Below, piece after piece: positions 1-64,000 of a stretch of DNA of 64,000 bases (positions are counted from its first letter, which is position 1; every line of letters begins with the position of its first letter). The DNA comes from Melioribacter sp. (GTDB lineage: Bacteria > Bacteroidota > Ignavibacteria > Ignavibacteriales > Melioribacteraceae), in contig JAHEZQ010000008.1 of assembly GCA_023250955.1 (NCBI GenBank), positions 1-64,000 on the forward strand, given 5' to 3'. Below the pieces are notes generated by a model. The model did not search any database and was not told where the DNA came from. It saw nothing but the letters and a program-made list of their open reading frames with translations. Position numbers and translations under genes: made by a program.

Positions 1-818
1 AAAATTAAATCGCCTGAAAGAGCGAGACCGCCGAAAAGAATTATTGCTTCGGGACTTAAATGCGCAACAGAATCTGCAAGTTTGAGACCGAGAATTTTGC
101 CGGTGTAGTCAAATGCTGCTAATGCGAGTTTATCACCATTGTTTGCTGCATCAGCAATATCTTTAGATGCGAGTTGATTAAAACTCACATTCCTTAATTC
201 ACTAGGAATGTTTGTTGTTCCAATTAATTCAAAAACAGTGCGCCTAATACCCGAGGCAGAGGCATAAGTCTCTAAACATCCTTTTCTTCCGCAGCCGCAC
301 TCACGTCCGTTAGGATCAACAATAGTGTGACCTATCTCTCCTGCAAATCCATCAGCTCCGTAAACCAATTCATTATTAACAACAATTCCGCTACCGAGAC
401 CTGTTCCAAGAGTTATTACAATAAAATCCTTCATTCCTTTTGCTACACCGAAGATCATTTCACCAATTGCGGCAGCGTTTGCATCGTTAGTAATTGCAGT
501 CGGCAATGGGGAATATTTTTTTACGATATCAAGAACATTTACAATTCCCCAATTTAAATTTGGCGGCCGTTCAACCGTTCCTTTATAATAGTTGGCGTTC
601 GGTGCACCAATTCCAATTCCTATCAGTTCATAAACATCAGAATATTTTTTGAAATCATTATCAATCTTAAGAAACAATCTGCTGAATAATTGATCGGCAT
701 CTTGATCTGCATGAGTCAAGATTGATGATTCATAAATACATTCACCTGCTTCATCAATAAAACCAAAAACAGTATTAGTCCCTCCAACATCTATTCCTAT
801 TGCAACTTTTTTCTTCAT
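1..818 (-). CDS. ROK-family sugar kinase/glucokinase-like protein (partial, C-terminus off the left edge)
   Basis: Begins at ATG 816-818 with MKKKVAIGIDVGGTNT, the ATP-binding phosphate-1 loop of the ASKHA fold, and reads open to the window edge, so the C-terminus is missing. The ROK zinc-binding signature is present as ECGCGRKGCLE, preceded by the GxxGEIGH motif (GFAGEIGH). LGTGLGSG is the phosphate-2 region. ROK proteins with an N-terminal kinase motif and no HTH are usually cytoplasmic gluco-, manno- or fructokinases; the exact sugar cannot be read here. It starts 2 bp after the stop of the sugar permease, so uptake and phosphorylation are very likely one operon. Confidence 0.9.
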   Translation of the reverse strand, partial: MKKKVAIGIDVGGTNTVFGFIDEAGECIYESSILTHADQDADQLFSRLFLKIDNDFKKYSDVYELIGIGIGAPNANYYKGTVERPPNLNWGIVNVLDIVKKYSPLPTAITNDANAAAIGEMIFGVAKGMKDFIVITLGTGLGSGIVVNNELVYGADGFAGEIGHTIVDPNGRECGCGRKGCLETYASASGIRRTVFELIGTTNIPSELRNVSFNQLASKDIADAANNGDKLALAAFDYTGKILGLKLADSVAHLSPEAIILFGGLALSGDLI

Positions 819-820
819 GG

Positions 821-2140
821 CTATGCCTTTGCTGTAACGAATGATGGTTTATGTCCTTTGATTCCGTAATAAGCAATGTACATATAACATAATACCGGGA
901 CAAAGAACGCATGATGAATTCCGATAGTATCTGCAAAAAATCCTTGAACAACTGGAAGAATTGCGCCGCCGACTATTGCTGTGCAAAGAATTCCGGATGC
1001 TTGGCCGGTATGTTTACCAAGACCGTCAATTGCAAGTGTGAATATTGTTGGGAACATAATTGAATTGAATAATCCAACAGCAAGAATTGCCCACATTGCA
1101 ACTTGACCAAAAGTCAGCATTGAAATAATTACGAGAGCAGCTGCAAGAAAAGCGTTAAATGAAAGAACTTTTCCGGGATTAATTTTTCTTTGAACAGCAG
1201 AACCTATAAATCTTCCAATCATCGCTCCGCCCCAGTAGAAGGATACAAATTTTCCAGCATCAGATTCTCTTAGTCCGGCAATAAATGGTTGACCAATATA
1301 ATTGACAAGAAAACTTCCAATAGAAACTTCGCCGCCTACATAAACAAATATTCCTATTGCACCAAGTACCAAGTGTTTGTAACCCCAAGCGCTTTTATGA
1401 TGATGATCAAAACTTCCACCATCACCACCGCTTGAACCTACTTCTGATGCTTCAATTTTTGGTAATTTAATTACGGCAAAGATTGCTGCTATAACAAATA
1501 ATGCTGCTGCTAATCCTAAATATGGAACTTGAACTGCACCAGACTCAGTTAATTTATACGCAGAAATTTGATCGGTACTCATAGTTTTAAAATCTTCAAC
1601 TGTCTTCACTGCAATGGAAAGAATTATAAGTGCACCAAAGTATGGTGCAATTGTAGTTCCCAGCGAGTTAAAAGCTTGGGTAAGATTTAATCTACTGGAT
1701 GCTGTTTCAGGTTTGCCAAGTATTGCTACATAAGGATTAGCTGCAACTTGTAGAATTGTAATGCCCGATGCTAATACGAACAATGCAACTAAAAACATTT
1801 CGTAAGATTGAATACTTGCCGCAGGATAAAATAATAAGCAACCAATACCAGCAGTAATTAAACCAACAACAATTCCGCTTTTATACCCAATCTTTTCCAC
1901 AAGAATTCCAGCCGGTAAAGAAACAACGGCATAAGCAGTGAAGAAACTAAATTGAATCAACATTACTTGTGTATAATTTAAAGTGAATACAGCTTTGAGG
2001 TGAGGAATCAAAATATCGTTAAGGCAAGTAATAAATCCCCACATAAAAAACAGCGAAGTAAGTACTGTTAGTGCGAAGTTATAATTTTGCCCATTGTTAA
2101 CAGCTTTTACATTAGATGTAGTTGGTGTAGAAGAAACCAT
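821..2140 (-). CDS. FucP/GluP-type MFS sugar:H+ symporter
   Basis: 439 residues with about 12 hydrophobic segments, the usual size for the fucose/glucose/galactose:H+ symporter branch of the major facilitator superfamily. The first transmembrane segment reads [19 protein letters not shown], the family hallmark, followed by [14 protein letters not shown] in the loop between segments 2 and 3 and the N-half motif [13 protein letters not shown] His-rich stretch (DHHHKS) lies in the central cytoplasmic loop. The ATG is preceded by AAGGAG at good spacing. It is the first gene of a two-gene operon with the ROK kinase, which supports import of a neutral hexose followed by phosphorylation. Substrate not determined. 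Confidence 0.92.
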
Positions 2141-2264
2141 TTATTTCTCCTTATTGGTTAAATTCAAAAGAGAGTTTATTCGTGTTTTGAAATAATCCGT
2201 ATAATAAACCGCATTCGATAGTTCAAATTTATTCTTCTAAACATCAGATGACAACCGAATTTGT

Positions 2265-3917
2265 TTATTTTCGGTCTTTGATTTTACAATAAGGGAGTGT
2301 GAAAATAAATTTACTTCCTTTTCCGGTCGTACTTTCAATCCATATTTTACCATTATTCCGTTCAACAAACTCTCTACAAAGTATTAATCCTAATCCGGAT
2401 CCACTTTCGTTTTCTGTTCCGGTTTTCGAACGAGTTATATCCAGACTAAAAATATTATCAATTATATTTTGATCCATCCCAACACCGGTATCTTGTACAC
2501 AGATTTGTACTGTGGCTCCTTGTTGAATTGCATTAACATTTATAAGTCCGCTTTTATAACTAAACTTAATAGCATTTGTTAAGAGATTCCGAATTACAGT
2601 ATTAAGCATATCTTCATCTGCTATAACAATTATATCTGATGCAATTTCGTTGAGAAGCTGAATTTGTTTTTTTTCTGCAGACTTACAAAGAAGACTAAAA
2701 TTTTCATCTACTATATTTTTTAGTTCAAGTTTCTGCGGATTGAAATCAATTCTTCCAGTTTGGGATCTTGACCAATGCAATAGGTTTTGAAGCAAATGGT
2801 GGGATATCTCGGCAGATTTTTTCATTTCTTGGATATAGAATAATCTCTCTTCATCAGGGAGATCAGAATAATCGGTAAGTAATAAATCAGAGAAGCCAAG
2901 AATTGTTATGAAAGGATTTTTTAAATCATGTGCGATGATCGAAAAAAACTTGTCTTTAGTTTGGTTTAGCTGTTTCAATTCTTCAGAATATTTTTTTATT
3001 TCATCAGCGTTTCTTTTTCTTTCTATAACCTGAGCAATTTGTTCCGAGACGAAGGTTAGCAGCTGCATTTCTGCATCACTGTAGGCTTTTTCGTTTTCAT
3101 AATCTTGTACTACAACTACTCCAATTGTTTTGCCACCGACTTTAAGAGGAACACCAAGCCAGACTGGTGATTGTGAACCGATTAATTCTATTTCTCCCGA
3201 TTTCCTTAACTCAGCATCCTTTTGAAAATCAACAAGTATCGCTAGACCAGTTCTTAGGACGTATTCTGTTAATCCTCTTCCTAGTTTCTTAGGTGGTAAA
3301 GGAGGATCATACTCGTCAACCCAATATGGAAAAGAAAGCAGTTCATTTTTTTCATCATATAGAGCAATGTAAATATTTTTTACCGGCATTAAAGACGCGA
3401 TCACTTGATGAATTTTTTTATAAAGAGCATACATATCAGAAGCAGTATATGCTGCTTCAGAAATTTCAAAAAGTGCTTCGCGAAGTAATTCTGCTCTTTT
3501 GCTTTCAGAAATATCCGACGCAACTGCAACCACAACATCTTTATCCAAGTATTTTCCTAGAGTGATACTGACTTTCTTTGGGAATATTTCACCATTAGAT
3601 CGTTTACCCCAAAATTCAAATTGCTGCGGTTTTCCGGAGAATGCTTTTTGAACGTACTCAAATATTTGACCTAGGTTGTTTAAGCCCGGCGCAGAAAGAA
3701 ACTCCGGGGTTTTACCAATAAAATATTCGTGAGGATAGCCGTACATTTTCACTGCGCCATCGTTTACATCCAAAAATTTTCCGTCCTTATCTTGAATATA
3801 GATTGCTTCTGTCACAGCATTGAATAATCCTCTATACGATTTTTCAATTTCCTTAAATGCTGTTATATCAAGTGGGATGTTTTTAATATTTTTTTTAGGA
3901 GTCGTGATAAACTCCAA
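2265..3917 (-). CDS. PAS-GAF sensor histidine kinase, no transmembrane segment
   Basis: 550 residues. A PAS domain lies at about 28-140 (IQDKDGKFLDVNDGAVKMYGY), a GAF domain at about 145-300, then a short coiled coil and a HisKA dimerisation domain with the phospho-acceptor box FSIIAHDLKNP, followed by a HATPase domain with N box NLLTNAIKFS, G1 box DTGVGMD and G2 box GSGLGL. It lacks membrane segments, so it is a cytosolic sensor. No response regulator is adjacent, so it is an orphan kinase. The only clean start is a TTG at 3917 just after an in-frame stop; the GGAG that could serve as ribosome-binding site begins inside that codon, so the start is uncertain. Confidence 0.9.
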   Translation of the reverse strand: MEFITTPKKNIKNIPLDITAFKEIEKSYRGLFNAVTEAIYIQDKDGKFLDVNDGAVKMYGYPHEYFIGKTPEFLSAPGLNNLGQIFEYVQKAFSGKPQQFEFWGKRSNGEIFPKKVSITLGKYLDKDVVVAVASDISESKRAELLREALFEISEAAYTASDMYALYKKIHQVIASLMPVKNIYIALYDEKNELLSFPYWVDEYDPPLPPKKLGRGLTEYVLRTGLAILVDFQKDAELRKSGEIELIGSQSPVWLGVPLKVGGKTIGVVVVQDYENEKAYSDAEMQLLTFVSEQIAQVIERKRNADEIKKYSEELKQLNQTKDKFFSIIAHDLKNPFITILGFSDLLLTDYSDLPDEERLFYIQEMKKSAEISHHLLQNLLHWSRSQTGRIDFNPQKLELKNIVDENFSLLCKSAEKKQIQLLNEIASDIIVIADEDMLNTVIRNLLTNAIKFSYKSGLINVNAIQQGATVQICVQDTGVGMDQNIIDNIFSLDITRSKTGTENESGSGLGLILCREFVERNNGKIWIESTTGKGSKFIFTLPYCKIKDRK

Positions 3918-4056
3918 ATAAATGGATTAAATTTTAGGCGAATATAGATTTTAGCTTTGTGATAAGCAAAGAGAAAAACAAATTGAATAATGATTGAAAT
4001 ACTTGTAGATAAAATATCTTCTTAGCGGATTTTTTAAAATCCACGAGGAACAATTG

Positions 4057-5577
4057 TCAACTTGGGTAAATAGTGTCTCTTACCTTATCAGTTATAGTTC
4101 TAAAATCAATTTTACCACTTCCTGTTTTTGGCATTTCAGGTAAAACTACAAACTTATATGGTAAGGCAATGCTTGGAAGATGCTCAGACATTTTTTTCAA
4201 AGTTGTTTTTTCATCTATTGCTTGTGTGATTGCTGCAACAATTCTAGCACCGCGGATTGCATCCGGGACTTCAACAACACAACATTCAATTTCCGGTGGT
4301 AATATTTTTTCAAGAACATCTTCAACTTTAATTAATGAAATCATCTCTCCGCCAATTTTCAAAAAACGTTTTAATCTACCTACATGCCATAGGTAATCTT
4401 CAGCATCCATATAACCCATATCACCCGTATCATACCAACCGTGACGCATACTCAAAGATGTCTGTTCGAAATCATCAAAGTAACCCTTCATAACATTATC
4501 GCCTTTAACTAAAATCTTACCAATCTCACCAACCTTGCATGCATCGCCTGTTTCATAATTTTCAACTCTAACTTGAACACCGTCAATAGGTCTTCCTACA
4601 CTTCCGGGTCTATTAAATTCAAAATTATTTACAGTGATAGCAGGACTGGTTTCAGTTGCTCCATATGCTTCAAGTAATATTTTATTGTGCTCTCTTATAA
4701 ATCCTTCTCTGAGCGCATCCGGACATTTATCAGCACCCGTTAAAAGAATTCTTACCGATTCAAAATCACCCGGCTTTGAACTTCGTAGATAGCCCCAGAA
4801 GAATGTTGGTGTACCGGCAACAATAGTTGTTTTTTCCTCACGAATTATATCGCATATTTTTTTGAAATCAAGCGGGTTAGCATAAGTTACAATTGTCATT
4901 CCTGTAGCCATCGGCACCCATAAATTTGCAGTTTGCCCAAATGAATGAAAATACGGAAGGTTGGCCAAGAAAATATCGTCTGCAGAAAAAGTAAAAGCTT
5001 TAACAAGACTATCGTAATTGGAAGAAATATTTTTATGTGTAAGTTGAACAGCCTTTGGGTCTTTTTCACTGCCGCTGGTAAACAGAATTACTAATGTATC
5101 ATCTTCATTCCCGCCATGAATACTTTTAAGAATTTTTTCTGTTGAGGCACCTGCTTTTATTGCGGCTCTTAATTTGTTAAAAATTGTTACCGTCTTCATG
5201 ATATCTTCAATGTAAACCATTCCTTCTACATGAGGACAATTAATTTTTTGACAAAGCGCTCTTGATGTTATAATAGTTTTAAATGCACATTTTTTTTGAG
5301 CAAACCGACAATTTAATTCGGCGCCGGTTGAATAATTTATCATTACAGGAATACGTCCACTCATGAGAGTAGCAATAACCGCAAGTACTGTTCCTGCAGA
5401 ATTTGGCATCATAATACCTAGAAAACCCGGCGTATAAATTTGAAATTTCTTTGTGAGAATAAGAGAACCTATTAATGCCCTTTTGTATGTAACACGCCTG
5501 TTAAGTGTTCTATCTACTATGGCAAGTTTTTTTTCATATTGTTTTGCAATTCTTACAAACTGTTGATGGAATAACAT
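4057..5577 (-). CDS. Acyl-ACP synthetase-like AMP-forming ligase
   Basis: 506-residue ANL-superfamily enzyme. The ATP/AMP-binding P-loop motif is LFTSGSEKDPKAVQLTHKN, the A5 motif is LEAYGATETSP, A7/A8 are WYDTGDMGYMD and HVGRLKRFLKIGGEMIS, and the catalytic A10 lysine is in PKTGSGKIDFR. The TSGSE form of the first motif and the GADKC segment resemble the acyl-ACP synthetase half of Aas (2-acylglycerophosphoethanolamine recycling) more than long-chain acyl-CoA ligases. The acyltransferase half of Aas is absent, so it would activate fatty acids on its own. Start ATG is preceded by TTGGAG. It stands alone, with no fatty-acid genes beside it. Acyl acceptor (ACP or CoA) is inference. Confidence 0.85.
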   Translation of the reverse strand: MLFHQQFVRIAKQYEKKLAIVDRTLNRRVTYKRALIGSLILTKKFQIYTPGFLGIMMPNSAGTVLAVIATLMSGRIPVMINYSTGAELNCRFAQKKCAFKTIITSRALCQKINCPHVEGMVYIEDIMKTVTIFNKLRAAIKAGASTEKILKSIHGGNEDDTLVILFTSGSEKDPKAVQLTHKNISSNYDSLVKAFTFSADDIFLANLPYFHSFGQTANLWVPMATGMTIVTYANPLDFKKICDIIREEKTTIVAGTPTFFWGYLRSSKPGDFESVRILLTGADKCPDALREGFIREHNKILLEAYGATETSPAITVNNFEFNRPGSVGRPIDGVQVRVENYETGDACKVGEIGKILVKGDNVMKGYFDDFEQTSLSMRHGWYDTGDMGYMDAEDYLWHVGRLKRFLKIGGEMISLIKVEDVLEKILPPEIECCVVEVPDAIRGARIVAAITQAIDEKTTLKKMSEHLPSIALPYKFVVLPEMPKTGSGKIDFRTITDKVRDTIYPS

Positions 5578-5817
5578 TATCGCTCCAATTATTTTTATTT
5601 ATAACCAATAACTAAAACAGTAATTCTATATTTTTTACCGTACAATCAGTAAATATTTTATCATACCAGACTAAATAAAAATATAAAGATGGTCCAACAA
5701 AGTACTTCTAGACACATCTTTTCCCTCGAAGAATTGTGAGATCAATATGAGATATTAATACTTAGTTAGCAACCAATAAATCTGACTTTAATAATCGCGA
5801 TTAAAATCGTAAATAAA

Positions 5818-5889
5818 ATGATTATCACAATTAAGAATATGATGACGACAACGATGATACATCTCTCTTTAAGACTGCCGGGCAAATAA
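5818..5889 (+). other. Possible orphan threonine/isoleucine-rich leader peptide
   Basis: An open frame of 23 codons, MIITIKNMMTTTMIHLSLRL followed by PGK and TAA, runs on the + strand 26 bp before a GC-rich hairpin with a T-run. The Thr/Ile/Met run recalls threonine-operon leader peptides such as E. coli ThrL, which are also followed by an attenuator terminator. However, there is no Shine-Dalgarno sequence and no amino-acid biosynthesis gene downstream on this strand; the next gene is convergent. It may be a relic or chance. Confidence 0.25.
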
Positions 5890-5915
5890 TAAAATTTATT
5901 AAAAAAAAGATTATT

Positions 5916-5941
5916 AACCCCTCAATAAGCGGGGGTTTTTT
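5916..5941. terminator. Intrinsic terminator, probably bidirectional
   Basis: AACCCC (5916-5921) pairs with GGGGTT (5932-5937). A T-run follows on the + strand and an A-run (5901-5908) precedes it, giving a T-run on the - strand too. It sits directly after the stop of the outer-membrane-type gene (- strand) and downstream of the leader-like frame (+ strand). The remaining 5578-5817 contains no gene I can support. Confidence 0.7.
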
Positions 5942-7247
5942 ATTGTATTAAAGTTTTAGTAAGTACGTTGTTCTTAGGAACCATATACATGAACGAAAGA
6001 GCAACTATCCAATCAGATTTTTGCGGTGTGTGAATTACATTTAGAATAAAGCTGTCTTGAAAAGTTATTCCGGCTTGAAACGACCAGAATGTTGATTGCT
6101 TGTCAACGAATTTATGGGTCATTAAATTGAATTCAGGTTCCGTTTCTTCATTATAGAAAATGCCGATAACAGGTTTGGAGAGAATTGAAAATTTTACTTC
6201 GCTGAAAACTTTGAACAATTGGATTGCTCTAAACCCCACATGATTAACAGTACCCGGTATCATTTCAATTCCTTGATTAAGGTAAACATAGAACAAAGTA
6301 AAATCGGAATTACGGTAATCATCTGTTATGCTCATCAACTGTCCTTGTCTAAGTTCACTGTTTTCTCTTAACGCAGTGCTGCTTATAAACATTCCCTGGC
6401 TCATACCGATAGCGGCGGGTTTAACAAAAAGATTATTCCCGCCAAAAAATATTCCGCCCAATTGAAAATCATAATTGTCTTTATGTTTCCAAATAAAAAC
6501 CGTACTCGGTAATCCATCGGGACGAAAGGGCGCCCCGCGGCCGATTGCAAGCGTCCGTACGTTTTCTTTTGGTTCATCGTTTTTAATGTATCCGCCCAAA
6601 ATAAAAGTATTGAACGGACCTTCTATAATTCCGGCAAAACCAAAACGGGTATTTAGTACGTCATCAATTTTTCCACTTCCCAAAAGTCCAACTAACGAAA
6701 ACTTACTTACACTTACTTTCCCAACAAAGTAAAATGAATTTAGAACTGTATTTCTATAAAGTGTATTGTGTCCAACTGCCGAACCATCAAAATATTCTGC
6801 GCCGATACGAAACCAAAGATTTGGTTGCGGCCTTAAGGTAATTCTAGAATAAAATGCTTTGCCGTATAAAGATGTATCTTTTATTTTATCATACGTGCCG
6901 CCAATATCAAGTTGATAGCGGTCATCATCGTCAAAAGGAAAAAGAACAGCTCCACCGGTTAATTCTTGAACACGAAATTCATTTCTGTTATTTAGACCGT
7001 TATCTGATATTTTGAAAAAGAGTGTTTTATTTCGTTGATCTTTTTTATAGAAATTGAATGATGAAATATTATTTGTTCCTTCCTTCATGTAAGATAATTG
7101 GAATTCCCAGACAGCAGATTGCGGCGGACCAAATACAGAATGACTTAGATCCTCACTTACGTTAGGCCGTTTATTTTCATCTTGCGCAATGATTATTGTA
7201 ACTAAGGAGAAAAATAAAAATGATAACAATGGATAACGGAATTTCAT
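5940..7247 (-). CDS. Predicted outer-membrane beta-barrel protein of unknown function
   Basis: 435 residues with an N-terminal signal peptide (about 1-21, ending IIIAQ). The rest is rich in alternating hydrophobic/polar strands ending in aromatic residues (for example FQLSYMKEG, FSFQAGITFQ, WIVALSFMYMVP), the pattern of an outer-membrane barrel. I recognise no named family. The ribosome-binding site is poor. Its stop codon abuts the terminator, making it the last gene of its transcript; the propeller gene upstream is 55 bp away and could be co-transcribed. Function open: a porin-like or autotransported surface protein are both possible. Confidence 0.7.
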   Translation of the reverse strand: MKFRYPLLSFLFFSLVTIIIAQDENKRPNVSEDLSHSVFGPPQSAVWEFQLSYMKEGTNNISSFNFYKKDQRNKTLFFKISDNGLNNRNEFRVQELTGGAVLFPFDDDDRYQLDIGGTYDKIKDTSLYGKAFYSRITLRPQPNLWFRIGAEYFDGSAVGHNTLYRNTVLNSFYFVGKVSVSKFSLVGLLGSGKIDDVLNTRFGFAGIIEGPFNTFILGGYIKNDEPKENVRTLAIGRGAPFRPDGLPSTVFIWKHKDNYDFQLGGIFFGGNNLFVKPAAIGMSQGMFISSTALRENSELRQGQLMSITDDYRNSDFTLFYVYLNQGIEMIPGTVNHVGFRAIQLFKVFSEVKFSILSKPVIGIFYNEETEPEFNLMTHKFVDKQSTFWSFQAGITFQDSFILNVIHTPQKSDWIVALSFMYMVPKNNVLTKTLIQ

Positions 7248-7302
7248 ATCGGGAAAATGTCCTTTCGTATTTTTTTAGAAATATGATTCACTTTCCATTT
7301 AA

Positions 7303-8325
7303 TTATTTTTTTAGCCCCAGATGCAGCGATGAAATATCCATTATGTAAGGTCTAAGTTTTCTATCTCCGTTTTTAGCATCTCGATTGGAATCGAATGTTA
7401 GCAAATTTCCGTCTGGAGAAATAGCTGGAAAGCCGTCAAATGCATCGTTGAAGGTCAAGCGTGTTTGTTCTCCGGTTTTTAAACTCATAAGAAAAATTTC
7501 ATAATTATGCGGCGGCAGAACTTTTACAAATACAAAATGATCTCCATCAGGAGCTGGATGAGGTGCCCAATTCGTGCCACTGTCGTTGGTAATTTGTTTT
7601 CTACCAGAGCCGTCACTTTTCATAGTAAAAATACTCATGGGCATACCGCGTTGAGCTTGATCTTTAATATTCCATGCTCTGCAAATAATTGTCTCATTAT
7701 TAATATAAAATGAACCGCCTTCTTGCCATTCCGGAGTAAATGTAATTTGGTGTTGCTCGCTTCCATCCGGACGCATTTTCCATAAATCCAATTTGCCATC
7801 TACTTGACGGGAAAACAAAATCCACTTCCCATCAGGAGAGACGGAAACTTCTGCATCGTAGTATTTATTATCGGTTAATCTTTTTACTTTGCTTCCATCT
7901 AAATCGCATGAATATAATTCCGCACCTTGCGGATAATTATTCGGATCCGAATAGTTCCCTTTTGGTAAATCGAGATTGTCTCTTGTTGATGTATAGATTA
8001 ATTGATTCCCATCCGGAAAATAAAATGAGCAAGCATCTTCGCCTTTATCGTTAATTCGTTTAATATTTGTCCCATCAATATTGAATGTATAGACTTGATG
8101 AACTGGATCGTCCTTAAATTTCGCGTTACCAATCATACTTTTACCATCCGGTGAAAAATAAAATTCCGCTCCTTCATCTACATTAGGAATCTGCCAGACT
8201 TTAAATTCTTTTTGTTCTTGAGTTTGCCCTTTACTTTCGCTTGGAGAAAAATAAATTACAACGGCTAATACAATAATTAACCGTGTAATAAAAGATGTTG
8301 TCGAAGTCAATGTGTTCTTTTCCAA
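7303..8325 (-). CDS. Secreted TolB-like (PD40) beta-propeller protein
   Basis: 340 residues. An N-terminal hydrophobic segment (about 13-32) is a signal peptide or anchor. The remainder holds repeated TolB/WD40-like blades of the type SPDGKWILFSR, YFPDGNQLIYTS and SPDGNLLTFDSNRD, about six in all. Such propellers act as periplasmic protein- or ligand-binding platforms and often accompany peptidases. The start is a TTG supported by GGGAG at 6-nt spacing. It lies 50 bp or so after the M1-M28 peptidase gene on the same strand, so both may be on one transcript. Ligand unknown. Confidence 0.82.
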   Translation of the reverse strand: MEKNTLTSTTSFITRLIIVLAVVIYFSPSESKGQTQEQKEFKVWQIPNVDEGAEFYFSPDGKSMIGNAKFKDDPVHQVYTFNIDGTNIKRINDKGEDACSFYFPDGNQLIYTSTRDNLDLPKGNYSDPNNYPQGAELYSCDLDGSKVKRLTDNKYYDAEVSVSPDGKWILFSRQVDGKLDLWKMRPDGSEQHQITFTPEWQEGGSFYINNETIICRAWNIKDQAQRGMPMSIFTMKSDGSGRKQITNDSGTNWAPHPAPDGDHFVFVKVLPPHNYEIFLMSLKTGEQTRLTFNDAFDGFPAISPDGNLLTFDSNRDAKNGDRKLRPYIMDISSLHLGLKK

Positions 8326-8375
8326 AATAAACTCCCGTTAGATTTTATTGTTAAATCTATTATTAAAAATTTTTA

Positions 8376-11300
8376 TTACTTCGCCATCAATTCAATTTGA
8401 GTTTTATTTTCTTTACCATCCCGCAAATAAATTAATTCAGCTATATCTCCTGGTTGGAAATTTTTTAGCGCATCTGAATAATCGCGTAAACTGGTGACAT
8501 TATATTTTCCAAGCTTTGTAATAACATCACCTTTTTGCAATCCGGCTTTTGCTGCCGGGGAATCAGGTGATAGATCCGCAATACGAACTCCCTGTCCGGA
8601 GAAAGCAAAATCCGGAACACTACCGGTAGAAACTCTTCTTTCTCCCGCAGTTGTTTGAGGTTTTTTTGTCTCAGCAACTACCTGTCCTTGGAAAGTAAGC
8701 GGTTCAATTCTATCTGCTAAGTATAGAATTCCTTCGCGGGCGAATGTTGCAACTTTAACTAATCCTGCCGCATCAATTTTGTCGGCTGTATCTGATGGTT
8801 TGTGATATCCTTCGTTTGCACCCGCAAAGAATTGTACACCGGGAATACCAATATTTAAGAAACTGCGTTGATCACTTGCATCCAAATCCTGTGTTACCAT
8901 TTCTGATTCAACTCCGGTGACATAACTCGCCCCCATAAAAATAAATCTCCATTCTCTTGCAGTGTTACTGCTAAGAACATATAATTTTTTTTCACCGAGT
9001 CTGCCGACAGTATCAAAGTTTAAAACACCAATAACTTTCTTTGCAGGAAACCGCTTTGTGTTTTCCACGTAATATTTCGATCCGAGCAACCCGCTCTCTT
9101 CAGAAGTAAAAGCAATAAAAATAACAGTGCGTTGTGGTTTTAACGTTGTGCCGAGTAAGTTTGCCAACTCAAGCATAACCGAAACCCCACTTGCATTATC
9201 ATCTGCACCGGGATGTATCTTGCCTTCATTTCCTTTGTTCGCGCCGGGCCACCCTAAACCTAAATGATCGTAGTGTGCGCAAACAATAACTGATTCATCT
9301 TTTAGATTCGGATTTGTTCCGGGAATAATTCCAATAATATTTTTGACCGGCGCTTTAGTTCCTTTTGCATCAATCACTTCATTCCAAATTTGGAAATAAC
9401 TTCCATCATCAGCTCCAGGTTGCAAACCAGAACTTTTAAATTTTTCCACTATATAATCGGCAGCTTTTTTAATTCCGTCGGTTCCTGGTGCACGTCCTGC
9501 TAATTCATTACTTGCAAGATATTCTACTGTCTTCATCATTCTTTCAGCAGAAAAAACCGGCGCAAGTGTTGCTAGTGCTTTACGTCTTGGTAACTCAGTA
9601 AAAATTGTAGCAGGAGAAGTTTTATCAGTGGTAGAAACCTTTGCCATCAATGGTGAATTGACTGCTTCCCATTCTCCTTTTGCAATATTAGTCGGTTCGG
9701 TTCCTTCAAAAACTAGGTAACTATATTTTCCGTAGTGTGGTAATTTTCTGGCTAATCCTTGAACTGCTTCTTTATTATCTATAGATAGTAATACAAGAAC
9801 AGATGCTGGATTTTTAGGATGACGAACTGAAATAATTACACTACTCTTATTGTTTTGGAATGATGTTTTTCCGAATCGAATCGATTCATTTGTTAACTCA
9901 GCATCATAATCTTTCAAGCCTTCTTTAATCATTTTAGCAAATGAATTTTCTACACCGAAGATCCAAATACTTTTGTCGGTAGGGAGTTCTGAGATATCGC
10001 TATCCATCATAACTTTTATTTTCTTAGTACTATCTGCAGACCACGTACTTGCTAATCCTTTATAATATTCTAAACTTGTTTTATCTGCTTTTGATGGTAA
10101 AAGAATCAGCAAATCTTCCGCACCAAATATTTTTGATAGCGATGGCGGAATTTCATTATAGTGAAGTTTGCGGAACAAATTAAATTGCGGATCAACCTGA
10201 ACCAATAATGGCACTTCCGCAAAAGTCATTTCATAGGTTTGTTCTTTCTGAGTCATTGCTACTTTTTTCATTTCCGCTTTTTTCTCAAATGAAACTGCGA
10301 CCGGGACATCTAAAACAAAGACATCATCACTTTGCAACTGCTTTAATGTAAATTTAAGAGTGTAACCACTCGATTCCTTTTTTACAGAAACATCCGATAT
10401 ACTTAATTCCGGAGCTCCTTTTCGATTAACCCATTGATCAAAAAATTGTTTCAGGTCTTTTCCTGAAACAGATTCGAACGCAAGGCGAATATCATTATAT
10501 GAAGCAGCTTTAAATTTATTGTCACGATAAAATTTTTGAAACCCTTTAACAAATTGATCATCACCCACAAGTTCCCTTAACATATTCCACATCATCATAT
10601 TTTTTCCATATCCGATTGCTTCTGACGGTGCGTTATAACGCGATCCAAATTTGCTCAACGGAAAATCATTTGACGGATTAACATAATCCGTAAATTTTTG
10701 TAAGGTCGAGCGCCGGTATTCATCACCCTGTCCACGCTGTTCAGAAATAAGATGGTCCGCCATATATGCGGTTAAACCTTCGCACCAGTTACCGGTTTTA
10801 AAATCTACATAAGCGCTGTTACCCCAATAGTTATGCAATAGTTCGTGTGGATAAGAAGAATGAAGAATAAACGGGAACCGAATTATTTGTTCACCCAATA
10901 GGGTGAAAGAAGGCATTCCGTAGCCGGTTTCCCAAAAATTTTCTACTAATGCAAATTTTGTGAAGGGATACGGACCAACTAATTTTCTGTACATTTCTAA
11001 GTATTGTGCAGTGGTTTCAAGATATTTATTCGCAAGTGTTTCGTCGGGTGTGCGCAGAAAAGCCATCACATCTGTGGCACCTGCCGACATAGAATATTCT
11101 TTGAACTGTGCACCGATCAAATAAATTTCTTCCATCGGTTCCGGAGAATCCCAACGAATAATATGATTGCCGTTCTTTGTTTCGTTAAGAGTTCTCTTGC
11201 CTTGACTTACTATATCCCATGGCTGAGGAACAGAAGCAGTTAGCTCAAAATTTATCCACTCTTTATTAAACCAAGGAATCCAATAAGTAGAACCACCGAG

Positions 11301-11765
11301 ATAAATTCCTTTTTCATCTATAATGCCTGGTGTTTGGCTGAATCCTCTTGCATATTCTTCACCAAGTTGTTTAATAGGATAATTAATTATACCGCTGAAT
11401 TTTAAAATAAAAGAAACATCACCTTTAATTTCATTTTTAAAAGTCACAACATATTTATTTTGCTTAAAATCCGACTTGGGATCAAAATCCTCACGGTCCA
11501 TTCCTAAATCTTCAGCTTTCACTCCACCTTTATCTAATTTTATTGTAACACCTGGTGTTTCAGAAGTCACTTTTAAATTGTTGTTCAATAGGAAAGAGAT
11601 AACCGGCTTAACTTGATTTGCAGGAATTGTGATTTGATCTACCGCTTCAATATGGTGTTTACCGGGTGTGACTATAACCGATATCTTATGGTGTATTATT
11701 GAGTCCGCAAAAACACTAGACGTAAAAAAAACAAACGTGAATAAAAAAACGATTCTTCTAAACAT
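8376..11765 (-). CDS. Secreted double peptidase: M1-like gluzincin + M28 + PDZ fusion
   Basis: About 1129 residues with a signal peptide ending SSVFA. The N-terminal half is an M1-type metallopeptidase with HELLH and the glutamate of NWCEGLTAY 17 residues further on (M1 enzymes typically have 18). The C-terminal half is an M28 aminopeptidase with every zinc ligand visible: CAHYDHLG, GADDNASG, TSEESGLLG, NFDTVGR and GYHKPSD. A PDZ domain (GVRIADLSPDSPAAKAGLQK) closes the protein. The ATG at 11765 follows GGAG at 6-nt spacing; an in-frame TTG 12 bp upstream overlaps that site and is less likely. Expected role: extracytoplasmic peptide degradation, two catalytic centres in one chain. It follows the M16 peptidase by 88 bp. 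Confidence 0.88.
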   Translation of the reverse strand: MFRRIVFLFTFVFFTSSVFADSIIHHKISVIVTPGKHHIEAVDQITIPANQVKPVISFLLNNNLKVTSETPGVTIKLDKGGVKAEDLGMDREDFDPKSDFKQNKYVVTFKNEIKGDVSFILKFSGIINYPIKQLGEEYARGFSQTPGIIDEKGIYLGGSTYWIPWFNKEWINFELTASVPQPWDIVSQGKRTLNETKNGNHIIRWDSPEPMEEIYLIGAQFKEYSMSAGATDVMAFLRTPDETLANKYLETTAQYLEMYRKLVGPYPFTKFALVENFWETGYGMPSFTLLGEQIIRFPFILHSSYPHELLHNYWGNSAYVDFKTGNWCEGLTAYMADHLISEQRGQGDEYRRSTLQKFTDYVNPSNDFPLSKFGSRYNAPSEAIGYGKNMMMWNMLRELVGDDQFVKGFQKFYRDNKFKAASYNDIRLAFESVSGKDLKQFFDQWVNRKGAPELSISDVSVKKESSGYTLKFTLKQLQSDDVFVLDVPVAVSFEKKAEMKKVAMTQKEQTYEMTFAEVPLLVQVDPQFNLFRKLHYNEIPPSLSKIFGAEDLLILLPSKADKTSLEYYKGLASTWSADSTKKIKVMMDSDISELPTDKSIWIFGVENSFAKMIKEGLKDYDAELTNESIRFGKTSFQNNKSSVIISVRHPKNPASVLVLLSIDNKEAVQGLARKLPHYGKYSYLVFEGTEPTNIAKGEWEAVNSPLMAKVSTTDKTSPATIFTELPRRKALATLAPVFSAERMMKTVEYLASNELAGRAPGTDGIKKAADYIVEKFKSSGLQPGADDGSYFQIWNEVIDAKGTKAPVKNIIGIIPGTNPNLKDESVIVCAHYDHLGLGWPGANKGNEGKIHPGADDNASGVSVMLELANLLGTTLKPQRTVIFIAFTSEESGLLGSKYYVENTKRFPAKKVIGVLNFDTVGRLGEKKLYVLSSNTAREWRFIFMGASYVTGVESEMVTQDLDASDQRSFLNIGIPGVQFFAGANEGYHKPSDTADKIDAAGLVKVATFAREGILYLADRIEPLTFQGQVVAETKKPQTTAGERRVSTGSVPDFAFSGQGVRIADLSPDSPAAKAGLQKGDVITKLGKYNVTSLRDYSDALKNFQPGDIAELIYLRDGKENKTQIELMAK

Positions 11766-11853
11766 GATATTCTCCAATTAAAATTCTTTTACTGATGTCA
11801 GTTAACAAATCGGTTGAAATTTAATTATGCAGTAACTGAAATCAGTTTCGTAT

Positions 11854-14472
11854 TTATCTTACTATTAATAACATTGGATTTTTTACTTTCATATATTTTT
11901 CAGCAGCATTTTTTACATCTGCCAACTTTACATTCTTCAACGCATCTAGAAATTGTTTATCAAAATTAAAATTGTTTTCAAAGTAGAGAGAGCTTCCCAA
12001 ATAAAAAGCCTGGTTGATGCTCGAAAGTCTGCGGAACATCATCCTGCCCAGATACATATTAACAGATTTTTCTAATTCATCTTGCGTTAATTTATCAAGT
12101 ACAGTTAGCTTGAAAAATTTTGGGTATTGTGGTGATAGTTTATCAATGTTTTGCGGACGTGTTCCCTGGGAAATATAGAAAAGAGCTTTGTCTTTGTTTA
12201 CATCAATACCTGCACTCATGTTGTAAGCCATTCCTTGTTTTTCTCTGATATCAAAAACGATTTCGTTGGATAGAAATAAAGATAGAGCTTGTAATGCAGG
12301 TGCATCTTTAGGATCTACCTGACTAACAAACCCCCAGAATATATAAGAGCGTTCACCGCCACCAGTTTTTTCAACAGTCATGGAATTTGTTTGCATTAAC
12401 AATGTTGAAGTATAAACTGCAGGCTCGTCTTTAATTGGTGTTCCGGTAAATTCATTGAACAATGTATTAACATTTTCCGGACTGCCTGGAGATACAACGG
12501 AAACAATCATGTTGGCGGGATTAAAATATTCTTTAGTAAACGCCAGCATATTATCATACGTCAATGCAGTCTGTATTTGAGAATATTGACTTGGCTCATA
12601 TACTAATGTTTTATATTCTGTATCGAATATTTTTTTTGCCTTATCGCCGCCCATAGACATCATTGTCATACCTTTAAATTTCTCGACTGATTGTTTGAAT
12701 TCATCTTCAGTCGGTACAAAATTCTTTATTTGATTATTGATATATCTAACTGCGGCAGGCAAATCATCAGCTAATCCTTCTGCTCTTATGTATCCAAAAT
12801 CGGGATGCAGATAAATATCATCCATTGGTATCATCGGATTATCATTCACAGTAAATGTAAATCCAAATTGGCTGCTTAATTTTTGATTAGCTTCTGATCT
12901 CAATCGTTGGCCAAGACAATCATGTAAAATTTTAGAAGCATCTTTACCATATTTCAATTCGTAAGCTGCTTTGTGTTTTACTAGATAATGAATAGCCAAT
13001 AGGTTGCTAGCTTCATTCTGAACTACGACTAAATTCTTACCGGTTGCTCCCTCCTTAAATAGTTTTGTACTATTTGAAGCCTCAACTTTTTCTTTATCTT
13101 TTTTAACAGTTGGAGACTGGATAATAATAATTGTAGGAGATGTTAATTTAAGTCCTCCTATTTCTTTTTCAGCATTGTAAAATTCATCACCGCTGAAAGA
13201 TGCAAGAACTGCTTCAAAACCTTTTTTAACTATTTCATCGGAATTATAAATTCCGAACATATGAGGTTTTTCAATATTCTTTACAAAGTCGGTTCGAGCT
13301 TTTGTTGCTTCTGATTTAACTGTTCCATCAGGTAAAGTAAAACTCAACCCTTTTATTTTTTTCGTAATAGAACTCACCAAAGCATTAAGATCAGTATCTT
13401 TGCTTAAAACAATATTTACTTCAACAAAATTATTTAAAGGAGAAGGCCGGGCAGATAATCTTACGGATTTAATAATTTGAGGAAATTCAGTTTTCAATGC
13501 CGACTGTATTACATCTTTGTTTTTTTCAAAAACGAGACCCATCAACTGAAAATATTCCGATGATTCACTTTGAGGTAAAGGATAAAATATTTGTACTACT
13601 TTGTCATCACCATCATAAAAACGATTTTGAACCATTTCTCCAGAATTCGTTTGCAGTAATGGTGTTTGGAATCCTGTTGCCCATTCAGGATTTACTTCGC
13701 GAACCACTTGACCCGGTTTTGCTTTCCCGTAAATTTCTTTGATAAGCAACAACATTTCTTTTGACTGGAAATTTCCAATAACACTCAAGATCATATTGTT
13801 TGGGACATAATTATTTCTATAGAATGAATTTACTTCATCGCGGGACATTGATTGAATTGTTGAATAAGTCCCAAGCGTTGGTAATGAAAGTGCATGACCA
13901 CCATACAATATTGACAACGTATTTCGTTCTAACTGTTCTTGCGGATCTGCAATACTCTTGGATATTTCTTCCAACACAATTCCTTTTTCTTTTTGGAATT
14001 TTTCATCCGGCAATGTTGAATTAAAAAGCATATCGGCTTGAATTTCCATACCCTTTCTAATATTTTCAGTCGGTGTTACCATCATAAAATCAGTATAGAA
14101 ATTGTCAGTATGAGCATTATTGTATCCGCCAATCCGGTCAACATCGTCATACAATTTTTTTTGTTCGCGGGTAGTCGTTCCATTAAATAATAAATGTTCC
14201 AGCATATGACTCATACCGCTTGTAGAAAAAGTTTCGTAAGCAGAGCCAATTTTAATAATAACATTTACACCTACCATTGGTAAAGCGGGATTTTCAATCA
14301 TTAGCACTTTCATACCGTTGTCCAATTGATAAATTGAAATACCTTTCGGAAGCGGTTGAATTTTCGAAGTCGAATCTGTCATTATTCTCTCTTCAGCATA
14401 AAGAGAGGGCGCTTGAATCAGCGCTACACATAAAAGCAGAATTGAAAATAAAATTCTTGAATTTCTTTTCAT
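11854..14472 (-). CDS. Periplasmic M16-family zinc peptidase, double-domain
   Basis: 872 residues with a signal peptide ending SLYAE. The inverted zinc motif HxxEH is present in SHMLEHLLFNG, with the third ligand in GIVLEEISKS. Two M16 halves follow one another, the second lacking HxxEH, as in pitrilysin/PqqL-type proteins made as one chain. The C-terminal half has the M16 aromatic/glycine-rich substrate loop region (REKQGMAYNMSAG). GGAG lies 9 nt before the ATG. With the following M1-M28 gene it forms a peptide-digestion pair. Substrate unknown. Confidence 0.9.
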   Translation of the reverse strand: MKRNSRILFSILLLCVALIQAPSLYAEERIMTDSTSKIQPLPKGISIYQLDNGMKVLMIENPALPMVGVNVIIKIGSAYETFSTSGMSHMLEHLLFNGTTTREQKKLYDDVDRIGGYNNAHTDNFYTDFMMVTPTENIRKGMEIQADMLFNSTLPDEKFQKEKGIVLEEISKSIADPQEQLERNTLSILYGGHALSLPTLGTYSTIQSMSRDEVNSFYRNNYVPNNMILSVIGNFQSKEMLLLIKEIYGKAKPGQVVREVNPEWATGFQTPLLQTNSGEMVQNRFYDGDDKVVQIFYPLPQSESSEYFQLMGLVFEKNKDVIQSALKTEFPQIIKSVRLSARPSPLNNFVEVNIVLSKDTDLNALVSSITKKIKGLSFTLPDGTVKSEATKARTDFVKNIEKPHMFGIYNSDEIVKKGFEAVLASFSGDEFYNAEKEIGGLKLTSPTIIIIQSPTVKKDKEKVEASNSTKLFKEGATGKNLVVVQNEASNLLAIHYLVKHKAAYELKYGKDASKILHDCLGQRLRSEANQKLSSQFGFTFTVNDNPMIPMDDIYLHPDFGYIRAEGLADDLPAAVRYINNQIKNFVPTEDEFKQSVEKFKGMTMMSMGGDKAKKIFDTEYKTLVYEPSQYSQIQTALTYDNMLAFTKEYFNPANMIVSVVSPGSPENVNTLFNEFTGTPIKDEPAVYTSTLLMQTNSMTVEKTGGGERSYIFWGFVSQVDPKDAPALQALSLFLSNEIVFDIREKQGMAYNMSAGIDVNKDKALFYISQGTRPQNIDKLSPQYPKFFKLTVLDKLTQDELEKSVNMYLGRMMFRRLSSINQAFYLGSSLYFENNFNFDKQFLDALKNVKLADVKNAAEKYMKVKNPMLLIVR

Positions 14473-14679
14473 GATTATGATCTCCGTGTTTCAGTAGTTA
14501 GTACACTTTTCAAAGGATAATAATTTTCTACGTACGTTTTATTTGTTATTCACTAAATAGTTATAAACAGTTATAATCTGCATTGATCCAGCTTTCAATA
14601 AATGAAAGTAGATTGTACATTTTGAAGCTATTGGCAGGTTTCACAATTTTCAAAAATATCATGAAGAATACAAACTCAA

Positions 14680-15699
14680 CTAGAATTTTAGCTCAACTGA
14701 AAATCGAGATACTTTTCCTAAATAATTATAATCAACAAGAGCATAATCAAAACCTACTTGCTGATCACCGACATTTATTTTTAAGCCGGTACCGAAGGTC
14801 CAATTTTCTATATCATAATTTATTTTATAGCCAAGTCTCACAAAGAATGTTTCATTCCATGAATATTCACCGCCAATGTTCACTCTTTCATTGTTATCAT
14901 TAGGATGATTACCATCTAATGCCATTGTGAAACGATGATACCCGGATTCGATTAAAGGATCTTTACCGCCGACTATATCCATTGAAATACCAACACGAAA
15001 ATTTAAAGGTAAAGACCAGGGTTCTGTTTTTAATCGTGCGTCAGGATTATATTCTCCTGAGATTCCTTTATTTATATCTGCCAAAGCTATCAGGTCCCGT
15101 CCTTCAAGCTGCATATTTCCACCAAAATTTGAAACACACATAGCAATTACTAAATTATGAAATCCTGTACGCAGATAAGTCCCTAAATCTATTGCAACTG
15201 TGTTGGCAGATTCATTATAAGCGCTTTGCTGAATATATTTAACAGTCAATCCAACTGAAAAACGATCGGTTAATGCACGGGCATATGTTAATCCAAATGC
15301 AACATCATTCACATTATAATAGACTCCAGTTCCATCAGGTTGTTCAACTGTTGTAACTTCTTGTTCTCCTGTTGTTAATGATGTTGCACTGATACCTAAC
15401 GCATCATCTTCACCTAAGGGAATTACCATCCCGGCATAGTTATGATAAATTTCTGCAAACCATTGTGAATGACTTACGCCGACTGATATTGATTTTAGAT
15501 TTGTAATTCCAGCCGGATTCCAATACAGTGCTGTTACATCATTAGCAACTGCTGCAAAAGTTTCTCCCATTCCCATTGCTCTTGCACCAACACCAATTTT
15601 TAAAAATTGTGCAGCAGCAGTGCCAACTTTTGAAAAACCTTGACAATAAATTGAAGTCGGCAATACAAGAATTAGAAGTAATGTAATTATTTTTTTCAT
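14680..15699 (-). CDS. PorV/PorQ-family outer-membrane protein (module 1)
   Basis: About 339 residues with a signal peptide ending SIYCQ. It shows the family fingerprint: AAAQFLKIGVGARAMGMGET followed by VTALYWNPAG, then a barrel of FadL-like strands with the conserved VEQPDGTG loop. PorV/LptO carries T9SS cargo to the attachment complex; PorQ is related. The start is ATG 15697-15699, supported by GGAG at 9-nt spacing; longer readings overlap the upstream gene. It is the last gene of module 1 and directly follows the giant secreted protein, so a dedicated cargo/shuttle pair is a reasonable inference. A short CTTTCA/TGAAAG hairpin lies downstream near 14595. Confidence 0.85.
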   Translation of the reverse strand: MKKIITLLLILVLPTSIYCQGFSKVGTAAAQFLKIGVGARAMGMGETFAAVANDVTALYWNPAGITNLKSISVGVSHSQWFAEIYHNYAGMVIPLGEDDALGISATSLTTGEQEVTTVEQPDGTGVYYNVNDVAFGLTYARALTDRFSVGLTVKYIQQSAYNESANTVAIDLGTYLRTGFHNLVIAMCVSNFGGNMQLEGRDLIALADINKGISGEYNPDARLKTEPWSLPLNFRVGISMDIVGGKDPLIESGYHRFTMALDGNHPNDNNERVNIGGEYSWNETFFVRLGYKINYDIENWTFGTGLKINVGDQQVGFDYALVDYNYLGKVSRFSVELKF

Positions 15700-15727
15700 T
15701 ATCTTTTTCTCCATTGGCTCGGAGTAA

Positions 15728-18700
15728 TTATTTAATAACAAGAAATTTACCAACCTTCTGTTGGCCGTTAGGAATTGTAACTACATAGACATATAAACCG
15801 TAAGCAATGTATTGGCTATTGTATGTTCGCATATCCCAATACTCGTATCCCTTATTATCATTATGATCAATGTCAGCTATATGATCTCCTGCTACTGTAA
15901 AGATTGAGATTCTACATTCATTCGGTAAATGATTAAACATAAGTTTTTTTCCGAATTGATTTGTTTCCCAAACATTAGCTACAATGTAAGGATCAGGTAC
16001 AACTCGAATTTTATTTAAATCAATCTCTTGTGTTTTTGAATACGCTGCTTTTTGTGTGTTAAATTCATATCTAATTTCTTTTCTAAATGGTTTATATGTT
16101 TTTATTGTAAATTGATCACCATTAGACGGCGCAAAGGCTCTTTTATAAACTGGATCTCCATCGGCATTTGTATAATGATCGGGGAAATTGTTTGTATTCA
16201 GATAAAGCCCAGAGTAAGTTGTATCATGAGTTGTGCTGTTAACGATTGCCTGTTCTAATACCAGAACATCTGCATATTTTTCATAATAACCCGGACTTCC
16301 TTTAGTATATCCTTTACCACCAGGTACTAAATCCCATCCTAAAGGACTATAATAATCTTGTCTATAATCATCAGGTGCTGCAACAGCATATTCAAAAAGC
16401 CAGCTACTACTACTTATATCTATTGGATGTGCAGGGTCAGTAATAACTTCAACCTTCAAAGGCAGATGTTGTTTTGAACTTTGTGTTTTATTTGTAAAGA
16501 AATCATACCAATTTGCCATAAACCCGCCTGTCGGAGAAGTATCAACAGTAATACGGAAATCATCTGTCGTATATATTGTTTCCGGAACTATATCTAGTCT
16601 GTTCTTATATTTATCTACAGGTCCAGTGCGCCAATCAAAAGTACAAGTATCACCGTTAACTTTTGTCCATCCAATAAATTCTATACCAGATGGAGAATTT
16701 TGAACAGTCAATCGAAATCCATCTATTACCGGTAAATTATCTCCCGTGTTATCAGAACAAAGATGATGATCTAATAATAATGTAGTATCTCTTGTTCCTT
16801 TATCAATTCTGTAAAGATTAAAACCAAGAACATAATTTTTCTTAGTTCCCACAACTTGAACAGCGGAGTCTACAAATGTAATTAAGTAATCATCTCCTCT
16901 AATTAATTCCGGATTAATAATATCTACTTTAACAAGACCCTGTGAGAAACCACCAATAGGTGGTATGGCACCTGCAATATTTGATTGAGGACTATAATTT
17001 GGAGGAGTATAATTTTGTGCTTTAACACTTGGAATTACTGAAACAGTATTTGCCTGCATAGTTGAATGTCCGAGTGCAGACTGATAAGACTGTTCCAGAT
17101 TGTTCAAAGTTTGATTCCCTTTATCATAAGCAGTAACACAATACCAATATTCTACACCATTGATTAAATTTTCATCAATATAACTGTGCTTTAATCCTGA
17201 ATCATCTCCTAACGATTGATTGAATGCAGGATCTGGGCCTTTTATTCCATCAATTAAATCATAAATTTTAATTGGTTTGAAACCGATTACATTTCCAAAA
17301 GAATCTGTAATTGGCAATCCCCAGGTTTTGCCAAGATCGTCGCTTCGATAAATTTTATAACCCTCAAAATCACTTTCTCCAGTTAATGCATCTTTGGAAA
17401 TTTCTGCATCTGAATCCCATGCTAAACGAATTTGTTTATCACCGGCGTTAACAGTAACCTTAGGTGTTGCCGGAGGTCCGGAACCCTGATAACTGCGTTT
17501 ATACATTTGCTGAACGACTCTTAAATTTTTCATAAGATCAGTTGTGTCAGCCTGATTTGGAACACTGCCGGAGTTTCCCATAACGACAGCTACAGAAGAT
17601 TTTACTGATTCGCCTGGTGCAAGACTAAATGGCCCGGTAAAAATATAATAATTTAATGGTGCGCCTTCGGGAAAATATACTTTCATACTATCAGGATTAG
17701 TGGTATCCATCCTGCGGTTAGCTCCATGAAAAATTGCTTTGGGAATTCCCAAATTACGGTCGTTTGGATTGCTGCTGATTACAGGCCACATTTCTTGATC
17801 AACTTTTGGCGCTACTTCTCGATTGAAAAAATGAAAGTCTGTTATTCCCATATTCTTGGGAGTTTCTAAAATATTTAATCCGATCATTCCAAGCGGTGAA
17901 GTATCCTTAGCCCATGCACCATCTTTAGTATTGTTTACATCCCACACATAAACAAAGTCGCCATTGCTGTGAGCATCTTTTGGATTACTGTCAATTATAT
18001 TTATCAAATCTTTGTTATCATAATCAGGTCTAAAAATTGTATTGTATCCCACATAGATACTATCGAGTTGTCTTCCGCTTTTATTATGAATCGTAAAATC
18101 CCAAATCAACATATCTTCAGCATAAGGACGACCGTAGCTAAAAGCAGTTTCTTCAACTTCAATTCCCACAGCACCATTCGGATTAGAATTATCTCTATCA
18201 TCAAAAACTGAGTATATATCGCGATCAGAAACAAATTCTCCTACAACCTCTTTTCCATAGTTAGGTGATTTAGGATCAATATCAATTCTGAAGTGACCAG
18301 GCCAATAATGTTTTCCAGGAGTACTTACCCACGCACCTTGGCTATTGTAATATCCTTGAGGCCAAGTTTCAGGATTGTCACTGCTTGCCAGAAAAGGAGT
18401 TTCATCTGGAGGCGGTGCAGTAACATCTCCGGAATAAATTTTTCCGCGCGACCCTGCTTTAGGAGCCCAATCAACTTTTTCCGATGGACCGCTTATAACT
18501 GAGGTTATTACATTTCCTTTAACCGCTACGATTAAACCTAATCCAAAACTATATTGTGTTTCAGTATTCGCTGAGGCAGGCCAGTGAATAGCATTATTAA
18601 AATATTCATGATAATTAGACAGTACACCATAATTTCCAAGATAATTGGAAACCTGTCCTTTATCCATAATTCCAATTCCCCGTTCCCCTGCTGAATATGT

Positions 18701-18841
18701 TTTCTTTAATCGTTCAATCTGTTCAGGCTTCATTCCCTTATGGCAATTGCTGCAATCTAAATTCTGAGCTTGAATTAGTGCGGGGGAAAAAAGAGATAAA
18801 ATTATTAACGGAATAAAATATCTCATCAAAAATTTAAGCAT
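15728..18841 (-). CDS. Giant secreted protein with N-terminal CxxCH, Fn3-like region and T9SS-type C-terminal domain (module 1)
   Basis: About 1037 residues. The signal peptide ends LIQAQ and five residues later comes CSNCH (residues 30-34), a heme-c-type CxxCH motif. The middle has a conserved FSLAPGESVKSS segment shared with the module 2 protein, then a fibronectin-III-like domain (IRLAWDSDAE, FEGYKIYRSDD, YWYCVTAYDKG). The C-terminal 90 residues (VVPDPYIVAN to KVGKFLVIK) form a FlgD/T9SS-type sorting domain. The ATG at 18841 is preceded by AGGAG at 8-nt spacing and overlaps the TBDR stop region. Predicted exported across the outer membrane with help from the PorV-like protein encoded next. 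Function unknown. Confidence 0.8.
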   Translation of the reverse strand: MLKFLMRYFIPLIILSLFSPALIQAQNLDCSNCHKGMKPEQIERLKKTYSAGERGIGIMDKGQVSNYLGNYGVLSNYHEYFNNAIHWPASANTETQYSFGLGLIVAVKGNVITSVISGPSEKVDWAPKAGSRGKIYSGDVTAPPPDETPFLASSDNPETWPQGYYNSQGAWVSTPGKHYWPGHFRIDIDPKSPNYGKEVVGEFVSDRDIYSVFDDRDNSNPNGAVGIEVEETAFSYGRPYAEDMLIWDFTIHNKSGRQLDSIYVGYNTIFRPDYDNKDLINIIDSNPKDAHSNGDFVYVWDVNNTKDGAWAKDTSPLGMIGLNILETPKNMGITDFHFFNREVAPKVDQEMWPVISSNPNDRNLGIPKAIFHGANRRMDTTNPDSMKVYFPEGAPLNYYIFTGPFSLAPGESVKSSVAVVMGNSGSVPNQADTTDLMKNLRVVQQMYKRSYQGSGPPATPKVTVNAGDKQIRLAWDSDAEISKDALTGESDFEGYKIYRSDDLGKTWGLPITDSFGNVIGFKPIKIYDLIDGIKGPDPAFNQSLGDDSGLKHSYIDENLINGVEYWYCVTAYDKGNQTLNNLEQSYQSALGHSTMQANTVSVIPSVKAQNYTPPNYSPQSNIAGAIPPIGGFSQGLVKVDIINPELIRGDDYLITFVDSAVQVVGTKKNYVLGFNLYRIDKGTRDTTLLLDHHLCSDNTGDNLPVIDGFRLTVQNSPSGIEFIGWTKVNGDTCTFDWRTGPVDKYKNRLDIVPETIYTTDDFRITVDTSPTGGFMANWYDFFTNKTQSSKQHLPLKVEVITDPAHPIDISSSSWLFEYAVAAPDDYRQDYYSPLGWDLVPGGKGYTKGSPGYYEKYADVLVLEQAIVNSTTHDTTYSGLYLNTNNFPDHYTNADGDPVYKRAFAPSNGDQFTIKTYKPFRKEIRYEFNTQKAAYSKTQEIDLNKIRVVPDPYIVANVWETNQFGKKLMFNHLPNECRISIFTVAGDHIADIDHNDNKGYEYWDMRTYNSQYIAYGLYVYVVTIPNGQQKVGKFLVIK

Positions 18842-18855
18842 AATACTTTCTCCTG

Positions 18856-21462
18856 TTACCAAATAAATTGAACACCCGCTCTAATAATCCGCGGTGGTCC
18901 TACGTAAGAAGGATTATGATCAGCATCCGGTGACGAACCTACAAGTCCTGCAAGACCAGTATCGAATGGTTTACCGGTACGTGAGTATACATAACGAACA
19001 TTTTCTACATTAAGTAAATTTGTAATTTCTAAAAAGAATGATGCTGCTATTGTTGAGAACCAAACTTTTTTTATCATTCGAAGATCTACCGTTGAAGTCC
19101 AAGGTTTCCGTCCGGAGTTAATATCAATCCGTACGGTCGGATCTACGTAAGGAGTATAAGGAAGTCCACTGCCGGCTTGGATTAATAAATTCAAATTGAA
19201 ATCGGAGAATGGTTTGAAGCCTAATATTTCCGGTCCCTTATCTTTGGGAATATTTAAATTTATGTTAACCGCAATATCGTGGCGTTGATCAAAGTCTAAA
19301 AAATATTCTTGATGAGGAATTTCTTCTTTTGCAAATGCATTAAAATAACCACCAAGCGGCTGCGAATTATTTCCTTTTGCAACCATATATGTATAATCAA
19401 TTGATCCGGAAATATAATTACTGTATCGTTTGCGCAGTGTTAGATCAACACCCCTTACGCTTGCATAATCCGAATTATAAAAAACAACATAGTCTTGAGA
19501 TAAATAAGTTACTTGAAGTGTTGATAATAAATCAGTTATGTCTTTATACCATGCTGAAACATCTAAAGCCCAGTCATCATTCAGTTTGTATTTTATTCCA
19601 GTTTCATAAGCAACTGTTTTTTGTGCCTTCACTCCGGGGTTACCAACTAACGGCATTGATGTGCTTAAGTCTTTAACATTATTATAGTATAAAGCATTGT
19701 AATCCGGGTTCTGAAAGAAATGCCCATAAGAAAAATGAAGCACGGCGCGGTCTGTGATTGGATGAGCTAAACCAATACGCGGACTTAGTTGTGTTTTAGC
19801 TGAAACAGGTTCTTCTACAGCAGGGATCCAATTATTGTTGTTATCAAAACTTCCAAAGCGTCGGATGTCCGGCCACATATTTGCTTTAGGATCGGCATAA
19901 TCAAAACGTAAACCAAGATTTATTATTAAGTAATCATATTCAATTTTATCCTGAACATAACTTGACATCTCAATCGGTGTTCGAAGATATTCATCTTTGT
20001 ATTGCGCTCCGGACGGCCATGGTTGAGATTCTTCATGAACTTGAATTCGATGACTCTTAAACTCAAATCCACCTTTAAACTGATTGGAGTTATTAGCCTG
20101 ATAAGTTAAATCAAATTTGCCGTCATAAGTAATTGTTTGATCATCAGAATAAGGAGAATCATCTCCGCTGACATAGAAATAAACGGTTTGACCTGTCTGA
20201 CCTCTTATATAATCTTGTGGCTGTTTATTTCCTACTTGAGTTTTCATTTTATTATCATAACGGGATAGCTGGGCAGTATAAAACGTACTGTTATTAAGTG
20301 TATGTGTTAATGTTAAACCAATACGGTTTGTATTTTGTACCGAATGACTTTGATTATCACTCAAGTATTTCCATGCATGACTATATCCTTGAGATTCGTT
20401 CTGAGTAACTTGATCTGATAATGATAATTTTACAGTTGGACTAAATTTATAAGTTAATTTTCCAAAACCGTCTCTTTGCAAACTATAACCATGCGGTAAA
20501 TAGCTATCCTCATTTTTATATTTACCGGAAATGAAAAATGTCAGATCAGGTATGATGGGCACCGGACCATTCAACGACAAATTTAATGTTCCTTTTATTG
20601 GTATTTGTAAATCGAGAGGTTTAAAACCGAAACGATCAATCACACTTTTATTTACATATTCATAACTATCAGCTACTCCGGAGAAAGGATTTTTTTGTCT
20701 ATAGGGAGATTGATTTAACATCGGGGAAGTAACTTCAAATTTTCCGTGGAAAGTATCGCCTCCATCTTTTGTAACAATATTTACTATACTTGACATTGCA
20801 TCCCCGTATTCAGCATTAAAAGCACCGCTTAAGATTATCATTTCTTCGATAGCATCTTTATTCATTGAATTATTAAAACCACCATACAAAGGATCTTCCA
20901 CATACATACCATCAACCATATAAGCAATTTCACCTGTTCTACCTCCTCTTACGTGGATATTGCCATCGGCATCAGTTGTAAACCCAGCTTTAGTAGTCAA
21001 AATTTCTTGAACATTTTCTGCAGGCATGTTAACAATTTCATCGGCACTTATAACTGATTGTTTCGATGTGACATCTTTCTCAATAATTGGGCGACTAGCA
21101 ACAACAACTGTTTCTCCCATTTCTGTAGTGGTGGGCTCTAATTTGAAATCTAATTGTGTTGTAAGATCAACAATAACCTGAACATTAGTAACTTTGTAAT
21201 TTTTATAACCAATCATAGATGCACGAATAGAATACTTACCTGGTCGGACATTTATTATAAAATATTGACCATTAATATCACATGAAGCACCTAATGTAGT
21301 TCCTTCAATCATCACATTACAACCTGGTAATGGCTCACCAGTAGTTGCATCTTTTACGGTACCGGAAATTTTACCAGTTGTTCCACCGTATATAAAGGAA
21401 GGTACAACTGAAAGTATTATTACAAAATAGAAGATGTTAATTTTTTTTAAATAATTTTTCAA
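18856..21462 (-). CDS. TonB-dependent receptor with carboxypeptidase-like N-terminal domain (module 1)
   Basis: 868 residues. Signal peptide about 1-27, a carboxypeptidase-regulatory-like beta-sandwich at 30-110 (GKISGTVKDATTGEPLPGCN), a plug domain at about 120-235 (VVVASRPIIEKDVT, NIHVRGGRTGEIAYMVDGM, AEYGDAMSSIVNIVTKDGG) and a 22-strand type barrel ending GVQFIW with a C-terminal aromatic. This is the SusC/FecA-like outer-membrane importer form. The start is TTG 21460-21462 with GGAGG 6 nt upstream. No SusD partner follows; instead it is coupled to a giant secreted protein and a PorV-like protein, the same order as module 2. Confidence 0.92.
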   Translation of the reverse strand: MKNYLKKINIFYFVIILSVVPSFIYGGTTGKISGTVKDATTGEPLPGCNVMIEGTTLGASCDINGQYFIINVRPGKYSIRASMIGYKNYKVTNVQVIVDLTTQLDFKLEPTTTEMGETVVVASRPIIEKDVTSKQSVISADEIVNMPAENVQEILTTKAGFTTDADGNIHVRGGRTGEIAYMVDGMYVEDPLYGGFNNSMNKDAIEEMIILSGAFNAEYGDAMSSIVNIVTKDGGDTFHGKFEVTSPMLNQSPYRQKNPFSGVADSYEYVNKSVIDRFGFKPLDLQIPIKGTLNLSLNGPVPIIPDLTFFISGKYKNEDSYLPHGYSLQRDGFGKLTYKFSPTVKLSLSDQVTQNESQGYSHAWKYLSDNQSHSVQNTNRIGLTLTHTLNNSTFYTAQLSRYDNKMKTQVGNKQPQDYIRGQTGQTVYFYVSGDDSPYSDDQTITYDGKFDLTYQANNSNQFKGGFEFKSHRIQVHEESQPWPSGAQYKDEYLRTPIEMSSYVQDKIEYDYLIINLGLRFDYADPKANMWPDIRRFGSFDNNNNWIPAVEEPVSAKTQLSPRIGLAHPITDRAVLHFSYGHFFQNPDYNALYYNNVKDLSTSMPLVGNPGVKAQKTVAYETGIKYKLNDDWALDVSAWYKDITDLLSTLQVTYLSQDYVVFYNSDYASVRGVDLTLRKRYSNYISGSIDYTYMVAKGNNSQPLGGYFNAFAKEEIPHQEYFLDFDQRHDIAVNINLNIPKDKGPEILGFKPFSDFNLNLLIQAGSGLPYTPYVDPTVRIDINSGRKPWTSTVDLRMIKKVWFSTIAASFFLEITNLLNVENVRYVYSRTGKPFDTGLAGLVGSSPDADHNPSYVGPPRIIRAGVQFIW

Positions 21463-21525
21463 GAGGGTCCTCCCCTTTAAACAAATTATTATAGCATAAT
21501 TAAAAATTATATTTCCAATTAATAA

Positions 21526-21572
21526 AATCTTCCGAAGATCTATAATCTTTTATATAAATCTTCGAAAGATTT
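21526..21572 (-). terminator. Hairpin between jelly-roll gene and TBDR (terminator or attenuator)
   Basis: Two near-identical dyads, AAATCTTCGAAAGATTT (21556-21572) and ATCTTCCGAAGAT (21527-21539), can pair with each other into a stem of about 15 bp with one mismatch. On the - strand it is followed by TTTTATTAATT. It may reduce read-through from the jelly-roll gene into the TBDR. Confidence 0.5.
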
Positions 21573-21590
21573 CATAAAAAATTGCGATGA

Positions 21591-22655
21591 TTATTTCATA
21601 AGAATCATCTTTCTGCTTTCGTAAAAATTGCCAGTTTTTAATGAATACATATAAACACCTGAAGGAACGGAATTTCCAAATTCATTTTTACCATTCCAGC
21701 TAACTGTATAAGAACCAGCAGATTGTTCTTTGGAAACAAGTGTTTTTATTTCACGACCTAATAGATCATAAACTGATAAAGATGTGAAACCACCATTAGA
21801 TAATTTATAAGAGATTTGTGTTTCAGGATTAAATGGATTGGGATAATTCTGCAATAAAGAAAATTCAGTAGGAACTTTTTCGTTATCTTCTACTGATGTA
21901 GCTGCTAGTTGTGTTACAAGAATATTATCAAAATAAGCTGCTAGTCCCGTTGCACTCTGCTGGAATGAATATAAGCCGAAACTGCCTGCTGTATTAGCAC
22001 CTGCGAAGTCACGTTCCAATGGACTATTGGTTAACATTTGATTATCGAAATAACATGAAAACCTTACTTTTGTAGCGTTTATAGTACGAACTTCAATTTT
22101 CAATTTATGCCAACCGCTAGTTGTTGGATAACGGCCTGGATTATCTGCGCCTTTAAAATCATAGTTGAATACAGGTAAGAAAGTAGCGGGATCTGATTTA
22201 AGTCCGGAAAAATTGATACGATTACTTGCATCAAAATCTACACGCATTTTATAAAAATCTTTTTTAGAGCTATCGGCATAAACTATTAATCCTGAATAAC
22301 CGGATGGTGATGGATTTACATAACAATACACATCTGCTTCTATAGCATAATTTTGCAGAGTTACATCACCATTTATTGCAACAGCAGAACCAGTATAAGA
22401 ACCGTTAATATCCTGCAATAGTCCCACATAACTTCCCCCGCCAGTTAGTATTGCAGGAGCCTGTGCCATCGGTACGGCAATTAATGCATCCTCAGGTGTA
22501 GTAGTTCCTGGAACTTTATAATAGGGCCACCATGATGACTTAGCACCATTTTCAAAATTTTCATAGAACAGAATTGTTTGAGAAAAAGTTTTTCCCGCAC
22601 AAAGAAAAGAAAGGATTAGAATTGTGAGACTTAAAATGGTAGATGTTTTTTTCAT
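21591..22655 (-). CDS. Secreted jelly-roll (LamG/DUF1080-like) protein with type A T9SS sorting domain
   Basis: 354 residues. Signal peptide about 1-25. Residues 28-250 form a concanavalin-like beta sandwich (ENFENGAKSSWW, GWHKLKIEVR, AYFDNILVTQL) of the kind that binds or cleaves sugars. After a short linker the last 80 residues are a canonical T9SS type A domain: FSLLQNYPNPFNPETQISY, LSVYDLLGREI, SGVYMYSLKTG, ending KMILMK. No catalytic residues can be assigned, so carbohydrate binding is inference. GGAGG precedes the ATG at 6 nt. It is the first gene downstream of a LytTR-type direct repeat at 22873-22905 and heads module 1. Confidence 0.88.
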   Translation of the reverse strand: MKKTSTILSLTILILSFLCAGKTFSQTILFYENFENGAKSSWWPYYKVPGTTTPEDALIAVPMAQAPAILTGGGSYVGLLQDINGSYTGSAVAINGDVTLQNYAIEADVYCYVNPSPSGYSGLIVYADSSKKDFYKMRVDFDASNRINFSGLKSDPATFLPVFNYDFKGADNPGRYPTTSGWHKLKIEVRTINATKVRFSCYFDNQMLTNSPLERDFAGANTAGSFGLYSFQQSATGLAAYFDNILVTQLAATSVEDNEKVPTEFSLLQNYPNPFNPETQISYKLSNGGFTSLSVYDLLGREIKTLVSKEQSAGSYTVSWNGKNEFGNSVPSGVYMYSLKTGNFYESRKMILMK

Positions 22656-22776
22656 GACTTACCTCCATAAATTAAAAAATGGGGCTTGAATTAATCCCTG
22701 TTTAGCTTTTTTAATAATTTATTTTTTTGAACAAAATCAATAATTAAACAATGTTGTGTCGGGTAAATCGATTTAA

Positions 22777-22819
22777 AAATCTTCAACGGATTAATTTCAG
22801 AATCGGTTGATGAAGATTT
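22777..22819 (-). terminator. Imperfect hairpin, probable terminator of the LytTR regulator gene
   Basis: AAATCTTCA (22777-22785) is complementary to TGAAGATTT (22811-22819), with a partly paired inner stem. On the - strand the stem is followed by TTTTAAAT. It also lies between the direct repeat at 22873 and the jelly-roll gene, so it could sit in that gene's 5' untranslated region. Confidence 0.4.
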
Positions 22820-22872
22820 ATTTTAATATTTGACCTAATTTAGTTTAGACTGACATACTTGAGAATACAATT

Positions 22873-22905
22873 GCGATTAGCGGTTAATAGTTGCGAAAAG
22901 TGGTT
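22873..22905 (-). promoter_or_regulatory. LytTR-type direct repeat, site A
   Basis: GCGATTAGCGGTT (22873-22885) and GCGAAAAGTGGTT (22893-22905) repeat with a 20-bp period. Read in the direction of the jelly-roll gene the half-site is AACCGCTAATCGC. It lies about 220-250 bp before the ATG at 22655 and downstream of the regulator gene that may encode its ligand. Confidence 0.65.
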
Positions 22906-22937
22906 TTATAACTGGATAATAGAGAAGAAAATCTTGA

Positions 22938-23663
22938 TTAAACAAATTTCTCTTTTATTTTAGCTGCATATCTACGGCTCATAAGAAAAGGTTTTTCAAA
23001 TCCCTTAAGAAAAACCTTAAAAGAATTAGAAAGCGAATCATCAATTTTAGAAATATAACCTAAGTTCACAATTGTTTCTCTGTGTATTCTGCAGAAATGA
23101 TTTTCTGGAAGTCGATTTTCCCATTCTCTCATAGTTTTTCTAGTTATCGAATGAGTCTTATCAACAGTATGCACAAATGTATAATCTGCATCCGAAGTGA
23201 TAGCAACGATAGAATCAATCTTCAAAAATCTGTATTTATTATTAAGCATAAGGAAAATTACATCGTCGTAATTCAGTTGATGAAATGAATCTGCTTCTTT
23301 TAATGCCCTATGAGTAAGTTTATCAATGGTTTGATGCATTCTTTCGGCACTGACCGGTTTCAACAAATAATCTTGTGCATTAACATCAAATGCTCTGATT
23401 GCATATTTATCGTAAGCAGTTACAAAAACAAAATCCAATTCATAATCTATTTTATTTATCAGATCAAATCCCGATTCCCCTCGTAACTGAATGTCTAGAA
23501 AAACTAAATTCGGATGAAATTTATTTATAAGTAATTCAGCAGCGTTTACAGTGTTTGCTTCTCCAACAATTTCAATTTCATTAAATGTACTAAGAACATT
23601 CTTAAGATCAAGTCTTGCAAGTTTTTCATCATCAACTATTATCGCTTTATATTTTGTCGTCAT
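22938..23663 (-). CDS. LytTR-family response regulator (pair 1)
   Basis: 241 residues. The receiver domain has acidic residues D11/D12, the phospho-acceptor D57 in LVFLDIQLRG, the switch threonine in FVTAYD and the lysine in LLKPV. The LytTR DNA-binding domain starts near residue 135 (VIFLMLNNKYRFLKIDSI) and contains the family pattern FCRIHRETIVNLGYI. It would be phosphorylated by the kinase encoded 12 bp upstream and bind 20-21 bp-spaced direct repeats. 241 residues is the normal AgrA/LytR/BtsR-type length. It is paralogous to the regulator at 26821-27546, sharing most motif residues. Confidence 0.93.
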   Translation of the reverse strand: MTTKYKAIIVDDEKLARLDLKNVLSTFNEIEIVGEANTVNAAELLINKFHPNLVFLDIQLRGESGFDLINKIDYELDFVFVTAYDKYAIRAFDVNAQDYLLKPVSAERMHQTIDKLTHRALKEADSFHQLNYDDVIFLMLNNKYRFLKIDSIVAITSDADYTFVHTVDKTHSITRKTMREWENRLPENHFCRIHRETIVNLGYISKIDDSLSNSFKVFLKGFEKPFLMSRRYAAKIKEKFV

Positions 23664-23675
23664 ATAGTTAACAAT

Positions 23676-24740
23676 TTAGTTCTTTTTTTTGAGTGACATT
23701 TTTACTTGCACAGATTCATCATTTTTAATTATTTGAAAATTATGTTGATTTGGCGAGTAGATTTCTAATCTTCTTTTGATATTTTCCAATCCTCTGCCAT
23801 CATGATTGTTTTTTTCTCTCTCAATCCATTTACCGGTATTGAAAACGCTGATGTTCAAATAATCATCGATCATTTTCGCCGTTATAATAATTTTTAGGGG
23901 GATTGGACTTGTGTGCATTCCATGCTTAATTGCATTTTCAACCAATGGGTGAATAAGAAATATTGGAATATTACAAGACTCAGCAGTTGGTTCAATATTA
24001 AATTCAACAAATAGTTCATCTTCAAATCTTACTTTTTCGATATCTAAATAGTTTTTGATTACCTCAATTTCTTTTGATAGAGCTACTTCGTTATTATGAA
24101 ATTCAATTAATGTGTAGCGCAAAAATTCTGAAATTTTTGTGATGATTTCTTTTGCTTTTTTATTTTCATCTGAAGTAAGCGCTCGCAATGAGCTTAATGT
24201 ATTAAATAGAAAATGAGGATTTAGCTGGTACTTTAACATTTCAAGCTGGGAATTGCGTACGAGTAATAACGCATTATCGGTCTTCTCCTTTTGAGAGACC
24301 CATTCCATCCAAAATTTAATTCCAAAATATAATCCGCTCCATCCAATGAAAACCGCATTGTTCCTAACAATACCTACCACAATTTCCCAAAAAGTAATGT
24401 TTCCTAAAGTTATTTTATTATTCATTAATGATTCAACAATTACTATTGAGCTTACACTCCACAATGTTGAACATATAAAGGATGAAACAAATATAATTAT
24501 AGAGAGTGATACGAATGAATATTCCAAAAAATTTATTCTCTTCAATCTATAACGTAAAAGAACGGATATTATAAAACCAACAGAAAGATTTATTATTCTA
24601 TTAAGAAAATTTTGGAATGTAAAATCTTTAATGGGACTAAACACAAAGATGTATTGAAAAAAGAAAATGATCCAGCCAAATATTTGAAGAAACCAAAAGG
24701 TCGCCTCTTTATTTTTATACATTTCCTTAATCATCTTCAT
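23676..24740 (-). CDS. LytS-type membrane sensor histidine kinase (pair 1)
   Basis: 354 residues. Four hydrophobic segments in the first 150 residues form a membrane sensor without a large extracytoplasmic loop. The His_kinase (LytS/YehU) domain follows: QLEMLKYQLNPHFLFNTLSS holds the phospho-acceptor histidine in NPHFLFN, then PIFLIHPLVENAIKHGM is the N box and HDGRGLENIKRRL the G box. It precedes its regulator by 12 bp. A direct repeat (site B) lies 117-150 bp upstream of the start, which suggests autoregulation. Stimulus unknown. The exact start among three nearby methionines is uncertain. Confidence 0.92.
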   Translation of the reverse strand: MKMIKEMYKNKEATFWFLQIFGWIIFFFQYIFVFSPIKDFTFQNFLNRIINLSVGFIISVLLRYRLKRINFLEYSFVSLSIIIFVSSFICSTLWSVSSIVIVESLMNNKITLGNITFWEIVVGIVRNNAVFIGWSGLYFGIKFWMEWVSQKEKTDNALLLVRNSQLEMLKYQLNPHFLFNTLSSLRALTSDENKKAKEIITKISEFLRYTLIEFHNNEVALSKEIEVIKNYLDIEKVRFEDELFVEFNIEPTAESCNIPIFLIHPLVENAIKHGMHTSPIPLKIIITAKMIDDYLNISVFNTGKWIEREKNNHDGRGLENIKRRLEIYSPNQHNFQIIKNDESVQVKMSLKKKN

Positions 24741-24856
24741 GAGTATTACAATTTTTCAGTTTAGAATAATCTTCTTTCTAAATTGTATGTTTGCTTCAAA
24801 ACTTATTTATCATTTGGTATCAATTTATTCATTTTTCAGAAATAATCCTTTTAATT

Positions 24857-24890
24857 GCGATAAGCGGTTTTTTAGTTATGATAAGCGGTT
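24857..24890 (-). promoter_or_regulatory. LytTR-type direct repeat, site B (best match)
   Basis: GCGATAAGCGGTT (24857-24869) and ATGATAAGCGGTT (24878-24890) share 11 identical bases, GATAAGCGGTT, with a 21-bp period. It lies upstream of the kinase/regulator operon of pair 1, in the same orientation relative to the gene as sites A and D. The rest of the 24741-25130 gap holds no gene I can support. Confidence 0.75.
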
Positions 24891-25130
24891 ATCTTTCACT
24901 AAATGAAATAGCCAGGCAATAGCTCGGGCTATGGGGCAAAACAATAACCGATAGAAAGCAAAAGTTGCACATGTGCCATCCCAACAAATCTCTTACAGAA
25001 TTAATCTGTGTTCTCAATATAATCTTTGTAAAATAAACTATGAATTCATCAACGATTTTATTCACTAATGCAAGCAGATAGATTTTATGCGGATGGATAT
25101 TTCAAAAAAATATTAAGATAAGAACGAAAT

Positions 25131-25391
25131 TCACTGGAATTTTTTACCCCTGGGAAATGCTATTTGATTCGTCTGCGTTTTATTTTCTTCGAAACTATTT
25201 GCAAATATTATTGAAGTAAAATTAATTATAGCGAATAAAACCAATATAGCGCCAATAATTAATATGATTCCGCTTACTAATAGGTAACTATCGGCATAAA
25301 TATAAATTGATTTATCTGCAAACCATCGGGCAAATGAAAATAACGCCACCCCTATTATTGCAATCAAAAAATTTGCAATTTTGTTTCTCAT
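25131..25391 (-). CDS. Small two-helix membrane protein of unknown function
   Basis: 86 residues from the ATG at 25391, which has a strong AGGAGG 5 nt upstream; an in-frame ATG 81 bp further upstream has no such support. Two hydrophobic segments (about 6-24 and 40-65) flank a short loop, and a charged tail ends PRGKKFQ. I recognise no family. It lies alone between the two divergent LytS/LytTR operons and could be an accessory membrane partner of them, but this is only context. Confidence 0.65.
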   Translation of the reverse strand: MRNKIANFLIAIIGVALFSFARWFADKSIYIYADSYLLVSGIILIIGAILVLFAIINFTSIIFANSFEENKTQTNQIAFPRGKKFQ

Positions 25392-25607
25392 TTGTTCCTC
25401 CTGCATAAAGTTTACTTTTTTTCTAACTTCGATAATAGTATTATCCACCGATTCGAAAAACCTCCTTGCCATTCCTTTATTATAGACGATTAAAAAGATA
25501 AAATGTTGTGTGGGAAAATTGCTGCCCGCATAAATTGGTATTCAAGCATGAAAGTTGCTTTTTTAAAAAGGATATGTGGCCCGATAAAAACAAATAAATT
25601 ATATATT

Positions 25608-25640
25608 AACCGTTTACGGATTAATAAAGCCGCTTAAAAA
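25608..25640 (+). promoter_or_regulatory. LytTR-type direct repeat, site C
   Basis: AACCGTTTACGGA (25608-25620) and AGCCGCTTAAAAA (25628-25640) match the reverse complement of the site B half-site with a 20-bp period. It lies 81-113 bp before the kinase ATG at 25721, in the same orientation relative to its gene as sites A, B and D. Weaker second halves than site B. Confidence 0.55.
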
Positions 25641-25720
25641 TTTTTATGCAATTTTAGTATCTTGAATAACGATATTATACCCGAAAATAATTTTTCATTT
25701 TTTCTGTACGGGTTTATTAA

Positions 25721-26824
25721 ATGTGGTCAATTAGAAAATATATCAAAAAAGAATTTCTTGATAACAAACATCCCTCTTTCCATTTTATCAATACTTTAGG
25801 ATGGATCATTTTCGTTGCGGTGGATTCCTTTATCATAAGTCCACAACAAACTACTATAAGTGTCCCATTTTTTATTATTAATACATTACAATGGGCAACA
25901 GGTTATTTAATTACTATCTACCTCAGACGTATATATAAAGACTTTCCTTATAGATCTAAATCTATCGTTACAATAATTGGATTTATTTTTACAATCTCTT
26001 TTCTTGCTTCGTGTTTGTTATATTTTTCATCTCATTTTGTTTGTTTTATTCTTGATCCTCGATACCAGAAAGTAATCTTACAATCAATTTTTAATATAAA
26101 TTATATTACTAAAATGATGATTATGGTAGTTCCTTTGATGACAACCTGGAGTTTACTTTACTTCGGAATTAAATTCTGGATAGATTTATTGGAGGAACGG
26201 GAAAGAGCTCAAAAAGCACAACTTCTTGCACAAAGCGCACAACTTCAAATGCTTCGGTATCAGATTAATCCGCATTTTTTATTTAACTCCTTTAGCTCAC
26301 TCCGTGCACTAATTCGTATTGATCAGAATAAAGCTGAAAATATGTTAAGCAAATTATCGGAATTTTATAGATACACTCTCGTTACAAAAAGTAATACCGA
26401 AATTCCCCTTATTGAAGAAATAGAAGCTATAACTCATTATGCCGAAATTGAAAAAATCCGTTTTGAAGACAAAATTGAGTTTGAATTTAACGTTGATACA
26501 CTTGCTGAAGAATATCCAATTCCAAGTTTTTTAATTCATCCCCTTGTAGAAAACGCAATTAAATATGGAATGAAAACCAGCAAAATGCCACTAAAAATCT
26601 GGATCAATGCAACGGTTGAGAATAATTGGCTGATTATTCGAATCACTAACACAGGTAAATTTATTAAACAGGGCAGTGATGAAGACCATGTAGGAACAGG
26701 AAACGGATTATTAAACATAAAGAACAGATTAGCATACAGCTACCCTTACAAAAACAAGTTCGAAATCAATGAACAAGACGGGAAAGTCTGTGCAACTGTC
26801 AAAATTTTTAAGGAGCTGAAATGA
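25721..26824 (+). CDS. LytS-type membrane sensor histidine kinase (pair 2)
   Basis: 367 residues, paralogous to the kinase at 23676-24740. Four hydrophobic segments span about 20-150, then a coiled linker (EERERAQKAQLLAQSAQ) leads into LQMLRYQINPHFLFNSFSSL with the phospho-acceptor histidine, the N box FLIHPLVENAIKYGM and the G box GTGNGLLNIKNRL. Stop and the next start overlap as ATGA, so kinase and regulator are translationally coupled. Site C lies just upstream. The ribosome-binding site is weak. Signal unknown. Confidence 0.93.
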   Translation: MWSIRKYIKKEFLDNKHPSFHFINTLGWIIFVAVDSFIISPQQTTISVPFFIINTLQWATGYLITIYLRRIYKDFPYRSKSIVTIIGFIFTISFLASCLLYFSSHFVCFILDPRYQKVILQSIFNINYITKMMIMVVPLMTTWSLLYFGIKFWIDLLEERERAQKAQLLAQSAQLQMLRYQINPHFLFNSFSSLRALIRIDQNKAENMLSKLSEFYRYTLVTKSNTEIPLIEEIEAITHYAEIEKIRFEDKIEFEFNVDTLAEEYPIPSFLIHPLVENAIKYGMKTSKMPLKIWINATVENNWLIIRITNTGKFIKQGSDEDHVGTGNGLLNIKNRLAYSYPYKNKFEINEQDGKVCATVKIFKELK

Positions 26825-27546
26825 GTAATACATTTAAAGCCATAATTGTTGATGACGAAAAACTTGCAAGAGAGGACCTCAAGGCAATTTCAAAAAATTT
26901 TGAAGAGATTGAAATTATTGGTGAAGCAAGTAATATTAAAGAAGCTAAAAAATTAATTGAAAGTTTAAGTCCCGATTTAATTTTTCTTGATATACAGATG
27001 CCGGGTAAAACTGGTTTCGATCTTCTTACCGAAATTCAAACCGACGCTAAAATTATTTTTGTTACTGCTTATGATGAATATGCAATTAGGGCTTTTGAAG
27101 TTAATGCACAGGATTATTTATTAAAACCCGTGAATAAAGAAAGATTTTCTTTAGCACTAGAACACTTAAAATTTGAAAGTGAAATTCATAAAGATTCTTA
27201 CAAAAAACTTGAATATAATGATAACGTTTTCCTGATGGTGAATAATGCATACCAATTCATTAAAGTTAGTTCAATAATTGTAATCACTGCTGCAGGAAAT
27301 TACTCTGAAATCTTAACGACTACAAAACTAAAAGGTTTAGTTTTAAAATCTATGAAAGAATGGGAGACAAGACTTCCTGATAATTCTTTTATAAGAATAC
27401 ATAGAAATGCTATAATCAACCTAGAATTTTTAGATCGAACCGAAGATTGGTTTAGTTATTCTTATCAGGTATTTCTAAAGGGAATAGAAAAACCGTTTGT
27501 AATGAGCAGACGATATGCGTCAAAACTGAAAGATAAAATGGTATAA
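26821..27546 (+). CDS. LytTR-family response regulator (pair 2)
   Basis: 241 residues, same architecture as the pair 1 regulator: receiver with D11/D12, phospho-acceptor D57 in LIFLDIQMPG, FVTAYD and LLKPV, then a LytTR domain with FIRIHRNAIINLEFL. AAGGAG precedes the ATG inside the kinase gene. The two regulators share the DNA-recognition end SRRYA(S/A)K(L/I)K, so they may read the same or similar repeats. The gene is followed by a TTGAGA/TCTCAA dyad at 27699-27715 and then by the RNA element at 27757. Confidence 0.93.
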   Translation: MSNTFKAIIVDDEKLAREDLKAISKNFEEIEIIGEASNIKEAKKLIESLSPDLIFLDIQMPGKTGFDLLTEIQTDAKIIFVTAYDEYAIRAFEVNAQDYLLKPVNKERFSLALEHLKFESEIHKDSYKKLEYNDNVFLMVNNAYQFIKVSSIIVITAAGNYSEILTTTKLKGLVLKSMKEWETRLPDNSFIRIHRNAIINLEFLDRTEDWFSYSYQVFLKGIEKPFVMSRRYASKLKDKMV

Positions 27547-27582
27547 GTTTTATTAGTCAAGCAATATTTAATAGTAGTTTTT

Positions 27583-27615
27583 AACCTCTCACTTAACCGA
27601 TTCACCCTTTATCAC
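27583..27615 (+). promoter_or_regulatory. Weak LytTR-type direct repeat, site E
   Basis: AACCTCTCACTTA (27583-27595) and CACCCTTTATCAC (27603-27615) have the 20-bp period and the AACC..(C)TT(A)T pattern but several mismatches. It lies 142 bp before the structured RNA element, so it could drive that element independently of the regulator gene. Candidate only. Confidence 0.35.
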
Positions 27616-27756
27616 AATTCAATTCATTTTCTCAAAAAATAATTTCATCTTGCATTGAATGAAAATATTCCCGAATAGTTACTTTCAACAATAAAATATT
27701 GAGACACTATCTCAATTGAATTTTAGGAGATTTTAACTGTCAGCTAATAAAATTTT

Positions 27757-27809
27757 GAGGCTATCTACAAGGGTTCAATACCCTTTCTTTCGATGCATAT
27801 TAGAGCCTC
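27757..27809 (+). ncRNA. Structured RNA element, copy I
   Basis: GAGGCT (27757-27762) pairs with AGCCTC (27804-27809). Inside are a hairpin, AAGGGT (27769-27774) with ACCCTT (27780-27785), and a single-stranded core CTTTCGATGCATATT (27787-27801). A CTCCTCT stretch and a strong terminator follow at 27816-27857. Copy II (29549-29600, opposite strand) has the same order of parts, the identical 15-nt core and the identical closing stem but a completely different hairpin sequence, which suggests the structure is conserved. No frame with a ribosome-binding site crosses it. It is a candidate small RNA, either in the 3' region of the regulator transcript or from its own promoter. Not recognised as a known family; that cannot be checked here. 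Confidence 0.6.
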
Positions 27810-27815
27810 CCGTCT

Positions 27816-27857
27816 CCTCTCTGAAGATTAATCTCTTGGTCCTCAGAGAGGTTTTTT
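27816..27857 (+). terminator. Strong intrinsic terminator after RNA copy I
   Basis: CCTCTCTGA (27816-27824) is perfectly complementary to TCAGAGAGG (27843-27851), followed by six Ts (27852-27857). The loop contains a small AGATTAATCT dyad. Confidence 0.85.
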
Positions 27858-27872
27858 AAGGAATTATAAAAT

Positions 27873-27905
27873 GTTTCAAACGGTTTTATAAACATATAAG
27901 CGGAT
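27873..27905. promoter_or_regulatory. Weak LytTR-type direct repeat, site F
   Basis: GTTTCAAACGGTT (27873-27885) and CATATAAGCGGAT (27893-27905) repeat with a 20-bp period; the second half keeps ATAAGCGG. It lies 138-170 bp before the HEAT-repeat gene but is reversed relative to the orientation seen at sites A-D. Candidate only. Confidence 0.35.
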
Positions 27906-28042
27906 GAACACTTTGTACCTTTCAATAGTCTTATATGATGAACAATTGGAAATATATCTTGCTCAGCGATAATCAAATAAAATTGCTATCTGTTGTCAGT
28001 TTTCCAATTAAATATTTTTAAACAAAAATCTCAGGAGGTAAT

Positions 28043-28504
28043 ATGAAACCGAGATTCATAATATCGTCTATAGTGTTTGCAGTGTTACTATTCACAACTG
28101 CTGCTAACTGTCAAAACAGTAATCTTTCAGACGACGAAAAAAAACATCAAGTTGTTTGTAAGAATCCGTTAAAAGGTTTACAGTGCCCTGATGAAGACAT
28201 TCGTCTTGATTGTGCATTCGCATTAGGTAAAATCAAATCTGAAAAAGCAATTATTCCTTTAATGAAATTGTTAAGAGAAGATCCTAGTGATGCTGTCCGG
28301 ATTGTTGCTGCTCAATCTTTAATTGAAATCGGCGATCCACGCGGCGTTTTTCTTGTAGGACGTTCTGCTAAGTTTAATAACTCCGAGCGTGTAAGGAACT
28401 TATGTGATAAGTTTTATTCTTATTATATGATTTCAGAAAGTTTAGCAAAGCTAGAGGATAGTTCTACGGAAGAATTAACAATGGATATTGAAATTAAGGA
28501 TTAA
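28043..28504 (+). CDS. Small secreted HEAT-repeat protein
   Basis: 153 residues. Signal peptide about 1-23 (ending AANCQ; the cysteine is a possible but atypical lipobox). Two HEAT/PBS-lyase-type repeats follow: IRLDCAFALGKIKSEKAIIPLMKLLRE-like helices at about 55-85 and VRIVAAQSLIEIGDPRG at about 90-106. AGGAGG lies 4 nt before the ATG. HEAT proteins are binding scaffolds; the partner is unknown. It lies downstream of the RNA-copy-I terminator and of weak site F, inside the LytTR neighbourhood, which suggests but does not show co-regulation. Confidence 0.8.
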   Translation: MKPRFIISSIVFAVLLFTTAANCQNSNLSDDEKKHQVVCKNPLKGLQCPDEDIRLDCAFALGKIKSEKAIIPLMKLLREDPSDAVRIVAAQSLIEIGDPRGVFLVGRSAKFNNSERVRNLCDKFYSYYMISESLAKLEDSSTEELTMDIEIKD

Positions 28505-28725
28505 TAATTCGTGTGGGGATTCCGTATTGTAATTTTTGCACAATTTAGAATGCTAAAGATGTGGTATAATGAAGATCCGGAAGCTGTTTCAAATACTAAA
28601 TTGACTTAACACTTTTGAGACAGCATTTCCTCTCTATTATAATTACAATGTCTTCCTAAAAATAATCTTTAATTATCATAAGATTGATTAAGACCGATCA
28701 GCATACAATTATTGGAAGGTTCGAA

Positions 28726-29421
28726 TTGATCAATATTGAAAAAGAGTTTGTTCTCAGTTATATCGAAGAAGAACTTTCCGTTTTACTTGATGAGATCGGT
28801 GATGTTATAATCGCTTTAGATAATCTTCTACTACTAAGTGGCTTGAACAATGTACAACATACGAAAAATTTAAAATTACGCATTGATAGGCTTAAGAAAG
28901 CGATTAAACCTTTAATAGAATTGAGCTTTCCTGAATATTCATCAGAAAACAGTTTAGAGTTATGCGATCTTGGTTCATTATTAGATAAAATGCTTCCCTC
29001 CCTAAAGAGCTATGGGCAGAATAAAAATGTCATTGTTAATTCATTAATCATCACTCCGACAAGAATTAATGGAAATAGCGACCAATTAAGATCTGTGTTT
29101 AAACAATTACTCTATCTATTAATTAAGGAATTTGAAAACGGTGGAAGGATAGAATTGTCTGCACAGAAAGAAAACAAAAAAATAATAATCACAATAAATA
29201 TTTACGGGTCATTAAGATTTGAAATAACTTACGAAACAATTATTAACCAGGAAGAGCTCTTCTCAAAAAAAATTATGTGGAAAACACAAGCAACAAAATT
29301 ATTTCTCATAAGCAATACATTAAAACAAAACCAATCAAAAATAACGATTCGCAAATTATCACCCACACATAGAATCATATCTATTATATTACCTACAAAC
29401 GGTTCAGAAAATAATAAGTAA
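28726..29421 (+). CDS. Degenerate histidine-kinase-like protein, probably catalytically inactive
   Basis: About 231 residues from TTG 28726, which has GGAAGG 6 nt upstream; a TTG at 28684 is possible but unsupported. The layout resembles a helical-bundle plus GHKL ATPase: a helical segment with a coiled part (DEIGDVIIALDNLLLLSG), an N-box-like region (LRSVFKQLLYLLIKEF) and a G1-like position reading ITINIYGSLRFE, where the DxGxG signature is missing. No phospho-acceptor histidine box is seen. No ATG lies in the first third. It may be a decayed kinase or an adaptor that binds other kinases. No neighbour in tight operon; it is convergent with module 2. Confidence 0.6.
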   Translation: MINIEKEFVLSYIEEELSVLLDEIGDVIIALDNLLLLSGLNNVQHTKNLKLRIDRLKKAIKPLIELSFPEYSSENSLELCDLGSLLDKMLPSLKSYGQNKNVIVNSLIITPTRINGNSDQLRSVFKQLLYLLIKEFENGGRIELSAQKENKKIIITINIYGSLRFEITYETIINQEELFSKKIMWKTQATKLFLISNTLKQNQSKITIRKLSPTHRIISIILPTNGSENNK

Positions 29422-29511
29422 TAAATTTTTCGTCCTTTATTACTTTCTTTTTATAGACGGATAATCAGAAAAACAACTTGAATCATATATTAATCTTATA
29501 CCTATAAAACT

Positions 29512-29541
29512 CTTCTCCCAGGTGGGCCGACCTGGGAGAAG
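29512..29541 (-). terminator. Strong intrinsic terminator after RNA copy II
   Basis: A perfect 12-bp stem, CTTCTCCCAGGT with ACCTGGGAGAAG, encloses a 6-nt GC loop. On the - strand it is followed by AGTTTTATAG. It ends the module 2 transcript. Confidence 0.85.
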
Positions 29542-29548
29542 TAGAGGA

Positions 29549-29600
29549 GAGGCAAAATATGCATCGAAAGATGTGGGGCCCTTTCTTCCCCACTTGCCTC
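29549..29600 (-). ncRNA. Structured RNA element, copy II (3' end of module 2)
   Basis: On the - strand GAGGC (29600-29596) pairs with GCCTC (29553-29549), enclosing a hairpin GTGGGG/CCCCAC (29593-29588 with 29578-29573) and the same core CTTTCGATGCATATT (29570-29556) as copy I, then TCCTCT and a terminator. It begins 9 bp after the stop of the PorV-like gene, so it is a 3'-UTR element of module 2. No gene on this strand follows closely, which argues against a cis-acting leader role. Likely processed or terminated small RNA. Confidence 0.6.
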
Positions 29601-29609
29601 AAAAGTATT

Positions 29610-30638
29610 TTAAAATCCTAATGATATTCCGAACATATGACTTGAACTGAAATATTTTACGTCTCTGTAGGCGTAATCAAATTTAACATCAACACCTTCA
29701 ACGTTATATTTAAGACCAAAACCAAATGTATATCTGTACAAGAAAGTGTTGGATTCATACTCTGGAGCGAATGTATAACCGCCTCTAAAGAAAAGCATAT
29801 CATTGTAACTATACTCTGCACCAATTTTATATTGATCGCCCGCGAAATTATTATTCTGGAAAGATGAAGAAATGTTGAGCGAATTTTTTCCGATGTAAAT
29901 CGGGCGATAAGTTAATCCAATCTCAAATGAAGAAGGCAAATCAAATGGTGCCGGATCAATTTTATAATATTGCATTGGTCTTGTTAAGCTTGGAGCTTCT
30001 GCTTGAACATTTAATCCTGAACCTCCATATTTCATTTGAGGTCCGATATTTTTCATAGTCATCGCAAAACTTAATCCATCAACGCCTGCTAAACCTGTAT
30101 ACATTACACCAAGATTAAATGCAATACCGGTTGTACTAACAAGATTTAATGTTTCGCTGATCAGATTTGCTGTTAAACCTACTGATATTCTATCACTTAG
30201 ATTTTTTGCAAAAGTTAATCCTAATGTCATTAATTGTGGACTGTAAGTTTGTCCGGTTCCATCAGGATTCTCTACAGTGGTTACGGGAATATCTTCTATT
30301 GATAGAGATTTTATTGCAAAGGCTAGAGAGCCTAAACCATTAACTTGAATGCCAACAGCTGCATAGTTTACACCAATATCAGCTATGTGAGACATATAAG
30401 AAAATGAAGTTTCAACAGATTGGTTCGTGCGAGAAAGTCCAGCCGGATTCCAATATAGTGCTTCTAATCCCGTCATAGAAGAAATATTGGCTCCATTCAA
30501 ACCGATACCTCGTGCACCAACTGGAATTAGTAATTGTGCAGCTCCGCCGGTTCCGTTTCTAGAACCACCACCAGCAAAAGTCGTTGCTTGTGTTATTAAT
30601 AAAAGTACTATTAATATTATGTTAATTTTATTTTTCAT
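29610..30638 (-). CDS. PorV/PorQ-family outer-membrane protein (module 2)
   Basis: 342 residues. Signal peptide ends TTFAG. Family fingerprint: GGAAQLLIPVGARGIGLNGA then LEALYWNPAGLS, the VTTVENPDGTGQTY loop and a C-terminal strand ending GISLGF. It is paralogous to the protein at 14680-15699, with the same DGTG loop and barrel pattern. It starts 25 bp after the giant protein gene (GAGG ribosome-binding site) and ends module 2. Expected role: outer-membrane shuttle for T9SS cargo, by analogy with PorV/LptO. The organism's core T9SS genes are not in this window. Confidence 0.85.
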   Translation of the reverse strand: MKNKINIILIVLLLITQATTFAGGGSRNGTGGAAQLLIPVGARGIGLNGANISSMTGLEALYWNPAGLSRTNQSVETSFSYMSHIADIGVNYAAVGIQVNGLGSLAFAIKSLSIEDIPVTTVENPDGTGQTYSPQLMTLGLTFAKNLSDRISVGLTANLISETLNLVSTTGIAFNLGVMYTGLAGVDGLSFAMTMKNIGPQMKYGGSGLNVQAEAPSLTRPMQYYKIDPAPFDLPSSFEIGLTYRPIYIGKNSLNISSSFQNNNFAGDQYKIGAEYSYNDMLFFRGGYTFAPEYESNTFLYRYTFGFGLKYNVEGVDVKFDYAYRDVKYFSSSHMFGISLGF

Positions 30639-30663
30639 TTTTTCCTCAAACTTTTTTTCAACT

Positions 30664-33600
30664 TTAGAATTTATCGAGAATCTGTTGTTCTTGGACTATA
30701 GAAAACTTTAATGTCTTCGTGGTACCTAGATCTGGCATTTCAATGAATGCTATATAGAGACCGCTTGCAGCCGGTAAACCGGATGAGTTCAATAAATCCC
30801 ATCTTTCAAATTGAGAATTATTTTCTTTTTCAATTACTCTTATCATTTCACCAGCAACATTTACTATTCTTATAGTTGCTCTATTTGGTAAATGACTGAA
30901 AGTAATCAATCGGAAGTATTTATTCTGTTCTTGTGTATTAACTCCGTAATAAGGATTTGGAAAGACATTTATTTTCTTTACATCTTCTCGGGCAAGGTCT
31001 ATATCATTTGTATTGGCTGGTGCAGTAAATCTAAATTCATCGTTTACTGTGTTAGGTTTTGTTGTTTCGATTCTGAATATAGATCCTGTTTCTGGCATTG
31101 TTGCTGCGCAGTTGGCTGGCCAGTTTGCAGCACTTACTGATCCAAGATTCCAACCTACAAGTACTAAACGAGCCATAATCTCATTACCAACCGTTGATGT
31201 TGTTCCTGAAGCATCATAATCGCTGGCGACCACTGCATCATAACCTTTTGTTCCCGGTGTATGATCTGCAACATCATAAATATAAATCCAATCTGTTTCC
31301 GGATCATTATCTCCACCTGAAAGACTATGATCAACTTTATCAAGATCAAATATATCGTTCCCATTTACATCATTAATTAAAGCGCAAAGTTTATAATCAT
31401 CTGATGGATCGTTAGGTGTTCCTATACCGGTATTCCAAATTTCAAAGGGAACTTGTACTGTATTGTATGTCGTAAATCCCATATTAGCTTTACTACCTGT
31501 TGCAGTGAAACGAATTTCAAAATCGTAAGGAATAATTCTTGTAAAGTTATCTTCGCGTGGAACGCGTGTTAAGAAGAATGCATATGTTCCTGTATTTGAT
31601 GCATTCATACCTGTAGCAATTCCCCACAGTGCCGTACTGTTTCTCATTTGTCCAGCAGTTGGTCTATCATTAACTCCATCGCCTGGCAGTCCATCTAATG
31701 TTGGGAATCCGTTATCATTGAATGCAAATGTTCCCATTGCAGGAGTTGTTAATTTTCCACCTGCATTGGCAGTTATTAAGAATTTCTTAAAATCATTTGG
31801 AGGACCGGTTACTTTTATTTCTAGTCCGTCAACAATTGGATAAGAATTATCACCGGATTGGTTCGCAACTTTACTTGCTTTTACAACGCCAGTATTTATA
31901 TCGGTTACATTCCAAACAATATTATTCGTAGTTCCAACTTTTTCAAAATTAACTTTATAGGTATGCCCAGTTACTTGTGTCGGATCTTTCACTGTTGCTA
32001 CAACATTACCATCAGATTTGCTAGATGTAGTTGATGTATGTGTTACGCCAGTTATTGAATTTCCATAGGTATTAGTATATCGAATACCTGGGTTAGAACT
32101 TTTTGGGGTTACTCTAACTGATGTAATTGGATTTTCCAGAACTTGTGGAACTGCAAGCGGATCCGGATTATATGAATAAGATGTTACCGCATAATAGTAT
32201 TCAGATCCATTGTAAAGTGGTTGACCTGTTCTCACATAATCTTGATTAATGTCTATTGATCTCGATATTCCGTTATCTTTTCCAAACTGAACGGGAACCA
32301 TTTCATTGTTACCGGTTCTGCTATCAAATACATAATCGTAAAGAACTTTTACATTATTAACCAAATCATAAGTAGCAATTAATTTTGCATCTGCTTTTAA
32401 GGATGATGATAACGGTAATTGATAAACGTTATATCCTTCAAATCGATAACCTCTTTGAAAATAATTTTCGGTAAGTGCTGCAGCCGTAGGATCACCCCAA
32501 GAGAGTATAACTTCTTTATCTAATCCGGAAGCCGTTATAATAGGTTGAGCAGCTCCAGTAGGAATTTGAAAGAAATTATTATAAGCATCTTGAGCAACTT
32601 GATCATATGCTTTAAGTAGGGTTACAGAATTGAGATAATCGGTTCCCATAGCACAAATTTGAGCAACAACAACTTCTTGTGTATCTCCCGGAGCCATATT
32701 AAATGGTCCAGAAGCTGAACCTATTCTTCTATCGCTCGTGCTGATAATTTCACCGTCTATCCAACCTGTTCCTGTAACCGGATCGCCGGATAAAGCATAT
32801 GGAGTTGCGTGTGCACCTAGTCTGGCTGGAGTTCTAAAAGATTCACCGCTTCTTCCAATTCTACCCTGGAAGAAATTATAAAACTCTGTGGTTCCTTGAT
32901 ATGATCCGTTAGGTGGATCAGTTACAGCTGGATCTCCTTTTGCAAAATAATAAAATGCAGTCATTGGTAGATTTCTCTTACCAGCTATTTTCTTCCCTCT
33001 AAAAATTGCTGTATCTGTTGCGGATCCATTTACAATTGGACCTTGGAAGAAATCAAAACCAGTTGCCGGCGGAATCATTGTACCATATCTTGCATCATGA
33101 TTTGAAGAATTATAAACATAACCGAGACTTAAAGTTGTATCGCATCCAGCCAGATCATCATCAGAAAATCCTAAGTCTATATCAGACCACATACTTAAAT
33201 ACATATCTCTGAAAGTATCTCGACTTTTATTTATCAATAAGTATTTCCTGAAAATCATATTTCCCAAAGGACCAGCTTGAGAATATGCCCACATAGTACC
33301 TTGTTCTTCAATACCCATTGGTTGAGAACCATGGAGGGCAGTTGTTTTAGTTGCATCTAGATCATTTGCAACATACCAAATTGTTTGACTGGCACCGGGA
33401 ACTCCTGGAATGTCAACATCTGGATTATATATTTTATCACCATCTTTGTCTTCGAATGGAGCGCCGTCTTGCCATGGCCATTCTCTCCAATCTAAATCGT
33501 ATTGATTATATACTTCCGCTATTGGAAGCCCTTCATCTCTAGATTCCATTGTAAGATCGGCTGTTTTATAATCCGGTCTAACACGATAGATTCTATTTTT

Positions 33601-33987
33601 GGGTAAATCAGGACTTTCAGCAACTCCTGGAGAAAGTATTTTACCAGGCTGTAGTCCGGCAACGTATGCATTTCCTCCAACTTTAATATCAGTTGCGCTA
33701 CCATTTATTTTAGCTCCCCATAACAAACCAGATTCATAAGCTGCTGTTCTTCCGCTTCCTTTAGGATAAAAGAAACCAGCTGTATTAGAATCTAGATCAT
33801 CTGAGTCACCATCACTTCTAAAAAAAGTTGAAATGTTATTAATGTTAAGTCTAGCAGTATTAGGTGAACCAAGCAGCGTTTTATTTATTTTCTTTTTTGT
33901 TCCTTTCCCTTCAGCAAATTGTTTTGCTGGTAAAAACAAAAAGGAAAGAGCAATTAGTAATAGTATTACAATTTTATTTTTAATCAT
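30664..33987 (-). CDS. Giant secreted protein with T9SS-type C-terminal domain (module 2)
   Basis: 1107 residues. Signal peptide about 1-25. It shares layout with the module 1 protein: an N-terminal region with a conserved FNMAPGDTQEVVVAQ segment, a fibronectin-like part (KEVILSWGDP, FEGYNVYQLP, YYYAVTSYSY) and a terminal sorting domain from INVFPNPYYGVN to TKTLKFSIVQ. It lacks the CxxCH motif of its paralogue. An Asp-rich EDKDGDKIYNPDVD segment may bind calcium. GGGAG lies 9 nt before the ATG. Predicted cargo of the adjacent PorV-like protein. Molecular function unknown. Confidence 0.8.
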   Translation of the reverse strand: MIKNKIVILLLIALSFLFLPAKQFAEGKGTKKKINKTLLGSPNTARLNINNISTFFRSDGDSDDLDSNTAGFFYPKGSGRTAAYESGLLWGAKINGSATDIKVGGNAYVAGLQPGKILSPGVAESPDLPKNRIYRVRPDYKTADLTMESRDEGLPIAEVYNQYDLDWREWPWQDGAPFEDKDGDKIYNPDVDIPGVPGASQTIWYVANDLDATKTTALHGSQPMGIEEQGTMWAYSQAGPLGNMIFRKYLLINKSRDTFRDMYLSMWSDIDLGFSDDDLAGCDTTLSLGYVYNSSNHDARYGTMIPPATGFDFFQGPIVNGSATDTAIFRGKKIAGKRNLPMTAFYYFAKGDPAVTDPPNGSYQGTTEFYNFFQGRIGRSGESFRTPARLGAHATPYALSGDPVTGTGWIDGEIISTSDRRIGSASGPFNMAPGDTQEVVVAQICAMGTDYLNSVTLLKAYDQVAQDAYNNFFQIPTGAAQPIITASGLDKEVILSWGDPTAAALTENYFQRGYRFEGYNVYQLPLSSSLKADAKLIATYDLVNNVKVLYDYVFDSRTGNNEMVPVQFGKDNGISRSIDINQDYVRTGQPLYNGSEYYYAVTSYSYNPDPLAVPQVLENPITSVRVTPKSSNPGIRYTNTYGNSITGVTHTSTTSSKSDGNVVATVKDPTQVTGHTYKVNFEKVGTTNNIVWNVTDINTGVVKASKVANQSGDNSYPIVDGLEIKVTGPPNDFKKFLITANAGGKLTTPAMGTFAFNDNGFPTLDGLPGDGVNDRPTAGQMRNSTALWGIATGMNASNTGTYAFFLTRVPREDNFTRIIPYDFEIRFTATGSKANMGFTTYNTVQVPFEIWNTGIGTPNDPSDDYKLCALINDVNGNDIFDLDKVDHSLSGGDNDPETDWIYIYDVADHTPGTKGYDAVVASDYDASGTTSTVGNEIMARLVLVGWNLGSVSAANWPANCAATMPETGSIFRIETTKPNTVNDEFRFTAPANTNDIDLAREDVKKINVFPNPYYGVNTQEQNKYFRLITFSHLPNRATIRIVNVAGEMIRVIEKENNSQFERWDLLNSSGLPAASGLYIAFIEMPDLGTTKTLKFSIVQEQQILDKF

Positions 33988-34027
33988 TTTAATTAACTCC
34001 CATTATTTTTTTTCAACAAAAGACCAA

Positions 34028-36985
34028 TTAATATTCCAATCTGAGACCTAAACGGATTTGGCGTGGCGGTCCCCAGAAATTTGGATTAGTCATTAAGTAT
34101 CCATTGGCTACTTGTTGGTATTGTTGATAGTAGTCAATATTTATTGCTCTATACATTTCAGTATAACCTGGCTGGGTAACAAGCTGTCCGCTCAATTGAG
34201 GATTACTGATATAACCATCATCCGTATTAGAACCAGTTCGTAAGAATACATTTTCAACATTTTTTTTATCAAAAAGATTAATAACAAATAAATAAATGTT
34301 CAGTTTTAATCTATTAAAGAGATGGACTGTTTTATCTATGCGAAGATCAACCTGGAAAGTAGATGGTGTAACCGATGCATTTAATGATTCAACCGGAACT
34401 CTTCCTCTGGGATTTCCTTCAAGATCAGCAGCACCAACACCACGTGTAAAAGGATGCCCACTTGAAAAAGTCATCAATAACGAAGCACCAAATTCATGAA
34501 GAAGTGAAGGACCATCATTAATTCCAAAGTGATAATCAAAATTAATACTGCCTCTAAATGCATTATTAAAAACAAGCGGCGATACATAAGCCGGTAAATA
34601 TGTAACACCTTCAGCACCAGCAACCATACCACTATTTGAATTTGGGTATGAGCCCGTCCCTTCAGCATCTTGGAGTGAAAGTGATGCGTTCATTGCAATT
34701 CTTTTAATCCTACGCATTTGAAAGGACATTTCAATTCCCTTGGTTGTAGCAAAATCTCCATTTGTATAAACAGGATAGTTTTTAGTTTGTGATTCTTTTC
34801 TTGCAACAACCATTTGATATGTGACCTGATCTTTTATGTCTTTATAATATCCTGTGATATCAAATGAAGCGAAATCTCCGATTTGCTGTGTAAATCCAAT
34901 TTCGTATTGAATTGTTTTTGTTGGTTGCAAACTAAACGCAACTGGTTGTGGAAGATAATTGCCGCCTACCAAATTGCGAGCGGATGCATAATAGCCCTGA
35001 TAAATATCCGCGAGTCGAGTTTGCTGAATAAATTTTCCGTATTGGGCATGAAACATTGTTACATCAGTTACGGGGAAAGCCACTCCAATTCTTGGACTTA
35101 GATATGAGTAGGATGGAACTTTTTTCAAGCCAGAAGGAATAATATCGTAATTACTGCTAAAATTAAAAGCAGCATCGGGATAAGTTGGATCTACAAATTC
35201 ATACGTATCTGTATTTATGTAATCAAATCGCAGACCTAAATTCAAAATGATATCTGCGTAAGTAATTTTATCTTGTAAAAATGCAGATGCAAATACTGGA
35301 CGATGCGGACCAAAATATTCATCGTTATCAAGTTCATTTCCTAAAACATCATAACCGTAATTGTTCACACCTCTAGTTTGCATTACCTGTTCAATAGTTC
35401 TAGTACCTCTTGCACTAATCAAACCGGCAAGAGCAACTGCATTTCCATTAGCCCATCCATAATTACGCATTACATATTTTTGATATTCTCCGCCGATTTT
35501 AATTGAATGGATTTTATCCGGATCCCATGAAAATGTTCCGCTTAATGTGAAATTCTCTCTCTTAAATTTTCCATACCCTGCCAAAGGGTCACCAGGCTGA
35601 CTGAAAGCAAATCCATAAATACTGATTTGACTTGGTCTAACATATCGGCTTTGGAAATTTGTAAATCCATATTGAGCATTTGCCAGACTGTCGCCATATG
35701 CCATGAAATCATCTTTTAAATAAGGATCATAAAATTTCTGAGATTGAAAGAAATAACCGAGAGTTATATCATAAAACATTTTATCACTAAGAACATGTGT
35801 AAATTTTACACTACCCGAACCATTTTTTGCATCGCGCTGTTCTGTTCTTGAAGTGTTTAACATATTGCTGATACTTCCAGCGACTCGATTTGAATTCTGG
35901 GGATTTTGAAAAGATTGATCTGTATATGTACCGGCAAAACGAATCTGAATTGGATTTAAGTCCACTGATAGAGTAGAAGAAAAAGTTATTGCTCTGTTTT
36001 GATTATCCATTAGAGCTCCCGCAGGGTAAACTAAATTAATTGAATCCTGCGTAGAAGCATCTCTGTACCATCCCAAATTTATACCTGGATAGCGTTGAGG
36101 ATTTGGATCTCTTTGATAATTATAATTTGCAAGACCAAAGAACTTAACTTTTTCACCCAAGATAGGTCCGCTTAATGTTGCGGTTAATTCATCATACCCG
36201 TACCAGTAAGCACCTAAACGTTGCTTCCCATCGTAAGCATTATCTTTACTCTTGAACGTAATATTATCTGTTGTATAATCTAAAGTACCTTTAAAATTTC
36301 TAGTCCCGGATTTTAATTGTTGGCGAATAATCCCGGCATTTGCACCGCCATATTCAGCGGTATAACCGCCGACTTGAACTTGGACTTCTTCTACTGCATC
36401 TTGCACAACACGTACCGCATTATTTCCGGTCATTGGATTTCTAACATTAATTCCTTCTAAATAAAAACCTGTTTCATCAATTCTTCCGCCTCTTATAAAT
36501 AATGTATTGTCTTGCATTACAACTCCTGCAGAGAGACTTATTATATTATTCATACCCCTAACAGGTAAATTTTCGATGTCTTCTCTTGAGGTTACACGGA
36601 TAGCATTTGTATTACTTTTATTAACTAACTCTTTCTGCGCTACAATTGTAATTTCATTCATTGACACGTCTTGAGAAGTTAATTCGAAATTTAATTCTGT
36701 AGTCAGATCGGATGATACTCTTACGTTTGTAACCGATTCTGAGGAATAGCTAATAAATGAAGTTTTAACTTCATATGTGCCTGCAACCAAATTGGAGATA
36801 ACATAATCTCCATTCAGATCTGTTGCTGCACCAAATGAAGTCCCAACAACAATCACATTGGCACCAATCAAAGGTTCACGAGTTGCTCTGTCAACTACAC
36901 GTCCTTTGATTTTACCAGTTGCTGCAATTGCAATTGATGATGCGACAAGAAATAGGAAGATAAAAACGGTTAGGATTTTTTTCAT
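34028..36985 (-). CDS. TonB-dependent receptor with carboxypeptidase-like N-terminal domain (module 2)
   Basis: About 985 residues. The ATG at 36985 has AGGAGG 4 nt upstream and begins a clear signal peptide (MKKILTVFIFLFLVASS); longer readings lack support. A carboxypeptidase-like domain (GKIKGRVVDRATREPLIGAN), a plug (VTSREDIENLPVRGMNNI, FIRGGRIDETGFYLEGINVR, YTAEYGGANAGIIRQQLKSG) and a barrel ending RQIRLGLRLEY follow. Paralogous to the module 1 receptor. No SusD is adjacent. Site D lies 113-145 bp upstream of the start, so the whole module is a likely LytTR target. Confidence 0.92.
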   Translation of the reverse strand: MKKILTVFIFLFLVASSIAIAATGKIKGRVVDRATREPLIGANVIVVGTSFGAATDLNGDYVISNLVAGTYEVKTSFISYSSESVTNVRVSSDLTTELNFELTSQDVSMNEITIVAQKELVNKSNTNAIRVTSREDIENLPVRGMNNIISLSAGVVMQDNTLFIRGGRIDETGFYLEGINVRNPMTGNNAVRVVQDAVEEVQVQVGGYTAEYGGANAGIIRQQLKSGTRNFKGTLDYTTDNITFKSKDNAYDGKQRLGAYWYGYDELTATLSGPILGEKVKFFGLANYNYQRDPNPQRYPGINLGWYRDASTQDSINLVYPAGALMDNQNRAITFSSTLSVDLNPIQIRFAGTYTDQSFQNPQNSNRVAGSISNMLNTSRTEQRDAKNGSGSVKFTHVLSDKMFYDITLGYFFQSQKFYDPYLKDDFMAYGDSLANAQYGFTNFQSRYVRPSQISIYGFAFSQPGDPLAGYGKFKRENFTLSGTFSWDPDKIHSIKIGGEYQKYVMRNYGWANGNAVALAGLISARGTRTIEQVMQTRGVNNYGYDVLGNELDNDEYFGPHRPVFASAFLQDKITYADIILNLGLRFDYINTDTYEFVDPTYPDAAFNFSSNYDIIPSGLKKVPSYSYLSPRIGVAFPVTDVTMFHAQYGKFIQQTRLADIYQGYYASARNLVGGNYLPQPVAFSLQPTKTIQYEIGFTQQIGDFASFDITGYYKDIKDQVTYQMVVARKESQTKNYPVYTNGDFATTKGIEMSFQMRRIKRIAMNASLSLQDAEGTGSYPNSNSGMVAGAEGVTYLPAYVSPLVFNNAFRGSINFDYHFGINDGPSLLHEFGASLLMTFSSGHPFTRGVGAADLEGNPRGRVPVESLNASVTPSTFQVDLRIDKTVHLFNRLKLNIYLFVINLFDKKNVENVFLRTGSNTDDGYISNPQLSGQLVTQPGYTEMYRAINIDYYQQYQQVANGYLMTNPNFWGPPRQIRLGLRLEY

Positions 36986-37097
36986 ATTTCCTCCTGTTAA
37001 GAAAAAAAATATTTTTTCATTTTTGGTAAATACGTATTCTGTGCAAGTAAATTCTGAGCGCAATTTATATTCTAATATGGAAGACAAAAATCATTCT

Positions 37098-37130
37098 GTG
37101 ATAAGCGGTTAATATGTTTTGCGAGCGGTT
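37098..37130 (-). promoter_or_regulatory. LytTR-type direct repeat, site D
   Basis: GTGATAAGCGGTT (37098-37110) and TTTGCGAGCGGTT (37118-37130), 20-bp period, upstream of the module 2 TBDR and in the same orientation relative to the gene as sites A-C. On the - strand a TTG (37087-37085), 17 bp and TAAATTG (37067-37061) could be a Bacteroidetes-like promoter just downstream. The stretch 37131-37583 shows only scattered half-site-like words (near 37150 and 37380) and no gene. Confidence 0.7.
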
Positions 37131-37583
37131 TGTAGAATATTTGTTGGTTCAAACGGATAAATGTGTACTTAAATTTCTTATCCTTAAAATCATTTTTGTT
37201 ATTACTTAAACGAGTGATGCTTGCAACTATTAACTTGGAGTTACTACAACAAATTCGTTTAGAATTTTGAAAACTGAAAACTAATTACACTACATCTTCT
37301 CATCTAACAATAGTATAAAGTAATATTTGATTTGAAGATTTGAGAAGAATTATTAGTTAAAGGTCGTATAATTTTATGAACGGTTAATAATGTGCTGGTT
37401 GAATAAAATATTTGAGTGCTATTGACTCATGCAATACAGTTTACATTTTCCAAGATTAATATAATCGGATTTGATTTTGTCTTGTAAAATATTTTTGTTT
37501 AAGAGCTTTCGTTTTGTATTTTTTTTCTCGTCAGGGTAATTAGATAATAGTAATAGCATCAACAAAATAAATTTGGTTCGCAA

Positions 37584-37979
37584 TTATTTTTCTTCTTTTA
37601 ATTGTTTTAATATTTCTTGCGCGTTATAATCGTTATAATTTTCGTTCCCATACCAATCAACCAGAACGCCATCTATACCACTGATTTTCATAAGCAAAAC
37701 CTGGTACTCCAAAATATCTTTATCCTGAGAATCATATGGACCAGTTAAGGGACAATAATGAGAAGCAATTTCATGTCTTCCAGTCAGATCAATTTTATCC
37801 GGGTTGAAATGATTCATCGTCCAATGCCAGCCCCAATACCCGCTAATAGAAGGCGTTTGAAACCACGGCATGTAATGAACCATTATAAATGGTTTATTTT
37901 TATTGCGGAATAAATTTTCTCCGAAGTGAAAATTAGTGAGAACGCAACAGGCAACAAATACAAAAGAAATCTTTTCTAT
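37584..37979 (-). pseudogene. Remnant of a GH99/GH71-like glycoside hydrolase lipoprotein
   Basis: The readable part (from Met at 37883) has MVHYMPWF, GYWGWHWTMNHFNPDK, IASHYCPLTGPYDS, EYQVLLMKISGIDGVLVDWYG, the N-terminal region of the GH71/99-like family found in Bacteroidetes. The frame continues upstream through a lipoprotein-like signal (EKISFVFVACC) but at the position where a start is expected the codon is ATA (37977-37979), right after an in-frame stop. At the other end the protein stops after about 130 residues, whereas the family is about 350. Lost start plus lost C-terminus make it a broken gene. Downstream codons show no continuation. Confidence 0.7.
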
Positions 37980-38348
37980 TCAATCAGATGTTCCTCAAGA
38001 ACAACACTATTATGTTTTCTAATTAAGCTAACTTTGAAGGATTTGCAATCCCGATTTTATTTGAAGTGATCTGTCCAATTTTTCGTCAGATGGATTTGAT
38101 GAACGCTTTGAAATAGTTGTTTTTCATTTTGTTTTCGTAACTTTGAAAATGTCGTGGTCAATTTGTGATCCAGTTAATATTTTTCTATCTATTATTTATA
38201 TTCTTTCTTCATTAGTAAATTTGAGTGGTTCATAAATTTCTGTGCATTTACAAATATTCCACAGCTTAAGATTGGGATAACTGAAAAAAAATAAAGCAAA
38301 CAACTTTATTCTTCCACCTTTAGATAATAGTTAGAGTAACGGATAAGA
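37980..38348. other. Intergenic stretch without a recognisable gene
   Basis: 369 bp of AT-rich sequence between the hydrolase remnant and the kinase gene. I see no frame with a ribosome-binding site, no hairpin terminator and no LytTR half-site pair. It presumably contains the promoter of the kinase gene at 38349. Confidence 0.5.
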
Positions 38349-41300
38349 ATGATAAACTTTCGCTATCAAATAATAAGTAAAATTGGCGAAGGACGAAGTC
38401 AAGTATTTAAAACCTTCGATTCACAGAATAAAATTTTTGTGGCTCTGAAAGTATTATCCAAAAGTCGTCCTAGTGAAGAACATCTAAAATTAAGAGAAGA
38501 ATATTTCACAATTACTCAACTTGATCACCCGAATATTATCAAAGTTTACGACTATGGGTGGGTTTTATCTTACGATATTGATGATAATAAACATCATAAA
38601 ATATCTGAACAAGATTCTTTTCTAATATTAGAATACTTCGAATCGTTTTCATTAGATAATTTTTGGGAACGAATCAATGAACCAATTTTATTAAAAATTA
38701 TTCAAGAATTATGTTCAGCCCTTCATTACCTGCATCAATCCAACTTTATTTATTCTGATTTAAAACCCGAAAATATTTTAATTAGTCATAATTTAGATAA
38801 CCTGCAGCTAAAAATTATTGATTTCGATTTAGTATCTCACCCCTCACTCACAGGGAATCCGACAATCAGCGGAAGTTCATTTTATATTGCACCCGAGGTT
38901 TTAAAAAAAGAGGTACGTTCTTTTAGATCAGACTTATTCTCTTTAGGTATTTTGATTTATAGGATTATATATAAAAGTTATCCATATAATTCATGGCAAA
39001 CTATTGATGAGATAAAAGCATCATTATTTTCTCCCATTCAGTTTTCTGAAACATCTTATTCAAGTTCAATAAAGGAAGCGTTAAAAAAATTATTGAGTAT
39101 TCAACCCGAAGAACGTCATACTTCTTGTTTAAATTTATTGTACGACTTAGGTTTAAAAATTCCAGTTAACAAGCATTCAAATAATATTCTGACCACATAT
39201 TTTGATAGAGATAATTTATTAGTAGAAGTAATCGAATGTCTTAATAAAAAAAATAGTGTGAGGCCGATTGAAGTACGTGGTAAACTCGGGGCTGGTAAAT
39301 CATTTCTGTTAAAAAAAATAGAACATGATATAGATAACTGTATTTTTATTTCTGTAAGAATTTTGAGCGGTAAAATATCTTTCTTTTATTACTTACTAAA
39401 TAAATTGCTAACTAATCTACACATCAATCAAAATTTGTCTTCCGAATTAAAAACTTTAATCATGAATCAATTGATTTCACAATCAAATCTTGAATTTGAG
39501 TTTGTATACAAAATTCTTGCCCTCGTCTCTAACAAAGTTACCTTTACTATTTTAATTGATGATTTTACCGAATTGGATTCAGTCACAAAAGAGAATATTA
39601 TAAAACTAGTTCCTTTTCTGATCTCTAAGAATATTCAAATTTTGGTTGCAATAGACTCTGATAACATTTTATCAAAGCCATTATTTAGTAATTCTATACT
39701 TTTTGAGCTAAAAGCTTTAACTATTGATGAAACAACTCAATTTGTAAATTCCAACCTTTCTTCGTTTTTGCCAATCAGAGAAATTCTTAGAATAGTAAGT
39801 GTTTATTCTGATTTAAGGATTGGTAGTATAGTCCAATTGATTTCTAGAGTTTTGAATAGCGAATTCTTAAAGTTTGAACCGTTAATTAAAACAATTTACT
39901 TGGAAACGGATTCTGCAGAAAAAAAATTATTAGTTAGCAAAGAGACGGAACTTGAGCAAATTTTTCACCAACTGAATCAACAAGCAATTAACATTTTGGA
40001 ATTATTAGCCTTAATTAATAGGCCATTAAACTCTTTACAGATCTCGGATTTTCTAAAAGTAAATCACCCAGACTTAATTGATAATCTAAATTTATTAACC
40101 CGTAAAGATGTTCTTGCTTATAATCATTATGATGGTTGTTACCGAATATCTTCAGAGAGTGTAAGATTAATAACTAAGAACAAGATTGATTCACAAGAAA
40201 TGTTTCATTCTAGAATTGCCGACTGGATGGTTAAAAATAACAATAATTTTGATTACTATGAGATCGCAGTCCAATTTGAAAAAGCAAGGATGTATGATCA
40301 AAGTTTTTACTATTACTATCAGGAAGTTATAAGAGCAATAAGTAAATCTGCATATGGTTTTGCAATAGAAATTCTCGAACATTTGTCATCAATTCCATTG
40401 GAAGTAAACAAACAGATACAAATTAAATATGAGCTTAGTAAAACCTATTTGCGTATTGGAAAAACTAAAGAAAGTAATTCTGTTTTAGAAAGTTTATTGT
40501 TACTACCTATTAATACAAATCTCAGGATAGATCTTTTAATTCAAAAAGGTGAAACTGAAATAGCTTTAGGATTATACCAAGAAGCAATTAATATCTTGGA
40601 GCCGCTTTTAAATTCTAAGCTGACATCAGAAAAGAACAATAAAATTCAAGTCGCACTATCGGATGCATATCTCTATTTGAATAACTATTCAAAAGTTTTT
40701 CAGATTTGTAATTCTCTCTTAAAAAATCAAGAACTGGGGTTAGAAGAAAATGGAAAGGTTTATAATTTATTAGCTTTGGCATTTATTTATCATGATCATA
40801 ATTATCCTGAAGCAATTATAAATTTTAAGTTGGCAATAGCACTTTTTGAAAAAGCAAAAAAAATAGATCGAGTAGCCGGAATGAAGATCAATTTAGGCAG
40901 CATCTATGCTATGATATTGGATTACGAAAATGCAAAAATTGTTTGGAACGAGGCCTTATTACTAAATGAGTCGGTTGGAAATCTTGAACAAGAGGCCAAG
41001 CTGTTACTTAATTATGGTGTTCTCTCATATGACTTATGTGAGTACGAGACTGCAAAAAATCAGTACAGTAAAGCTAAAATTATTTTTGAAAGTATTGGCG
41101 ATGTAAATAGTCTTGGTTTAACCCTTCTTAATTTAGGAGAAGTAAATAATGCTCTCGGGCTTTTTTCAGAAGCATTTGATTGTTTTATAAAATCGGAAAA
41201 TATATTTAGTGAAATTAAGAGCTTCGGAGAATTAGCGGAACTCCTCTTAGTCTCTGCCAAATTCTTTTTTTCAGTAGGTGATAAAACAGCATTAAATTCT

Positions 41301-41912
41301 GCATTCAAGAGATACTCAGAATTAATAAATCAAGATTTGATACCAGCCACATTTCAAAGGAATGCGAAAATTATTAAGGGATTAATTCTAACAATAGACA
41401 ATAAACTTGAAGAGGCGAACACTATTCTAAAAGAGATTGTATTGGAATATACGGATCTAAAAGAGCGTGAAGAACAATCTAACTATTATTTTCTCTTATT
41501 TGCCCTCATTGATAATTGTATCACGCTAGGTCAGATGCAAGAAGCAAAAAACTATCTTGATAAATGCGTAATCTTGAAAAGCGTTCCTCAAAGTCAGATA
41601 CTAAAAGCGGAAAAAGAATTTTATTTAGGGCTAATCACATTCAAACTGAAAGATGGAGATCCCATACAATATTTTTCAAATTGCATTTCTCTTTTAGAGG
41701 ATTTCCCGTTGAATTTGTTAAGTGCAAAATCATTTTACATAAGTGCTGAATATTATCATTATCGTGGAAACGCTTACAAATCAACCAGACTTCTGGAAAT
41801 ATCAAGAGCAATTGTAGAACATTTGGCACATAATTTTGATAACGAAGAAAAACAAAATTGTTTTCTGTCTCTAAAGTTTATGGAAGAATTATTTTCAAAC
41901 AAAATAATTTGA
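38349..41912 (+). CDS. Multidomain Ser/Thr protein kinase - P-loop ATPase - TPR protein
   Basis: 1187 residues. A eukaryotic-like kinase domain spans 1-275: glycine loop IGEGRSQVF, ATP lysine K34 in VALKVL, catalytic loop YSDLKPEN (D137), metal site DFD (158-160) instead of DFG, and APE at 171-173. The usual HRD is YSD, making it a non-RD kinase. Next is an AAA_16-like ATPase with Walker A GKLGAGKS (311-318) and Walker B FTILIDDFTELD, then about 500 residues of TPR-like helices. The build matches STPK-ATPase-TPR signal integrators known from cyanobacteria and myxobacteria. A GAF histidine kinase follows 54 bp downstream, likely its partner. Confidence 0.88.
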   Translation: MINFRYQIISKIGEGRSQVFKTFDSQNKIFVALKVLSKSRPSEEHLKLREEYFTITQLDHPNIIKVYDYGWVLSYDIDDNKHHKISEQDSFLILEYFESFSLDNFWERINEPILLKIIQELCSALHYLHQSNFIYSDLKPENILISHNLDNLQLKIIDFDLVSHPSLTGNPTISGSSFYIAPEVLKKEVRSFRSDLFSLGILIYRIIYKSYPYNSWQTIDEIKASLFSPIQFSETSYSSSIKEALKKLLSIQPEERHTSCLNLLYDLGLKIPVNKHSNNILTTYFDRDNLLVEVIECLNKKNSVRPIEVRGKLGAGKSFLLKKIEHDIDNCIFISVRILSGKISFFYYLLNKLLTNLHINQNLSSELKTLIMNQLISQSNLEFEFVYKILALVSNKVTFTILIDDFTELDSVTKENIIKLVPFLISKNIQILVAIDSDNILSKPLFSNSILFELKALTIDETTQFVNSNLSSFLPIREILRIVSVYSDLRIGSIVQLISRVLNSEFLKFEPLIKTIYLETDSAEKKLLVSKETELEQIFHQLNQQAINILELLALINRPLNSLQISDFLKVNHPDLIDNLNLLTRKDVLAYNHYDGCYRISSESVRLITKNKIDSQEMFHSRIADWMVKNNNNFDYYEIAVQFEKARMYDQSFYYYYQEVIRAISKSAYGFAIEILEHLSSIPLEVNKQIQIKYELSKTYLRIGKTKESNSVLESLLLLPINTNLRIDLLIQKGETEIALGLYQEAINILEPLLNSKLTSEKNNKIQVALSDAYLYLNNYSKVFQICNSLLKNQELGLEENGKVYNLLALAFIYHDHNYPEAIINFKLAIALFEKAKKIDRVAGMKINLGSIYAMILDYENAKIVWNEALLLNESVGNLEQEAKLLLNYGVLSYDLCEYETAKNQYSKAKIIFESIGDVNSLGLTLLNLGEVNNALGLFSEAFDCFIKSENIFSEIKSFGELAELLLVSAKFFFSVGDKTALNSAFKRYSELINQDLIPATFQRNAKIIKGLILTIDNKLEEANTILKEIVLEYTDLKEREEQSNYYFLLFALIDNCITLGQMQEAKNYLDKCVILKSVPQSQILKAEKEFYLGLITFKLKDGDPIQYFSNCISLLEDFPLNLLSAKSFYISAEYYHYRGNAYKSTRLLEISRAIVEHLAHNFDNEEKQNCFLSLKFMEELFSNKII

Positions 41913-41966
41913 TTTGAAATATTAATTCTAATACAAAAAATTTTTAGTAATCATTGAGGCATTTGA

Positions 41967-43271
41967 ATGAAACTTTCAGAATTCTTAAGGGATCTGGAAC
42001 CCTCGGGTAGTGAAAATCATAACTCATCAAATCTGCAAGTTATTCTTAAAATTTTAAGAAAAATAAATAGTTCACTAGTTCTTGAAGAGGTTTTGGAGCT
42101 CGTTTTAAAAAATGCAATAAGTTTAACATCGTGTGAACGCGGATTTATAGTTCTAAAAAATGATAAGGGTGAACTAGAAAATGTGTTGTCTCTTGATTCC
42201 AATGGCAATAGACTTTCAAAAGATTTATTTAATATTTCGAGGAGTGTCGTAAACGATGTATTTATAACTGGACAAGCACGATTTATAGAGTCAGCACTCA
42301 ATAACCTTTCAAAGACTAGCGAAAGTATAGTTAACCTTGAATTGCAAACAATTATGTGCGCTGCGCTTCTTACAGAAGGAGAAAATATTGGTGTAATTTA
42401 TGTGGACAGTAAAAGTCTCAATAAAATTGAATCGAAAGGGATTACTGAAACTTTTGAGATACTCGCCTCTCAAGCCGGGATTGCAATTAATAATGCTTTA
42501 ATGCATGGCCGTCAATTCAAAGCTAATGAAGAGCTAAAGAAAGCCTATAATGAATTGGAAATAGCCAAACGTGAAGCAGAAAAACTTGAAGTACTGAAGA
42601 ACCACTTTCTCACACAGATGTCTCATGAAATTAGAACACCTTTTAATATTATGCAGAGCGGTTTATACTTATTAAAATCACAAATATCTTCAGTTCAAAA
42701 TCCAGAAGTAAAAGAATTATTTTCCATGTTTGAAGACGGCAGCAACCGTATAATCAGAACGGTTGACAAAATAATGGAAATGGCAAAGATCAGATCTGGT
42801 AATTACGAATTACTTACTGAAACAATTCAATTAGAAGAAGAAATACTTCAGAATATTATTTCAAAATATGAAGATAAGGCTAAAGCAAAAGGTATTTATT
42901 TGATGTACCAAAGAACTACTGATAATAATTCCGTTAAGTGTGATAGGTTTATGATCTACCAGATATTTCAGGAAATAATTGATAATGCAATTAAGTTTAC
43001 TGAGCGTGGTGCTGTAAGAATAAAACAATATAAAGATTCTAAAGATAGACTTTGCGTTAGTATTCAAGATACTGGAATTGGAATTGATCCTGAATATTTA
43101 GAAAATCTCTTTCAACAATTTTCACAGGAAGATAGCGGTCCCACAAGAAGATATGAGGGAAGTGGTTTAGCCTTGGCTCTTGTAAAGAAGTATTCAGAGC
43201 TGAATAATCTTTCCATAAAGGTAATTAGTGAAAAAAATCATGGTAGTACTTTTACAGTTATTTTTAAGTAA
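41967..43271 (+). CDS. GAF-domain sensor histidine kinase, cytosolic
   Basis: 434 residues. A GAF domain lies at about 30-175 (VLELVLKNAISLTSCERGFIV-like start, IGVIYVDSK), a coiled coil at 180-210, then a HisKA box LTQMSHEIRTPFNI, N box EIIDNAIKFTERG, G1 DTGIGID and G2 EGSGLALAL. No membrane segment and no receiver. GAGG precedes the ATG by 7 nt. In cyanobacterial and fungal multi-domain kinases the STPK, ATPase, GAF and histidine kinase parts are fused in one chain; here they are split in two adjacent genes. Confidence 0.92.
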   Translation: MKLSEFLRDLEPSGSENHNSSNLQVILKILRKINSSLVLEEVLELVLKNAISLTSCERGFIVLKNDKGELENVLSLDSNGNRLSKDLFNISRSVVNDVFITGQARFIESALNNLSKTSESIVNLELQTIMCAALLTEGENIGVIYVDSKSLNKIESKGITETFEILASQAGIAINNALMHGRQFKANEELKKAYNELEIAKREAEKLEVLKNHFLTQMSHEIRTPFNIMQSGLYLLKSQISSVQNPEVKELFSMFEDGSNRIIRTVDKIMEMAKIRSGNYELLTETIQLEEEILQNIISKYEDKAKAKGIYLMYQRTTDNNSVKCDRFMIYQIFQEIIDNAIKFTERGAVRIKQYKDSKDRLCVSIQDTGIGIDPEYLENLFQQFSQEDSGPTRRYEGSGLALALVKKYSELNNLSIKVISEKNHGSTFTVIFK

Positions 43272-43301
43272 GTTACTCGCTGTTGAGAAAACTATGAGAA
43301 G

Positions 43302-44531
43302 TTAGTTAGTGGTGAAACTAATCTGATTTGTACCGATGTTACGAAGTTTATTAGCATAATTGTAAACGGTGTAGAATATTAGAGTAATAATTAATGTTGG
43401 GAATAAGATTATCCACCATGCTTCATTCAGATTTAGGAACCCTTGTTGGATCATTCCTCCAAGAGAAGAATGAGAATAATTACCGGTGATTCCTAAAAAG
43501 CTCAGAGATGATTCAGCAATAATGATATATGCAAATTGAAAAATTAGGTTAGTTAATACTGAGGGTAATAATAAAGGCAGAAACTCTTTTACTAATTGAT
43601 TGGATAGTGTCATCCCGATCATTTGAGAAGTAACAATATGATCTCGCGTTTTTAGTTTTAGCACTTCACTTCTAACAATTTTGAATAAACTCATCCATCC
43701 CGCTACTCCTAATACAATAATCACAGTTAAAAGAGAATCACCCAGAAAAGCAACACAAAGTATTACTAGGAATATAAATGGGACTGCTAAAAACATTTCT
43801 GCAATACGATTTAAAAGTATATCTACATATTTCCCGAAGTATCCGGAGATAAAACCAAGAGTAATTCCGATAAATCCTGTTATAAAAATTGCTATAACTC
43901 CGATTAACAAGGAATATCGAGTTGCATAAATGATCCTTGATAAAATATCCCGCCCATATTCATCAGTTCCCAATAGAAATATTACACTTGTTGATACACT
44001 TCCAATAGAGCTCTGATTACTAATTGGAGTCTCTAATAAATAATAATCTGGCGTTACATTTTCTCTGAATAAAGTTTCTTCAACTTTTTGATATTGAGAT
44101 TTTGAGGATTCGGTAGAACGTTCATCAATTATTTTTACGAGATATCTACCGGAAAGAGGGGCTAATCTTTTTGCAGTTGGTAAATTGAATTGCAAATTAT
44201 CACTATAAGGCGCTAAAATTGGAGCGAAAAGAAATATAAACATGAGTATGTTGCTTGTAAATAAAGTTAGCGAGCATTTTTTTCTTAACCAATCTATTTT
44301 TTTTCGGAAACTGATTACGAAAATTATTCCCCCTAAAAAGATAGCAAAAGAAGATAGTTGATCTACAACATTAGTTGAGAATATATTAGCGATATTATCC
44401 AGATGACTAATTAATAATTGAAATATCACAAAAATAAGTTCAATGGTCGAGACTAATTCATTAAACCGAAGCAATAATACAATAAAATAAAGAATCAATA
44501 CAGCATGCCATATTTGAATTTTCTTTATCAT
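43302..44531 (-). CDS. DppC/OppC-type ABC transporter permease
   Basis: 409 residues, about 100 longer than usual because of an N-terminal extension with three hydrophobic segments and a polar insert (about 130-180). The core carries LLGTDEYGRDILSRIIYATR, typical of DppC/OppC/NikC, and the EAA-type loop EVLKLKTRDHIVTSQMIGM that contacts the ATPases. ATGA overlap with the upstream permease gene couples their translation. Part of a family 5 peptide/nickel importer with genes at 44528-48902. The extension is unusual. Confidence 0.9.
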   Translation of the reverse strand: MIKKIQIWHAVLILYFIVLLLRFNELVSTIELIFVIFQLLISHLDNIANIFSTNVVDQLSSFAIFLGGIIFVISFRKKIDWLRKKCSLTLFTSNILMFIFLFAPILAPYSDNLQFNLPTAKRLAPLSGRYLVKIIDERSTESSKSQYQKVEETLFRENVTPDYYLLETPISNQSSIGSVSTSVIFLLGTDEYGRDILSRIIYATRYSLLIGVIAIFITGFIGITLGFISGYFGKYVDILLNRIAEMFLAVPFIFLVILCVAFLGDSLLTVIIVLGVAGWMSLFKIVRSEVLKLKTRDHIVTSQMIGMTLSNQLVKEFLPLLLPSVLTNLIFQFAYIIIAESSLSFLGITGNYSHSSLGGMIQQGFLNLNEAWWIILFPTLIITLIFYTVYNYANKLRNIGTNQISFTTN

Positions 44532-45514
44532 AAGTTTTTAAAATTCTCTCTCAATTGTACATCATGTTTTAATTTGTAAAGATCAGCTAAAAAATTTGCT
44601 GCTAATACAAATACTCCGGAGAAAAATACACATCCAATAATCAAAGGATAATCTCGTGTAAGAATAGCAGAAACAGTGAGGCGGCCCAGACCAGGCAAAC
44701 CAAACAATGTTTCCGTAATTACAGCTCCGCCTAAAAGAATTCCAAGCTCAGTACCCAAAATTGAAATAAGAGGACTTATTGAATTTGGAATAACATGTTT
44801 TTTGAAAACAATATTTTTATCAAAGCCATTTGCAATCATAAACCGTATAAATGATTTTCTCTCAGTTGCTTCAATATTCCCGTGCAGATAATTATAAAAA
44901 ATTATTATCCCGGGAAGCGATAATGTTATTAGAGGTAGAGTAAGATGCTTTACTAAATCAAACAATTTTTGAAAAAAATTTAATTCATCATAATTAGTTG
45001 AATGAACATCTGAAAGGGGAAATAATCCTAGTTGAATAGAAAATATATATATCAGTACTAAACCAATTGTCATGGTTGGTAAGGAATACAGAAAAAGTGA
45101 AATCTTGTTCAGTGATTTTTCCAACCAATTTCCTTTGTGTTTATGTACGTAAAAGATAACCCACATTGAAATTGCTACTTGGATTATAAAGCTGACTAAG
45201 GAAAATGAAATCGTAAATGGCGCAGTTTCCATGATCATTGAACTTACCGGTACCCGATAATTATATGATATCCCAAAATCACCACGGAAAAGATTGTAAA
45301 TGAATAGGTAGTACTGTTCGACTACGGGTTTATCAAGTCCATAACTGTTTTTTACGTAGTCATACAAATGTGAATTTAATTGCGGCGATAAATATTTAAG
45401 TGCCGGATCTCCAGGGGATAAACGCAGCAGAATAAATATCATACTTATCAATAACCAGAATGTAAATACGTAGGAAAAAAAAATAGAAAGTATTTCAATC
45501 CATTTCTTCTTCAT
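44528..45514 (-). CDS. DppB/OppB-type ABC transporter permease
   Basis: About 328 residues, normal for the family. Six hydrophobic segments, LRLSPGDPALKYL near the N-terminus and the EAA loop (RFMIANGFDKNIVFKKHVIPN). The C-terminal part has GGAVITETLFGLPGLGRLTVSAILTRDYP, a strong signature of DppB/OppB. The chosen ATG (MKKKWIEIL) lies just after the stop of the binding-protein gene; two upstream Mets would overlap it. Subunit of the importer, in the inner membrane. Confidence 0.92.
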   Translation of the reverse strand: MKKKWIEILSIFFSYVFTFWLLISMIFILLRLSPGDPALKYLSPQLNSHLYDYVKNSYGLDKPVVEQYYLFIYNLFRGDFGISYNYRVPVSSMIMETAPFTISFSLVSFIIQVAISMWVIFYVHKHKGNWLEKSLNKISLFLYSLPTMTIGLVLIYIFSIQLGLFPLSDVHSTNYDELNFFQKLFDLVKHLTLPLITLSLPGIIIFYNYLHGNIEATERKSFIRFMIANGFDKNIVFKKHVIPNSISPLISILGTELGILLGGAVITETLFGLPGLGRLTVSAILTRDYPLIIGCVFFSGVFVLAANFLADLYKLKHDVQLRENFKNL

Positions 45515-45516
45515 CC

Positions 45517-47157
45517 TTAATTTATTTCCCATTCCCAGCATTTTTGAATTGTAGCCAATGGAGTTACTTTTACATTTCGCAAACGAGAATTAATTGCAAC
45601 TGAGTTATCTATCCAAAACAAGAAAACAACCGGCTGATCTTCCGAAATAATTTTCTGGAATTCCTTGATCAAGTTGTTCCGGACATTATTAGATAATCGT
45701 AAGTCCAATGTATTTAAAATCTCATCAACTCTTTTATTTTTGTAGGAAGAGATGTTGCCTGGGGCTAGTTTTGGGTCTGAATGCCAATATGGTTTTAAAT
45801 TCAATGGAACGGGAATACTCCACCCGGCAAGCCAAGCTTCAAATTGTTTATTAAACATTTTTTCAAAAAATACATTCGGTTCAAGACTTTGTAATTCTAC
45901 TTTAATTCCCGCAGCTTTTAAATTATTCTGAATTCGAATCGCTGTGTATTCTCTTAATGGATTTCCTGAAGGAAAACTTAGAGTAAATGAAAACGTAATT
46001 CCGTTTTTATCTAAGAAGCCATCATTATTAGAATCATTCCAACCTTCTGAATTTAAAATTAATTTAGCTTCGTTCAAATTAAACGGAAGAGGAATTACAT
46101 CTTTATTCAGAACCGATGAAAAAATTGGAGCAACGGGATTTGACATCAAAGAACCTTTGTTTCGTAAATGTTCTTGAACAATGGATTCTCTGTTAATGGC
46201 TAAAGATATAGCTTTTCTAATCTTAGGTGAATCAAACAATCTCGTCTTTGCAGAACTATTCGATTCAGCGCCATATGCACGAAGACCCAAATAGTCGTAC
46301 TCCCTACCCGTCCTTTGTTTAAGAATGAATCTACCCAGAGAAGCTAGGTTTTCAACGTCTTCGGGTTTAATGAATTCCGTTAGATCAATGTCATTGTTTT
46401 TTAATTGATAAAGTCGGGATGTATAATCAGGAACTATCTTAAAGACTAACTCTTTAATCTGAGTTGGAGAACTATAAATTGAATTTGAAGTTGCAATTAG
46501 CTTCACATATTGGTTTTTCTTCCACTCCTTAATTTTATAAGGTCCTGTTCCGCTAGTTATTGATATTGTGTCTGATGAAGCTAGATTATTACGATGTACT
46601 TTTTCAAAAAGATATTTTGGTAAAATGGGATAATCAAAATCATAATATGAAGTATTTCTGTTTGGTAGAAAATTTATCCTGAATTTGTGTGAGTTAATTA
46701 TCTCAAATGTTTTCTTCAGATCAATACTTAAATCCTTATTGAGATAAAAATTGTAAAAGGTTCCATAAAACCTGCTTTGTACAGATTTATCTGAATACAA
46801 ATCAAAACTGAAAATCACATCATCTACAGTTAAATCTTTTCCATTTTCCCATTTCACATCATTACGAAGACTAATTAAAACGGAACTAGAATCGTTCTCC
46901 CACTCAATAGAACTTGCTAAAACTGGAAACGAAGTTGGTTCACCTTTTCCATAGTCCCAATCATGACCAACTAATCCAAGAAAAAGTAATTCGGAAATAT
47001 TTGCTTCAACTTCACTCATTGTGTATAGCGGGTTTAAGGTTTGTATTTCATTCTCCAGTCCTATTACAACTAGATTAGATTTATCTTCTTTATTACAAGA
47101 AAGGCAAATAACAAGGATCAAACATATACTTAGTAATTTATTTAAGATAACTTTCAT
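45517..47157 (-). CDS. Family 5 solute-binding lipoprotein of a peptide/nickel-type ABC importer
   Basis: About 546 residues. N-terminal lipoprotein signal with CLSC (cysteine near residue 21), then the SBP_bac_5 fold: ENEIQTLNPLYTMSEVE, WENGKDLTVDDVIFSFDLY, ISTGP-like GTGPYKIKEW, the conserved RKAISLAINRESIV, NSEGW. Family members bind oligopeptides, heme, nickel chelates or sugars; specificity is not readable. ATG 47157 is the more likely start; a GTG 9 bp upstream is in frame. First gene of the importer half-operon, divergent from the ATPase genes. Confidence 0.92.
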   Translation of the reverse strand: MKVILNKLLSICLILVICLSCNKEDKSNLVVIGLENEIQTLNPLYTMSEVEANISELLFLGLVGHDWDYGKGEPTSFPVLASSIEWENDSSSVLISLRNDVKWENGKDLTVDDVIFSFDLYSDKSVQSRFYGTFYNFYLNKDLSIDLKKTFEIINSHKFRINFLPNRNTSYYDFDYPILPKYLFEKVHRNNLASSDTISITSGTGPYKIKEWKKNQYVKLIATSNSIYSSPTQIKELVFKIVPDYTSRLYQLKNNDIDLTEFIKPEDVENLASLGRFILKQRTGREYDYLGLRAYGAESNSSAKTRLFDSPKIRKAISLAINRESIVQEHLRNKGSLMSNPVAPIFSSVLNKDVIPLPFNLNEAKLILNSEGWNDSNNDGFLDKNGITFSFTLSFPSGNPLREYTAIRIQNNLKAAGIKVELQSLEPNVFFEKMFNKQFEAWLAGWSIPVPLNLKPYWHSDPKLAPGNISSYKNKRVDEILNTLDLRLSNNVRNNLIKEFQKIISEDQPVVFLFWIDNSVAINSRLRNVKVTPLATIQKCWEWEIN

Positions 47158-47192
47158 AAATTCCACTTAAGAAATTATTAATTATCGTTTAG

Positions 47193-47211
47193 TAAGAATC
47201 GCTGATTCTTA
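47193..47211. promoter_or_regulatory. Palindromic operator candidate in the divergent transporter promoter
   Basis: TAAGAATC, GCT, GATTCTTA: a perfect 8-bp inverted repeat with a 3-bp centre, halfway in the 93-102 bp between the divergent binding-protein and ATPase genes. This is the usual place for a dimeric repressor controlling both halves. No regulator gene is adjacent. Confidence 0.55.
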
Positions 47212-47259
47212 GACGCATTTTAATATAACGATATCAAGTTAAAATAGACAGTCAGTTAA

Positions 47260-48009
47260 ATGAGTGAAAATCAAATTGTTATTAGCGTAAATATAAATTC
47301 TATTAAAAGAAACGGCATAGATCGTAATGTGTTTCTATTAAAAAAAATATTTTTTGAACTAAAGGAAAAAGAAATCCTTGCAATAGTTGGGCCTAATGGC
47401 ATAGGCAAAACTACCCTCCTTTATTCCTTTCTTAATCTTCTTGATTGCAATTATACAATTGATGGAAGTATATCTTTGATGGGAATGGATCTGATGAGTT
47501 CTTCTGAAAAAGTGTTAACTAGTCTTAGGAAAAATGTTGCCAAGTATATTTTCCAAGATGCGGCAAATTGTTTCGATCCTTTGAGAAAACTAGCTTATTA
47601 TTTCGATTCCACTGTTGATAAGAATGAACTAGATTCTTACTTGAGTTACTTCCTACTACCAACGAGTGATAACATTTTAAGCAAATATCCTGGTGAACTC
47701 AGCATCGGGATGGCACAACGTCTGGCCCTCATTTGGGGACTGCTATCGAAACCACAATTACTATTGTTGGATGAACCATCCTCTGCTCTTGATGCACCAA
47801 TTATCAATTTATTAAGCCACAAGTTAAAAGAGTGGAGTAAGGAAAATAATTCCTCAGTTATACTTGTAACACAAAACATTGATTTTGCAATTCATACTGC
47901 AACGTATATAAGTGTTCTAACAAAAGATGGTTTAATTCATAAAGACAAAAATGATATTTCATATTTGCAGAAATATCTTCGTAACTCTTCAAATGTGAGT
48001 AAACCATGA
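47260..48009 (+). CDS. OppD/DppD-like ABC ATPase with altered motifs
   Basis: 249 residues, shorter than the usual 320-340 because the C-terminal oligopeptide-transporter extension is missing. Walker A is GPNGIGKTT, Walker B LLLLDEPSSALD. Two motifs deviate: the signature reads ELSIGMAQR (usually LSGGMxQR) and the switch histidine is replaced by glutamine (LVTQN, usually VTHD). The partner ATPase has canonical motifs, so the heterodimer would have one full catalytic site pair and one degenerate. Overlaps the next gene by ATGA. No clear ribosome-binding site before the ATG. Confidence 0.85.
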   Translation: MSENQIVISVNINSIKRNGIDRNVFLLKKIFFELKEKEILAIVGPNGIGKTTLLYSFLNLLDCNYTIDGSISLMGMDLMSSSEKVLTSLRKNVAKYIFQDAANCFDPLRKLAYYFDSTVDKNELDSYLSYFLLPTSDNILSKYPGELSIGMAQRLALIWGLLSKPQLLLLDEPSSALDAPIINLLSHKLKEWSKENNSSVILVTQNIDFAIHTATYISVLTKDGLIHKDKNDISYLQKYLRNSSNVSKP

Positions 48010-48902
48010 AACCATTTATCGAATTAAACTCTGTTACATATTATCATTCCAATTCGATAGGGTTTATGTCTTCAACAAATAGAATTCTGAACAAAGTTTC
48101 TCTCAATATTTATAAAGGAGAAATACTTTGTATTGTTGGAGAAAGCGGTTGTGGTAAAACTACTCTCGTCAAGATTTTAAGTGGTCTTTTAAAAGTAAAT
48201 ACAGGAGTTGTCAAATACTCAGATGATCTGGCAAGTTCAAAAAAATCAATCCAAATATTATTTCAAAATTCTGATGAACTTTTAAACCCTTATAGAAAAG
48301 TTGCTGATGTTCTATACGATGTTAAAGCAAATGAAAAATCATTAGAAAAAATTTTGAGTGATCTAAATATTAGTGAAAGTCTTTTGGAAAGTTCATGCGG
48401 TTCAATCAGTGGTGGAGAACGTCAAAGGATCGCCTTAGCCAGAGTTATGCTTACTCAACCCCAAGTTTTAATTTTAGACGAACCATTCTCAGCACAAGAC
48501 ATTGATTCAAAAGAAAATTTTAAATCATTACTTACATATCTCAGAAAAAACCAAAAAATCACTCTCATTATTGTTACACATGATGTTTCACTAATAGAGA
48601 ATTTCACCGATCGAATAGTTGTTTTATTTGGTGGAGAAATAATGGAAATATCGGATGCGAAGAAATTTTTTAATTTCCCGAAACATCCTTATTCAAAGTT
48701 CCTTCTTAGTTCAACCAAATATAAACTTCCAATAGAATTTACTAATTCGCAATTTGAGGATACAAAATCAGCCTGTCCTTATTATTCTCGGTGTAATAAA
48801 AGAGATGAAAAATGTATTGACGATATAATGATTCACAGTGAAGAGAATAGCTACATTTTTTGCAATAATCCGTACTTAGAAATATCAACTGAGGGTAAAT
48901 AA
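48006..48902 (+). CDS. OppF/DppF-like ABC ATPase
   Basis: 298 residues. Walker A GESGCGKTT, Q-loop ILFQNSDELLNP, signature SISGGERQRIALARVM, Walker B VLILDEPFSAQD and switch IIVTHD are all intact. The C-terminal segment CPYYSRC...CIDD...FCNNP holds the four-cysteine oligopeptide/dipeptide (Oligo_HPY) domain that in some relatives binds an iron-sulfur cluster. Translationally coupled to the other ATPase. Ends 4 bp before the convergent TPR gene. Confidence 0.92.
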   Translation: MKPFIELNSVTYYHSNSIGFMSSTNRILNKVSLNIYKGEILCIVGESGCGKTTLVKILSGLLKVNTGVVKYSDDLASSKKSIQILFQNSDELLNPYRKVADVLYDVKANEKSLEKILSDLNISESLLESSCGSISGGERQRIALARVMLTQPQVLILDEPFSAQDIDSKENFKSLLTYLRKNQKITLIIVTHDVSLIENFTDRIVVLFGGEIMEISDAKKFFNFPKHPYSKFLLSSTKYKLPIEFTNSQFEDTKSACPYYSRCNKRDEKCIDDIMIHSEENSYIFCNNPYLEISTEGK

Positions 48903-48906
48903 AATT

Positions 48907-50157
48907 TTAATTTGCTAGGCCAGCAAGATAGGATTCGATTTCCGTACTTAAAGTTTTGGAATTGTTTTTATTATAGTATTTGTATGCATTTAATAAATGA
49001 TTGTGTGCTTGAGATTTATCACCTTTATCTTTATAAAGCATTCCAAGTTCATAATTTGTTTCTGCCATGTTCAAATCTTGATTTAGATCTTTATTAAGCC
49101 TTAAACTCGTTAAAAGATAATGCTCAGCAGCTGAATAGTTTTCTTTTCTTTTAGAAATAACTCCGAGTATTTTATGTATTTCTGCAATTGAAAGTTTATC
49201 GTTTAATTGATAACTCAGTGTCATAGCATCATGTGCAAACTTGAATGATTCTTCAATCTTATTTTGTTCTAAATAAATTTCAGCTTGATTGATAAACGAG
49301 AGATTCAAAATTGGTTTATAACCAAAGTCCTTTGCAATTTTAATACATTCATTATAAATAGCTAACGCCCTTGGATAATCTTTTAATTGCTTGTGAATCA
49401 TGCCGATGTTCTGTAGAACTTCTGCCTTACGGCGTGAATCTCCTAGGTTTTCGAATTTATGAAGTGCTTTTTCATAATAATTTAATGATTTTTGGAAATT
49501 TCCTTCGACATAAGAAATAATTCCCAAATGTACTTCTATCATTGCCATCATCATGGGATCTTTATCTTGATCAAGATAATTTAAGCAATTATCTAGACGT
49601 ACTTTTCCAGCTTTAAGATCACCTTTTTCAACATACATGGAACCCATTAAGAATTCACATTTTGCTAATCCATTTTTGTAATTATTGCTTTCATAAATAT
49701 CTCTTCCCAGTTTTATAGAATTAACAGCATCCTTCCAAATCGCTTGACGCATATAAAATTCCGCAATAAGCAATAATCCTTGTGCTTTATACAATTCATA
49801 TTTGTCTGTAGAATTGCAATAATTAATTACGTTTGTCGCTAGTTCGAAAGAAAGATTGTTTTCACCTTGGGTAAGAATCAGTTTGCTAAATTCGAGTAAG
49901 AGCTCGATATACTTTTCTTCAGAGAGTTCTTTTGATGCAAAAGTCACTAAAGTGTCTGTTAAGAATCGAATTCTTTCAGATACGAGATTATCGTTGAATA
50001 TCTTGGTAAATAGTTCTGTTGAGGAATCTACATGTGTTGAAGAATTTGGATAGAATGTTTCAGTCATAGTACGTAAATAACTTTCACATTGTTCATGAGA
50101 AAGATACCCAGATATAAGCGCATTGAGATCTTTTACAAATTTATTTTGTTCAAACAT
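48907..50157 (-). CDS. TPR-repeat protein (soluble)
   Basis: 416 residues, no signal peptide. At least seven tandem TPR-like helical pairs of the type GNFQKSLNYYEKALHKFENLGD, KDYPRALAIYNECIK, ENYSAAEHYLLTSLRLNKD, KGDKSQAHNHLLNAYKYY. The pattern resembles the TPR section of the STPK protein at 38349, so it may be an adaptor for the same signalling system, but that is inference. AAAGG precedes the ATG. The gene is the only one in its transcript and is convergent with the transporter ATPases. Confidence 0.85.
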   Translation of the reverse strand: MFEQNKFVKDLNALISGYLSHEQCESYLRTMTETFYPNSSTHVDSSTELFTKIFNDNLVSERIRFLTDTLVTFASKELSEEKYIELLLEFSKLILTQGENNLSFELATNVINYCNSTDKYELYKAQGLLLIAEFYMRQAIWKDAVNSIKLGRDIYESNNYKNGLAKCEFLMGSMYVEKGDLKAGKVRLDNCLNYLDQDKDPMMMAMIEVHLGIISYVEGNFQKSLNYYEKALHKFENLGDSRRKAEVLQNIGMIHKQLKDYPRALAIYNECIKIAKDFGYKPILNLSFINQAEIYLEQNKIEESFKFAHDAMTLSYQLNDKLSIAEIHKILGVISKRKENYSAAEHYLLTSLRLNKDLNQDLNMAETNYELGMLYKDKGDKSQAHNHLLNAYKYYNKNNSKTLSTEIESYLAGLAN

Positions 50158-50252
50158 AAAATCCTTTTCAACAATTGGAGATATTTAAACTTTGTTCAAT
50201 AAGCTTGTTTCTAAAAAGGAATAACACAAACAGAGACCTTATTATGTATAAG

Positions 50253-50852
50253 TTATCTAACAAATCCAAAACGTGAGAAGTGATCAATATGAGCTCCATG
50301 AACCTCTAGTTTACCTTCTTTAACATCTATTTCGATTCCATCATTTGGTACTATGATATATACTCCATCAGAGCTTAAGTAGGCAAATTGAATTTTAGAA
50401 ATGTCAACACCATCAAGATTTAAACCATCATACTTTAAATCGAGCAACAAGGATTTATCAAAGTGTGAACCACTTGGACCAAAAGTTACAGAAGTTGAAC
50501 CTTTATCGGCCGACATAGATAAAATTTTAGAGCCTTTAAATGCACCTCTAGGAATATCTAACGTACCGTGTACTTCAACAACACCGCTTTTAGAAATACC
50601 AAACTTTCCCTCAACTTCGAGTTCTCCACCCTTGTTACCATAAATCAAAGCTGCATCAGTTAAATCGCTTGTGATGTTATTACCAGTTTGTTTCATTACT
50701 GGTAACTGAATAAAGCCAGTTTCAATCACTAACGGCTGAGACTTTTCGACCTTAGAATTAGTTTGGTTTGGGTCAACAAGCAAATTCTCATCACTACTAC
50801 AGCCCGATAATATTAATCCGGCAATAACTAAAAGGAAAAAATATTTTTTCAT
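50253..50852 (-). CDS. Lipoprotein of unknown function
   Basis: 199 residues. A clear lipobox LILSGCSS (cysteine near 18) marks an inner- or outer-membrane lipoprotein. The mature part ends in a beta-rich region (ITSDLTDAALIYGNKG, TSVTFGPSGSHFDKSLLL, VYIIVPNDGIEIDVKEGKL, HIDHFSRFGFVR) resembling the ZU5-like module often seen in Ignavibacteria lipoproteins; I am not certain of that family. AGGAG lies 6 nt before the ATG. Transcribed alone; downstream of a terminator at 50985-51012. Confidence 0.7.
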   Translation of the reverse strand: MKKYFFLLVIAGLILSGCSSDENLLVDPNQTNSKVEKSQPLVIETGFIQLPVMKQTGNNITSDLTDAALIYGNKGGELEVEGKFGISKSGVVEVHGTLDIPRGAFKGSKILSMSADKGSTSVTFGPSGSHFDKSLLLDLKYDGLNLDGVDISKIQFAYLSSDGVYIIVPNDGIEIDVKEGKLEVHGAHIDHFSRFGFVR

Positions 50853-50984
50853 TTATAACTCCTACGATAATTTCTGTCAATGCACTACTACTAGTCACCA
50901 ATTCACTTTAAATTAATAATAGGTAATCTTATCTTAATAATCAATCGGATAAAGTAAACTAATTTTTCTTTATGAAAAAAAGTA

Positions 50985-51012
50985 TAAGGGAGACCAGCCG
51001 ATAGTCTCCCTT
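50985..51012 (-). terminator. Intrinsic terminator downstream of the small membrane gene
   Basis: AAGGGAGAC (50985-50993) and GTCTCCCTT (51004-51012) form a perfect 9-bp stem with a loop of about 10 nt. On the - strand it is followed by ATACTTTTTTT. Its first base pair overlaps the stop of the mini-frame at 51011. Confidence 0.85.
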
Positions 51013-51034
51013 AAGAACTGTTTCCAGCTTTCAT
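51011..51034 (-). other. Seven-codon mini-frame with an abutting AGGAGG
   Basis: ATG at 51034 directly after AGGAGG (51040-51035), coding MKAGNSS then TAA inside the terminator stem. Zero spacing between ribosome-binding site and ATG makes translation doubtful; the AGGAGG could instead be a feature of the transcript end. Listed because a strong ribosome-binding site directly before a terminator is unusual. Confidence 0.25.
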
Positions 51035-51059
51035 CCTCCTTTTTTTCATTAATTAAAAA

Positions 51060-51191
51060 CTAATCTAAAACCTTGCAGATTGCTTGTTTACTCTTTTTTG
51101 ACCTACTTAAAATGAAACAAATTAAAAAAAATATAACTCCAACTGAGAGAAATATTCCTAATGAAGTATAGACTACATCAGCTAATGTCAT
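51060..51191 (-). CDS. 43-residue single-helix membrane protein
   Basis: Short gene with ATG 51191, reading MTLADVVYTSLG, then a hydrophobic segment IFLSVGVIFFLICFIL (about 13-28) and a basic end SRSKKSKQ, stop at 51060. A single-spanning protein with a positively charged cytosolic tail. The ribosome-binding site (TTGGA) is weak. A terminator follows directly, which supports real transcription. No family recognised. The stretch 51192-51563 upstream holds no other gene I can support and presumably the divergent promoters of this gene and the methyltransferase. Confidence 0.5.
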   Translation of the reverse strand: MTLADVVYTSLGIFLSVGVIFFLICFILSRSKKSKQAICKVLD

Positions 51192-51563
51192 ATTTATTCC
51201 AAAAATATAATAAGATAATATTGTTTTATATGAATAACAGATCTAAAGTATTTATGTATAATCAGACATACTTATATTCCAATATAATTATTTGAAATGA
51301 ATTGTCAAATACTTTTTTCCCTTTCAATTAATTTTTTGATTAATTAAACCTTAAACACGCAATCGTTATTCATTCAGATTTTCTCTTGTTAGTAAATATT
51401 AGGCACGGGATTTCGAAAATTTACCAAATAGACATTTTATTGAATAGATGTAAATTCATTTATTCTGTTATATTGTAAAATATAAAACGTTATGTTTCAT
51501 TTTTTTTCTATTCGAACTTTATCTAAATATAATAACAAAAATAGCTTAAAGCGGAATATCCAT

Positions 51564-52373
51564 ATGTTCGATTCAGTACAAAAAGCATTTTCACTTCAGT
51601 CAGAAATATTTGATGAATATGAAAAAGGAAATGAAATTCTAAGATGGATGCGTTCCGTTACACATAAACATGTTCTCCGCCATTTAAGAAAAAACGATAA
51701 AATATTAGAACTTAATTCCGGTACAGGTATTGATGCTGTATTTCTAGCAAAGAACAGTTTTAGGATTCACTGTACAGACATTTCGGAAGGTATGTTAAAT
51801 AAACTAAATAAAAAGATTACCGAACTGAAATTGCACGAATTAATTACTTCTCAACAACTTTCTTTTATTGACCTTGATAAACTTTACGGACATCCTTTTG
51901 ATTATATATTTTCAAATTTTGGCGGACTTAATTGCACAGAAAATCTTTCTGACGTTTTCAAACATTTTAATAAAATATTAAACCCCGGCGGCAAAGTAAC
52001 ATTAGTTATTATCCCCCCAATTTGTCCATGGGAGATTGCATCATTTATAAAAGGAAATTTTTCAACTGCATTTAGAAGATTAAGAAAAAATGGAGTTACA
52101 GCAAACATTGAAGGTGTAAAATTCACAATATATTATCATAGCGTTGCTAGAATAGAAAAAGCGTTTGGACCTAATTTTAGAATAATAGAAATTCAAGGTT
52201 TGGCATCAATTAGTCCCCCACCATATATGATAAATTTTCCGAAACGATTTCCACGATTATATAAAACACTAACTCGAATTGACGAAAAATTATCTCACAC
52301 ATTTCCGTTCAATCGTTGGGCGGATCATTTTATAATAACTGTTGAATTTAATCCCAACCGATCACAAATTTGA
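51564..52373 (+). CDS. Class I SAM-dependent methyltransferase
   Basis: About 269 residues from ATG 51564 (MFDSVQKAF), which has GCGGAA upstream; an in-frame ATG at 51492 has no ribosome-binding site. Motif I is ILELNSGTGID, a variant of the common E/DxGxGxG, followed by the acidic residue in IHCTDIS and motif post-II FDYIFSNFGGLNC. The remainder continues with helices typical for Methyltransf_11/25. Substrate unknown. Convergent with the glycan cluster that follows. The Asn-Ser in motif I is unusual but compatible with SAM binding. Confidence 0.82.
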   Translation: MFDSVQKAFSLQSEIFDEYEKGNEILRWMRSVTHKHVLRHLRKNDKILELNSGTGIDAVFLAKNSFRIHCTDISEGMLNKLNKKITELKLHELITSQQLSFIDLDKLYGHPFDYIFSNFGGLNCTENLSDVFKHFNKILNPGGKVTLVIIPPICPWEIASFIKGNFSTAFRRLRKNGVTANIEGVKFTIYYHSVARIEKAFGPNFRIIEIQGLASISPPPYMINFPKRFPRLYKTLTRIDEKLSHTFPFNRWADHFIITVEFNPNRSQI

Positions 52374-52398
52374 TTTGACTTTTGAGATGACGTTTTAC

Positions 52399-53076
52399 CT
52401 ACTTTTGGTATTCTATCGAATATAAATAATTGACCTCCATCCAATTCTTTATCTCTGAAACAAGTTTGAATCTATAATTATTGTTTTTAGCAATCATCTG
52501 TATTTCATCAATTTGACAATCTTCCGATAGGGTCATCAATATTATGATTTTCTTATTCTGGAATTTTTCCAGTTGTAAAAAGAGCTTTTTGTAATATTGT
52601 AAATCTCTTCCACAATACCATGCGTAATCATTCTCATCAATTGGATCTTTTGCAAAGTATGGGGGATTAATTATTATAAAATCAAAATCGCAATCCGATA
52701 TATTATCAAACAGATCGGATTTAATAATTTTAATTGAAGCATTATTCATTTCAATGTTCAAATATAGATTCTTAATAACTTTTTCACTTATATCGGATGC
52801 GGTTACAAAAGCACCTTTTTTCTGGCAATAAATTGATATGAGACCTGAGCCAGCACCAAGTTCCAGTACTTTTTTTTCAAAAAAATCATATCTAGTCAAA
52901 TAGTTCAAAAATATTTTTGTGCTAAAGAAGAGACCAGGGTGAAAAACTCCAGGAAGAATTACTACTTTAATTTTTTTATAAGAATATGTTCGTTCTTTTC
53001 TCAAATACCGGCTTATGATAAAAATTAATACCGGTGAAATTATTCTTTTGACTTTTCTTCTAATCAGTGCAATCAT
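52399..53076 (-). CDS. MTS-type methyltransferase (NPPY motif)
   Basis: About 225 residues. SAM motif VLELGAGSGLISIYC, acidic residue in TASDIS and the NPPY motif (FIIINPPYF), which places the amide- or base-nitrogen methylating small-methyltransferase family (RsmC/PrmC/TrmN6-like). ATG 53076 overlaps the radical SAM gene stop as ATGA, so it is translationally coupled to it. The N-terminus is basic with a short hydrophobic segment. In this setting it may modify a small molecule or glycan rather than RNA or protein; not determinable. Confidence 0.82.
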   Translation of the reverse strand: MIALIRRKVKRIISPVLIFIISRYLRKERTYSYKKIKVVILPGVFHPGLFFSTKIFLNYLTRYDFFEKKVLELGAGSGLISIYCQKKGAFVTASDISEKVIKNLYLNIEMNNASIKIIKSDLFDNISDCDFDFIIINPPYFAKDPIDENDYAWYCGRDLQYYKKLFLQLEKFQNKKIIILMTLSEDCQIDEIQMIAKNNNYRFKLVSEIKNWMEVNYLYSIEYQK

Positions 53077-54584
53077 TCTAGATAAAATCCTTCTATCTCG
53101 GGTTGACGATACCTTAGCCAATATTTCTGTAGGAATTTTATTTCATAAGGTATAGCATAAATTTTAGTTTTATATCTGGTCAATGAAACTAGTTTTATTA
53201 TTTCTCTTTGAAGTTTAGACAATTTAATATCAGAAACTGTGGGGTAATATCCATTCAGTACTGTCTCAAAATTTTTAATCTTATTGACCATGCTTTTGTT
53301 GAGCCAAGGCGTTAGAGGATTCTTCCTTAAATCAAATTTTTCCCAATGAGGATTAATCCAATCTTCCAACTTTTCCGGAAATTTAAATCCTTTATTTGAT
53401 GCTTGCTTAAATAGTTCAGAACCTGTTGTGGGTACAGGGCTATATATATAGATAATTATTTCAGTATCTGGATTGATTTCTTTTATTTCTCGAATAAAAT
53501 TTATGTCCTCATTAATCTGCTTCATAACGGTATTTTCTGAACTCCCCGGAAGTCCTAACACAAAAGAATATTCTGGAATAATATCAAATTGTTTCAAGCG
53601 TGCTGCAAACTGTTTAATCTGTCCTTTAGTTTGTGTCCCGCCTTTGTTCATCTGTTTTAATACTTCATCACTTCCGCTTTCAGCTCCAAAGAAAATCATT
53701 CTGCAACCGGCTTCTCGCATTAGTTCAAGTGATGAATCCTTAAAATTATTTACTGTATCAATTCTGCCTTCGCCCCACCAGATCATTTTTTCATTCTTTA
53801 TCAGTTTGGAAAATTCGACTGCTCTTTTTTCTGATACAAAAAAATTATTATCATGAAATTCTATTGCGTTGCCATCGTAAGCATCTTTTAAATATTTAAT
53901 ATCATTATAAATTTTCTGTGCAGATCTCCCTTTCCAACGCGCATTATAGATAGGAACAATTCCGCAAAAAGAACATGAGAACGGACAACCCACACTTGAA
54001 TGGTATGCAATTGTTTTTGTTCCCAGAAAAGTTTTACCGAGATAATATTTAAGCGGATAAAAATTATTCAACTTATCATATGGAAGAGCCGGGAGATTAT
54101 CCTGATCATATAACTCGTCCTTAGCATTAATTATTATTTTATCTTTATTAAGGTAAATCAGATTGTTGATGAAATCCGGTTTCTCTTTTTTTTCTAGCAC
54201 ATCCATTAGCTTGGGAAATGCAAAATCACCAGGTCCGTTTATGATGAAATCAACATAACCGGACTGAAGAACTACTTCCGGCTGATTTGAAGGGAAATAT
54301 CCGCCCCAAATAATTATTACATCCTTAAATTTTCTTTTAATCTCGTAAGAAATCGGAATCGCCTGCTTTAGTTGAGGTCCCGGCATTACAGTAATTCCAA
54401 AATATTTGTATTCACCGGTTTGAAATACATCAATTATCTTTTGCAAAGGATTTTTTTCTAGATTTCCATCCACGATTAGGTAATCATACTTCCCTTCTAA
54501 AGATGCAGCGATTGATAAGATTGAATTTGGTATTCTTGGTTTTGAGTTTGCGCTTCTGGGGTTGAAAAGTATAATCTTGTTCAT
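53073..54584 (-). CDS. B12-binding-domain radical SAM protein
   Basis: 503 residues. N-terminal cobalamin-binding-like fold (about 1-150, GKYDYLIVDGN, YFGITVMPGPQ, GYVDFIINGPGDFAF), then a radical SAM core with the iron-sulfur motif CPFSCSFC (GCPFSCSFCGIVP), GGTQTKGQIKQFAARL-type strands and RMIFFGAESGSDEVLK. This BchE/P-methylase-like arrangement typically performs methylations or ring chemistry on lipids, cofactors or natural products. Part of the glycan cluster; ATGA overlap with the methyltransferase gene. Substrate unknown. Confidence 0.9.
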   Translation of the reverse strand: MNKIILFNPRSANSKPRIPNSILSIAASLEGKYDYLIVDGNLEKNPLQKIIDVFQTGEYKYFGITVMPGPQLKQAIPISYEIKRKFKDVIIIWGGYFPSNQPEVVLQSGYVDFIINGPGDFAFPKLMDVLEKKEKPDFINNLIYLNKDKIIINAKDELYDQDNLPALPYDKLNNFYPLKYYLGKTFLGTKTIAYHSSVGCPFSCSFCGIVPIYNARWKGRSAQKIYNDIKYLKDAYDGNAIEFHDNNFFVSEKRAVEFSKLIKNEKMIWWGEGRIDTVNNFKDSSLELMREAGCRMIFFGAESGSDEVLKQMNKGGTQTKGQIKQFAARLKQFDIIPEYSFVLGLPGSSENTVMKQINEDINFIREIKEINPDTEIIIYIYSPVPTTGSELFKQASNKGFKFPEKLEDWINPHWEKFDLRKNPLTPWLNKSMVNKIKNFETVLNGYYPTVSDIKLSKLQREIIKLVSLTRYKTKIYAIPYEIKFLQKYWLRYRQPEIEGFYLE

Positions 54585-54605
54585 CTACAACTTTATTATT
54601 TACAA

Positions 54606-55838
54606 TTAACTTAATTCTGTTGAATTATGGATTGATATTGTGCTGTTGATCAACCCGACTCTTTTTTCGAAAAAATAGTAAAATAAAAGCGAAAGCAATT
54701 CTCCCATTACACCTGAGATAAGAGCTCCATTGATTTTATAAATCGAGATCAAGAAATAATTCAACGGTATACTTACAATTAATACTGAAATACCGGCAAA
54801 TAAAATTAATGATTCTTTCTTAATCTTATAGAGAATGTACACTCTAATCGTATAATAAAAAATAGGAATAATATATAAAAATGAAAGCAGGGCCATCTGC
54901 CAGCTGATATTTATCCCATAGATTCTTTTGAGTACCAAAGCAAGTGCAAAAGTAATCGGGATTGAAATAATAAACCCAAACAAAGTAAACCTAAATGAAA
55001 ATTTTGCTAGTGTCCGGCGATTCATTCTGTATATTTCTTTTAGATACGGCTGAATAATAAACCCCGTAGCTGCCTGTATCAATAGTATATAATTAATTAG
55101 GATCTGGTAAACTGCCAATTCATTATTGTGAAGCAGTAATGCTACGAAATATAAGTCCAATCTGGATTGAAGCATTCCAATTGTACCAAGGAGAAAAAAT
55201 ATAAATCCAGCTAATAATATTTTTAGATCTATTGAAATAGAGAAATGAAATTGTAATTTTTTTCTAAAGTAAATACTGAAAACTATTAATCTTATTAATT
55301 CAATAATGACAAATACAAATAATAATAATTGAACTGTAATACTTTTGTTCGAAAGAATAATTATTGAGATTGAAATTAATGAAAGCATTATTTCCAGTAG
55401 TAAAAAAAATTTCATCTTCTTGAAATAAAGAATTAGAACTTCAAATGATCGGTTGAAGAAAATTATTAACTGCCAAAATATGAGCAGGAACTTGATATCG
55501 CTGGGAATTTGTAATAACAAAATTATTAGAACAACAATTAATAAAAGTGGTAATCTAGCTTTTAGATTCTCGAACCAATTCTCCGCTAGTTTAGAATTGT
55601 CTAAAGAAAATTCTCTCAACAAATATTGTTTATTTCCCCAAATAATAAATTGAGCACCGAGATTAAAAATGATAAGGTATGAAACAAGTTCACCCCAAAC
55701 AGAAAACGAAGAGAATTTTATTACGAGAAACGATATAAGACTGTTCAAAACAAGTGGTACAATATTCCTTCCGGAGTTGATTAAGACCAAACTTAATCTT
55801 TTCTTCCACTTAATATATTTCATGGAATATTTATGCAT
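54606..55838 (-). CDS. Wzx-like polysaccharide flippase (MOP superfamily)
   Basis: 410 residues with about 12 hydrophobic segments (for example LVLINSGRNIVPLVLNSL, LLAGFIFFLLGTIGMLQSRLDLYFVALLL), the size and profile of O-antigen/teichoic-acid-like flippases. The motif TGFIIQPYLKEIYR in the middle is typical. It would move lipid-linked glycans across the inner membrane. A second in-frame ATG at 55823 is also possible as start. Downstream radical SAM gene follows after 21 bp; the divergent GT9 gene begins 56 bp away. Confidence 0.85.
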   Translation of the reverse strand: MHKYSMKYIKWKKRLSLVLINSGRNIVPLVLNSLISFLVIKFSSFSVWGELVSYLIIFNLGAQFIIWGNKQYLLREFSLDNSKLAENWFENLKARLPLLLIVVLIILLLQIPSDIKFLLIFWQLIIFFNRSFEVLILYFKKMKFFLLLEIMLSLISISIIILSNKSITVQLLLFVFVIIELIRLIVFSIYFRKKLQFHFSISIDLKILLAGFIFFLLGTIGMLQSRLDLYFVALLLHNNELAVYQILINYILLIQAATGFIIQPYLKEIYRMNRRTLAKFSFRFTLFGFIISIPITFALALVLKRIYGINISWQMALLSFLYIIPIFYYTIRVYILYKIKKESLILFAGISVLIVSIPLNYFLISIYKINGALISGVMGELLSLLFYYFFEKRVGLINSTISIHNSTELS

Positions 55839-55893
55839 GAACTTTCTATTTTTATGTATTGTTAATTAAGAATCGAAAACAAATTACTTATTA

Positions 55894-57156
55894 ATGAAAC
55901 TCAAATCGAAAATATACATAGATAAATTAATTGGGATACCCATTGTTTTCTTGCTCAATCTGATCTTTCGATTTTTCCTACTATTTAAACAAGAAAAAGA
56001 ACCGGATAATTCAACAATAAAAAGGGTTGTTGTATGTAAGTTCATGGGAATGGGAAGCATTATTCAAAGCACTTCCTTGTTAATGTCTTTGAAAAATAAC
56101 TTTCCTAATGCACAGATAGTTTTCGTAACCGCACCTAAAAATCGTACGTTACTTCAAAACTTTCCTTTTGTTGATAAAATACTAATAGTTAATGACAAAA
56201 CTCTTATTAGTCTTTTCACAAGCTCTATAAAAACCGTGTTTGATCTATGGATCAACAAGGCAGATATATTTATTGATTTAGAAATTTATTCTTACTTCAG
56301 CACATTATTTACAATTTTCTGTTTTCCTAAATACAAAATCGGGTTCTACAGAAAAGAATCTCGAATTCAGCTTGGTGTTTATTCTAAGATGATTTACTTT
56401 AATACAAAAGCGCCGGTGAATAATATTTATCTTCAAGCAGCAATTCTTCTTCAATGCAATTCAATTGTAATAAAGCTTTATAACTACCAACATCTTTTTG
56501 AAATTAATTCTGTTTTCTTAAACAACAAACTTGAGAAATTAAATGATCCTTCAAAAGAATATATTGTAATTAATCCCAATGCTTCTGACCTTAGAATTGA
56601 AAGACGCTGGGATAGCACAAACTTTACTGAACTTATAAAAAGAATAATCGAAAATTATCCCGATAAGTTAATCGTTCTTATTGGCTCCTCGGAAGAAGTT
56701 GAGTATGTTGAAAATATTTTTCAAGCTATTGGAAAAAAATATCATGCTAAAGTAATTAATACAGCTGGAATGTTATCTCTTGCGGAACTTATCAATTTGA
56801 TTCGCCATAGCTCTTTAATGATAACAAATGATACCGGTCCAATGCACATTGCTTTCTCACTTAACAAGAAGACGATCGCACTGTTTGGTCCATGCTCTCC
56901 TTCGGATTATAATAATCAACAAAATGTATTTTTTATTTATAAGAATATTTATTGCAGTCCATGTGTCCATAATTTTTCTATATCTCCATGTAAAGGCGAT
57001 AACCAATGTATGAAGCTGATAAAAACCGATGAGGTTATGGCCGCAGTAAAAAATATTTTCGATAATAAATTATTATCAACTAATGCTAATTCTGAAATTC
57101 AGTATACTTTTACTGAAAAAAATTTTCCATTTGGTATTGTTAAACGGCGGCTTTAA
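55894..57156 (+). CDS. Glycosyltransferase family 9 (heptosyltransferase-like)
   Basis: 420 residues. N-terminal VVCKFMGMGSIIQSTSLLMSL and VFVTAPKNRTLLQNFPFVD; C-terminal INPNASDLRIERRWDSTNFTEL, VLIGSSEEVEYV, ITNDTGPMHIAFSLNKKTIALFGPCSPSDY, all hallmarks of ADP-heptose:LPS heptosyltransferases. A hydrophobic N-terminal stretch (14-30) is longer than usual. Transfers a sugar onto an outer-core or O-antigen acceptor; donor not certain. Only + strand gene in the cluster, its last 17 bases overlap the convergent GT87-like gene. Confidence 0.88.
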   Translation: MKLKSKIYIDKLIGIPIVFLLNLIFRFFLLFKQEKEPDNSTIKRVVVCKFMGMGSIIQSTSLLMSLKNNFPNAQIVFVTAPKNRTLLQNFPFVDKILIVNDKTLISLFTSSIKTVFDLWINKADIFIDLEIYSYFSTLFTIFCFPKYKIGFYRKESRIQLGVYSKMIYFNTKAPVNNIYLQAAILLQCNSIVIKLYNYQHLFEINSVFLNNKLEKLNDPSKEYIVINPNASDLRIERRWDSTNFTELIKRIIENYPDKLIVLIGSSEEVEYVENIFQAIGKKYHAKVINTAGMLSLAELINLIRHSSLMITNDTGPMHIAFSLNKKTIALFGPCSPSDYNNQQNVFFIYKNIYCSPCVHNFSISPCKGDNQCMKLIKTDEVMAAVKNIFDNKLLSTNANSEIQYTFTEKNFPFGIVKRRL

Positions 57157-58417
57157 CTTCATTTTGTTTACCACCTTTCGGCAACAGATACCACACAGTT
57201 GTAAAGAAAAACAGAACCATCAGCCACAATCTATAATAGAAGAAAAACAAACCGGATGAATCAATATTTATTTTATTCATAACAAATGGAATAAATCCTG
57301 TTACGACATAGAGTGTTAAGAAAATTAAACTATAATTTTGTTTCATTTCATTGAACGAATTATCAATTAATAACAGCACCGGCAATGATAAGAGCAAAAG
57401 ATGATAACTTGCTGAAGCAGGTGATAAAACGAAAACTATAATGCAAGAAAGTGAAATTCCTTTAGATATAAAGTCTTTATCATTTCTAATTTTGATCATA
57501 GTACAAGTAGTTATTGTTATGAAAAACAAATAGATGAATATTTTAGCAACCGTGAACAATAATGGACTACTTACTAACGGAGTTGGGTTTTCTATAGAAT
57601 TATAAATAAATAGATTATTCAAAAACGAATTCCAAGATTGAAATTGAACGGCATATTTAGACTGATTGGAAAGCTCTCCATTCAAATGAGAAATGAAGAC
57701 CTTGTTAATAAATTCGAAATAAACATTCATTCCAAAAAAGAATAAAGCAATTAGATTAATCGAAAAGATCGTTAACAATAAAACCACAGCAGTTTTGTTT
57801 TTCTTTTTCATCAGCAAGGTTGGAATAAATATCAATGGAAAATATTTTATAGCTGCACCAATTCCCAAAAATGTTCCGCTCATCATTTCTTTTTCTGATT
57901 TTACATAGTAATAGCCAAGCGTTATTAGTAACAGCAGAATCAAATAGAATTGTCCAAGCAGCAAATTATTTATAAGAGCCGCACCTGAAAGAAGAATAAA
58001 ATTCAAAGAGATGATAAAGCTGAAGTTTGAAATCTTTTTGAATAATAGTGCAGTTATAATTAATACAAATATGTTTATAAGAAGATAAATCCTTTTGGCA
58101 GTCAGAGGATTCAAGAGTGCTTCAGGAATTATCACAAAAACTGTTGGGGGAGGGAAAGGAGAAAACTTACCAATCTCATCTATTCCATATTCGTTAATCC
58201 TCTGCTGGAACCATTTATCATCATATATTTTTGATAAATCTTTCCCTTCAAGCAATAACTTTGATGAAGTATAATAGTTAGGAAAATCAGAATTTAAATT
58301 TGACCAGGCGGGAATAACTCCGTAACGAAGATGAAATAGACAAAGAACAATTAATAGAATAATGGAGAAGTATTTTGGCGGCTTAAAAAATAAATTTATT
58401 AAAAAATATTTAGTCAA
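57140..58417 (-). CDS. GT87/DUF2029-like polyprenol-linked glycosyltransferase
   Basis: 425 residues with about 10-12 hydrophobic segments. The loop after the first helix has DFPNYYTSSKLLLEGKDLSKIYD, the aspartate-containing signature of DUF2029/GT87 mannosyltransferases, and FSPFPPPTVFVI. These membrane enzymes use polyprenyl-phosphate sugars on the extracytoplasmic side. TTG 58417 with AAGG 5 nt upstream starts it; it overlaps the upstream radical SAM gene by 8 bp. Sugar not determinable. Confidence 0.82.
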   Translation of the reverse strand: MTKYFLINLFFKPPKYFSIILLIVLCLFHLRYGVIPAWSNLNSDFPNYYTSSKLLLEGKDLSKIYDDKWFQQRINEYGIDEIGKFSPFPPPTVFVIIPEALLNPLTAKRIYLLINIFVLIITALLFKKISNFSFIISLNFILLSGAALINNLLLGQFYLILLLLITLGYYYVKSEKEMMSGTFLGIGAAIKYFPLIFIPTLLMKKKNKTAVVLLLTIFSINLIALFFFGMNVYFEFINKVFISHLNGELSNQSKYAVQFQSWNSFLNNLFIYNSIENPTPLVSSPLLFTVAKIFIYLFFITITTCTMIKIRNDKDFISKGISLSCIIVFVLSPASASYHLLLLSLPVLLLIDNSFNEMKQNYSLIFLTLYVVTGFIPFVMNKINIDSSGLFFFYYRLWLMVLFFFTTVWYLLPKGGKQNEVKAAV

Positions 58418-59876
58418 CTTGACCTTCGATTTTCCTTAAAATAAAATAATCAAAGATTATTTGCGGTAAGTAATAAAAGTATGATAAGGCAATTTTGAAA
58501 GAGGATGTATTGAGCTTTAATGGATTTCTCAATAATGATTTTATGCTTGCTAGAGCTTTTTTACTTCTATAAATTCTATGAATAAAATGATGAAGCCTTT
58601 TATAATATTCCGGACGGAAAGTATTTCTGAACATCATTGCAAGGTCATCCGAATCGTTCCAGTTCGTTTTTGTTTTAAGATCATTTTTTACCATTTCATA
58701 AAATTTTGTTCCTGGTAATGGATATGAAACAGAAATACCGATATCATCTGGTAAAAGTTCTTTTATCATTTCAATCGTTCTTCTAATATCTTCTTTGGTT
58801 TCGCCTAAGTAGCCTAGTTGAATAAAGAAAGCAACTTTAATCTTTTTCTCTTTAAGCAATTTTGCCGCTTTATATATTTGCTCTACTGTTGTTCCCTTTT
58901 CCATTGCATCAAGAATTTTTTGCGATCCCGATTCTGCCCCAACCCAAACTGTTTCAACTCCCGATTGATAAAGTGAATCAATATTATTTTCGTTGAGCAA
59001 CAGATCCACACGAGATTGAATCTTGTACTTAAATTTTAATTTTCTCTCTTGGACTAAATTATTAAACTCATTTATCCAGCCAGGCTTTAATCCGAATATG
59101 TCATCGCAAAACCAAAAATGATCCGGTTTGAATTCTTTTAATAGGTATTCAATCTCACCAATAACATTCTGAGGCGAACGGGAATTATATCTATTTCCAT
59201 AAATCGGTTTAGCACACCAATTACATCTGAATGGGCATCCTCTCGTAGTTGTTATATTTAATGAAAAATAACCGTGTCTATCAATCCATATCTTTCTATA
59301 TTTTTCTATATCAATTAAATCCCAGGCCGGAAAAGGCAGTTGATCAAGATTTGTTAGAAGTTCCCTTTTGGGAGTGCTGATTGTTTTTTCAGAGGAGCGG
59401 AAAGCAATTCCTTTTATCTCTGTTAATTTTTTGTTTCCTTCTTCCAAAACTCTTATTAGTTCCTTCAATGTTGCTTCACCCTCACCAACTACAATAAAGT
59501 CCGCCCCTTCCTTTAAATATTTTTCATAATGATCCGAGGAATCAGAGCTGGAAACTATTACTTTGCATCCATATTCTTTTCCGATTTTTGATAATTGAAA
59601 AGCAGCTTCGCGCATTTTGTTTAAGCACATCTTCGTTAAATAATTAAAACCATCATCATAAATAATTAAATAATTAGGTTTAATATTTTTTAATAAAGGA
59701 ATAATATCATTAACGGATTCGGCAAGATTTGTATCAAACAATGAAACATCATAACCAGCAACTTTCATATATGAAGCGGCATAGAGTGTTCCGAGAGGTG
59801 GATAAGGTTGTTTTGTCTCCCACTGCTTTGGGTCAAATTTATAAAAGTATGAATGTGTAAATAAGAGTTTCGTCAT
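58410..59876 (-). CDS. B12-binding-domain radical SAM protein (second)
   Basis: 488 residues. N-terminal cobalamin-type fold (GTLYAASYMKVAGYDVSLFD, ADFIVVGEGEATLKELI), radical SAM motif CPFRCNWC (TRGCPFRCNWCAKPI), WVGAESGSQKILDAM and AFFIQLGYLGETKEDI. Homologous in design to the one at 53073-54584. Both belong to the group that includes the hopanoid and BchE-like enzymes. Eight-bp overlap with the GT87-like gene. Likely modifies a lipid or glycan intermediate; substrate unknown. Confidence 0.9.
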   Translation of the reverse strand: MTKLLFTHSYFYKFDPKQWETKQPYPPLGTLYAASYMKVAGYDVSLFDTNLAESVNDIIPLLKNIKPNYLIIYDDGFNYLTKMCLNKMREAAFQLSKIGKEYGCKVIVSSSDSSDHYEKYLKEGADFIVVGEGEATLKELIRVLEEGNKKLTEIKGIAFRSSEKTISTPKRELLTNLDQLPFPAWDLIDIEKYRKIWIDRHGYFSLNITTTRGCPFRCNWCAKPIYGNRYNSRSPQNVIGEIEYLLKEFKPDHFWFCDDIFGLKPGWINEFNNLVQERKLKFKYKIQSRVDLLLNENNIDSLYQSGVETVWVGAESGSQKILDAMEKGTTVEQIYKAAKLLKEKKIKVAFFIQLGYLGETKEDIRRTIEMIKELLPDDIGISVSYPLPGTKFYEMVKNDLKTKTNWNDSDDLAMMFRNTFRPEYYKRLHHFIHRIYRSKKALASIKSLLRNPLKLNTSSFKIALSYFYYLPQIIFDYFILRKIEGQVD

Positions 59877-59897
59877 CTTGCTAATTCAATCTTTCGT

Positions 59898-60767
59898 TTA
59901 GGTGATAACTATTTTGTTCCTTTCGATAGAATATCTTTTCCACTGATTATGGAATTCATTAATAATTTTTACACGGTAATCATTTGTATGAAGTTTTATT
60001 ATATGTTCATCTAATACAACAGAACCCTCTTCAGACAATACTAAGTATTTTTTGTAGCGGAACTTGTACAATAAATTAATCAATATATTGAAAGGTCGGA
60101 ATAACGAATAAAGAAAAGAGCTCTGCAAACGCTTTGTATCAGGAATTATAAAATTCGGATAATGTTTTTTTACCCAATCGTTACTTCTTAAAAAGTATCT
60201 TAAATAATCTGCATTCTTAAATGGCTTCAAAGCTATTATCTGATGAGCAGTAAAAAGATCACGCTGTAATTGAATTTGAATCGCTTTTTCATCAACCAAA
60301 TAATTTATACAAAGGATTTTTCGTGATCTATATATGAGTGATATTATGTGGATGATTAAATATACTACATAGACAGTGAACGGTTTTGTTATTATAAAAA
60401 GATCAATGTCTTCATGATTTTCAAGCCCATAATTTGCGGTTCCTCCGCTGAATGCAATTGCTGAGATAAAAGGAACTCTATTTAACACATTCAATAATTT
60501 TTGAGTTAACCTACTGTCAATTGTTTTACTCTTACGGACATATATCGTTTCAAGCTCTCTGTTTAGGTAAATCGTGTCTTTTGAGATAATTATTTTTTTC
60601 TTATCTAATAAAGATTTTAACGCTTTATCTAATTCCTCTTTTGATACTTTTTGTTCAAGAAGGAAATAATGCAATACTTCTAAATTTATTCCACTGTTAA
60701 ATAACTTATAATATAGAAGCGTTTTCTCTATTGCTTCTTCAATATCATTTTTAGAAATATCGGACAA
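59898..60767 (-). CDS. Nucleotidyltransferase-fold protein
   Basis: 289 residues. An N-terminal winged-helix-like segment (about 1-80, KTLLYYKLFNSGINLEVLHYFL) precedes a polymerase-beta-type nucleotidyltransferase centre at about 100-125: FSGGTANYGLENHEDIDLFI, with the GG...D-x-D pattern expected for metal binding. A hydrophobic stretch VYVVYLIIHIISLIY follows. Such proteins sit frequently in Bacteroidetes glycan/radical SAM clusters; nucleotide and acceptor are unknown. TTG start 60767 lies 1 bp beyond the glycosyltransferase stop region. Confidence 0.75.
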   Translation of the reverse strand: MSDISKNDIEEAIEKTLLYYKLFNSGINLEVLHYFLLEQKVSKEELDKALKSLLDKKKIIISKDTIYLNRELETIYVRKSKTIDSRLTQKLLNVLNRVPFISAIAFSGGTANYGLENHEDIDLFIITKPFTVYVVYLIIHIISLIYRSRKILCINYLVDEKAIQIQLQRDLFTAHQIIALKPFKNADYLRYFLRSNDWVKKHYPNFIIPDTKRLQSSFLYSLFRPFNILINLLYKFRYKKYLVLSEEGSVVLDEHIIKLHTNDYRVKIINEFHNQWKRYSIERNKIVIT

Positions 60768-60768
60768 A

Positions 60769-61857
60769 TCAACTATCCTTAATTCTTCTTTCTATTATTG
60801 TTAATAATTTATTTAACTGGTTTTGCATTAATTCAGATGAGTATTTGATTTTGTTACTGATTAATTGTTTATCAAGTTTTTGCATCAAATTATCAAAACC
60901 ATTTTTAATGTTTTTAGAATCATTTGGATCGAAGAAAATTGAATATGCGTTTGAAATTTCCTCAGTTCCTGAACCGGTACTGCATAAAACCGGTAATCCA
61001 TAATGCATTGCTTCAAGTACTGGAAATCCAAATCCTTCTACAAAACTAGCATGAACAAATGCCGAAGCGCCGATATATAGCTTATGAAGTTCATCTTCTG
61101 GAACATATCCAAGAAATTCTATATCTGGATGATCGGAATAATTCAATAATAAATTTTGAATTTCTTTAGAATGAGTCCAAACTTCTCCGGCAAGTTTCAG
61201 CTTGAAATCTAATCCGTTTTCTTTATTCCATTCAATAAAATTTTTAATTAAAAAAGATAAATTCTTACGCGACTCAATATGTCCAACATATAAAAAGTAA
61301 CGTCTTTTAATTTCGTCTTTATCAATAAATTGATGATTGTTTTCTCGAACAGAATTTGAATACGCTTGTAGAAGATAAATTTCGTTTTCTGCAACTCCAA
61401 GATATTTATTTATGCATTTTTGGGAATATTCACTAATAGTAACAACCAATGGATTTTTTTGCAAAGTTTGCTTTAACTGATTTTTGTAAAACAACACGAA
61501 TGCTTTGGAGTAAAACTGTGGATGGGAGATAAAAGATAAATCATGAATAATAATGGCAGATTGATTATTAAAATTATTTGGCATTAGATAATTTGGGAAT
61601 ATTCCGCAATCCACTTTTTCTCTTTTCATCTCCGATGCAAGAAAATACTTTCTATAAAGATTTCTATAAATGCCACCTCTTTTAATAATTGGTAATGAAT
61701 TTAAAAAATCACTATTGATAAAATAATTTTGGGGACTTGGCGAAAAAGTTTTTATAGTATGATCCGTCCTGCGTAATTCATTTAGGAGACAGCTAATATA
61801 CTTTGATGTACCGGTAGATCTGACTCCTACTGCCGATGTGTCTATACCTATTATCAT
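60769..61857 (-). CDS. Glycosyltransferase family 4
   Basis: 362 residues, GT-B fold. The C-terminal half has YVGHIESRKNLSFLIKNF and the EX7E signature in FVEGFGFPVLEAMHYGLPVL, diagnostic of GT4. The N-terminus MIIGIDTSAVGVRSTGTSKY is typical of GT4 enzymes from polysaccharide loci (mannosyl- or rhamnosyltransferase-like). Soluble, inner-leaflet. First gene of the - strand run that continues to 57140. Donor unknown. Confidence 0.92.
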   Translation of the reverse strand: MIIGIDTSAVGVRSTGTSKYISCLLNELRRTDHTIKTFSPSPQNYFINSDFLNSLPIIKRGGIYRNLYRKYFLASEMKREKVDCGIFPNYLMPNNFNNQSAIIIHDLSFISHPQFYSKAFVLFYKNQLKQTLQKNPLVVTISEYSQKCINKYLGVAENEIYLLQAYSNSVRENNHQFIDKDEIKRRYFLYVGHIESRKNLSFLIKNFIEWNKENGLDFKLKLAGEVWTHSKEIQNLLLNYSDHPDIEFLGYVPEDELHKLYIGASAFVHASFVEGFGFPVLEAMHYGLPVLCSTGSGTEEISNAYSIFFDPNDSKNIKNGFDNLMQKLDKQLISNKIKYSSELMQNQLNKLLTIIERRIKDS

Positions 61858-62101
61858 ACAAATAATTTATTATTAATTAACTAGCATTTTGAATACATAT
61901 CATTTTGTAATGCTATTTCCTGAGGTAATTCTAATACAGTAAACAACTGAATCTCGTTTAATGTTCAATATATCCATTAGTTAGGATTATTTAGAAAAAT
62001 AAAAAAACTATTAATAATATTTGTAACCTTGTAAGTAATTTGTTATTTAATATATAAGGAAATGAAACGGAGATTACCAAATTATTTGGAGTTAATAAAA
62101 A

Positions 62102-63541
62102 GTGATGCGAGATAATATAAGTCGGCTTGAAAAAATTTCTTTACTCCTTGAGCCGACAGCTCAAGAGCGTTTACACGCAATAAAAAAAATAATTGACTAT
62201 TCAGAAGACTTCCTTCAAAATATTAATAGCTTGCCTGCATATAAAGTAACTGATGATAAAGGATTAGGCATTTATGATTCTCCCATTGGAGAAGATGCCG
62301 GCAACATTGACGAACTTCTAAAATCATTAAAAGAAAACGTTGATACTCCGGGTTTGAATCCTGCATCCAAAGGTCATTTAGGTTATATACCTGGCGGAGG
62401 GATCTTTCATTCTTCATTAGGTGATTATCTTGCAGCGACTACAAACCGCTATGCCGGTGTTTTCTTTGCTTCTCCCGGAGCGGTTCGAATGGAAAATATG
62501 TTGCTGGAATGGATGTCGAGTATTATTGGCTATCCAAAAACTTCGGGAGGAAATTTAACATCCGGAGGAAGTATTGCAAATCTCATGGGCATAGTTTCAG
62601 CGCGCGATGCTTTCCAAATCAAATCAAAAGATTTAGATAAAACGGTTATTTATTTATCCGAACAAGGACATCATTCAATTGATAAAGCAATTCGAATTGC
62701 GGGACTAAACGAGTGTATTAAGAGATATATTCCTCTCGACGACAGCTATAGAATGAAATCTCAAGAACTCGAAAACATAATTTGTTCGGATCGAAAAGTT
62801 GGCTTACATCCTTGGTTGATTGTTGCTTCTGCAGGAACTACCGATGTTGGTGCTGTTGATCCATTAACTGAGATCGGATCAATTGCAGAAAAATATAATT
62901 TATGGTTTCATGTTGATGCTGCTTATGGAGGTTTCTTTATTCTTTGTGATTCAGGTAAAGCTGTTTTACAAGGTCTACATAAATCAGATTCAATAGTTAT
63001 GGATCCTCACAAAGGATTATTCGTTCCCTACGGTTCCGGTGCCGTATTGGTTAAAAATAAAATGCAGCTTCTTGAGTCGCACCATTATCAAGCTAATTAT
63101 ATGCAAGATGCCTCAACTTCTACAGATGAATTATCGCCGGCGGATTTATCTCCAGAACTATCGAAACATTTTAGAGGATTAAGATTGTGGCTTCCACTTA
63201 AATTAATTGGTTTAGCTCCATTTCGCGCAGCACTAGAAGAAAAAATCCAGCTTGCCAGATATTTCTATAAAGAACTTCAGGCAATTGATGGAATCGAGCT
63301 TGGACCATATCCTGAACTGTCGGTTGTTACTTTTAGATACATTCCGCAATCCGGTGATGCGAATGAATTCAACAAAAAATTAGTAAATGAAATCCAGCGG
63401 GATGGAAAAGTGTTTTTATCTTCCACAATGCTCAATGGAAAATTTATAATTAGATTAGCTGTGTTAGCCTTTAGAACTCACCTGGATACGATTGATTTGG
63501 CGATTGATATTATCAAAAATAAAATTGGAAGAATTAAATAA
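62102..63541 (+). CDS. PLP-dependent group II amino acid decarboxylase
   Basis: 479 residues, normal for aromatic-L-amino-acid/glutamate-type decarboxylases. Motifs: TSGGSIANLMGIVSARD, HVDAAYGGFFIL (aspartate to the pyridine nitrogen) and DSIVMDPHKGLFVPYGSGAVL with the Schiff-base lysine. Likely substrates are aromatic amino acids, diaminobutyrate or aspartate; not decidable from sequence alone. Start is GTG 62102 or ATG 62105; GGAG lies 10-13 nt upstream. Single gene. Confidence 0.9.
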   Translation: MMRDNISRLEKISLLLEPTAQERLHAIKKIIDYSEDFLQNINSLPAYKVTDDKGLGIYDSPIGEDAGNIDELLKSLKENVDTPGLNPASKGHLGYIPGGGIFHSSLGDYLAATTNRYAGVFFASPGAVRMENMLLEWMSSIIGYPKTSGGNLTSGGSIANLMGIVSARDAFQIKSKDLDKTVIYLSEQGHHSIDKAIRIAGLNECIKRYIPLDDSYRMKSQELENIICSDRKVGLHPWLIVASAGTTDVGAVDPLTEIGSIAEKYNLWFHVDAAYGGFFILCDSGKAVLQGLHKSDSIVMDPHKGLFVPYGSGAVLVKNKMQLLESHHYQANYMQDASTSTDELSPADLSPELSKHFRGLRLWLPLKLIGLAPFRAALEEKIQLARYFYKELQAIDGIELGPYPELSVVTFRYIPQSGDANEFNKKLVNEIQRDGKVFLSSTMLNGKFIIRLAVLAFRTHLDTIDLAIDIIKNKIGRIK

Positions 63542-63589
63542 GTCTTCTTCCGTGTCACGAATATTTCTATTGATTAAATCTATTTCAAC

Positions 63590-64000
63590 TCATCCTCTTG
63601 TTGCACTGATAATGTTTTCAAGCAATCCAGGAAATATCTTTATAATACTATAGCCAATTTTCCTGTAATAATTATTCATGATAATATTTTGAATTGACTT
63701 CGCAATAAAAATTCGTCTCTTAAATAGTTTTTTCCACTCCTGTATGTAATACTGCTCTGTTTGACGATCATCAAGTTCATCTGTTTTTTGTTTCTCAAAT
63801 ATCTTCGAAATTAATTTTGCGCTTTGCATAGCCATACCTATTCCATCTCCAGCAAGAGGAGCAATAACGGCGGAGGAATCTCCGATAAAATATATTCCGT
63901 TTTTTACCAGCTCTCTCTTTCCTAAAAATATATTACCCGTACCGTAGATGGGTAGATCAGTTATAATGCTAATAATATTTTCACCAAATAACTTTTTGAA
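63590..64000 (-). CDS. FAD-dependent geranylgeranyl-reductase-like oxidoreductase (partial, N-terminus off the right edge)
   Basis: The visible 137 residues are the C-terminal part. NGIYFIGDSSAVIAPLAGDG with following IGMAMQSAKL is the second FAD-binding motif (GD...P..G.G...A) of the geranylgeranyl reductase/flavin-dependent halogenase-like family. The frame is open to the window edge, so the N-terminal Rossmann motif is outside. In this phylum such enzymes reduce isoprenoid chains (for example of quinones) or act in polyketide synthesis. Starts at Met near 63835 would be false; the frame runs on upstream. Confidence 0.8.
   Translation of the reverse strand, partial: FKKLFGENIISIITDLPIYGTGNIFLGKRELVKNGIYFIGDSSAVIAPLAGDGIGMAMQSAKLISKIFEKQKTDELDDRQTEQYYIQEWKKLFKRRIFIAKSIQNIIMNNYYRKIGYSIIKIFPGLLENIISATRG

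Follow-up and report, generated by a model that had tools for sequence, protein, structure and literature searches.

Four direct-repeat pairs in the window (the whole stretch of 64,000 nucleotides analysed here, from an environmental bacterium) probably act as operators for the two LytTR regulators encoded in it, with system 1 serving module 1 and system 2 serving module 2. System 1 consists of sensor kinase 1 (23676–24740, − strand) and regulator 1 (22938–23663, −), and system 2 of sensor kinase 2 (25721–26824, +) and regulator 2 (26821–27546, +). Both kinases carry a His_kinase domain (PF06580), the sole Pfam family found in them at E up to 0.001, and both regulators, already read as LytTR proteins in the first-pass annotation, exceed the Pfam cut-offs for PF00072 and PF04397, giving the receiver plus LytTR DNA-binding domain architecture of LytTR-type response regulators. 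The two regulators also have in common an SRRY stretch near the C-terminus; four other LytTR genes are present in the genome. Module 1 contains genes for a secreted protein (21591–22655, −), a TonB-dependent receptor assigned by Pfam (receptor 1; 18856–21462, −), a large protein without a Pfam family (15728–18862, −), and a PorV-like protein above the Pfam cut-off (14680–15753, −). The secreted protein, previously labelled a jelly-roll protein, matched no jelly-roll family in the Pfam search and is the only protein on which a T9SS sorting tail was found. Behind module 1 lie genes for M16 and M1/M28 peptidases, which makes peptides the foremost candidate ligands of the kinases. Module 2 contains a TonB-dependent receptor (receptor 2; 34028–36985, −, counted from its ATG), a large protein without a Pfam family (30664–33987, −), and a PorV-like protein just below the curated cut-off (29610–30638, −; 26.4 bits, cut-off 27). 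The grouping of TonB-dependent receptor, secreted protein and PorV-like protein was found, and both receptors score above the cut-offs.

All four pairs were located where the first-pass annotation had placed them, with a period of 20–21 bp, about two helical turns, and with the same motif direction relative to the gene. Site A (22873–22905, −; period 20; half-sites on the gene strand AACCACTTTTCG/AACCGCTAATCG) is a LytTR-type direct repeat upstream of the module 1 secreted-protein gene, and site B (24857–24890, −; period 21; AACCGCTTATCA/AACCGCTTATCG) lies upstream of kinase 1. Site C (25608–25640, +; period 20; AACCGTTTACGG/AGCCGCTTAAAA) precedes kinase 2, and site D (37098–37130, −; period 20; AACCGCTCGCAA/AACCGCTTATCA) precedes receptor 2. 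The distances to the respective ATG are approximately 217, 116, 81, and 112 bp, in agreement with the range of 80–250 bp given earlier. Two further pairs were missing from the earlier list. One (27874–27905, −; 17–22 bits) is reversed relative to the downstream gene for a HEAT-repeat protein (28043–28504, +; downstream of regulator 2) and so points away from its nearest downstream gene; counterparts were found in G001 (10.5 bits), G004, and L159. The other, a weak sixth pair (27583–27614, +; 11–13 bits), lies 3′ of regulator 2 and has matches of 14–16 bits at the equivalent position in G001, G004, and L159.

The four repeats are real and far above chance, and their significance lies in the 20–21 bp pairing, not in the half-site. 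The half-site originally proposed, GCGATAAGCGGTT, occurs exactly only once in the window (at 24857). Allowing up to three mismatches gives 15 matches where 8.7 are expected, which is not significant, since at least 15 were reached in 6 of 100 shuffles; these matches include neither half of site C nor the second half of site D. Pairs scored with a matrix built from the eight half-sites themselves presented a very different picture: five pairs of at least 21.5 bits were found in the window, as compared to a mean of 0.007 and a maximum of one in 300 dinucleotide shuffles. At a threshold of 21 bits, the window pairs were confined to periods 20 and 21 among the periods 11–45 tested. Scored with a matrix rebuilt on loci from other genomes, whose choice of sites derives from a matrix seeded with the half-sites of the window, sites A, B, C, and D have 21.8, 31.5, 19.1, and 22.7 bits, site C (19 bits) being the weakest. 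When a pair pattern was fitted to sites A–D, it matched the genome at 16 places, as compared to three for the reversed control; each of the 12 places beyond sites A–D overlaps a reading frame, which leaves these sites as the sole intergenic ones.

In other genomes, pairs again precede operons of homologous kinases and the genes of exported proteins next to them. Across 80 loci of other genomes, chosen by kinase similarity and scanned with a half-site matrix, 59 pairs had period 20 while each other period from 13 to 40 had between none and seven; 51 of 62 classified matches were intergenic. When promoters were compared with coding DNA at 18 bits, a pair was present in 26 of 75 kinase upstream regions versus none of 75 kinase interiors, with about two thirds of the upstream regions (49/75) showing no pair at this threshold; neither of two kinase copies in G019 has one. 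A held-out test (half-split) gave 60/190 versus 0 and 0. Three TonB-dependent receptors and many proteins that appear to be exported are among the other targets in these loci. Sites A and B are both kept in G003 and G007, site B there with period 20, and site A also has counterparts 5′ of similar genes in L132 and L133; site C has a counterpart in G001, and site D one 5′ of a G001 receptor that is 89% identical to receptor 2. Among 50 receptor-homologue loci, five have a pair in the receptor promoter, in each case with the matching kinase present. The exact pair pattern showed no enrichment by count in 39 genomes (13 matches versus 17 for the reversed control); counting those in the window, six of the 13 matches fall in promoters of receptor 2 or of the kinase clade. 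Motif finding by EM provided no clean control because kinase coding stretches yielded a motif of their own (71/80), shuffled regions one with a different consensus (12/76), and upstream regions read on the reverse strand one in 28/76, where the matches stem at least in part from divergent operons that have pairs themselves (10/75 upstream regions); the fixed-matrix and half-split tests took the place of the EM controls. The sequence itself shows the pairs, the period they keep, their position between genes and ahead of starts, and their recurrence before homologous kinases.

The first-pass annotation had proposed that both LytTR proteins autoregulate and control both surface modules. Comparison across genomes bears out the part concerning each system's own operon and neighbouring module, and autoregulation plus control of the adjacent module through putative operators is well supported by these sequence comparisons; cross-control is not supported, because the cassettes occur separately in relatives and the 3′ ends of the half-sites differ. 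G003 and G007 encode kinase 1 and receptor 1 at 92–97% identity and no close kinase 2 or receptor 2, while G001 encodes receptor 2 at 89% identity along with the system 2 kinase and no close kinase 1 or receptor 1. Among distinct half-sites, a terminal CG is found in 12 of 13 for system 1 and in none of 17 for system 2, in a post hoc comparison whose rows are related. A single cross-wired regulon, in which both regulators recognise all four sites and so govern both modules, is rather unlikely given these separate cassettes and differing half-site ends, even though the ACCGYTT core is common to all sites, the same SRRY stretch occurs in both regulators, and both systems lie within 5 kb of one genome.

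That some other transcription factor, and not the neighbouring LytTR proteins, uses the repeats as its operators is very unlikely: sites were found in many genomes through similarity of the neighbouring kinase alone, published LytTR sites have an equal half-site and spacing, and receptor homologues in genomes without these kinases have no pair. Nothing directly favours such a factor; the genome does have four other LytTR genes. An origin by chance or local composition, to which only the non-significant single half-site would point, can be dismissed almost entirely, as the period-specific excess appears both in the window and in independent loci and pairs are absent from kinase coding DNA; period spectrum and coding controls rule it out. 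Under the one-to-one reading preferred here, each sensor kinase would signal to its partner LytTR protein, presumably by phosphorylation, and two LytTR molecules would sit in head-to-tail order on the same face of the helix, at half-sites near ACCGYTTA with a period of 20–21 bp. Operators 5′ of the kinase-regulator operon itself would provide feedback, and those 5′ of the adjacent outer-membrane operon would control the TonB-dependent receptor, the large protein, and the PorV-like protein. The regulators probably activate rather than repress, and the comparisons suggest that each sensor turns on its own genes together with the set next to them; the two are homologous cassettes that come together in this genome.

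The half-site and spacing agree with published BtsR and BrsR sites, as the assignment to LytTR-type repeats had anticipated. As described for E. coli (PMC4847170), the BtsR site at PyjiY consists of ACCGCTTA and ACCACTCA, 21 bp apart; BtsS/BtsR (YehU/YehT) thus resembles the systems described here in combining a kinase with a receiver-LytTR regulator, in its half-site, in a near-equal period (here mostly 20), and in controlling an uptake protein. However, BtsS is reported to carry a 5TMR_LYT membrane domain and a GAF domain (PMC10653868), neither of which was found in these kinases (Pfam, E up to 0.001), and no CstA/BtsT-type pyruvate transporter lies behind the four sites, which precede kinase operons, the T9SS-tailed protein, and a TonB-dependent receptor. 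Likewise, E. coli YpdA/YpdB (PyrS/PyrR) is described as a kinase and LytTR regulator with a direct-repeat operator (PMC4847170), but the YpdB half-site is given as GGCATTTCAT, and YpdB has SRSK near the C-terminus in place of SRRY. BrsRM of S. mutans is reported to have ACCACTTAT-12 bp-ACCGCTTAT repeats before its own operon, with positive feedback, and LytTR regulatory systems (LRS) to have spacers of 11–13 bp in many phyla (PMC6193735); repeats stand 5′ of the own operon here too. LRS regulators act without a kinase and with a membrane inhibitor, whereas the regulators here have receiver domains and adjacent histidine kinases. HigX of Caulobacter crescentus, a LytTR protein, is reported to have numerous binding peaks at genes of the envelope and of transport, with suppressor insertions located within a TonB-dependent receptor gene and 218 bp upstream of it (PMC13384398); as described, it is a membrane-bound single protein without a kinase whose motif is a spacer-less inverted repeat, unlike the kinase-regulator pairs and direct repeats found here.

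A folded RNA element showing covariation is present in two copies in the window. Copy a, with a terminator, lies 3′ of regulator 2 (27752–27861, +), and copy b (29502–29605, −) begins 4 bp past the stop codon of the PorV-like gene at the 3′ end of module 2, where a model built without it recovers it at E = 5.6e-8. The covariation counts come from model-fitted alignments and are biased towards the model, as a structure-free alignment recovers only the terminator helix. Rfam gave no match in the window at the gathering score and two weak sub-threshold matches in 27500–29700; nothing conserved was seen in small open frames of the RNA region. The loop TTCGATGCATA is found in 9 of 13 copies, and the full loop CTTTCGATGCATA in 6 of 13. 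The loop sequence is complementary to ATGCATCGAAAG, at the start codon of a paralogous TonB receptor (G000, contig C65) whose protein begins with MHRK.

It is possible that the weak pair at 27583–27614 is a promoter element of this RNA element and would drive a small RNA from 27752–27861, while the module 2 operon, which site D precedes, would have the second copy as its 3′ end. Pairing of CTTTCGATGCATA across the start codon of the paralogous receptor would then shut down its translation, and through the folded RNA a related uptake gene, the third, may be tied to the LytTR switch. In other phyla, AgrA-RNAIII and VirR-VR-RNA are cases in which a LytTR regulator drives a regulatory RNA, a parallel that bears here on the RNA element alone. 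We regard such an RNA arm of system 2, turning the paralogous receptor off when module 2 is on and so exchanging receptors through one LytTR system, as a tentative proposal that is somewhat doubtful. Free duplex energies do not single out the proposed target: for copy b it ranks first of 110 start regions by a small margin, and for copy a it falls behind at least five. Also against this target, G007 retains the receptor start sequence with no RNA copy detected, and G121 and G122 retain the loop core without that receptor start. The RNA model had no match in G002, G006, G008, G009, or G010. Of 25 loci outside the genus that contain the 12-mer and were inspected, 19 are internal to reading frames and a single one is a receptor start.

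For the question of how Ignavibacteria-type and related bacteria choose among TonB-receptor modules, the pairs described here offer an operator code that can be read directly, its period fixed at 20 bp, and that is tied to one kinase family in records from several phyla; with it, such regulons could be predicted from sequence, and the kinases gain candidate target genes. Should the RNA arm prove real, turning on one receptor module would be tied to repressing its paralogue, and the element would count as an additional RNA family whose seed of 12–13 bases can be tested.

Four head-to-tail pairs of half-sites with a period of 20–21 bp, which the first-pass annotation had described as direct repeats, are present in the window at 22873–22905 (site A), 24857–24890 (site B), 25608–25640 (site C), and 37098–37130 (site D), as predicted LytTR operators. 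Their gene-strand half-site approximates AACCGCTTAT, the complement of which, GCGATAAGCGGTT, occurs exactly once in the window. The half-site alone is not enriched (15 matches, a count attained in 6 of 100 shuffles, as compared to 8.7 expected). By contrast, pairs scoring at least 21.5 bits, with a matrix built from those same sites, number five in the window as compared to an average of 0.007 across 300 dinucleotide-shuffled versions; over the periods 11–45, pairs of 21 bits or more were confined to 20 and 21. The significance is carried by head-to-tail pairing, not by the half-site alone, and the repeats are far more frequent than in shuffled window sequence. In the 3.26 Mb genome, a degenerate pair pattern matched 16 times (reversed control, 3). 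Because this pattern was fitted to sites A–D, recovery of these sites is trivial; that they alone are intergenic is not, the other 12 matches overlapping reading frames 60 or more codons long.

Of 38 related genomes, 10 encode relatives of kinase 1, the sensor kinase of system 1, that score at least 225 bits. The first matrix placed pairs above 20 bits ahead of the kinase gene in G003, G007, G001, G004, and G020, and a weak one in G013; a refined half-site matrix added pairs in G023 (20.3 bits), G031 (17.9 bits), and G032 (23.3 bits), and neither kinase copy in G019 had a pair at 15 bits. The refined matrix, seeded with the window half-sites and trained on 76 kinase upstream regions from the 80 loci described next, has a consensus close to AACCG[CT]T[TC][AG]TCG, with a posterior above 0.9 in 30 of these regions. 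Eighty loci selected purely on kinase similarity served as a cleaner test; they overlap the related genomes at G013 (locus L169), G019 (L139), and G032 (L138), with further same-contig cases at G155 (L159) and G151 (L189). The closest named kinase records belong to Ignavibacteriales, Melioribacteraceae, and Ignavibacteria assemblies. Over 1.08 Mb, pairs scoring at least 18 bits numbered 59 at period 20 and seven at period 21, as compared to zero to seven at every remaining period in the range 13–40; with the threshold raised to 21 bits, the counts were 39 and three, with no other period exceeding one. Among 62 classified matches, 51 were intergenic, 25 of them facing a kinase and 26 not. Among the 75 kinases for which 450 bp of preceding sequence was available, 26 had a gene-strand pair reaching 18 bits and 10 had one on the opposite strand, with none at periods 17, 19, 22, or 23; coding DNA, for which the first-pass annotation had proposed the same count, held none in 75 kinase interiors. 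Matrices trained on half of the loci gave 60 of 190 held-out hits as compared to none in each of the two control sets; training sites were still selected with the full matrix.

The earlier reading held that both regulators control both receptor gene sets. We surveyed 50 receptor-homologue loci (L077–L126, a few covering the same gene) in 22 genomes including that of the window (G000), and found a pair of at least 17 bits at five: before receptor 1, the TonB-dependent receptor of module 1, in G000, G003, and G007, and before receptor 2, that of module 2, in G000 and G001. The genomes with a receptor-promoter pair are those with a close matching kinase; the receptor 1 homologues of G024 and G028 (63–64% identity) had no pair within 20 and 10 kb around, respectively, and both genomes are without the kinase clade. 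System 1 and module 1 occur without system 2 and module 2 in G007 and in G003 (a draft of 180 contigs, 99% complete), and system 2 and module 2 occur without system 1 and module 1 in G001. The half-sites also differ at their ends: 12 of 13 distinct system 1 half-sites (window, G007, L132, L133) end in CG, as compared to 0 of 17 for those of system 2 and the systems closest to it (window, G001, G004, L159, L189, L169), in a post hoc comparison of related rows from which the weak pairs downstream of regulator 2 and the one before the G013 kinase were excluded. Cross-control is thus not favored, since the cassettes occur separately and the half-site ends differ; judged from sequence, one-to-one wiring of systems to modules is the favored reading. 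The genome encodes six LytTR genes, four of them outside the window. One, on contig C48, is directly followed by a pair whose core is altered (TATCGCTCGTCG/GATCGCTCGTCT; L214:9585–9616, reverse strand) and may form a third system of separate specificity; the remaining three had no pair at 11 bits within the surrounding 3 kb.

Downstream of module 1, and in the same orientation, lie M16 and M1/M28 peptidase genes (5940–14472, reverse strand), and an M16 gene directly follows the regulator in L134; this neighborhood hints at peptide use. A very stable hairpin (21463–21590, reverse strand; spacer fold −37.7 kcal/mol) lies between the secreted-protein gene and receptor 1.

Behind regulator 2, a weak pair on the gene strand (27583–27614; 11.1 or 12.7 bits depending on background) recurs at the equivalent position in G001 (15.4 bits), G004 (14.3 bits), and L159 (15.6 bits). 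A fifth LytTR-type pair (27874–27905, reverse strand; 17.8 bits), directed away from the downstream HEAT gene, has counterparts of 10.5, 16.0, and 16.9 bits, respectively. In 400 mononucleotide shuffles per spacer, 12 bits was never reached on the first strand and reached at most once on the second, a level below which the window's first pair and G001's second pair fall. Between the two pairs lies a folded RNA element with a terminator at its end (27752–27861, forward strand); another copy (29502–29605, reverse strand) was recovered at E = 5.6e-8 by a covariance model blind to it. That model, built from four spacers containing the element, matched 11 of the order's 164 genomes, including the four from which it was built; a second matched 15, most strongly in genera g1, g31, and g48. 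In an alignment of 13 copies fitted to the model, 95% of pair cells are standard (42–58% for slid partners) and 17 of 23 pairs changed on both sides (4–8 for slid partners); of five shuffle-based measures, 17 of 500 shuffles attained one and no shuffle attained the other four. The loop carries CTTTCGATGCATA in six and TTCGATGCATA in nine of the 13 copies. Copies lie behind PorV-like, HEAT, and thioredoxin-like genes (named by eye), and no Rfam family matched at gathering score.

In 11 of the genus's 12 genomes (the twelfth is 72% complete), and outside the genus in G017, G019, G022, and G059, the start codon of a receptor 2 paralogue (protein start MHRK) lies within a stretch complementary to the loop; nearly the same bases are kept over the first codons in several genera. 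In the window's genome, this receptor (G000:C65:43608, L239:809) is 46% identical to receptor 2, and the next gene resembles, by eye, the module 2 large protein. Among 114 start regions from the sequence stretches covered, it has 12 exact complementary bases to the 15-base loop (runner-up, 7); across the genus, this 12-mer was counted 18 times in 12 genomes (reversed control, 3). Counting against a circuit, one partner occurs without the other in G007, G121, G122, and others, and duplex energies did not single out this target; action of the loop on the receptor start is possible but less likely than not.

Excerpts of the published accounts cited here place the YehT/BtsR site of PyjiY at ACCGCTTA and ACCACTCA, 21 bp apart (PMC4847170), and describe BrsRM repeats of S. 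mutans (ACCACTTAT-12 bp-ACCGCTTAT; elsewhere 11–13 bp between repeats) that mediate positive feedback (PMC6193735); the half-site code and autoregulation were thus already known. With the refined matrix, an overlapping period-20 pair in the PyjiY oligonucleotide scores slightly above the 21-bp pair. The window systems are neither BtsSR nor LRS, because both kinases lack the 5TMR_LYT and GAF domains ascribed to BtsS in the excerpted text (PMC10653868) and the regulators, unlike LRS, have receiver domains. In searches of open-access papers, we found one link between LytTR proteins and TonB-dependent receptors, HigX of Caulobacter, a membrane-bound LytTR protein whose motif is an inverted repeat (PMC13384398). 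YpdB is described as recognizing GGCATTTCAT (PMC4847170); it carries SRSK near the C-terminus, where BtsR and both window regulators have SRRY, a difference that is a lead for a candidate specificity determinant.

A Pfam scan covered 19 proteins downstream of the 26 non-kinase intergenic pairs, plus L189:10176, whose pair lies in coding DNA; L149, L160, L165, L176, L185, and L200 were left out, and L135 has no downstream gene. The 20 predicted targets include three TonB-dependent receptors (L142, L169, L189), two T9SS-tailed proteins with a laminin-G-like domain (L136, L164), three ankyrin-repeat proteins (L146, L162, L163), two of them also with a metallo-beta-lactamase-superfamily domain, an additional protein of that superfamily (L186), two glucose/sorbosone dehydrogenases (L175, L177), two HEAT-repeat proteins (L137, L189), and two without a Pfam family that resemble, by eye, the module 1 secreted protein (L132, L133). 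A lumazine-binding-like protein, an esterase, a methyltransferase, a beta-lactamase-type protein (1.7 kb away from its pair), and a short peptide without family occur once each. A pair of 21.6 bits also precedes a short peptide at L208:9435–9771 (forward strand), the start of which resembles, by eye, a peptide-modification leader with a double-glycine-like end. Many target proteins begin with putative signal peptides, judged by eye; the predicted targets thus lean to exported proteins and are not confined to receptors.
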